A stretch of DNA of 29,323 nucleotides from a virus. The position numbers and the translations under genes were made by a program. Where the stretch lies: the IMG/VR virus record IMGVR_UViG_3300017783_000135, positions 1 to 29,323 of that record, one strand, 5' to 3'. This document shows, piece after piece, positions 1 through 29,323 of the stretch; position 1 is the first letter of the stretch, and every line of letters starts with the position of its first letter. The notes under the pieces were generated by a model. That model ran no database searches. It was not told where the DNA came from and saw only the letters and a list, made by a program, of their open reading frames with translations.

Positions 1-1
1 C

Positions 2-856
2 TCTAGCTATGGTGCTACTGGTGCTAATAGCATTGCGATGGGCCAGCTTGCAAAAGCTACTCAAAGCACAGCCCTTAGCTTTGGGTTTGGTTCTTCATCT
101 ACCGCCACTGGCGCACTGGCAATAGGTTACACTGCGACAGCTACAGGGACTTATTCTATCGCTATGGGACGGTCTCGTTCTACTGGAAGCGATAGTTTTG
201 CCGCAGCGATTGGCAGCACATCAGCGTCATATGGGGCCAGCAACAGCAATGCAGTTGCACTTGGGACAAATGCTAAAGCGTCTGGTCTTGGGTCTTTTGC
301 CGTTGGTGGCACAGACGCACAAGCTACTGGAACAAGATCAGTTGCTATTGGGGGACTTAATCCAGTGGCATCTGGTGATTACACTATTGCACTCGGTTGG
401 GCAAGTGTACCTCAAGACAGAAAGATGGGCTACTCTCAACTGCGGTTTACGGCATCTGGGGACGCACAATTAGGGACAACTGTTCTTGCCGCAGCGACAA
501 CGGACGCAACCCCTACTGTTTTGTCTTTTGATAACTTTACGTCCTCAAATATTATTATCCTCCCCAACAACTCTGCTTACGCATTCCACGGTACTATCGT
601 AGCTCGTCAGCAAGCGGCTGATGGTACAGCTTGTGCCGCTTGGAAGGTTGAAGGTTTAATTCGCAGGGAAGGTTCTGCTGGCACAACTGTCTTAGTAAAC
701 TCAGCAACCACTGTCTTAGACAACACACCCAACTGGGGCATGGCTTTATCCGCTGACACTACAAACGGTGGATTAGCAATCACTTGTACTGGTGCCGCAT
801 CAACAGACATTCGCTGGGTCGCTACGATCCACACATCTGAAGTAACATACGCCTAG
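2..856 (+). CDS. Tail fibre/spike protein, YadA-like head repeats (5' partial)
   Basis: The reading frame is open to the window edge, so the N-terminus and virion-attachment part are missing. The visible first half (about 120 residues) is a run of 13-16-residue repeats of the type A-(I/V/L)-(A/G)-x-G-x-x-(A/S)-x-A-x-G, for example SIAMGRSRSTGS and SVAIGG. This is the left-handed beta-roll (Hep_Hag/YadA head) pattern seen in trimeric autotransporters and phage fibres. From about nt 415 a non-repetitive beta-rich C-terminal domain follows, ending in WVATIHTSEVTYA, like the distal domain of many marine phage fibres. Inferred role: trimeric host-receptor recognition at the tail tip. Two small ORFs follow closely. 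The family-level fold call is confident; the receptor is unknown. Confidence 0.85.
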   Translation, partial: SSYGATGANSIAMGQLAKATQSTALSFGFGSSSTATGALAIGYTATATGTYSIAMGRSRSTGSDSFAAAIGSTSASYGASNSNAVALGTNAKASGLGSFAVGGTDAQATGTRSVAIGGLNPVASGDYTIALGWASVPQDRKMGYSQLRFTASGDAQLGTTVLAAATTDATPTVLSFDNFTSSNIIILPNNSAYAFHGTIVARQQAADGTACAAWKVEGLIRREGSAGTTVLVNSATTVLDNTPNWGMALSADTTNGGLAITCTGAASTDIRWVATIHTSEVTYA

Positions 857-869
857 AAGGAGATACCAA

Positions 870-1175
870 ATGGCTATTCAACATAACATCGCAGAAGGTG
901 CCTCACAATATGGCATTAGCTTTAATAACGCTTACTACCGCATCGTAACAGCGGCAGTCAGCCGTCAGCGTGGAACTGATCCTAAGTTCTCAGTCATGAT
1001 TGACTTGAGTGCTTATGCAACAGCAACACCCGACGATGACACTCGTGAGGTAGACTTCAAGCGGTACAACGCAAATCTGACTGATGTAGAAGCTGCGTCT
1101 GGGGCTACGTTCTTGGACAAATGTTATGCGTGGGTGATGGCGCAAGCCGACATGGATGGCTCTTCAGCCGTATAG
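870..1175 (+). CDS. Small fibre-associated protein, function unknown
   Basis: A 101-aa ORF starts 13 nt after the fibre stop, with a strong AAGGAG ribosome binding site about 6 nt before the ATG. It has no signal peptide, membrane segment or recognisable motif and looks like a small soluble alpha/beta protein with an acidic stretch (PDDDTREVD). Its place directly behind the fibre and ahead of a 47-aa ORF suggests a fibre-associated role such as a chaperone or tip protein. That is context only. I do not recognise a named family. Confidence 0.8.
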   Translation: MAIQHNIAEGASQYGISFNNAYYRIVTAAVSRQRGTDPKFSVMIDLSAYATATPDDDTREVDFKRYNANLTDVEAASGATFLDKCYAWVMAQADMDGSSAV

Positions 1176-1184
1176 GAGTGACTT

Positions 1185-1328
1185 ATGGCTTTAACGATAA
1201 ATCACCAGACGAATGACATCAGCGCCACAAGCGGCAGTGTGACGATTGACGGTGCGGCGGCTGGTGGTGGTGGCGGTGCTTGGAAGGCTGATATACAAGC
1301 CATCAAAGACGCAAACCCTAAACCTTAG
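1185..1328 (+). CDS. 47-aa fibre-like peptide with Gly-rich linker
   Basis: The ATG at 1185 follows a TAGGAG ribosome binding site with 6-7 nt spacing. The product begins MALTINHQTNDISATSGSVT, a segment that resembles short beta-structured stretches found in marine phage tail fibres, and continues with a run of glycines (residues 27-31) and a short charged tail. The stop at 1326-1328 directly abuts the ATG of the next gene, as expected for translational coupling. The function is unknown. It could be a genuine small tail accessory protein or a relic of a longer fibre gene. Confidence 0.6.
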   Translation: MALTINHQTNDISATSGSVTIDGAAAGGGGGAWKADIQAIKDANPKP

Positions 1329-1577
1329 ATGCAACACATGCCAATGGAAATACTGTGGTCCAGCGCACTCACCGTTGTAATCGCCCTGGTCGGATGGATC
1401 CTTAAGTCAGCTTACGAAGAGATCACCCGCCTCTCCATTTTACTCTCAAGAACACGCGAAGAGTTCGCCCGTGACTACGCTCGGCGCGACGAAGTGAACC
1501 AAGCCATGTCTCGCGTCATGGACCGCTTGGACACCCTGGATGCTAAGATAGACCGCCTCATCGAAGTGCGTCACTAG
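1329..1577 (+). CDS. Small membrane-anchored coiled-coil protein (lysis region)
   Basis: An 82-aa protein with one N-terminal hydrophobic segment (about residues 8-27, ILWSSALTVVIALVGWILK) followed by a charged, heptad-like helix to the end (EEITRLSILLSRTREEF through DRLDTLDAKIDRLIEVRH). This single membrane helix plus coiled coil fits small phage lysis accessory proteins, for example holin or i-spanin-like ones, but no family is certain. M1, M4 and M6 are alternative starts; M1 abuts the preceding stop. It heads the run of small membrane proteins that leads to the endolysin. Confidence 0.75.
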   Translation: MQHMPMEILWSSALTVVIALVGWILKSAYEEITRLSILLSRTREEFARDYARRDEVNQAMSRVMDRLDTLDAKIDRLIEVRH

Positions 1578-1620
1578 CACCCCACCAGTATAACAAATGT
1601 AATAACATGGGGTTCAACCT

Positions 1621-2088
1621 ATGATCGAAGTACTCGCCTTGGCGGGTGCTGTCGCTAAGATTGGCGGCGGCATCTCCACGGCCATTAAGGCAGGCCGAGA
1701 CATCAACGACTTACTACCGCACTTTGGTAAACTTGGGCAGATCGATAGTGAGATCCAGCTGGCCGAGTCTGGGAAACACAAGGGCCCACTAGGGCGTCTC
1801 TCTAGCCCCGAGCAAGAGGGCCTGGCGATAGCCCAAAGCAAACTCAAGTACGATGAGACCATGAAGGAACTGGAGTCTGTCTGCAGGCTCTACGGCCGAC
1901 CGGGGACTTGGGACACCGTTGTCCGAGAAATGGGTGCCGCTAGGAAGAGACACGCAGACGCACTGAAGGCTCAAGCAGCTGCCAGAGACAAGCTGTTCTG
2001 GGGCCTCTCCATGACAGCTGGTGTCCTGATCTTTGTGGGCGGCTGTGTCTTCATGTTCTGGGGTCTAGACAAGGCCGTCAACGGCTAG
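1621..2088 (+). CDS. 155-aa protein with C-terminal membrane anchor
   Basis: The N-terminus is a glycine/alanine-rich, moderately hydrophobic helix (residues 1-27). A soluble helical region with an internal charged coiled coil (about residues 65-125) follows, then one clear transmembrane segment (about 126-147, WGLSMTAGVLIFVGGCVFMFW) and a short C-terminal tail. This is tail-anchored topology. The gene sits between two small genes in the lysis region, after a 43-nt gap. I do not recognise a named family; lysis accessory or membrane-associated virion protein are both possible. Confidence 0.75.
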   Translation: MIEVLALAGAVAKIGGGISTAIKAGRDINDLLPHFGKLGQIDSEIQLAESGKHKGPLGRLSSPEQEGLAIAQSKLKYDETMKELESVCRLYGRPGTWDTVVREMGAARKRHADALKAQAAARDKLFWGLSMTAGVLIFVGGCVFMFWGLDKAVNG

Positions 2089-2091
2089 CCT

Positions 2092-2238
2092 ATGAAAGTC
2101 TCTATGCCCTTCCATACACACCTCCATACACACCAGAACACTAAGGCCTACCAAGGCAACGAGAAACCTAGCCCGATTCAATCGACATACACCAGATACG
2201 ACAAGAACGGGCGCATCACCCCCCTCGAGGTAACTTAA
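2092..2238 (+). CDS. 48-aa hypothetical protein
   Basis: The ATG lies 3 nt after the preceding stop and the TAA falls 1 nt before the next ATG, so the ORF fills the gap exactly. The product is basic and His/Thr-rich at its start (FHTHLHTHQNT) and ends in a polar YDKNGRITPLEVT segment. It has no membrane helix. The His-x-His spacing could bind metal, but there is no family support. Tight packing is the main reason to call it. Confidence 0.55.
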   Translation: MKVSMPFHTHLHTHQNTKAYQGNEKPSPIQSTYTRYDKNGRITPLEVT

Positions 2239-2239
2239 G

Positions 2240-2446
2240 ATGACTATAGCAATGGAGCGCATACTTGCGTGGAAACTACTGCCCCGCGTTGTGATGGCCG
2301 TAATGCTTTGGCAATACGTTGTGGTCTTGGATTGGTTTATGTCCTTACCTCAAGACACCGTAAGCACCCAAGCAACCGCACTGACTGCTACAGTAACTGG
2401 GGCCATCAGTGGAGCCTTTGCGGTTTGGCTGGGGTCTGAGAAATGA
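2240..2446 (+). CDS. Putative holin, two membrane segments
   Basis: A 68-aa protein with two hydrophobic helices (about residues 13-34, LLPRVVMAVMLWQYVVVLDWF, and 45-64, ALTATVTGAISGAFAVWLG), a short polar loop between them and a charged C-terminus. M5 (2252) is an alternative start. Its size, topology and place three genes before the endolysin fit a class II-type holin that would permeabilise the inner membrane. It overlaps the next gene by 4 nt (ATGA). Holin function is inferred from topology and context, not from a recognised family. Confidence 0.75.
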   Translation: MTIAMERILAWKLLPRVVMAVMLWQYVVVLDWFMSLPQDTVSTQATALTATVTGAISGAFAVWLGSEK

Positions 2447-2787
2447 TTGGGACCATACTGACAAGCCTAGGCGGGCTGGCGACTTCCTACATCGATGGAA
2501 AGACAGCCGTTAAGAAAGCTGAAGCCGAGACCAAGATGAAGATAGCAACCGGGGAAATCTCCTGGGAGCAAGCAGCCATCGAGGCATCTAGGGACAGCTG
2601 GAAAGATGAGGCCTGGACCTTGTGCTTCATTGCTATCGTTCTTGGATCCTTTGTCCCCGGTATTCAACCCTATGTCGAACAAGGGTTCATCAATCTCCAA
2701 GCGGCACCAAGCTGGTTCAGCTGGGCCATGTACGCCTCAATCGCTGCCAGCTTTGGAATACGCACCATGAAGGGCCTTAAGAAATGA
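2443..2787 (+). CDS. Putative holin, GTA-type 3TM family-like
   Basis: A 114-aa protein: a weakly hydrophobic N-terminus (residues 1-14), a charged helical linker (18-55) containing SRDSWKDE, and two strong membrane segments (about 57-75, WTLCFIAIVLGSFVPGI, and 91-107, WFSWAMYASIAASFGIR), ending in basic residues. The DSWKDEAWTL...PG(I/L)QPYV pattern resembles the Pfam GTA_holin_3TM proteins of alphaproteobacterial phages and gene transfer agents. That match is from memory and not checked. It overlaps the endolysin start by 4 nt (ATGA), so translation is probably coupled. Two holin-like genes in a row may be holin and antiholin. Confidence 0.78.
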   Translation: MIGTILTSLGGLATSYIDGKTAVKKAEAETKMKIATGEISWEQAAIEASRDSWKDEAWTLCFIAIVLGSFVPGIQPYVEQGFINLQAAPSWFSWAMYASIAASFGIRTMKGLKK

Positions 2788-3293
2788 AGAAGAACTTTGA
2801 TAAATGCTTGTCTATGCTTTTGCATCACGAAGGTGGCTTCGTTGACCACCCTGATGACCCCGGTGGAGCCACTAACCTCGGTGTGACCCAGAAGGTCTAT
2901 GAGGAGTGGGTCGGGCATAAGGTGACCATCGAGGACATGAAGAACCTAGACTTCACCAAGGTGGCCCCCATCTATCGAAAGAACTACTTTGATGGCGTGC
3001 GCTTTGATGATCTCCCCAGCGGCGTCGATTGGTCGGTCGTGGACTGGGGTGTAAACTCAGGTCCTGGGAGAGCAGCTAAAGCACTCCAGAGGATCATAGG
3101 ATCCACAGCTGATGGGGCCATCGGTCCTAAGACCCTGCAGGCTGTGGCTGACATGGAGCCCCGCGAGATTATCGAGAAGATGCATGATGCGCGTCAGAGG
3201 TTCTATGAGCGCCTCAGTACCTTTGAAACATTTGGCCGTGGCTGGACCCGGCGCAACAAGGAAACCTTGGAGCAATCACTAAGAATGCTCTGA
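2784..3293 (+). CDS. Endolysin, GH108 family muramidase
   Basis: A 169-aa protein. HHEGGFVDHPDDPGGATNLGVT at residues 14-35 is the signature of glycosyl hydrolase family 108, with E16 the expected catalytic acid. The C-terminal half (YFDGVRFDDLPSGVDWSVVDWGVNSG, then a GAIGPKTL segment) matches the PG_binding_3 peptidoglycan-binding domain usually fused to it. The reaction is hydrolysis of N-acetylmuramoyl-beta-1,4 bonds in the host wall. There is no signal peptide or anchor, so it should need the neighbouring holin candidates to reach the wall. Its ATG overlaps the preceding stop. Length is normal for the family. Confidence 0.93.
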   Translation: MKKNFDKCLSMLLHHEGGFVDHPDDPGGATNLGVTQKVYEEWVGHKVTIEDMKNLDFTKVAPIYRKNYFDGVRFDDLPSGVDWSVVDWGVNSGPGRAAKALQRIIGSTADGAIGPKTLQAVADMEPREIIEKMHDARQRFYERLSTFETFGRGWTRRNKETLEQSLRML

Positions 3294-3302
3294 GGCTACA
3301 GT

Positions 3303-3329
3303 GGTGGCTGGGATCGATCCCCGGTCACC
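3303..3329. other. Palindromic hairpin after the endolysin
   Basis: GGGATCGATCCC (3310-3321) is a perfect 12-bp palindrome flanked by a second complementary pair, GGTG (3303-3306) and CACC (3326-3329). It lies 10 nt past the endolysin stop. No T-run follows, so it is not a classical intrinsic terminator. It may be an RNA stem that stabilises or ends the lysis transcript, or a protein-binding palindrome. Confidence 0.4.
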
Positions 3330-3356
3330 CTCAACTACAAGAGAAAGGGGGTATTC

Positions 3357-3437
3357 ATGATCTCTGGATTTCCTGTCCCCATTACTGACGCCATTATGAT
3401 CGGTATGCTGGTTGTCTTACTAATTAAGAAAACTTAG
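3357..3437 (+). CDS. 26-aa hydrophobic peptide
   Basis: The ATG at 3357 has a purine-rich GAGAAAGGGGG ribosome binding site 5-6 nt upstream. The product, MISGFPVPITDAIMIGMLVV followed by LLIKKT, is essentially one membrane helix with a basic end. It lies between the lysis genes and the integration site. It may be a real micro-protein, but so short an ORF could arise by chance. Confidence 0.35.
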   Translation: MISGFPVPITDAIMIGMLVVLLIKKT

Positions 3438-3516
3438 GAAGATGACCCAACTAACATCGGAGCTTCCATCAGTTTACGCTGACGAAGTGATCGGTGTTTT
3501 TTCAACTGGGGTTGGG

Positions 3517-3538
3517 CTAAGAGCCCTCTATATACATT
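3517..3538 (+). promoter_or_regulatory. Putative phage RNA polymerase promoter P1
   Basis: CTAAGAGCCCTCTATATA is the first of four copies of a shared element (others at 5076, 8285 and 17102) with consensus near CTAAGAGMCCYCTA. It lies in a non-coding stretch upstream of the attP and the two small genes before the integrase. The CTATA end resembles the -5 to -1 part of class III T7 promoters. Here the core is also a small palindrome (GGGCT-AAG-AGCCC, 3514-3526). It is the most divergent copy. Confidence 0.55.
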
Positions 3539-3602
3539 TGAGACAAAAACTTCTTGATTTATGCATCGGGATTTACTATCTGATGATCAAGGGTCGATGG
3601 CC

Positions 3603-3677
3603 CGGAGATGACAGGGGTAAGCAGCGGAATCATAATCCGCGTGTCGGGGGTTCAAGTCCCTCCTCCGCTACCAACCA
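3603..3677 (+). other. attP candidate: 3' part of a tRNA-Met(CAT) gene
   Basis: From about 3621 to 3673 the sequence folds as the 3' portion of a tRNA: anticodon stem GCGGA/TCCGC (3624-3628/3636-3640), loop ATCATAA with anticodon CAT (3631-3633), a 5-nt variable loop, T stem-loop 3646-3662 with TTCAAGT, acceptor strand CTCCGCT (3663-3669), discriminator A and encoded CCA (3671-3673). The 5' part is degenerate: only CGGAG (3603-3607) pairs with the acceptor strand, and the 16 nt between it and the anticodon stem cannot form a proper D arm. A 3'-half tRNA about 0.5 kb upstream of a tyrosine integrase is the standard layout of an attP that recombines with, and restores, a host tRNA gene. The anticodon stem lacks the GGG/CCC run of initiator tRNA, so elongator Met (or Ile2) is the likely target. 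Exact core limits need the host sequence. Confidence 0.8.
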
Positions 3678-3724
3678 AAGTCATCATCGGAAACATCAGC
3701 ACCCTTGTACAACAAGGAGACTAG

Positions 3725-4003
3725 ATGATGACTACTACACTCTACAAGCAAACCGCAATTGCTCAGAAAGATAGCAAGCGTAATGCATACTTTGCATTCG
3801 GTAGAAACAGCAAATTAGACGGTCATGATATTACTGAAGGCGGCTACGCTGTTTTCACTATTCGTGACGAGTTTGTTGGACAGGCGGGTAACCTACGCCG
3901 CAAGTGGCTGCTGGTAGCAAAAGAGCTTACTTTCGTTGACGCAATTAAACTCCTGAATAAGCGTGTTGGCTTTGTTGCCTACGCAGAAAAGGAGACAGTG
4001 TGA
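3725..4003 (+). CDS. Hypothetical protein between attP and integrase
   Basis: A 92-aa basic protein with an AAGGAG ribosome binding site 5-6 nt before the first of two adjacent ATGs (3725 and 3728). It has no membrane helix. The middle (HDITEGGYAVFTIRDEFV, then RRKWLLVAKELTFVDAIKLL) looks like a small alpha/beta fold. It is the first gene after the attP and lies two genes ahead of the integrase, where excisionases or early regulators often occur. No helix-turn-helix or winged-helix Xis pattern is clear, so the function is left open. Confidence 0.7.
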   Translation: MMTTTLYKQTAIAQKDSKRNAYFAFGRNSKLDGHDITEGGYAVFTIRDEFVGQAGNLRRKWLLVAKELTFVDAIKLLNKRVGFVAYAEKETV

Positions 4004-4182
4004 TGACTTGCACTTGCATAACCTACGTTGACGATAGCCGCTGGGGTAACGCCGTTACCGTCACCGAATACTGTCGTATCTGCAGCCTCGATAGCTACCA
4101 GACCACTCTTAGCCGCGATGAGGCTATAGACCAGGCGATCAGGGATGCTGCCTGGGACACACACAACGTCATAGCGTCATAA
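4003..4182 (+). CDS. 59-aa Cys-containing hypothetical protein
   Basis: The ATG at 4003 is preferred over the in-frame GTG at 4000 because AAGGAG lies about 8 nt before the ATG. It overlaps the preceding stop. The product has C-x-C at residues 3-5 and C-x-x-C at 24-27, so a single zinc site is possible, followed by an acidic helical half (LSRDEAIDQAIRDAAWD). Its size and place just ahead of the integrase allow a small regulatory role, which is inference. No family is recognised. Confidence 0.6.
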   Translation: MTCTCITYVDDSRWGNAVTVTEYCRICSLDSYQTTLSRDEAIDQAIRDAAWDTHNVIAS

Positions 4183-4206
4183 CGTCAGTAGTTGGGAGAC
4201 TTACAG

Positions 4207-5028
4207 ATGATTACTTTTATTGACTTCGTTAACAAAGAGGCCACCCGGATGTGGTCTGGGAAACACCTAGCAGAAACCAAAGCCAAACTGGCGCGGTTCA
4301 GTGCCTTCCAAGATACTGGCGAGAAGCCCCTCGACAAGATCACTGCAGTAGACATCCACGACTACGTGGGTCACCTACAAGAGCAGGGGCTTTGTGAGAA
4401 CACCATCAACCACTACAAGGCAGCTATCAGCCGCGTCTACAAGCAAGCCTTAGATCTAGAGATTGTCGAGAAGGCACCCAAGATTACCTTCGCTAAGATC
4501 AAGGGTGGCCGAGTGCGCTGGATGGATGCTGGTGAGCTTGACCTACTTAAGGCGTTCTTTGATGGGCACCAGCACTGGTGGATGAAGCACTTGGTTGCCA
4601 TTGGTGTCGGCACGGGAATGAGACTTGGTGAGATCCTCAGTATCACCCCAGAAATGGTTGTCACTGATTCGGCTGGTACTTGGATATCTCTAACTGATAC
4701 TAAGAACGGGGACGATAGGATGGTCCCTTGCCCCAAAAGTGTCTACCTAGCTTTACAAGAGTTAGACTTCTGCCCAAAAAAGCACCACTCGCACCGTAAG
4801 TTTTACAATTCGTGGGCTGAAGCGCGTAGACAGATTGCACCAAACGACAGTAGTTTTGTCTTCCACACTTTACGTCACACTGCCGCCACCTACATGGCAA
4901 ATGATCTTCAAGTTAACACGGTGCTGATCGGTCGGATCTTAGGACATCGTAGTGGTCAAACGACTGCTAAGTACGTCCACTCCAAGCCCGAGACGCTCCA
5001 AGAAATAGCACATCAGATGCTCTCTTAG
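4207..5028 (+). CDS. int: Tyrosine-family site-specific integrase
   Basis: A 273-aa protein from the ATG at 4207, chosen because GGGAG lies 8 nt upstream; an in-frame TTG at 4192 has no such site. Residues 1-95 form the SAM-like core-binding domain. The catalytic domain has R139 (GTGMRLGEI), a Lys candidate at K166 (TDTKNGDD), H220 and R223 (HTLRH), H247 (GHRSG) and the nucleophile Y256 (TAKYVH), so the R-K-H-R-H-Y set is complete. It cuts and rejoins DNA at attP and attB through a 3'-phosphotyrosine intermediate. It lacks an obvious N-terminal arm-binding domain, so it is short for a lambda-type integrase. The tRNA-derived attP about 0.5 kb upstream is its probable substrate. A promoter-like element for the polymerase cluster follows. 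Confidence 0.95.
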   Translation: MITFIDFVNKEATRMWSGKHLAETKAKLARFSAFQDTGEKPLDKITAVDIHDYVGHLQEQGLCENTINHYKAAISRVYKQALDLEIVEKAPKITFAKIKGGRVRWMDAGELDLLKAFFDGHQHWWMKHLVAIGVGTGMRLGEILSITPEMVVTDSAGTWISLTDTKNGDDRMVPCPKSVYLALQELDFCPKKHHSHRKFYNSWAEARRQIAPNDSSFVFHTLRHTAATYMANDLQVNTVLIGRILGHRSGQTTAKYVHSKPETLQEIAHQMLS

Positions 5029-5046
5029 GGGCCTATTTTGGCCTCT
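5027..5046 (+). terminator. Weak hairpin at the end of the integrase gene
   Basis: AGGGGCC (5027-5033) pairs with GGCCTCT (5040-5046), with one G-T pair, around a TATTTT loop. The stem overlaps the integrase stop codon. No T-run follows on the + strand, so termination would be inefficient. It may instead shield the integrase mRNA end or separate it from the polymerase module. Confidence 0.35.
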
Positions 5047-5075
5047 AAAATAACTTAGTGATATCAAGGGTTTGA

Positions 5076-5097
5076 CTAAGAGACCCCTAAAAGAGAA
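5076..5097 (+). promoter_or_regulatory. Putative phage RNA polymerase promoter P2
   Basis: CTAAGAGACCCCTAAAAGAG lies in the gap between the integrase and a 37-aa ORF that precedes the RNA polymerase. It matches P3 over the first 14 bases (CTAAGAGACCCCTA). If genuine, the polymerase would transcribe its own gene in a positive loop. The assignment rests on recurrence and placement only. Confidence 0.6.
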
Positions 5098-5116
5098 AAA
5101 CACGGGAGAACTATAG

Positions 5117-5230
5117 ATGAAACAGCCTAACCTAGACGGTAGCTGCCACGGTCGCAGCGCAAGTAGTTGGAGTGACCCACACCAGGCTCCACCAAAGACA
5201 GAGTGGTCATTTGAGGGGGGCGTGGAGTGA
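5117..5230 (+). CDS. 37-aa leader ORF ahead of RNA polymerase
   Basis: The ATG at 5117 follows a GGGAG ribosome binding site (spacing about 9-10 nt). The stop TGA overlaps the GTG start of the RNA polymerase as GTGA, which implies coupled translation. The product is polar and Ser/Pro-rich (SASSWSDPHQAPPKTEWSFE), with no domain recognised. It may act as a translational leader, or be an early host-interaction peptide. Confidence 0.5.
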   Translation: MKQPNLDGSCHGRSASSWSDPHQAPPKTEWSFEGGVE

Positions 5231-7710
5231 ATACACTTAATACCCTAAGCGAGCATCAGACTCGCATCGAGCAGCAAATGAAATCTAAGGGTTTCGAGAG
5301 ATACCAGGGAAGACAAGAGAAACAAAAACCAAGCCAACAAGAGGTCCCACATAGGATCATCGTAGAGGCTCTTCCAAAGGTATCAGACGCAATAACATTA
5401 GCACTACAAGAAGACTTACAGAGGTTCTCTAGTGGCTTCGGTAAGAAATCAGTTTGGTACGAGGAGTTAGAGAACCAAGATCCTGATGTCCTAGCATACA
5501 TTGGTCTTAACTGTTGCTTTGACGCTGTCTTACATACGAACCTACTCACTGGTGCCCTGAGCAACATTGGTTCTAGGGTCGAGCATGAGAAGTGGGCTGA
5601 AGGCCTGCAGACACATGACAAGGATCTCTTTAAGCGTTTGTCTACCCAAGTCACTAAGGCTCACTCAAGTGAACGCTATCGCTTCAAAGCCATGCGTATA
5701 ATTGCAGACAAGGAAGGCTATAGTGTCAGCAAGTGGTCTATGAGAAAGCGAGTAGCAGTTGCTGCTCCAATCCTAAGCGCCATCCTAGAGTATTCTGGTG
5801 TCTTCAACCTTGTTGAGACAACAGTAAACCTTAAGACACTGAGGTCACTTGAGTTGACCGATGAAGCCAGTGAGCATCTCCTGTCTATGACTGAAAGAGA
5901 GGCTTGGGCCACACCTATGTTTGGGCCAATGGTGGTTCCCCCGACACCTTGGGAAGACTTTGACACTGGTGTCTATTTGGATGACGTCTTGTCCTCGCTG
6001 GTGCCCTTGGTGCGTAAGTCTACTGGGGAACAACGCAGAGCTATAGACAACAGTCTTAAGTATGGTCAACCTAAGTATCTACAAGCTTTGAACGCACTCC
6101 AAGCCACCCCTCTTAAGGTGAACCCTACTACCTTAGCTGCATTGGAATGGGTGTCTGCAGAAGGGAAGCGCTTTGGTAAGTTTCCAGAGATGGAGCCACC
6201 AGAGTTACCTAGGTTACCTGAGGACACCTCTGGTCTGTCTGAGGAATACATTCAGCAAATCAGGAAAGACCAGAAGGCTTGGCATGTCAAAAGGATCGAG
6301 GCTAAGGCCAACGTCCAAGTCATAGCCTGTGATCTACATGACGCTAGGGAGATGTCTAAGTTCGATGAGTTTTACATCGGCTGGTCTTTGGACTTTAGAG
6401 GCCGAATGTATCCTGTCTCCAGCTTCAACTACCATCGCAATGATCACATAAAGTCGCTCTTCATGTTTGCTAGGGGCAAGAAGATTGAGGAGAGTGATGC
6501 TGGGTGGTTGTCTATTCACTTAGCCAACGTGGGTGACTTCGATAAGATTTCTAAGAAGTCCTTAGAAGACAGGATCCAATGGTGCTTGGACAACGAGCCT
6601 ATGATCCTAAGTGTGGCTTCAGACTTCAAGGCTTCCTTCGACATCTGGTCTAAGGCTGACAAGCCCTTCCAGTTCTTAGCTGCCTGCGTGGAATACAAGA
6701 AGCTTCAAGATGAAGGTATCGAGGAGTACGTCTGTCACCTTCCGATAAGCTTGGATGGCACCAACTCTGGGGTCCAACACTATGCAGCTGCCTTGCGCCA
6801 CGAGGATGGAGCTATGGTTAACCTAACACCATCAGCTGAATGCCAAGACGTCTACCAGGTGGTTGCTGATGAAGTTAACAGGCTACTTAAGCTAGATGAC
6901 TCTGAAGAGGCTAAGGTCTGGCTGTCTGTTGGTGTCGGTCGATCTACGGTCAAACGTAACGTCATGACCTATGGCTACAGTTCAGCTGAGAGAGGCTTTG
7001 GTGATCAACTGATAGAGGACCTCATGCAGCCCCTACAGAAGGCTGTGAGCTATGGTGAGCTTAGTAAGCATCCGTTTGGGGTAAGCCGTAGAGAACAAGA
7101 GTCCTATGCTAGGTTCTTGGCTAAGGTTAACTACCAGGCGGTCCAGACAGTCATTAAGTCAGTGGCGTCTGGCATGGAGTTCTACCAAGCATATGCAGAT
7201 GCTCTGGCTAGGGAAAGCAAGTCGGTACGTTGGACGTCACCCTCAGGCTTTCCTGTTGTCCAGCGCTACACTAAGGCTGACGTTAAGCGTGTAAGGATCT
7301 TTCTTTGGGATCGAGAGGCCAAGCTGCGGAAAGAGACCAGGGTTAACGTGAGTAGCTTTGGTTCTGTGTTTGACACAAGGAAATCTAGGAATGGGGTTAG
7401 TCCTAATGCCATCCACAGCCTAGATGCCGCCCACATGCACTTGTCTATCTGTGAGGGTCTAGAGAATGGCGTGGAAGACTTCTTTATGATCCATGACAGC
7501 TTTGGGACGTCTATCGATAAGACATGGAAGTTCTACCACTGCATCCGAGATGCTTTTGTGAACATGTATGAGGACCAGTGCGTCTTTGCGAACTTTGAGA
7601 AGGAATGCCGGGATCGACTGTCTAACCCAGACATGGATCTACCCCCGGTGCCAGCTAAAGGTGACCTAGACATCAGCGCGATCCGCGACAGTGAATACTG
7701 TTTTTCGTAG
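5227..7710 (+). CDS. DNA-directed RNA polymerase, T7 family single subunit
   Basis: An 827-aa protein (T7 enzyme 883) starting at GTG 5227, overlapping the preceding stop. Diagnostic motifs are all present: LDFRGRMYPVS near residue 386, motif A DGTNSGVQH with catalytic D510, motif B with K576 and Y584 (VKRNVMTYGY), and motif C IHDSFG with catalytic D757. The C-terminus ends YCFS, like the aromatic foot of T7 polymerase. It would transcribe phage genes from its own promoters, independent of host sigma factors. The four CTAAGAGMCC elements in this window are candidate sites, with the promoter-specificity loop between motifs B and C. It is followed after 10 nt by a pair of paralogous small genes. 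Confidence 0.97.
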   Translation: MNTLNTLSEHQTRIEQQMKSKGFERYQGRQEKQKPSQQEVPHRIIVEALPKVSDAITLALQEDLQRFSSGFGKKSVWYEELENQDPDVLAYIGLNCCFDAVLHTNLLTGALSNIGSRVEHEKWAEGLQTHDKDLFKRLSTQVTKAHSSERYRFKAMRIIADKEGYSVSKWSMRKRVAVAAPILSAILEYSGVFNLVETTVNLKTLRSLELTDEASEHLLSMTEREAWATPMFGPMVVPPTPWEDFDTGVYLDDVLSSLVPLVRKSTGEQRRAIDNSLKYGQPKYLQALNALQATPLKVNPTTLAALEWVSAEGKRFGKFPEMEPPELPRLPEDTSGLSEEYIQQIRKDQKAWHVKRIEAKANVQVIACDLHDAREMSKFDEFYIGWSLDFRGRMYPVSSFNYHRNDHIKSLFMFARGKKIEESDAGWLSIHLANVGDFDKISKKSLEDRIQWCLDNEPMILSVASDFKASFDIWSKADKPFQFLAACVEYKKLQDEGIEEYVCHLPISLDGTNSGVQHYAAALRHEDGAMVNLTPSAECQDVYQVVADEVNRLLKLDDSEEAKVWLSVGVGRSTVKRNVMTYGYSSAERGFGDQLIEDLMQPLQKAVSYGELSKHPFGVSRREQESYARFLAKVNYQAVQTVIKSVASGMEFYQAYADALARESKSVRWTSPSGFPVVQRYTKADVKRVRIFLWDREAKLRKETRVNVSSFGSVFDTRKSRNGVSPNAIHSLDAAHMHLSICEGLENGVEDFFMIHDSFGTSIDKTWKFYHCIRDAFVNMYEDQCVFANFEKECRDRLSNPDMDLPPVPAKGDLDISAIRDSEYCFS

Positions 7711-7720
7711 GGGGGTCATT

Positions 7721-7963
7721 ATGGAAAAAGCACATGAAGCCCGTCATTATTATGTCTTGTATGGTCAGTGGTATGTAGGTGAGGGCGTTTTCTACTGGGA
7801 AGAAGTTTCGGAAGAATTGGACTCTCATGATGAATGCGTTGCTGCTTATGAAAGCATGAAAGATGATTCAGAGTATCTAGATTGGAAGATAGAGCATCAC
7901 ATAGTCACCGTGACCCTCAAACCAAAGAATGACTTAGTTAATCCCAATGCCCATCTAAATTAG
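7721..7963 (+). CDS. 80-aa hypothetical protein, paralogue A
   Basis: Start ATG 7721 has a GGGGGG ribosome binding site 4-9 nt upstream; an earlier in-frame GTG at 7691 would lie inside the polymerase gene. The protein is acidic and aromatic-rich and shares a layout with the next gene: YYVLYGQWYVGEGVFYWEE at residues 10-28 and DWKIEHHIVTV near 63-73. It is probably a small beta-alpha-beta protein. Function unknown. It lies in the polymerase transcription unit ahead of a strong terminator, so an early host-interaction role is possible. Confidence 0.8.
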   Translation: MEKAHEARHYYVLYGQWYVGEGVFYWEEVSEELDSHDECVAAYESMKDDSEYLDWKIEHHIVTVTLKPKNDLVNPNAHLN

Positions 7964-7977
7964 TTAGGAGAGAAGAC

Positions 7978-8220
7978 ATGGAACCTAAACTGAGGACATA
8001 TGAAGAGTACGTCATATTTGGTCAGGTATACCAAGGTGAAGGGATATATTACTGGGAAGAGTTCATGGAGTCACAGACAGAACTTTTCGACCCACCAAAG
8101 TCAGCTGAAGAAGCCATGTCACAGTTAGAACTCATGAGAGAAGACTGGTGCCAGTGTGTTGACTGGAAGATATTACATCGTTTGGTCACAGTGATTAGAG
8201 AGCCAGTTCACGGAAATTAG
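7978..8220 (+). CDS. 80-aa hypothetical protein, paralogue B
   Basis: This gene starts 14 nt after its neighbour, with TAGGAGAG as ribosome binding site. It has the same length (80 aa) and shares the pattern EYVIFGQVYQGEGIYYWEEF at residues 10-29 and DWKILHRLVTVI near 62-73. The two therefore look like an old tandem duplication that has diverged strongly in the middle. No domain is recognised. It is the last gene before the terminator at 8251. Confidence 0.8.
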   Translation: MEPKLRTYEEYVIFGQVYQGEGIYYWEEFMESQTELFDPPKSAEEAMSQLELMREDWCQCVDWKILHRLVTVIREPVHGN

Positions 8221-8250
8221 TAAATACCAACAAACCTAAGCCAACCAAAG

Positions 8251-8274
8251 AGGCCCCCAAGTGGGGCCTTTTTT
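8251..8274 (+). terminator. Strong intrinsic terminator after the polymerase cluster
   Basis: A perfect 7-bp GC-rich stem AGGCCCC/GGGGCCT (8251-8257/8263-8269) with a CAAGT loop is followed by a run of six T (8269-8274). It ends the unit holding RNA polymerase and the two 80-aa genes. A promoter-like element starts 11 nt later, so the module boundary is sharp. Confidence 0.92.
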
Positions 8275-8284
8275 ACGTCTGACA

Positions 8285-8306
8285 CTAAGAGACCCCTATC
8301 GAAGAA
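8285..8306 (+). promoter_or_regulatory. Putative phage RNA polymerase promoter P3
   Basis: CTAAGAGACCCCTATCGAAG lies directly after the terminator at 8251-8274 and 23 nt before the first gene of the replication module. It shares CTAAGAGACCCCTA with P2 and the CGAAG tail with P4. The terminator-promoter order makes this the most persuasive of the four copies. Confidence 0.7.
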
Positions 8307-8328
8307 GTAACAGAAAAGGATCGTCGAA

Positions 8329-8493
8329 ATGCACCCAAGAGAGAAAATCTTGGGGTTGTGTAGCCTGTTCCAAAACAAAGGACAGGACATCCCCGACTGG
8401 CTTCTTAAGCAAGCCAAAGAGGCGAAGGTAACTTTGCCTGGGGCTAAATCAAACCAAACCAATCAGGAGACTAAAAAAGATGAGCAAGACTAG
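8329..8493 (+). CDS. 54-aa hypothetical, first gene of the replication module
   Basis: The ATG at 8329 has an AAAAGGA ribosome binding site 8 nt upstream. The TAG overlaps the start of the ssDNA-binding protein by 14 nt. The product has a helical N-terminal half (REKILGLCSLFQNKGQDIPD) and a polar, highly charged tail (QTNQETKKDEQD). T7 encodes a small host-RNA-polymerase inhibitor (gp2) in a comparable middle-gene position, but no sequence match is apparent, so function is left open. Confidence 0.65.
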   Translation: MHPREKILGLCSLFQNKGQDIPDWLLKQAKEAKVTLPGAKSNQTNQETKKDEQD

Positions 8494-9028
8494 ATTTACA
8501 AGCCCAGCCGGAACAGCCCAATACCCTTGGCTGCAACCAGGGCGCCCAGACACAGCCTTTGATGCTGAGGGTAAATACAAGGTGCAACTCAAGATATCCC
8601 CAGAGAACGCCGGGTCCCTCAAGGAAATCCTAGAGAACGTCAAAAGCGAAAGCTTTGGCGCTAAGGACAAGGTAATGATGCCTATGGATCAAGATCCAGA
8701 GACCGGCGAGATCGTCTTCAAGTTCCAATCCAAGTACGAACCTAAGTACTTTGATGCCAAAGGTAACCCTATCCCCCGCGACCAAGTACCATCGATGTTC
8801 GGTGGGTCTACCCTTCGTGTCTCTGGCATTGCTGATGGTTACACCTCAGCTGGCAAGAAGGGCATCAGCCTGCGCCTAGGGGCCGTTCAAGTGATTGACC
8901 CAGTGTCTAGCGGCGGTGGTGACGGTGGTGGCTTTGATGCTGTCGAGGGCGGCTATGTAGCCAACACAGTAACAGGAGCTCAAAGCTTTGAGACCAAAGA
9001 CGCTGAAGAAGATAACTACGACTTCTAA
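8480..9028 (+). CDS. Single-stranded DNA-binding protein, gp2.5-like
   Basis: A 182-aa protein with an AGGAG ribosome binding site 11 nt upstream. The N-terminal part forms an OB-fold-like beta-rich domain. From about residue 139 it becomes Gly-rich and then strongly acidic, ending KDAEEDNYDF. An acidic tail with terminal Phe is the hallmark of T7 gp2.5, where it docks onto the DNA polymerase and helicase. It coats ssDNA at the fork and promotes annealing. At 182 aa it is shorter than T7 gp2.5 (232). Its 3' end overlaps the next gene by 41 nt. The gene order ssb, endonuclease, primase-helicase, polymerase, exonuclease supports the call. Confidence 0.9.
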   Translation: MSKTRFTSPAGTAQYPWLQPGRPDTAFDAEGKYKVQLKISPENAGSLKEILENVKSESFGAKDKVMMPMDQDPETGEIVFKFQSKYEPKYFDAKGNPIPRDQVPSMFGGSTLRVSGIADGYTSAGKKGISLRLGAVQVIDPVSSGGGDGGGFDAVEGGYVANTVTGAQSFETKDAEEDNYDF

Positions 9029-9446
9029 TCAGGTTGGTCTTAAGTATGGGTTCCGCTCTGGTCTTGAAGACAAGGTCGCCCAGCAAATCAAAGAAGCTGG
9101 CATCGAGCTACTCTATGAGACCGAGAAGATCCTCTATGTGATCCCCGCCAGACAATCCAAGTACACCCCCGACTTTAAGCTGCCAAAACCCGGCGGCTTT
9201 TTCTATGTCGAAACCAAGGGGCGTTGGACTGTCACGGATAGAGCCAAGCACCTTCTGATCCAAAAGCAACAGCCTGACTTAGACATCAGGTTCGTGTTCA
9301 GCAATCAGAATGCAAAGCTCTACAAGGGGTCCAAGACCACCTACGCAGACTACTGCGAGAAGCATGGCTTTAGGTATGCCAACAAGGTCATACCTGATGA
9401 CTGGCTTAGTGAAGCCAAAACAAAGGAGAGCAAGGGGGCGGCTTAG
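8988..9446 (+). CDS. Endonuclease I, Holliday-junction resolvase (gp3-like)
   Basis: A 152-aa product, close to the 149 aa of T7 endonuclease I. Conserved family segments are RSGLEDKVAQQI, E near residue 46, YTPDFKLP, VETKGRW and DIRFVFSNQNAKLYKGS, with the PD...ExK nuclease core intact. It cleaves branched DNA and, in T7, degrades host DNA. The start is a TTG at 8988 inside the ssDNA-binding gene; AGGAG sits 9 nt before it, and no later in-frame start lies ahead of the conserved domain. A terminator stem overlaps the stop codon. Confidence 0.93.
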   Translation: MRPKTLKKITTTSNQVGLKYGFRSGLEDKVAQQIKEAGIELLYETEKILYVIPARQSKYTPDFKLPKPGGFFYVETKGRWTVTDRAKHLLIQKQQPDLDIRFVFSNQNAKLYKGSKTTYADYCEKHGFRYANKVIPDDWLSEAKTKESKGAA

Positions 9447-9460
9447 GTCGCCCCTTTTTT
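9435..9460 (+). terminator. Intrinsic terminator between endonuclease and primase-helicase
   Basis: GGGGCG (9435-9440) pairs with CGCCCC (9449-9454) around an 8-nt loop, followed by TTTTTT (9455-9460). The endonuclease stop codon lies in the loop. The next gene starts 18 nt later with no promoter-like element between, so it probably acts as a partial terminator that lowers expression of the downstream replication genes. Confidence 0.8.
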
Positions 9461-9477
9461 ATTATTGGGAGATACAA

Positions 9478-11094
9478 ATGACTGAGCTCATCGAAAGCGA
9501 CTTTGTTGCCCATGTGCCCTGCGAAACCTGTGGATCTAAAGACAACGCTGCTCTGTACGACGATGGTCATACCTACTGCTTTGGCTGTGCGTCATATGGC
9601 AAGGAAGAGTTTGGACATGAGCGCACTATAAGTAACAAGGCACCGACTAACCGTGACCTGATCCCAGGCGAGCACTTGCACCTAGCATCACGCAAGCTGA
9701 CCGAGGCAACATGCAGAAAGTTTGACTACAGTGTCGGCAAGCACGGTGGTCAAGTGGTGCAACTTGCGACCTACCGGGATAAGAATGGCCAGCGCTGCGC
9801 TCAGAAGGTGCGCACGAAGGACAAGAAGTTTTCTATTGTCGGTGATGCCAAGGCCATGACCCTGTTTGGGTCTCACCTTTGGTCCAACGGCAACAAGCTG
9901 GTGATTACTGAGGGCGAGATAGACTGCATGTCGGTGTCTCAGGCCCAAGGTAACAAGTGGCCGACAGTCAGCGTCCCCAACGGATCTCAGTCAGCCAAAA
10001 AAGCCCTCATGAACAACTATGATTACCTCTGTGGATTCAAAGAGATCATACTGATGTTCGACAACGATAAGGCAGGCCAAGAGGCGGCTCTGGAGTGCGC
10101 TGAGGCCCTTCCCATAGGCATGGCCAAGATAGCTAACTTAGGCTCCTACAAGGACGCCTCAGAGGCTCTGGTGGACGGTAATGCCAAGGCTATTATGGAT
10201 GCTATCTGGCAGGCGCGTGAGTACCGCCCGGATGGCATCGTGAGCGCATCAGATCTACGGGAGACCATAGGCGAACAAGAGGCCGTGTCTCCCATCCAGT
10301 ACCCCTACCAGAGGCTCAACGAGATCACCAAAGGGTTGAGGCTTGGATCCCTTGTGACGATAGCCGCTGGTAGTGGTGTGGGTAAGTCAACCTTCGTCCG
10401 AGAGATTGCCTATCATGTTCACATGGGCGGCTTTCAGATCGGCATGTTGATGCTGGAAGAGACAACCAAGAGAACTGCTCAAGGCATGGTTGGCCTACAC
10501 ATGAGTAAGAACATCAGTGTGGACCCTGACTGCACCAGTAAGGAAGAGATCGAGGCGTCTTTTGATGACCTAGTCAAAGACCGTCAGTTCTATTTGTTCG
10601 ATCACTTTGGTTCTACCGACATAGACATCATCTTGAATCGCATCCGTTACATGAACAAGGCGCTGGGCGCTGAGGTCATCTTCTTAGACCACATCAGCAT
10701 TCTAGTGTCTGGGCTAACGGGGCAAGTGTCAGACGAAAGACGCCTGGTAGATGACATCATGAATAGGCTGCGTGTCTTGGTTCAAGAACTCAACATCTGT
10801 CTGATCGTCGTGAGCCACCTACGCCGCCCTCAGGGCGACACAGGGCACGAAGGCGGTGCCAAGGTAAGCCTCAGCCAACTACGTGGATCCCACGCTATAG
10901 CCCAGCTGGCTGATACCTGCATTGGCATCCAAGTAGACCCAGATGAACCCACAGCTGGCCTGCGAAACCTAGTGGTTCTGAAGAACAGACACACTGGGGA
11001 AGTCGGCGCAGCTGGGGTGCTTGAGTACAGCCAGAGCACAGGCAGGCTTAAAGACGCCGAAGGTAACTTCGATGCCTTCGACGCACCATTTTAA
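9478..11094 (+). CDS. DNA primase-helicase, T7 gp4-like
   Basis: A 538-aa protein (T7 gp4A 566) from ATG 9478, preferred because GGGAGA lies 8 nt upstream and because earlier in-frame codons fall in the endonuclease gene and terminator. Domains in order: zinc ribbon C15-x2-C18...C34-x2-C37; TOPRIM primase core VITEGEIDCMS near 143; RecA-like helicase with Walker A GSGVGKST (K303), Walker B VIFLDH, and LRGSHAIAQLADT near 466. The C-terminus is acidic and ends DAFDAPF, as expected for polymerase docking. It unwinds the fork as a hexamer and makes RNA primers. An internal short form like T7 gp4B is not evident. Confidence 0.95.
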   Translation: MTELIESDFVAHVPCETCGSKDNAALYDDGHTYCFGCASYGKEEFGHERTISNKAPTNRDLIPGEHLHLASRKLTEATCRKFDYSVGKHGGQVVQLATYRDKNGQRCAQKVRTKDKKFSIVGDAKAMTLFGSHLWSNGNKLVITEGEIDCMSVSQAQGNKWPTVSVPNGSQSAKKALMNNYDYLCGFKEIILMFDNDKAGQEAALECAEALPIGMAKIANLGSYKDASEALVDGNAKAIMDAIWQAREYRPDGIVSASDLRETIGEQEAVSPIQYPYQRLNEITKGLRLGSLVTIAAGSGVGKSTFVREIAYHVHMGGFQIGMLMLEETTKRTAQGMVGLHMSKNISVDPDCTSKEEIEASFDDLVKDRQFYLFDHFGSTDIDIILNRIRYMNKALGAEVIFLDHISILVSGLTGQVSDERRLVDDIMNRLRVLVQELNICLIVVSHLRRPQGDTGHEGGAKVSLSQLRGSHAIAQLADTCIGIQVDPDEPTAGLRNLVVLKNRHTGEVGAAGVLEYSQSTGRLKDAEGNFDAFDAPF

Positions 11095-11110
11095 CTAAGA
11101 GGAGAGCAAC

Positions 11111-11380
11111 ATGGGAGCACACTCTCACAAAAGCAAACAAAGGCACCCCAAGCCAACCACCTTCAAGCGTGAGCAGTATGAGGTCGGGCACATAACCTTT
11201 GAGGTCATAGACCACCCAGATGACGGTAAAACCTTTGCTCTGATTGCTGGCGAAGCACTCAGCGCTAAAGACCGCCGACCGTTGTTCACAGGTTACGTCC
11301 AAGAGGGGATGGGTAAGCAAATGGCGCGCCTAGCATTGAGGCTAATGGATTTAGAAAAAGGAGAGCAACATGAGAAATAG
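11111..11380 (+). CDS. 89-aa hypothetical protein
   Basis: The ATG follows GAGGAGAG with about 6 nt spacing. The N-terminus is basic and His/Lys-rich (HSHKSKQRHPKP), followed by a beta-rich middle (YEVGHITFEVIDHPDDGKTF) and a C-terminal helix (GKQMARLALRLMDLEKGEQ). The layout suggests a small DNA- or nucleotide-associated protein, but no family is recognised. It overlaps the MazG-like gene by 11 nt, within the replication operon. Confidence 0.75.
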   Translation: MGAHSHKSKQRHPKPTTFKREQYEVGHITFEVIDHPDDGKTFALIAGEALSAKDRRPLFTGYVQEGMGKQMARLALRLMDLEKGEQHEK

Positions 11381-11741
11381 AGAGACAGACTATCTGTATT
11401 CCCTGACCATGAACGACTACCAGGCAGACACAGCTGCCACTGCCATCTACAAGTGGAAGGTTGTCTACCCAGCACTGGGGTTGGCCTCAGAGGCAGGCGA
11501 GGTCTGTGACAAGATCAAGAAGCTAATCCGAGATCACGGGATAGACCAAGGTGGTCTAGAGGATCTTAAAGACGCCCAGCGCGTTGCTATAGCTAGTGAG
11601 CTTGGTGACTGCCTTTGGTATATCGCTGCGCTGTCACGGGACCTAGGCATCAGCCTTAACGAGGTCGCACACATGAACCTAGAGAAGCTTAAGTCACGCC
11701 AGGAGCGTGGGAAGCTGGAAGGGTCAGGTGATAACAGATGA
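11370..11741 (+). CDS. mazG: MazG-like nucleoside triphosphate pyrophosphohydrolase
   Basis: A 123-aa, single-domain, all-alpha protein. The metal-binding signature of the MazG superfamily is visible as E41-x2-E44 (SEAGEVCDK) and E77-x2-D80 (SELGDCLWY). Members hydrolyse (d)NTPs to monophosphates and pyrophosphate. Phage copies are thought to recycle nucleotides from host DNA or to alter the host alarmone state; the latter is debated. Its place between primase-helicase and polymerase fits a dNTP-pool role. It overlaps both neighbours (11 nt upstream, 4 nt ATGA downstream). Confidence 0.88.
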   Translation: MRNRETDYLYSLTMNDYQADTAATAIYKWKVVYPALGLASEAGEVCDKIKKLIRDHGIDQGGLEDLKDAQRVAIASELGDCLWYIAALSRDLGISLNEVAHMNLEKLKSRQERGKLEGSGDNR

Positions 11742-11929
11742 ACCTAGTAAACTCTTTTGTAGCCATTGTGGCTTTTGAATCCTTCGATGACTGTGTCTCT
11801 TGGGCACACCAGAAGGATCTATATCAACACTCGTTAGACCAGTGCTTCAAGGCGCAACTGGTACAGCCTGCTAAGAACTTAGCACCCATGAGTAGCCTAC
11901 GCCCCAAAGCAAGGCCAACTGAAGAGTGA
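11738..11929 (+). CDS. 63-aa hypothetical protein
   Basis: A small ORF linked by ATGA to the MazG-like gene and by GTGA to the DNA polymerase, so it is probably translated as part of a coupled chain. The N-terminal half is mildly hydrophobic (NLVNSFVAIVAFESFDDCVS) but too polar for a secure membrane helix. The C-terminus is basic and Pro-rich. The function is unknown. It may serve mainly to couple polymerase translation, since the polymerase has no clear ribosome binding site of its own. Confidence 0.65.
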   Translation: MNLVNSFVAIVAFESFDDCVSWAHQKDLYQHSLDQCFKAQLVQPAKNLAPMSSLRPKARPTEE

Positions 11930-13692
11930 GCCGCTGGGTCTTTGACCTGGAGAGCAACGGCCTACTCGATACTGTAAGCACCGTACATTGCATTTGTCTG
12001 AGACACGTTGAGACCAACGAGAAACTATCGTTTGGCCCCGATGAGATAGACCGTGCGTTGTACGTCTTGATGAATGCCGAGGAAATCATCGGTCACAACA
12101 TCATAGCTTATGATATTCCTGTTCTTCAGAAGCTGTATCCAGACTTTAGCATCCAAGGCAAAGTCACAGATACATTAGTCATGTCCCGGTTGATGAGAAC
12201 AACCCTAGCCGAGACAGATACAATCAAACATCAACTCAAGCCTCATGAGTTCCCTCGGAAGCTCATAGGTAGCCACAGCCTCAAGGCATGGGGTTACCGA
12301 ATCGGTATATACAAAGGTGAATACGATGGTGGCTGGGAGAACTTCAGCCAAGAAATGCTGGACTACTGTCTTCAAGACACCGCTGTCACCATGACCTTGT
12401 ACCAAGTGTTTATGGACAGCGGGTTCAGCCAAGAAAGCATAGACCTAGAGCACAGGTTGGCTGAGGTTTGCTTCCGTATTGGCAACAACGGTTGGACCTT
12501 CGACAAGGCTGCAGCCACTAAGCTCTACTCTGAGTTGGCACAGAAGCGGCAAGAGTTAGAGGATGGTCTGCATGAGCTCTTCCCGCCCTGGGAGATAACT
12601 GAAGACTTCTATCCTAAGGTCAACAACAGGGCCCGTGGCTACAAGAAGGGTGAGCTCTTTGTTAAACGTAAGGCCATCCATTTTAACCCTAGCTCGCGGC
12701 GTCACATAGAGTTCTGTCTAAAGCAGAAGTACGCCTGGAAACCCAAGAAGTTCACGGACAACGGACACGCCCAGATAGACGAGACAGTGCTGGCTGGGCT
12801 GCACTACCCTGAGGCACAGGCGTTGGCTGAGTTCTTTCTTATACAAAAGCGCATCGGCCAGTTAGCTGAGGGTCCACAAGCGTGGCTCAAGCGTGTCGAT
12901 GACGATGGCCGCATAAGACACACAATCGTGTCTGGCGGTACTGTCAGCGGAAGAGCAGCGCATCGAGGGCCCAACCTAGCCCAGGTGCCCAAGTGTGGCC
13001 TTCCGTATGGCTCAGAGTGTCGAAGTCTATTCACGGTGCCTGAGGGCTGGTGTCTGCTTGGGTCTGACCTGTCCGGGTTAGAGCTTAGGTGTCTAGCGCA
13101 TTACCTAGATGACGGTGGTGAGTATGCAAAACAGGTGCTTGATGGTGATATCCATACGCACAACCAGAAGGCAGCTGGGTTAGCCACCAGGGATCAAGCC
13201 AAGACGTTTATCTATGCAACCATGTATGGCGGCGGTGATCAGCTGATTGGTAAGATTGCTGGGGGCAACGCTACGCAAGGCAAGAAGCTTAAAGACAACT
13301 TCAACAAAGCCATCCCAGCCTTCGCACAGCTTCAGACAAACCTTCGCAGGGCTTACCAACGCGGCCACCTCAAAGGCCTCGATGGACGTCTGTTGAATGT
13401 CCGTAGTGAGCACAAGCTGCTCTCTCAGCTTCTACAGTCAGCTGGCGCTGTCATCTGTAAGAAGTGGGTGGACTTAGTCGATGCTGAGTTAACCAAGCAT
13501 CACGAAGGTGACGCATACATCGTTGGGTGGATCCACGATGAAGTTCAAATCGCATGTAAAACAGAAGAGGTAGCTGCCGATGTCGGTGATATCACTAGAA
13601 GAATGGCGCAAGAAGCAGGGGTTGCTCTCAAAACTAAAATATCCATCACCTCAGAACATTCCGTGGGAGCAACTTGGGCTTCTACACACTGA
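11926..13692 (+). CDS. DNA polymerase, family A, T7 gp5-like
   Basis: A 588-aa enzyme (T7 gp5 704) starting at GTG 11926 and overlapping the preceding stop. The 3'-5' proofreading domain has Exo I (FDLESNGLL), Exo II (IGHNIIAYDIPVL) and Exo III (YCLQDTAVT). The polymerase domain has motif A GSDLSGLELR with catalytic D381, motif B RDQAKTFIYATMYGGGD (K426, Y430) and motif C IHDEVQ (H537-D538-E539). The C-terminus ATWASTH parallels the NWAxCH end of T7 polymerase. Only about 30 residues (223-252) lie between ELFPPW and FNPSSR, where T7 carries its roughly 76-residue thioredoxin-binding insert, so processivity may be achieved differently. It replicates the phage genome with the primase-helicase and ssDNA-binding protein. 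Confidence 0.96.
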   Translation: MSRWVFDLESNGLLDTVSTVHCICLRHVETNEKLSFGPDEIDRALYVLMNAEEIIGHNIIAYDIPVLQKLYPDFSIQGKVTDTLVMSRLMRTTLAETDTIKHQLKPHEFPRKLIGSHSLKAWGYRIGIYKGEYDGGWENFSQEMLDYCLQDTAVTMTLYQVFMDSGFSQESIDLEHRLAEVCFRIGNNGWTFDKAAATKLYSELAQKRQELEDGLHELFPPWEITEDFYPKVNNRARGYKKGELFVKRKAIHFNPSSRRHIEFCLKQKYAWKPKKFTDNGHAQIDETVLAGLHYPEAQALAEFFLIQKRIGQLAEGPQAWLKRVDDDGRIRHTIVSGGTVSGRAAHRGPNLAQVPKCGLPYGSECRSLFTVPEGWCLLGSDLSGLELRCLAHYLDDGGEYAKQVLDGDIHTHNQKAAGLATRDQAKTFIYATMYGGGDQLIGKIAGGNATQGKKLKDNFNKAIPAFAQLQTNLRRAYQRGHLKGLDGRLLNVRSEHKLLSQLLQSAGAVICKKWVDLVDAELTKHHEGDAYIVGWIHDEVQIACKTEEVAADVGDITRRMAQEAGVALKTKISITSEHSVGATWASTH

Positions 13693-13969
13693 GGTTAACC
13701 CCCAGATGGCACACTTCATGTGTTTCTACTTGGTATTGGATAGGGCGTGGAGACAGCCCTTCAGCATCAGTGGGGACTTCTCACGCAAAGGTGCCTTTTA
13801 CGTTGCCATAGCTGCCAGCGAGGGCCTGATCACAACTAATGTTGGCGACGAAACCTATGCCCATAAGTGGATCATCACAGAATACGGCATGGAAGCTAAA
13901 GGAGAGCTAGATGAGCTACTTAAAGAAGTATTTGCAGTCGCCTCAGGAAGGGACAGTCCTACTCATTGA
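13580..13969 (+). CDS. Hypothetical protein overlapping the polymerase 3' end (start uncertain)
   Basis: The frame is open from ATG 13580 (129 aa), overlapping the polymerase gene by 113 nt in another frame, with GAGG 9 nt upstream. A second in-frame ATG at 13706 (87 aa) lies just after the polymerase stop, with GAGG 11 nt upstream. The common part (MAHFMCFYLVLDRAW... through KWIITEYGMEAKGELDELLKEVF) looks like a small winged-helix-like fold: a helix, a short SRKGAFYVAIAASEGLI segment, a beta hairpin and a C-terminal helix. That fold guess is weak. The long form adds SLEEWRKKQGLLSKL. The 3' end overlaps the exonuclease by 59 nt. Confidence 0.7.
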   Translation: MSVISLEEWRKKQGLLSKLKYPSPQNIPWEQLGLLHTEVNPQMAHFMCFYLVLDRAWRQPFSISGDFSRKGAFYVAIAASEGLITTNVGDETYAHKWIITEYGMEAKGELDELLKEVFAVASGRDSPTH

Positions 13970-14699
13970 CGGTGACTTGTATCTCTACAGAGCCTGTGCG
14001 GCCTGTGAGACTGAGATAGACTGGGGTGATGACATCTGGTCCCTGTCTATCGATCTGAAGGAAGCCAAGAAGGTCTTCCAGAAGACTATAGATGACTTCT
14101 GTGACCACTTAGGCACGGGCAACTTCATTGTCTGCTTGTCTGACAAAGGTAACTTCAGAAAAGAACTGGATTCCACATACAAAGGTGGACGTAAGAAAGT
14201 CAGGAAGCCCGTTGGCTACCTGGAGATGCTGAGGTGGGTCAAGAAGACTTACCGATGGCACATAGAGCCGATGCTGGAAGCCGATGATGTCATGGGCATC
14301 TTAGGTTCAGCACCGGGTCATCAAACCATAGTCATCAGTGATGACAAGGATCTCAAGTCGGTGCCATGCAAGCTCTTCAGACCTATGTCTGGTGAGTTTC
14401 AAACGATCAATAAGGCCCAAGCGGATCTATGGTTCTACACCCAAGCACTCACTGGTGATGTCACTGATGGCTACACTGGGTGTCCCTCGGTCGGTCCTAA
14501 GACAGCCGAGAAACTGCTCAAGCAAAACCCTAGTTGGCCCACAGTGGTCAACGCATATGCCAAGCAGAAACTAAACGCCAACTATGCACTAACCCAAGCC
14601 CGTCTAGCGCGGATCCTCAGGTACGAGGATTGGGACTTGGACAACAACACAATCAAACTATGGGAGCCAAGACATGAAACTAATGCCACGAAAACGTAG
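13911..14699 (+). CDS. 5'-3' exonuclease, T7 gp6-like
   Basis: A 262-aa protein with AAAGGAGAG about 4-5 nt before the ATG. FEN-like nuclease motifs are present: LLIDGD (D20 and D22), LEADDVMG, SDDKDLK and the helix-hairpin-helix-like TGDVTDGYTGCPSVGPKTAE. These acidic clusters bind the two catalytic metal ions. In T7 the enzyme removes RNA primers and degrades host DNA to feed nucleotide recycling and recombination. The order polymerase, small ORF, exonuclease mirrors T7. It overlaps both neighbours. Confidence 0.93.
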   Translation: MSYLKKYLQSPQEGTVLLIDGDLYLYRACAACETEIDWGDDIWSLSIDLKEAKKVFQKTIDDFCDHLGTGNFIVCLSDKGNFRKELDSTYKGGRKKVRKPVGYLEMLRWVKKTYRWHIEPMLEADDVMGILGSAPGHQTIVISDDKDLKSVPCKLFRPMSGEFQTINKAQADLWFYTQALTGDVTDGYTGCPSVGPKTAEKLLKQNPSWPTVVNAYAKQKLNANYALTQARLARILRYEDWDLDNNTIKLWEPRHETNATKT

Positions 14700-14880
14700 C
14701 ACAGGGATGACTGAAGCCTCAGTGCTATCCCAGTGGGATCGCTATCTTGAGGTGTGCAAAAGAGACAACGACAGGTTCCTTTTGCGTAACGGTGGGAAGA
14801 ACTCAATGGCACGGCTCTCTGAGTTAAACAACAAGCGTGGTGGACGCCCCAGGAAAGTACTGGAGATAGCCCATGACTGA
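14674..14880 (+). CDS. 68-aa basic hypothetical protein
   Basis: The ATG at 14674 has GGGAG about 8 nt upstream and overlaps the exonuclease end by 26 nt; M4 is an alternative start. The product is strongly basic (PRKRST, KRDNDRF, NNKRGGRPRKV). GGRPRK is an AT-hook-like GRP core, so DNA binding is plausible but unproven. The stop overlaps the DUF3310 gene by 8 nt. Confidence 0.65.
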   Translation: MKLMPRKRSTGMTEASVLSQWDRYLEVCKRDNDRFLLRNGGKNSMARLSELNNKRGGRPRKVLEIAHD

Positions 14881-15115
14881 CTCAGTAAAGAACCCATCAC
14901 ACTACACCCAGTGGCCCATACAGCCCGTCAGATACATCATGAGAAACGGCATGGAGTTCTGGCGTGGGAATGTCATCAAGTACGCCAGCCGCGCAGGCAG
15001 CAAGACCTACGATGGCCTAACCAAGAATGAATCCGAAATCACAGATCTAGAGAAGTGCATCCGTTACTGCGAGATGCGTATCAATATGCTTGAAGGTAAC
15101 AACCCCAATGAATGA
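14873..15115 (+). CDS. DUF3310 / gp1.7-like nucleotide kinase domain protein
   Basis: An 80-aa protein with the DUF3310 pattern: NPSHYTQWPIQPVRYI at the N-terminus, then FWRGNVIKYASRAG and DLEKCIRYCEMRI. T7 gp1.7, a thymidylate/nucleotide kinase, carries this domain and affects dideoxythymidine sensitivity; many phage members are shorter, as here. A role in dNTP supply fits its position directly before the ribonucleotide reductase. The stop overlaps the nrdJ start by 8 nt. Confidence 0.85.
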   Translation: MTDSVKNPSHYTQWPIQPVRYIMRNGMEFWRGNVIKYASRAGSKTYDGLTKNESEITDLEKCIRYCEMRINMLEGNNPNE

Positions 15116-16877
15116 CATGAAGAACGACTTTGGCCCAGCCCTGCCAATCTCAGAAGAAATACATAAGATGAAGTACCGCTCAGTAGGCGAGAGCTTCAAA
15201 GAGGCCATGACAAGGGTAGCCAATGCCCTCAAGGACGATGACGATCACTTTGATACCTTCAGAAACATACTGTACAACCAGCGCTTTCTACCAGCTGGCA
15301 GGGTACAGAGCGCTATGGGCGCACCCAGGACCGTGACGCCTTACAACTGCTTTGTGTCTCCTACCATCGAGGACAGCATGGAAGGCATCATGGCGGCTGC
15401 TACCAATGCAGCTAGAACCATGCAGCTTGGGGGTGGCATAGGCTACGACTTCAGCACCCTACGACCCCGTGGTGCCCTGATCAAAAGCCTCGACAGTAAG
15501 TCATCAGGCCCTATCAGCTTCATGGGTATCTTCGATGCTGTCTGTCAGACTATAGCCTCAGCGGGACACCGTAGAGGAGCTCAGATGGGTGTCTTACGTG
15601 TAGACCATCCAGACATCGAGGAGTTCATCAGAGCAAAGAACAACAGCACCACACTGACAGGGTTTAACATCAGTGTCGGGGTTACTGATGCTTTCATGAA
15701 TGCAGTTAAGACTGGTGACTTCTTTGACCTGACCTTTGAAGGACAAGTGTACAAGACAGTGGATGCCAGAGCCCTCTGGGATGATATCCTAAGGTCTACA
15801 TGGGACTGGGCAGAGCCAGGTATCCTGTTCATCGACCGTATCAACCAGAAGAATAACCTCTGGTACTGTGAGACCATAGCAGCTACCAACCCATGTGGTG
15901 AGCAACCACTGCCACCTAATGGCGCTTGCTTGCTGGGGTCATTCAACCTGACCAAGTACATCAGACAAGACCCCTACACCGATGAGTTCTCCCTAGATCT
16001 TAAGCAGCTGTCTGCAGACATCCCTGCAGTCGTGAGAGCGATGGACAACGTAGTGGACCGTGCTGTGTACCCGATGCCAGCCCAAGAGAAGGAAGCTAAG
16101 GATAAACGGAGGATGGGCCTAGGTGTGACCGGGGTAGCCAATGCCCTAGAGACGCTGGGTCTAAAGTATGGATCTGAGGGCTTCTTGGCTAAGCTGGGTG
16201 AAGTCATGGCTATCATCAGAGACCAATGCTACATGGCATCGGTGGTACTCTCAGCTGAGAAGGGGAGCTTCCCCCTCTATGACAACGTCAAGTATCTGGA
16301 GTCTAACTTCGTCAAGACACTACCAGACCACATCCAAGCAGCCATCGGTATGCATGGGATCCGCAACAGTCATCTGTTGTCTGTAGCACCAACCGGGACA
16401 ATCAGTCTATCAGCTGACAACGTAAGCTCAGGGATAGAACCAGTCTTCAGTCACTACTATGACCGCACGATCCAAACCTTTGATGGACCTAGGATAGAAC
16501 GAGTAGAAGACTACGCTTACCGGGTTCATGGTATCGAAGGTGAGAAGGCCGATGACCTCTCTGTGTTTGACCATGTGGCAGTGCTCAACCTAGCATCACA
16601 CTACGTGGACTCTGCCTGCAGTAAGACATGCAACGTAGGTGCTGATGTCACCTGGGAACAGTTCAAGGACGTCTACATGCAAGCCTATGATGGCGGTGCC
16701 AGCGGCTGCACAACCTTCAGAGCATCAGGTAAAAGATATGGCATACTCAATGCATCAACCAGTGAGGACACAGCTGAACCACAGGCTGAGGAAGACACAG
16801 GTACTGACATCGGTGGTGCTGAGGGTGCTGAGGCCTGCTACTACGACCCACAGACAGGCCAGAGGACATGTGAATAA
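15108..16877 (+). CDS. nrdJ: Adenosylcobalamin-dependent (class II) ribonucleotide reductase
   Basis: A 589-aa protein from ATG 15108, in the coupled position; TTG 15090 and ATG 15117 are alternatives. Active-site cysteines align with the class II pattern: C81 (YNCFVSP), radical cysteine C263 in NPCGEQPLPPNGAC with E265, and its partner C274 eleven residues later (as C408/C419 in the Lactobacillus enzyme). GHRRGAQMG near 153 and VAPTGTISLSADNVSSG complete the core. A C-terminal shuttle pair C577/C588 (CYYDPQTGQRTC) re-reduces the site. It converts ribonucleotides to deoxyribonucleotides with coenzyme B12 and without oxygen or NrdB. The phage therefore depends on host cobalamin. It closes the replication operon. 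Confidence 0.94.
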   Translation: MNDMKNDFGPALPISEEIHKMKYRSVGESFKEAMTRVANALKDDDDHFDTFRNILYNQRFLPAGRVQSAMGAPRTVTPYNCFVSPTIEDSMEGIMAAATNAARTMQLGGGIGYDFSTLRPRGALIKSLDSKSSGPISFMGIFDAVCQTIASAGHRRGAQMGVLRVDHPDIEEFIRAKNNSTTLTGFNISVGVTDAFMNAVKTGDFFDLTFEGQVYKTVDARALWDDILRSTWDWAEPGILFIDRINQKNNLWYCETIAATNPCGEQPLPPNGACLLGSFNLTKYIRQDPYTDEFSLDLKQLSADIPAVVRAMDNVVDRAVYPMPAQEKEAKDKRRMGLGVTGVANALETLGLKYGSEGFLAKLGEVMAIIRDQCYMASVVLSAEKGSFPLYDNVKYLESNFVKTLPDHIQAAIGMHGIRNSHLLSVAPTGTISLSADNVSSGIEPVFSHYYDRTIQTFDGPRIERVEDYAYRVHGIEGEKADDLSVFDHVAVLNLASHYVDSACSKTCNVGADVTWEQFKDVYMQAYDGGASGCTTFRASGKRYGILNASTSEDTAEPQAEEDTGTDIGGAEGAEACYYDPQTGQRTCE

Positions 16878-16891
16878 CTAGGTAAGGCAGC

Positions 16892-16942
16892 TGGTGCGGG
16901 GGTAACACTAAAACCGGAGTTAAGGTTAGCTCTCCCGCACCA
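16892..16942 (+). other. Stem-loop structured element after nrdJ
   Basis: TGGTGCGGG (16892-16900) is perfectly complementary to CCCGCACCA (16934-16942). Inside, TAAC (16903-16906) can pair with GTTA (16919-16922), giving a nested fold. The end CCGCACCA recalls a tRNA acceptor end, but the 51-nt length and missing arms exclude a tRNA. There is no T-run. It may be an mRNA 3'-end structure for the replication operon. Confidence 0.5.
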
Positions 16943-16990
16943 ACCTAGGACCTAGGTCCCTACTGACTGGCACATAGGCCTTAGTTCTAT

Positions 16991-17021
16991 GGTTATCAAG
17001 GTATTTAATCACATGATAACC
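16991..17021. repeat. Inverted repeat GGTTATC...GATAACC
   Basis: A perfect 7-bp inverted repeat with arms 16991-16997 and 17015-17021, separated by 17 AT-rich bases, lies about 80 bp upstream of element P4. Arm spacing of about 24 bp centre to centre could suit a dimeric DNA-binding protein. It could also form an RNA hairpin. Confidence 0.45.
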
Positions 17022-17041
17022 GATGTTCACTATATGCCCCT

Positions 17042-17073
17042 TATCCGATGCCTTATCCCATGTATCCGATGCC
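17042..17073. repeat. Direct repeat TATCCGATGCC, 21-bp period
   Basis: TATCCGATGCC occurs at 17042-17052 and 17063-17073, exactly 21 bp apart (two helical turns), and its CCGATG core also occurs at 17020-17025. Phased short repeats upstream of P4 resemble iterons or activator sites. Confidence 0.5.
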
Positions 17074-17101
17074 TCTTTAGCCGCTTTTAGACACCTAGGT
17101 A

Positions 17102-17123
17102 CTAAGAGCCCCCTATACGAAGG
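17102..17123 (+). promoter_or_regulatory. Putative phage RNA polymerase promoter P4
   Basis: CTAAGAGCCCCCTATACGAA is the copy closest to a T7-like promoter ending (CTATA at 17113-17117). It sits in the repeat-rich gap, about 735 bp before the first virion gene and 490 bp before a 54-aa ORF. It is the only copy seen ahead of the structural genes, so it is the candidate late promoter. The long untranslated leader would include the tandem array. Confidence 0.65.
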
Positions 17124-17240
17124 AAGCTACCAGTGACGACGACCCGTGATCTACCGATGACCAAACCACATGACACTACAGTCCCCTCCCAGACTGTCTC
17201 TTGTCTTCTCCCATGGTGGTTTGGTCTTCCGTGGATCAAC

Positions 17241-17290
17241 TGAGGTAGACTGAGGTAGACTGAGGTAGACTGAGGTAGACTGAGGTAGAC
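17241..17290. repeat. Five perfect tandem copies of TGAGGTAGAC
   Basis: The 10-bp unit TGAGGTAGAC repeats five times without error, preceded by a matching AC and followed about 11 bp later by a related CTGAGGTGG box (17301-17309). The 10-bp period is close to one DNA turn, so a bound protein would meet every copy on the same face. T7 carries short tandem repeats next to its terminal repeats, a possible parallel. Confidence 0.9.
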
Positions 17291-17300
17291 TAATGTGTGA

Positions 17301-17593
17301 CTGAGGTGGCGCTAATGTCCTAATGACTAATGTCCCGATTTGTCTTTAAGATTCACTATGTTAGCCTAACAATTCTTCCGTCATCCCAACCCTACGTCAT
17401 CAGATAGTGTATCCGTTGACCTACGCATCCAATGATATCAATGACTTAGGAATGTCTCAGTGCTTTCGCGGGTCCCATGCCCAGCTTTTGTGGCCCCCAG
17501 TACCCAAATCAATCAATAGATTTCAAAAGTCCGTTAAAGACCTTCGTTGTTGTTGTTGTTGTCCCACCTCAGTTAACAGAGGCTCCACCTCAG
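17301..17593. repeat. CTGAGGTGG box and inverted CCACCTCAG pair
   Basis: CTGAGGTGG (17301-17309) is the reverse complement of CCACCTCAG, found at 17564-17572 and 17585-17593. The latter two are 21 bp apart. The core CTGAGG is shared with the tandem array, so forward and reversed copies of one motif face each other across about 270 bp. Confidence 0.55.
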
Positions 17594-17613
17594 AAAACAA
17601 AGGTCCCCCCAGC

Positions 17614-17778
17614 ATGTACCTAAGCCTCATCACGCCCGACCTAGACAACTGCATCCATGTCTTCCCATCCCTGAACCTCTATTGGGGACCCCCGGATGAC
17701 ATGAGTTCCACCCGCCTACGTCTCACCAGTGTTGAGCTAGCGTGGCTCGGTTATGGCGCATGGCTCCACCTCGCATAA
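17614..17778 (+). CDS. 54-aa hypothetical protein upstream of the fibre gene
   Basis: The frame is open from 17407, but the upstream part encodes a low-complexity CCCCC run from the GTT repeat, so ATG 17614 is preferred; AAAGG lies 10 nt upstream. The product has a protein-like composition: an acidic/hydrophobic N-terminal half (LITPDLDNCIHVFPSLNLYW) and an amphipathic C-terminal part (RLRLTSVELAWLGYGAWLHL). Function unknown. It would be the first product from element P4. CCTAGGT repeats follow in the 79-nt gap before the fibre gene. Confidence 0.45.
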   Translation: MYLSLITPDLDNCIHVFPSLNLYWGPPDDMSSTRLRLTSVELAWLGYGAWLHLA

Positions 17779-17857
17779 CCTAGCCCCCACCTAGGTCCAC
17801 CTAGGTCTACCTAAGACACCTAGGACACCAAAGTAACCATAGATAGGACACCACAGT

Positions 17858-18976
17858 ATGGCCTTAGAAACCGGCACTTACATCAGTGACCTCAACTCTA
17901 GCAATCCAGTAGCCACCGATGGTCTCGCCCAGGCTGATGACCACATCCGTCTAGTCAAGAGTACTCTCAAGGCTACCCTCCCCAATCTTACTGGAGCAGT
18001 CACTGGCACCCAAGATGAGCTTAACATCCTAGATGGAGCCACAATAACCACTGCAGAGCTCAATACGTTAGATGGCCTTACTGCGTCCACCACCGAGCTC
18101 AACAAGGTCGATGGCCTAACTGCGTCTACTGCAGAGCTCAATACGTTAGATGGCCTAACTGCGTCTACTGCAGAGCTCAATACGTTAGATGGCCTTACTG
18201 CGTCCACTGCAGAGCTCAACCACACGGATGGGGTTACCAGTGCCATCCAGACCCAGATTAACTCTAAGCAGCCCACGATAACTGGTGCAGCTACCACCAT
18301 TGATGATACCAACCTGACGGCGTGGCGTGCCTTAATATCCAATGGCTCAGGCAAGGTAGCTGTGTCTTCAGTAACCTCCACAGAGCTAGCGAAGCTCGAT
18401 GGCCTCACTGCGTCAGCTACAGAACTCAATAGAATGGATGGTATTACTGCCAGCACCACTGAGCTCAACCACACGGACGGTGTGAGCAGCAACATCCAGA
18501 CACAGCTGAACGCTAAAGCTCCCACATCCAGAAGCATCAGTGCAGGCGATGGTCTCACTGGTGGTGGCAACCTGACTGCCAATCGCACCATCAGTCACTC
18601 AAACACCTCCTCCCAATCCAGTGTAAACAACAGTGGCAACACTGTGATCCAAGACATATCAGTGGATACCTACGGGCATGTCACCAGCATTGGTTCTAAG
18701 ACAATATCTACAACCGCTGGTAACTCTTTAAGCACAGGTAGTGGAGCCTGGACTGATGGGTCTGGTGGCCTACAGATCCGCTTTGGGACTGTTAGTAGTA
18801 CGTCAGATGGTGCCCAGTCGTTTAATTTTACTTCAGCATTTAGTAGTGCTTGCCTTGTCTGTGTAGTTGGTGGCGAGGCCCAAACCACAGCCGTTAGCCG
18901 CACTGGTTTTACTATAGACAGAGAGAATGACTACAACGGAACTAAAGCCCTACAATACATAGCCTTGGGTTACTAG
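17858..18976 (+). CDS. Tail fibre protein with 13-residue repeats
   Basis: A 372-aa protein, with AGGA 9 nt before the ATG. The N-terminus (ALETGTYISDLNSSNPVATD...ADDHIRLVKSTLKATLPN) is a common phage fibre attachment module. Residues 53-128 and again near 174-210 are repeats of the type AELNTLDGLTAST. A stalk segment GDGLTGGGNLTANRTISH and a C-terminal globular domain (ending TGFTIDRENDYNGTKALQYIALGY) like the gp53-type fibre C-terminal domain follow. It should form a trimeric receptor-binding fibre. It is the second fibre gene in the window and opens the virion gene block. Confidence 0.88.
   Translation: MALETGTYISDLNSSNPVATDGLAQADDHIRLVKSTLKATLPNLTGAVTGTQDELNILDGATITTAELNTLDGLTASTTELNKVDGLTASTAELNTLDGLTASTAELNTLDGLTASTAELNHTDGVTSAIQTQINSKQPTITGAATTIDDTNLTAWRALISNGSGKVAVSSVTSTELAKLDGLTASATELNRMDGITASTTELNHTDGVSSNIQTQLNAKAPTSRSISAGDGLTGGGNLTANRTISHSNTSSQSSVNNSGNTVIQDISVDTYGHVTSIGSKTISTTAGNSLSTGSGAWTDGSGGLQIRFGTVSSTSDGAQSFNFTSAFSSACLVCVVGGEAQTTAVSRTGFTIDRENDYNGTKALQYIALGY
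18015..18240 (+). repeat. 39-bp tandem repeats inside the fibre gene
   Basis: Units of 39 bp encode the 13-aa motif (A/T)ELNxxDGxTAST. Three consecutive units beginning with GCAGAGCTCAATACGTTAGA are almost identical at the DNA level, differing mainly at third positions. This points to recent duplication, with potential for change in fibre length by slippage or recombination. Confidence 0.85.
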
Positions 18977-18978
18977 AG

Positions 18979-20598
18979 ATGCCCCTGCTCCCCATAAGAA
19001 ACCTAGGTGCTGCAGGGGTAATCACTGACGTTGACCCCTTCAACCTCCCGTTTAATGCCTTCACCAGAGCTAAGAACGTCAGGTTCTCAGATGGAAACGT
19101 GGAGAGATCCCCCGTCTTCAGGACTGCATATGACTACACTAGCTCCAGCACTAGGGTCCCCTCGTTTGTCTTTGGCTTAAGTAACCCCGGCACCTTCGAC
19201 ACAGTGCTTATAGTCAACGATGACTTCTCAGTGGATGAGTTCTCCAATGGTGCTGTGTCTTCAGTACACACAGACACCCAGTCACCCTCTCCCGCCCCAG
19301 TCACCGGCACCACCCTAGCCTCAGTAGAGTACCTCAACAGGCCCTCTAGAGTACCAATCGCTAGAACCCCTACCGCCAGTACCTTTAGCACCCTAGCCAA
19401 CTGGGATAGCACCTGGCGCACTAGCTCCCTGAGGTCCTTTGGTGACTTCATGTTAGCCTTGAACCTAACCGAGGGCAGCACCAGCTACCCCAACCGGGTG
19501 CGCTTCTCAGATATCACCTTAGCCAACAATGTACCTGGATCTTGGGATGCAACAGACACCACCAAGTCTGCAGGCTTCAATGATCTGGTGCAGCTTAGGA
19601 CCCCCATCGTGGACGGGGCCACCCTAGGTTCCAACTTCCTGATCTACTCCAGCGACCAAGTGTGGAACATGGAGTTCGTAGGTGGCACCTTCATATTCAA
19701 CTTCCGTAAGGTCTTTGATGATGCTGGTGTAATTAACCAGAACTGCATCCTAGAGGTCGAAGGTAAGCACTATGTCTTTGATACAGATGACATCTATGTC
19801 AACGATGGCATCACCAGGCAGTCTATATGTGACAACCGTGTCCGAGACTACATCTTCAATGGCCTCGATATGTCTCTACAAGAGGCCTGCTTTGTTATGC
19901 ATGTGGCCGACCTCGAAGAGATCTACTTCTGTTACCACTCAGGTGATGACCTAGCTGTCTATGATGACGTAAGTGGCTGCAACAGGGCAGCTGTCTATAA
20001 CTACAGATCAGACACATGGTCCTTCGTGGATCTACCTAATGTAACCTCAGGGTCCCTAGCCAACCTAGACACCGTGGCTACCTATGCCACCACAGGGTTA
20101 ACCTACGATAGCACGGGCGGCACCTATCACGCTCAGGAATCCAAGTTTACCAGATACCCAGTCATGGTCTCTAAGAAGGACACCACAGCTGGTATCACTA
20201 GCCCACGTCTCTTAGGCCTCGACCTAGTGGACTCTGGGTCCTTGAACTTACCTGAGACCACTGAGGTCAATAAACCTATGTACCTAGAGCGCACGGGCAT
20301 TGACCTAGACCAGGAAGCTCAGCTTCCCATTAGTAGTTACAAGGTGATCAATAAGATATTTCCTCAGATCACCACACCAGCAACTGAGCATGAGTTTACC
20401 TTTACCTTTGGTGCAGCTGATCTAGCACCAGACGCACCAGCCTATGGTTCATCAGTTACCTTCGATAACTCAACAGACCACAAGTTAGACACAAGGATTG
20501 CTGGTAGATACCTAAGCTACAAGGTTGAGACACCGACCATCAAAGACTTCACCCTGTCAGGCATGGACGTAAACATAGTGCCCACTGGGAGGCGTTAA
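18979..20598 (+). CDS. 539-aa virion structural protein, tail-tube or propeller-like
   Basis: The gene starts 2 nt after the fibre stop. The N-terminus, LPIRNLGAAGVITDVDPFNL followed by PFNAFTRAKNVRFSDGNVERSP, is a motif I associate with podovirus tail or adaptor-type structural proteins (an N-terminal arm followed by NVRFxDGxV). The rest is beta-rich with many short strands and Gly/Ser/Thr turns, as in beta-propeller or tubular tail proteins. It is shorter than T7 gp12 (794 aa) and shows no clear similarity to it. A tail tube or tail hub protein is my best guess; the place between a fibre gene and the ejection-like proteins supports a tail role. Confidence 0.7.
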   Translation: MPLLPIRNLGAAGVITDVDPFNLPFNAFTRAKNVRFSDGNVERSPVFRTAYDYTSSSTRVPSFVFGLSNPGTFDTVLIVNDDFSVDEFSNGAVSSVHTDTQSPSPAPVTGTTLASVEYLNRPSRVPIARTPTASTFSTLANWDSTWRTSSLRSFGDFMLALNLTEGSTSYPNRVRFSDITLANNVPGSWDATDTTKSAGFNDLVQLRTPIVDGATLGSNFLIYSSDQVWNMEFVGGTFIFNFRKVFDDAGVINQNCILEVEGKHYVFDTDDIYVNDGITRQSICDNRVRDYIFNGLDMSLQEACFVMHVADLEEIYFCYHSGDDLAVYDDVSGCNRAAVYNYRSDTWSFVDLPNVTSGSLANLDTVATYATTGLTYDSTGGTYHAQESKFTRYPVMVSKKDTTAGITSPRLLGLDLVDSGSLNLPETTEVNKPMYLERTGIDLDQEAQLPISSYKVINKIFPQITTPATEHEFTFTFGAADLAPDAPAYGSSVTFDNSTDHKLDTRIAGRYLSYKVETPTIKDFTLSGMDVNIVPTGRR

Positions 20599-20600
20599 CT

Positions 20601-20879
20601 ATGTCTTTGTCAGATAAGCTCAACATACTAACTAGGGTCTACACCAGGCGACCCACGCCAGCCCTAGAGGCTAGCTTCAAGAACTTCATCCAAGATGAGC
20701 TCAGAGAGATTGAGGCATCCGTAAAGTCTATAGCTGACGCAGCACCCCAAGTAGCCGATAACGCTCCTAGTAGCCCACGGAAGGGTATGGTGCGCTATGC
20801 CGTGTCACCTTGGAACCCTCTCTCGAATGGCTATCAGGGACTGGTTGTCTACAACGGGACAGCTTGGGTCCAAGTTTAA
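20601..20879 (+). CDS. 92-aa hypothetical structural-region protein
   Basis: The ATG lies 2 nt after the preceding stop, with GGGAGG about 8 nt upstream. The N-terminal two thirds are helical and charged (DKLNILTRVYTRR; FIQDELREIEASVKSIADA). The C-terminal third is beta-type and ends PLSNGYQGLVVYNGTAWVQV, a segment typical of short fibre or collar proteins where GLVVYNGTAW precedes the end. It may be a small tail accessory or fibre-capping protein. No family is certain. Confidence 0.75.
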   Translation: MSLSDKLNILTRVYTRRPTPALEASFKNFIQDELREIEASVKSIADAAPQVADNAPSSPRKGMVRYAVSPWNPLSNGYQGLVVYNGTAWVQV

Positions 20880-20940
20880 GCCATCTCTCACAGAAGACTA
20901 ATAAAAATAAAAGCCAACAAAGGCTAAAGGAGTATCCAGC

Positions 20941-22464
20941 ATGTGGGGCCAAATCATTAGTGCCGTTGCACCAACCGTCATAGGCGGCATCATGGGCAAC
21001 AAGGCCGCTAAAGAAGACCGCAAGAATGTGGACAAGATGAACGAAGCTAACATGGCTTCCTTCAATCAGTACAAACCCTACGTTGACGCAGCCCTCTCAG
21101 GTGGACAAGGTGCCTTCAATGGCGTCTTAGACACTGGCTACTACCAAGGCCCCACCTACGCTGGACCTAACGCCACACAGATGGGCGCTATTGGCAATGC
21201 ATCTAATGCATCCAATGCCCTCTACAACTCAGGTATGGGCATGATGAATGCCGGTGCTGGCTTTGGAAACAACGCCAACTCACTGTACAACTCCGCTGTG
21301 GCTAACGCCGGTAACATCGGCAACTACCAAGGCACATTCGATCAAGGCATCCAAGACCAGCGGAACCTAGCTAACTCATACACTGGCCTCGCTGGTAACA
21401 TAGCTGACGCTGGTGCCCAATATGGAAACTATAGAAACCAGTTTGATCAACTTGGTAACGACTTACGTGGCTACGAAGGCCAGTTCGGTGGTCTCTCAGG
21501 CCAGCAACAGGGCCTCACAGATCGCTTCACAGGCATGGCAGACCAGGCAGCTAACACTGACCGCCTAGGCAATGCTATAGACTACGCCACGGCCAACTCA
21601 GGCTCTCTGATAGACGCTGTGATGCGTGACAGCACCAGGCAGCTGCAAGAGCAAACGCTCCCCGGTATTAACACAGCTGCTTCTGGGTCTGGTAATGTCA
21701 ACTCAAGCCGTGCCGGTGTAGCCGATGCTATTGCCCAGCGCTCTTATGATGACAGACGCGCTGACGTTGGCGCACAGATCACAGACAGGCTGATGGATCG
21801 CTCCCTGACCCAGCAACAACAACAGTTTGCTGATCAGTCCGGTGCCCTAAACAACGCTGGTTCGTCTATTAGTAACACCGGCAACCAGATGACCAATGCA
21901 GCCAACTCCTTGATCAATGCAGGCAATCAGTTTGGCAGCGCAGCCAACATGGTTTCCAACGACATCAACTCCCTGACATCCTCAGGTAACATGCTTGGTA
22001 ATGCTGGCAACGCCTACAATAACTCCATGAATGCTGCGACTGGTGCTACGGGCAACATAGGTTCTATGAATAACGCCCTGACCTCAGCCGGTGGTTTCAA
22101 CAATATGTTGTCTAACGCCTACAACACTGGGGTGAACAACCTTGGCACTAGTTACAACATGGGCATGACTGCAGGCACTGCAGGTCAGACCTTTGACCAG
22201 AATCAACTGAATGATGCGCGCAACCGCTTCGAGGGTAACCGAGACTTTGGCTACAACATGTACAAGGATTACATGGGTAATATGCTAAACCGGGCACCCA
22301 GCACTAACAACCAAGCTGCAGCCAACATGGCTAGCCCAACTACAGCGACTCTGGGTGGAATGCAGTCTGGCTTTGGGTTTGGTCAACAGTACTTAGGTAA
22401 TGGCTTTAATAGCAAAATGTTTAATCCTCTGTTTGGGGGATCTGGGATAGGAGGGTTTGCATAA
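20941..22464 (+). CDS. 507-aa Asn/Gly-rich virion protein, ejection-protein candidate
   Basis: An AAAGGAG ribosome binding site lies 8-9 nt upstream. The N-terminus (MWGQIISAVAPTVIGGIMGN) is one hydrophobic, Gly-containing segment, followed by a charged helix (KAAKEDRKNVDKMNEANM). From about residue 75 the protein is very rich in Asn, Gly, Ala and Gln, with loose repeats such as NAGN, GNAYNNSMN and SAANMV, plus a central more ordered helical segment (about 215-285, with TRQLQEQTLPGINTAASGSG). Such proteins in podovirus genomes are usually internal virion or pilot proteins that form the ejection conduit (like T7 gp14). That role is inferred from composition and position. It overlaps the next gene by 1 nt. 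Confidence 0.75.
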   Translation: MWGQIISAVAPTVIGGIMGNKAAKEDRKNVDKMNEANMASFNQYKPYVDAALSGGQGAFNGVLDTGYYQGPTYAGPNATQMGAIGNASNASNALYNSGMGMMNAGAGFGNNANSLYNSAVANAGNIGNYQGTFDQGIQDQRNLANSYTGLAGNIADAGAQYGNYRNQFDQLGNDLRGYEGQFGGLSGQQQGLTDRFTGMADQAANTDRLGNAIDYATANSGSLIDAVMRDSTRQLQEQTLPGINTAASGSGNVNSSRAGVADAIAQRSYDDRRADVGAQITDRLMDRSLTQQQQQFADQSGALNNAGSSISNTGNQMTNAANSLINAGNQFGSAANMVSNDINSLTSSGNMLGNAGNAYNNSMNAATGATGNIGSMNNALTSAGGFNNMLSNAYNTGVNNLGTSYNMGMTAGTAGQTFDQNQLNDARNRFEGNRDFGYNMYKDYMGNMLNRAPSTNNQAAANMASPTTATLGGMQSGFGFGQQYLGNGFNSKMFNPLFGGSGIGGFA

Positions 22465-23324
22465 TGGACCCACTCTTGATGGACCCCACCCTATTCCAGC
22501 CTCAGTCACCTATTACTCAAGGGCCCAACCCCCAACCGGGGCCACCTATGCCTCCACAAGGGCCAGCCTTAATTAATCCAGCGCAACCACAGCCCCAAGC
22601 ACCAGCACTGTCTGCAGCCTCTACGGGTGCAACAGGTAACGCCCGTGGCTCAAGCCGTATGCCCAACCAGAAGATTGGCCTAGGCGAAGCTATGATGCGT
22701 ATGGGTGGTGCCACAATGGCGGCTAGCTCCCAGGGTGCCTTGGCTGGCCTAGGTGCAATGAGTGATAGCTACGGTCAGATCCAAGACTACAACCGTGCCC
22801 GTGAGATGGAAGCCTTTGAGATCGAAGAGGCACGTAGGAAGGCCATTGCTGATCGACAAGCTAGAGCTCAGGCAGCTGCAGCTAAGGCAAACAAGGGTGA
22901 CCCTTCAGAAAACCTTATAGGAATGCAGGCATCCTATGACCAGATGTCCGAAGCATTAACTGCCTTGAAGAAAGACAACCTCACTGGCCCATTTGCTGGA
23001 CGCCTAGGTGCATGGCTCGATGCCAGTGGCCTGAGTGATTACTACAATGGTAATGATGAAGGGGCCAAACGCGCCTACATGCGTTCAATCCTGGCAAATA
23101 TCCAGGTGGACGATACTCTTTTAAAGACTGCCAATACCAAAGGTGCAATCTCAGACAAAGAGATGGACCTGTTCAAGAGCCCCTTACCAAAGATCACCGA
23201 TGATGAGGGTCTGTGGCGTCTCTACATCACTGAACGCATGGACGTCCTGTCTAAGGTTATCGCTTTTGAGCGTGGCCTCTCTAACGGAGCAGGCGATTAC
23301 ACAATCGTAGAAGATCCAGAATAA
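22464..23324 (+). CDS. 286-aa putative internal virion protein
   Basis: The start codon overlaps the preceding stop (TAATG). The first 60 residues are Pro/Gln-rich and disordered (MDPLLMDPTLFQPQSP and following). Residues 68-100 form a Gly/Ala/Met-rich segment (IGLGEAMMRMGGATMAASSQ), then a long charged coiled coil (about 108-145, REMEAFEIEEARRKAIADRQ) and a compact C-terminal domain with TKGAISDKEMDLFKSPLPKI. Its place between the Asn-rich protein and the giant protein suggests one of three co-packaged ejection proteins, as with T7 gp14-gp15-gp16, although sequence similarity to those is not apparent. Confidence 0.75.
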   Translation: MDPLLMDPTLFQPQSPITQGPNPQPGPPMPPQGPALINPAQPQPQAPALSAASTGATGNARGSSRMPNQKIGLGEAMMRMGGATMAASSQGALAGLGAMSDSYGQIQDYNRAREMEAFEIEEARRKAIADRQARAQAAAAKANKGDPSENLIGMQASYDQMSEALTALKKDNLTGPFAGRLGAWLDASGLSDYYNGNDEGAKRAYMRSILANIQVDDTLLKTANTKGAISDKEMDLFKSPLPKITDDEGLWRLYITERMDVLSKVIAFERGLSNGAGDYTIVEDPE

Positions 23325-23338
23325 ATCAGGAGTACGTG

Positions 23339-26300
23339 ATGGCTACGTTTACAATCACCGCCCCTGACGGGAAGCGGTATAAGGTTACTGGTGCGACTAA
23401 AGAAGGTGCCTTAGCAGCACTGAAGTCTAAGCTAGAAGGCCCACAGCAACCAACGCAACCCCAGCAACAACCACAAGTCCAACCACAAGTGCAGCCTCAG
23501 CAACAGCAAGTTTCAGCACCACAAGACACCTCTATGGGTTCTGCCTTCAAGGTAGCCGATGCCCAATCACAGGGTGCGTCTATGTCTGGCACTGCATCCC
23601 TTCAGCGCAACCTATCTCAAGGGCCTTTTGGTCAGTTCTTACAGAGCGCTACCGACAACTATGTTAACCCTATTCGTGAGGGGTTAGGTTTTGACCCTAT
23701 AGATCGTACCCAAGTAGATGCAGATGCGTCTGCTAGACTCCAGGCTGGTGCTGATAGAGCCAATGCAGAAGCTGAAAAGATTGCAGAGGACCTAGACTTC
23801 TACAATATGACCACCTCGGACATTAACAGTGTCGGTGACTTTGTTAACTTTATTGGCCAGAAGACAGCCCAAGCAGCCCCATACATGGGCGCAGCTTTAG
23901 CATCAGGCGGTACTCTTACATATCCATTTGCTGTCGGTGAGATTAGCCAGAACTTGTCAGAGATCGAGGGTTTACCTCAAGAGAAAGCAGACGATATTGC
24001 CGCCGCTGGTGGTGCCATCTCAGCTGCCTTAGAAACCCTAGGTATCGCCAAGCTTCTGCCTAAAGGTACGTCTAATAGCATCCTAGGTGGTATTGCGAGC
24101 GGTGTAATAACCGAGGGCACAACCGAGGGCCTTCAAGAACTAGTTAACATCGGATCTGAAGCCGTAGGTGGTAAGCAGTTTTCAGAAGGTGAAATACTAA
24201 ACAGACTGAAAGAGGCTGCAGCTGCGGGTAGTGTTGCTGGTGGTGCCTTCAAAGGTGGCACACAGGCCGCTTCTAAAGCTAAGAGCCTGTTTACCTCTGA
24301 TGGTAAACTTAACGTAAACAACCTTGATGACCCCACCAAGCTTGCAGCTGGTGATGTCGCTAGAGAACTACAGCAAATCGCTACAGCTGAAGGCTTTAAG
24401 CTTTCCAATGTAGACGTCACTGCCCAGTTTGGAGCTAAGGGTGCCCTAGAAGCTGTCCGTGAGCAAAACAACGGTGAAATCACAGAACTAGTGAAGGCTC
24501 TCAAGGGTAAACTAAACAGCAAGAACGCTAGCTCCCTGGATCAAGTGATATCTGATTTTGCCCCTGCCAATGCTGGCATCAAGTCAGGCAAGAACAAAGT
24601 ATCTGGGTATGTAAGCAAAACACAGATGGCTGCATTAGCCCGCCTGGTGGGTCCTTACAAAGAGGGCGCTGCCCTCATGAATGCTTTAGCCAAATCTAAT
24701 GTAATCACCGGGTTATTCAAAGGTGGTATGAAGGGCGGCGTTAGCCAATTCACTGACTACTTCAGTCCCTTTGGTACGTCTGGTGCTGTCTATGATCCAA
24801 CGCGCATTGGTAACATCATTGTCGGTGGTGGTGCAGCTGCAGCTACCCTAGGTCAGTCAGTACCAATTCAAGCAGGCATAGTAGGCTTAGGTCGCCTGGT
24901 TGATGCAGCCACTGGTCGCCGCAATAAGTTATCAAGGTTCGTCAACAAGAACGTCAACGCACAGGGCCTACCCTCGCCATCTGGTGTATCTCTAGTAGAC
25001 AAGGCCAAGACAGCTGAAGCGGATGCAAAGGTCCGTAGAGAAGCTCTAGCTGCCATAGCCACCCAGATCGATGCTCCACCCAACGCCAACTCCCCGGTAG
25101 GAACCATCCTCTCTGGCACAGGCCTCTCACGGGATGGTCTATCGCAGACAATCAACAGTATGGCCCAAGACTTCGCAGGCCAACCTGAGTTAGCCCCTGT
25201 CTTGGAGAGCATCCAACAGAATATGGATGGGGACACCAACCCCGTCTTGGAGCTCAACGAGATCATCCCGATCATCGGTCAATACGCTCAGATGACTGCA
25301 CCAGAACTCATTGTGGCAACCCCAGACAACCCTTTGTTGGCTCGCGGTGTGCAACAGTCTCCAACGCAGACTGATGTACAAACTGAAGCACCTAGTCAGC
25401 CTCAGTCTGGCAACCAGTTCACAACCCCGGAGAACTACCAGGCAGGCAAGAGCGACAACAACAGCTTTGCCAGAACCTTAGCATCCCAAGTATCCGAAGA
25501 TGCCGGGGTATCTGTGTCTGACAAAGCGCAGCTGATGACCGCCCTAGAAGACGTACAGTCTAGCCTAGGACCAGACCCCGTTGCAGCACTCGATGAGATC
25601 ACCACAGAGCTCCAGAACATCGGTGTTAACCAAGATACCATAGACACCTACTTCAAGCCTTACAGAGACCGTGTGGCGCTCCAGCAAGCCCGTGTGGGAC
25701 GTATGCAAGCCCCTAGTGATACGCCACCAGCTGCGCCTACTGTAGATCAGTCATTAGTTGCACCTACAGAGGAGCCTCAGACTTACGAAGCGGCTCTGGA
25801 ACGTCTGACAACCACAAATATAGTTGCTGGTGCTGTCCGTAAGATCACGGAAGGCAACATGGACCCAGCGTCTGTGGAAGCCATGCTCAATCAACTGGAG
25901 CAGAACAACCCCGGCATCAAAGCTAGGATTCTGGAGATCACTGATCCACAACAGCAATCTGAAGACAGCCCTAGGTTTGCTAGGATTGCTCCTGTCCCGT
26001 TTAACAACGACAGAATGCAACAGATGTTTGGGGTCGAGGATCCTACACCTGGCGGCAACTATATTGACCTAGATACAAAGGAAGACCTCACAGGTAATAC
26101 CTATGCAGGCGGTAAGGTTTCTATTGTTGACGGTAAGCCTGTCTTAGATACCAGTGATGACTTCTCTGAGCCAGCCACGAAAGCTGATGGCCGCAAGGTA
26201 AAGGTCAACCTATTTAAACAAAAAGCTGGCTGGAAGTGGATCGATTATGATGGCCCGGCCACCATTGTTTCTACTGAAGTAGGCGGCAAGCACCACTACG

Positions 26301-29053
26301 CTTTGTCTTCTGACTTCCAGAACCCGGTAACACTTCAGACATACCCCAACCAACCTAGTGAACCAAGATTACGCCCGACCACCCAAGGTGAGGTGGAGCT
26401 TGGAAACAAGATTGGCAACATCAGTGTCCGAGGAAAGATTCACCCCGTATATGATGAAGTGCGTATTGTCTCAAAGAGCCCAGAGCGTCCTAGGTTTGCT
26501 AAAGACCTAAACTCTGCGTCTCAAGAGCCTACATTACAGACATATGTAAATCCTCTGAACGTGCCCACATCTGAAATCAACGCTACTCGCCTTAATGAGT
26601 CACCTAGTGAAGCTGATATCCAAAAGATGCGTGAAGGTTCATATAAGCCTACTAAAAAGCGTAATCTGGTTGAAGCTGCAGATTACATGCACCAAAAGTG
26701 GAAAGAAGCCACAGGCCGTAGTGAGCCGTTTGAGTACACACCTGAGAACGTGGATATCATATCTACTTACATGGCAACTGAGGCTGCTAACGCACTACAA
26801 AGTGACGCTAACGCCATCGGATGGTATGACCGCAAGCTCAAAGCAGCAAAACGTGTTGTATCTCTTGTTGATCCCCGCGTAACCCAGTCACCAGACGCAG
26901 AAGCAGCTTTTGATTTTGCTCTAGCTGTTACTTCTAATGGTCAGGCCGTGGCCGACAACTTCCAGTATGCACTAGAGGTTTTCCGTCACTTTATGGACAA
27001 CGGTAAGATGCCTACCGACACCTGGATTAAAGGTGGTGAGCGGAACGCCGCTATGCTTGAGGCCTTTGACTTCTTTAATGCCTATCAGTCTTCTGGTGCA
27101 AATATGCCCATCCAAGACTTCATGGATCAAGACTTTACTGTCAACGAGCTCAATGACTACATATCTCGGTTCAACGCCCAATATGGTACAGAAATCAAAG
27201 TACCATCATCAGAAGGTGCAAACTCGCAAGTCAAAGGTTCATACATAATAGGACCTAAGATCGGCCAAGGTTTCTACCAGAACATCCGTGGTAACTACGA
27301 CCCACTTACGATGGACATTTGGTGGATGCGTATGTGGAACCGATTGGTCGGGCGTCCATTTGTTGCAGACCCAGATCTTGACCAAGGTCGATCTAACGTC
27401 AAAGGAGCCTTGAAGACTGTAGGTAAACTTGAGCAGAAGATGGTAAACCAGACGCTCAAGCAAATGGGTGTCGGTAAGCGTGATATTAACAAAGACCCAG
27501 CACTGTTTGACGATTTTGTCACTAAGGTCGAGAAAAGGTATCAGAAGTTTTACAAGAAGTACAAAGAGGAAAATGGTGTAAACCACACTAAGCCAAACTT
27601 CTTTAAGAAGACTGGAACCCATGTAAAAAACCTTAAACCACAGCTACAAGCACAGCCAAAAGGCCCAAGTGAACGTGCGTACATGCGTGACGTTACAAAG
27701 GCTGCAATAGCAAAACTTAGTGATCTTGGTTACAATATCGAAACAGCTGACTTCCAAGCTTTGATGTGGTACCCTGAGAAACAATTATTCAGACATTTAG
27801 GCGTAGCCCCTGGAAGAGGCTCAGATAATGACTATCTAGATGCTGCAATCATGCTTGCGGAAGGCGAAGGAATAGCAAATGACCAAATCCAAGAAGCACT
27901 CCCCGATGCAGACGGAGACGGAGCCGTCAATAATCAGCCAAGTACCCCCAGAGGCGATGAAGGACTTTATCGAGGGGATGGTAGCGATGGCCCAAGCCAA
28001 GAGAGCCCAAGGTTCAACCAGCAACCCACAGGAGTCGCAGGCATCCTCGCCCAGCGGATTCAAGGAAATCCTAATGGACCCACCGCCAGGGGTGCTGTCC
28101 CCGGCGTTCAAGAGGTAAAAGGTCACGTAGATCACGCACGGGCTTTAGTCGAGATAGGTAAGCCCGGAACTCAGTATGAGAATGGCATCAAAGACCAACG
28201 CATGGTTGAGCACCTAGCTGAGGCTGTTGGCATTACCCTCAAGATGTTCGATGACCAAAGTGTTATGCTAGACGATGGCAAAGTCCCCGACAATTTACGA
28301 GAACAAGGTGAGGCCGCTAGTGGTTTCTATAAACGTAAAGAAAACACAGCAAGGGCCCTACTACCAGGTGGACGGGTGATTTCCACAAATAGACTAGTTA
28401 AGCCTTTTGATTCTTACATAGCTGCACTTCATGAGGTTGCTCATGGTATTGCTGGTAGAGACATTGAGGGTGGTTTAACCCAAAATGTTAACATGGGTAA
28501 AAACTACCTAACTGGCCGTAAAGACTCAGCCCCAATAGATACCCTTGAGCATATGATTGGTAACCTGGTAACAATGCCCAGCGCCAAGAAAAACAAGATT
28601 GTCCAAGAGATTATGTCTTTGCAAGACGACAGCTTCTTTAACAACAGCGGTCCAGATGACTTCCAACCAGTGAGGCCGACAGGCCCTGAGAAACGCCGCC
28701 TTGCAGACCTGGAACGCGGTGATCCTGAAAAATACGAACTTAGGGATCGCATTAAGAACTTTGAGAAATACTCTCGCAGCGTCCCAGAGTTTACTGTCGA
28801 TCCTCTCATCATGTATCTTTTTGACCCCAAGCAAATGAAGAGCGTTGCACCTGAGACAGCCAAAGCCATCAGGGCCTTCTTTGTGAATAGCTCAAAGATC
28901 CGCTTCTACAGTCACCCACTAGCGATGGCCTTTGCTGTCGTTATGGCAATGCTCATGAAGCAAGAGCAAGCTGAGGAAGAAGAGCGCCAGAAGCAACAAC
29001 AGATGGCACCAGGGGCTCTAACGCCCCCACCGGGCGCACTATCAGCCGCCTAA
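23339..29053 (+). CDS. 1,904-aa modular virion protein with HEXXH zincin motif
   Basis: ATG 23339 is preferred over GTG 23336: AGGAG lies 6 nt before the ATG. Order of parts: an N-terminal FTITAPDGKRYKVTGATKEG module (1-35), a Gln/Pro-rich linker (36-62), Ala/Gly-rich hydrophobic helices (about 175-310) such as conduit-forming ejection proteins carry, and further helical regions to 877. PRF tripeptides at 878-880, 1051-1053 and 1557-1559 separate the rest: a beta-rich segment, a large domain with GPKIGQGFYQN (about 1305) and DPLTMDIWWMRMWNR, and a C-terminal domain with HEVAH (H1698, E1699, H1702). A DADGDGAVN calcium-loop-like motif sits at 1523-1531. Probably injected with the DNA, as T7 gp16 is; protease activity is inferred. 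A polyvalent-type protein is the best description. Confidence 0.85.
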   Translation: MATFTITAPDGKRYKVTGATKEGALAALKSKLEGPQQPTQPQQQPQVQPQVQPQQQQVSAPQDTSMGSAFKVADAQSQGASMSGTASLQRNLSQGPFGQFLQSATDNYVNPIREGLGFDPIDRTQVDADASARLQAGADRANAEAEKIAEDLDFYNMTTSDINSVGDFVNFIGQKTAQAAPYMGAALASGGTLTYPFAVGEISQNLSEIEGLPQEKADDIAAAGGAISAALETLGIAKLLPKGTSNSILGGIASGVITEGTTEGLQELVNIGSEAVGGKQFSEGEILNRLKEAAAAGSVAGGAFKGGTQAASKAKSLFTSDGKLNVNNLDDPTKLAAGDVARELQQIATAEGFKLSNVDVTAQFGAKGALEAVREQNNGEITELVKALKGKLNSKNASSLDQVISDFAPANAGIKSGKNKVSGYVSKTQMAALARLVGPYKEGAALMNALAKSNVITGLFKGGMKGGVSQFTDYFSPFGTSGAVYDPTRIGNIIVGGGAAAATLGQSVPIQAGIVGLGRLVDAATGRRNKLSRFVNKNVNAQGLPSPSGVSLVDKAKTAEADAKVRREALAAIATQIDAPPNANSPVGTILSGTGLSRDGLSQTINSMAQDFAGQPELAPVLESIQQNMDGDTNPVLELNEIIPIIGQYAQMTAPELIVATPDNPLLARGVQQSPTQTDVQTEAPSQPQSGNQFTTPENYQAGKSDNNSFARTLASQVSEDAGVSVSDKAQLMTALEDVQSSLGPDPVAALDEITTELQNIGVNQDTIDTYFKPYRDRVALQQARVGRMQAPSDTPPAAPTVDQSLVAPTEEPQTYEAALERLTTTNIVAGAVRKITEGNMDPASVEAMLNQLEQNNPGIKARILEITDPQQQSEDSPRFARIAPVPFNNDRMQQMFGVEDPTPGGNYIDLDTKEDLTGNTYAGGKVSIVDGKPVLDTSDDFSEPATKADGRKVKVNLFKQKAGWKWIDYDGPATIVSTEVGGKHHYALSSDFQNPVTLQTYPNQPSEPRLRPTTQGEVELGNKIGNISVRGKIHPVYDEVRIVSKSPERPRFAKDLNSASQEPTLQTYVNPLNVPTSEINATRLNESPSEADIQKMREGSYKPTKKRNLVEAADYMHQKWKEATGRSEPFEYTPENVDIISTYMATEAANALQSDANAIGWYDRKLKAAKRVVSLVDPRVTQSPDAEAAFDFALAVTSNGQAVADNFQYALEVFRHFMDNGKMPTDTWIKGGERNAAMLEAFDFFNAYQSSGANMPIQDFMDQDFTVNELNDYISRFNAQYGTEIKVPSSEGANSQVKGSYIIGPKIGQGFYQNIRGNYDPLTMDIWWMRMWNRLVGRPFVADPDLDQGRSNVKGALKTVGKLEQKMVNQTLKQMGVGKRDINKDPALFDDFVTKVEKRYQKFYKKYKEENGVNHTKPNFFKKTGTHVKNLKPQLQAQPKGPSERAYMRDVTKAAIAKLSDLGYNIETADFQALMWYPEKQLFRHLGVAPGRGSDNDYLDAAIMLAEGEGIANDQIQEALPDADGDGAVNNQPSTPRGDEGLYRGDGSDGPSQESPRFNQQPTGVAGILAQRIQGNPNGPTARGAVPGVQEVKGHVDHARALVEIGKPGTQYENGIKDQRMVEHLAEAVGITLKMFDDQSVMLDDGKVPDNLREQGEAASGFYKRKENTARALLPGGRVISTNRLVKPFDSYIAALHEVAHGIAGRDIEGGLTQNVNMGKNYLTGRKDSAPIDTLEHMIGNLVTMPSAKKNKIVQEIMSLQDDSFFNNSGPDDFQPVRPTGPEKRRLADLERGDPEKYELRDRIKNFEKYSRSVPEFTVDPLIMYLFDPKQMKSVAPETAKAIRAFFVNSSKIRFYSHPLAMAFAVVMAMLMKQEQAEEEERQKQQQMAPGALTPPPGALSAA

Positions 29054-29072
29054 GACCACCCAAGGAGAGCAA

Positions 29073-29323
29073 ATGTTACTTACAGTCCAAGACCTGGTCG
29101 AGGTCATGGAGACGATAGAGGTCATTAAGACGTCTACGCTTCTGACCGATGCCCAGCGCAAAATCATGCTGGATGAACTCAAGAAAGACATCCCAGCCCC
29201 TGTCTTCTGCAAAAAGTGTCCTGAGACACTCTCTATCATAAACTCATTAGTGGAGACGAGAGATGCCAAAGCCAAACCAGCCCCGAAAAAAGGTCGCAAA
29301 AGCACCAAAGGGAACTCACTACA
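29073..29323 (+). CDS. Hypothetical protein, 3' partial
   Basis: The ATG at 29073 has AAGGAGAG about 5 nt upstream and the frame stays open to the window edge (83 codons). The visible part is an acidic helical segment (LVEVMETIEVIKTSTLLTD), a C-x2-C pair (FCKKCPET) and a Lys/Pro/Ala-rich basic tail. The position after the giant virion protein would suit a small terminase subunit or a scaffold-type protein, but nothing in the sequence settles it. Confidence 0.6.
   Translation, partial: MLLTVQDLVEVMETIEVIKTSTLLTDAQRKIMLDELKKDIPAPVFCKKCPETLSIINSLVETRDAKAKPAPKKGRKSTKGNSL

Follow-up and report, generated by a model that had tools for sequence, protein, structure and literature searches.

The perfect tandem array of the 10-bp unit TGAGGTAGAC, located in the gap between the ribonucleotide reductase (RNR) and tail genes of a marine phage, may be part of a T7-like concatemer junction, that is, of a genome end together with a packaging signal; we give this reading slightly better than even credence, and the array would then probably help to cut and package the genome. 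For such a junction, a position between the replication and structural modules is unusual. The DNA analyzed, hereafter the window, is a 29,323-bp IMG/VR virus fragment from the roughly 40-kb genome.

The unit is repeated five times without error at positions 17241–17290 on the + strand, exactly as the initial annotation had described, and TRF extends the array to 17239–17307 (period 10, 6.8 copies, score 108). Within the window, exact self-matching at period 10 extends over at most 43 bp, while 60 simulated windows yielded a maximum of 17 bp at any period from 6 to 15; the length of the array is far beyond chance, with a z of about 10 as a short-period repeat. A single further copy of TGAGGTAGAC occurs in the window, at 1046, and allowing at most one mismatch there are 12 matches against 2.2 expected. 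Downstream, a degenerate continuation (ACTAATGT, ACTGAGGT, GCTAATGT, ACTAATGT) occupies 17291–17331, delineated by the TRF span to 17307 and by the AC-N4-GT site that it shares with the arrays of other lineages. The surroundings are indeed repeat-rich, with more repeats at 17039, 17564, and 17787; the accompanying remark that the genome has almost no other non-coding DNA was overstated, as our gene calls leave ~3.1 kb of the 29.3-kb window non-coding.

The gene content of the window progresses from an integrase through a T7-type RNA polymerase, SSB, primase-helicase, DNA polymerase, exonuclease, and ribonucleotide reductase, for which B12-dependent enzymes are among the best matches, to the virion genes, with all main genes on the + strand. 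The RNA polymerase is of the T7-type single-subunit kind (phrog_414, E 6e-196). A near-complete relative, G001 (39,965 bp), starts and ends within one gene, which is consistent with a map of ~40 kb. From the nearest isolates, a host among the marine Rhodobacteraceae can be guessed. Upstream of the integrase gene, at 3600–3680, we noted a sequence resembling the 3′-half of a tRNA, GGGGGTTCAAGTCCCTCCTCCGCTACCA, at which ARAGORN found no complete tRNA; this sequence is a candidate attP and suggests that the phage, with its T7-type polymerase, is temperate. A search for prophages in bacterial genomes using the RNA polymerase found none, and a DNA search of phage records returned no match to the intergenic region or to its conserved core.

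At 980 bp, the gap that houses the array (16878–17857, from the ribonucleotide reductase to the tail gene) is the largest non-coding piece of the window, and it holds a whole module of cis-elements; its extent follows from the open reading frame list and gene calls, and the order RNR, intergenic region, tail, vsp is syntenic in relatives. Excepting the gap itself and a dyad described below, to which no strand is assigned, the elements are given on the + strand. Immediately after the RNR stop codon, a stem-loop at 16892–16943 (fold −30.9 kcal/mol, z −3.1) resembles a terminator but lacks a U run. It is followed at 17101–17123 by a predicted phage RNA polymerase promoter, ACTAAGAG(A/C)CCCCTATACGAAGG. 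The 15-bp motif ACTAAGAGACCCCTA precedes the RNA polymerase gene (5075) and SSB (8284), the copy at 17101 differs from it by one mismatch, and a weaker copy is present at 3516. Synteny of these sites extends to G001, G002, G003, and G008, as expected of phage promoters, and the motif in the gap is probably a late promoter. Between promoter and array lies a long hairpin at 17147–17238, with arms of 23 nt that are 87% complementary and an RNA fold of −40.6 kcal/mol (z −7.1); local folding is strong at the equivalent position in other lineages as well. In L018 and L022, two possible small open reading frames are inserted after the late-promoter hairpin and before the array, one of which resembles a short hydrophobic peptide.

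Beyond the array and its continuation, a near-invariant block, GTCCCGATTTGTC, occupies 17332–17344. An alignment of 25 sequences, A1, delineates an imperfect dyad, GTCATCAGATA-n-TATCCGTTGACC, at 17396–17422, for which 78% of alignment cells are paired, with five double-change pairs that fall mainly in one subtype. The same alignment delineates a conserved DNA core at 17388–17568 (mean column identity 68%), which includes AATCAATCAATAGATTTCAAAAG (17507–17529) and (GTT)n. A pair of 21-bp repeats, CCACCTCAGTTAACAGAGGCT, in which the site has the opposite orientation, follows at 17564–17605 and is expanded in some relatives; at 17787–17829, repeat finding identified CACCTAGGTC, a second repeat with a 10-bp period, accompanied by ACCTAGGT palindromes.

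This arrangement bears on the proposal, offered as an alternative in the initial annotation, that the region acts in the late transcript as an mRNA leader, in which promoter, processing hairpin, and array would tune how stable the transcript of the structural operon is or how well it is translated. The array does lie downstream of the probable late promoter, which is the last of four phage promoter motifs and stands ahead of the structural genes, and the hairpin at 17147–17238 is very stable. Against this, folding of the full leader is barely above that of shuffled sequences (z −1.5), and the conserved core has no consensus RNA fold, with RNAalifold returning only four invariant pairs, which points to a DNA element more than to an RNA element. 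A period of one helical turn and the dyad character of the AC-N4-GT site likewise suit double-stranded DNA better than RNA. An Rfam search of 16700–18000 returned nothing at E values up to 5. We regard the leader reading as improbable.

To follow the array among relatives, nine contigs were obtained from a scan for three consecutive units, further relatives were reached via a virion protein, and 41 stretches were collected through the conserved downstream core AATCAATCAATNGATTTCAAAA. The genes flanking these 41 stretches, where found on the contig, are RNR and/or tail and virion genes, and there is one locus of this kind per genome. Close relatives carry TGAGGTAGAC at the same place in 2–7 copies. 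Most lineages possess an array of some other unit at the same distance, ending about 200–250 bp upstream of the core; these units include GTCTACCTCT, TGACTGATGTC, ACGAAGGAGTG, TAACTCAGGTC, and AGTGGAGACTTG, as well as CACAGTGTTAC, ACCACAGTGTA, GTCTAACCTTG, TACCGAGGTGT, and others, with periods of 10, 11, 12, 22, or 24. Autocorrelation over 140 bp in 22 non-redundant lineages peaked at lags 11, 22, 33, and 10. Self-similarity at the place of the array was significant in 14 of the 22, while the other eight had no significant array, and the best lag fell at 10–12 in 13 of these 14, compared to seven of 16 significant control blocks (binomial 1.6e-7 for the excess; Fisher 0.006). A sister lineage (L049, L056, L059, and L062) retains the conserved core without a helical array or ACYNNRGT enrichment, and its promoter sequence is apparently different.

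That the array could be a neutral minisatellite in a tolerant spacer, functionless itself and with only the flanking blocks of consequence, has to be weighed here. Variation of the copy number between 2 and 7, replacement of the unit between lineages, and absence of the array from some of them are all in keeping with such a repeat. The restriction of 13 of 14 significant arrays to a period of 10–12 at a fixed place is not, although descent could explain part of this restriction and the common period may reflect descent rather than selection; nor is a dinucleotide pattern common to the arrays beyond its null, described next. On balance, we consider a neutral repeat rather unlikely.

Among 2,304 gapped dinucleotide pairs, AC-N4-GT was the top pattern, with at least three occurrences in nine of 13 arrays; it ties with the overlapping AC-N3-GG on array count, and its total is the highest. 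As AC-N4-GT was picked from the arrays themselves, its support comes from i) a column-permuted null for gapped patterns, which reached a maximum of seven arrays, and ii) sites outside the array. Within the intergenic region of the window, the palindromic form ACYNNRGT has nine sites outside the array versus 0.8 in shuffled sequences, a density of 10.2 per kb in the region versus 1.76 per kb elsewhere. The densest ACYNNRGT cluster lies in the gap, both in the window and in the three close relatives.

The array runs into the near-invariant block GTCCCGATTTGT. Across 17 family sequences, its consensus is agGTCCCGATTTGT..ttAAaAGAaa; the family sequences were retrieved by the pattern core, so that the inner consensus bases are fixed by the search and the flanking bases are free. 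Exact-pattern scans for the block also returned chance hits without related genes (L142, L146, L166, L168, and L169), which were excluded from the 17-sequence consensus; a separate 22-sequence lag count contains these hits and is therefore not used as evidence. The comparison set comprised T7-type phages whose terminal repeats are identical at both ends of the record. ATCTGTT stands directly 3′ of the terminal repeat in T7, T3, phiYeO3-12, and Syn5, and is offset by 1 bp in SP6; P-SSP7 has ACCTGTT, gh-1 has ATCTGTC at the repeat end, and phiKMV has none. The window block reads ATTTGT where the known ends read ATCTGTT. Placing the T7 end GTCCCT/ATCTGTTA (GTCCCTATCTGT, the slash denoting the repeat boundary) against GTCCCGATTTGTCT of the window gives 10 matches over the first 12 bases. 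By our own estimate, so short a match has a probability of ~4% for one strand of the whole 980-bp gap, and of about 0.1% within the invariant block. By this correspondence, the terminal repeat would have its right end at 17337/17338. An overall DNA alignment to the T7 junction was not significant (p 0.2).

The initial annotation had linked the array to the short repeats beside the T7 terminal repeats, and T7 does exhibit its strongest short-period self-similarity genome-wide at position 181, with a lag of 13, just inside the 160-bp repeat. The same holds for SP6 at position 201, with a lag of 12, just inside its 174-bp repeat, and T3 possesses a lag-12 array in its terminal repeat, while a coding region of that phage scores higher. 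At the ends of gh-1, P-SSP7, Syn5, and phiKMV, the array signal is weak or none, so that the association of array and end is clear in three of seven phages (T7, T3, and SP6). In CRP-125, a T7-like marine phage, a lag-10 array is located in the gap after the terminase gene, where its association with a genome end is conjectural.

Individual systems resemble the window to differing degrees. T7 and T3 (SRL/SRR) share with it a short-period degenerate array at the junction, an upstream phage promoter, and the GTCCCnAT(C/T)TGT block; they differ in period (13 and 12, versus 10–12), in overall sequence, to which there is no similarity, and in the case of T7 in order, the strongest array lying after the motif in T7 and before it in the window. 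SP6 is alike in its 12-bp-lag array just inside the repeat and in a repeat that ends at TATCTGTT, and unlike in unit, genome place, and terminase. In gh-1, a phage promoter is followed by a stem-loop, annotated as an RNase III site, and then by the terminal repeat, an order like that of promoter, hairpin, and putative junction in the window. In cobaviruses, phages of marine Rhodobacteraceae, a region free of ORFs, located between gene modules, matched the terminal repeats (PMC6775973), a likeness to the window by description; the cobavirus-like records that we viewed carry their structural genes on the opposite strand, unlike the window. The pac regions of SPP1 and SF6 also possess direct repeats at the start of packaging; pac spans the start of the small-terminase gene, whereas the window site lies ~11 kb from TerL.

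The suggestion of a genome end or packaging signal, the best supported of the readings, is upheld in part, by the retention of place and helical period in relatives, the block match, and the arrays of T7, T3, and SP6; against it stand the location away from the terminase gene, a terminase that is not of the T7 type, and the existence of arrayless lineages. In G001, a candidate small terminase (8019–8561), TerL, portal, scaffold, and capsid genes are all present and none is T7-type: TerL is nearest that of CRP-7 at 40%, not a T7-type DNA maturase, and the portal belongs to phrog_1216. No gp3.5-like amidase was recognised. TerL lies about 11 kb downstream of the gap, and the site, between RNR and the tail genes, does not follow TerL and precede the early genes as the junction does in T7. 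Given its distance from TerL and a terminase of another type, we do not class the locus as a member of the T7 junctions, and suggest instead that it probably works like one. A T7-like replication and transcription module joined to another structural cassette makes the phage a chimera. The non-T7 TerL/portal/scaffold/capsid cassette was traced over 8019–18374 of L098 (G001) and 17858–29053 of the window.

Contig ends, used as a proxy for termini, are scattered; three fall in the intergenic region at differing sites and many contigs read through, which indicates no shared break. Contigs that cross the region fit both collapsed repeats and permuted DNA. Assemblies collapse terminal repeats, and the T7-like cyanophage P-SSP7 was for this reason first taken as circularly permuted (PMC3350473).

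A replication origin, the other alternative of the initial annotation, accounts for several of the same features. A primer transcript of the phage polymerase would start at 17101, an initiator or an architectural protein would occupy the phased sites, and the DNA would open at the A+T-rich core (17507–17530), about 400 bp downstream of the promoter. A conserved A+T-rich core that has no consensus RNA structure and is preceded by a phage promoter and phased sites fits this scheme, as does the single locus per genome. In the window and in G001, G002, and G003, cumulative GC skew peaks where the intergenic region begins (16929 in the window), a point that has genes of a single strand to either side. 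Yet a cumulative maximum is more terminus-like, and the skew is inconsistent in more distant relatives. The T7 origin region (5500–6300) has no such array, T7-type primase sites (KKGTC) are modestly above shuffled sequences and near the genome rate of the window, and no initiator gene was recognised. An origin is less supported than a genome end, and we deem it unlikely, if less so than the leader or the neutral repeat.

Returning to the concatemer junction, the order of promoter, hairpin, phased array, and GTCCCnAT(C/T)TGT suits a site of polymerase pausing and packaging-complex loading. Here, head-to-tail phage DNA would be cut into unit genomes and packaged. A transcript of the phage RNA polymerase would start at 17101 and pass through the hairpin and the array up to the GTCCCGATTTGTC block, which would be the sequence counterpart of the motif at the terminal-repeat ends of T7, T3, SP6, and Syn5. 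AC-N4-GT sites one helical turn apart would offer repeated contacts on one face of the DNA, along which DNA-binding domains, set in a ring or a row and most simply those of the small terminase, could be arranged; in the ring of the SF6 small terminase, HTH motifs are reported to be spaced by about one turn of DNA, so that DNA can wrap with little demand on its sequence (PMC4737164). The paused polymerase may help to position the packaging complex. What the sequences show is the array with its place and period, the degenerate site common to the units, the block beside it, the promoter motif, and the hairpin; that a terminal repeat lies here, that the polymerase pauses, and that terminase binds and cuts are inferences.

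Each lineage would homogenize its own unit by slippage, so that the sequence changes but the period and the place are kept. A bolder and more tentative proposal, to which we assign clearly less than even credence, is that selection acts on helical period and position and not on sequence, with the unit rewritten in each lineage around one weak AC-N4-GT dyad contact per turn, and that the junction has been relocated between modules in a chimera of T7-type polymerase and foreign terminase. If the junction reading is right, helically phased arrays together with CCCnAT(C/T)TGT could locate the ends of uncultured T7-like phages from assemblies that collapse repeats, and the lineages would furnish a natural series of swappable units for testing whether it is the phase of the DNA rather than its sequence that packaging complexes read.

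At 18048–18219, the tail gene contains a 39-bp coding tandem repeat in 4.4 copies, encoding repeats such as STAELNTLDGLTA.
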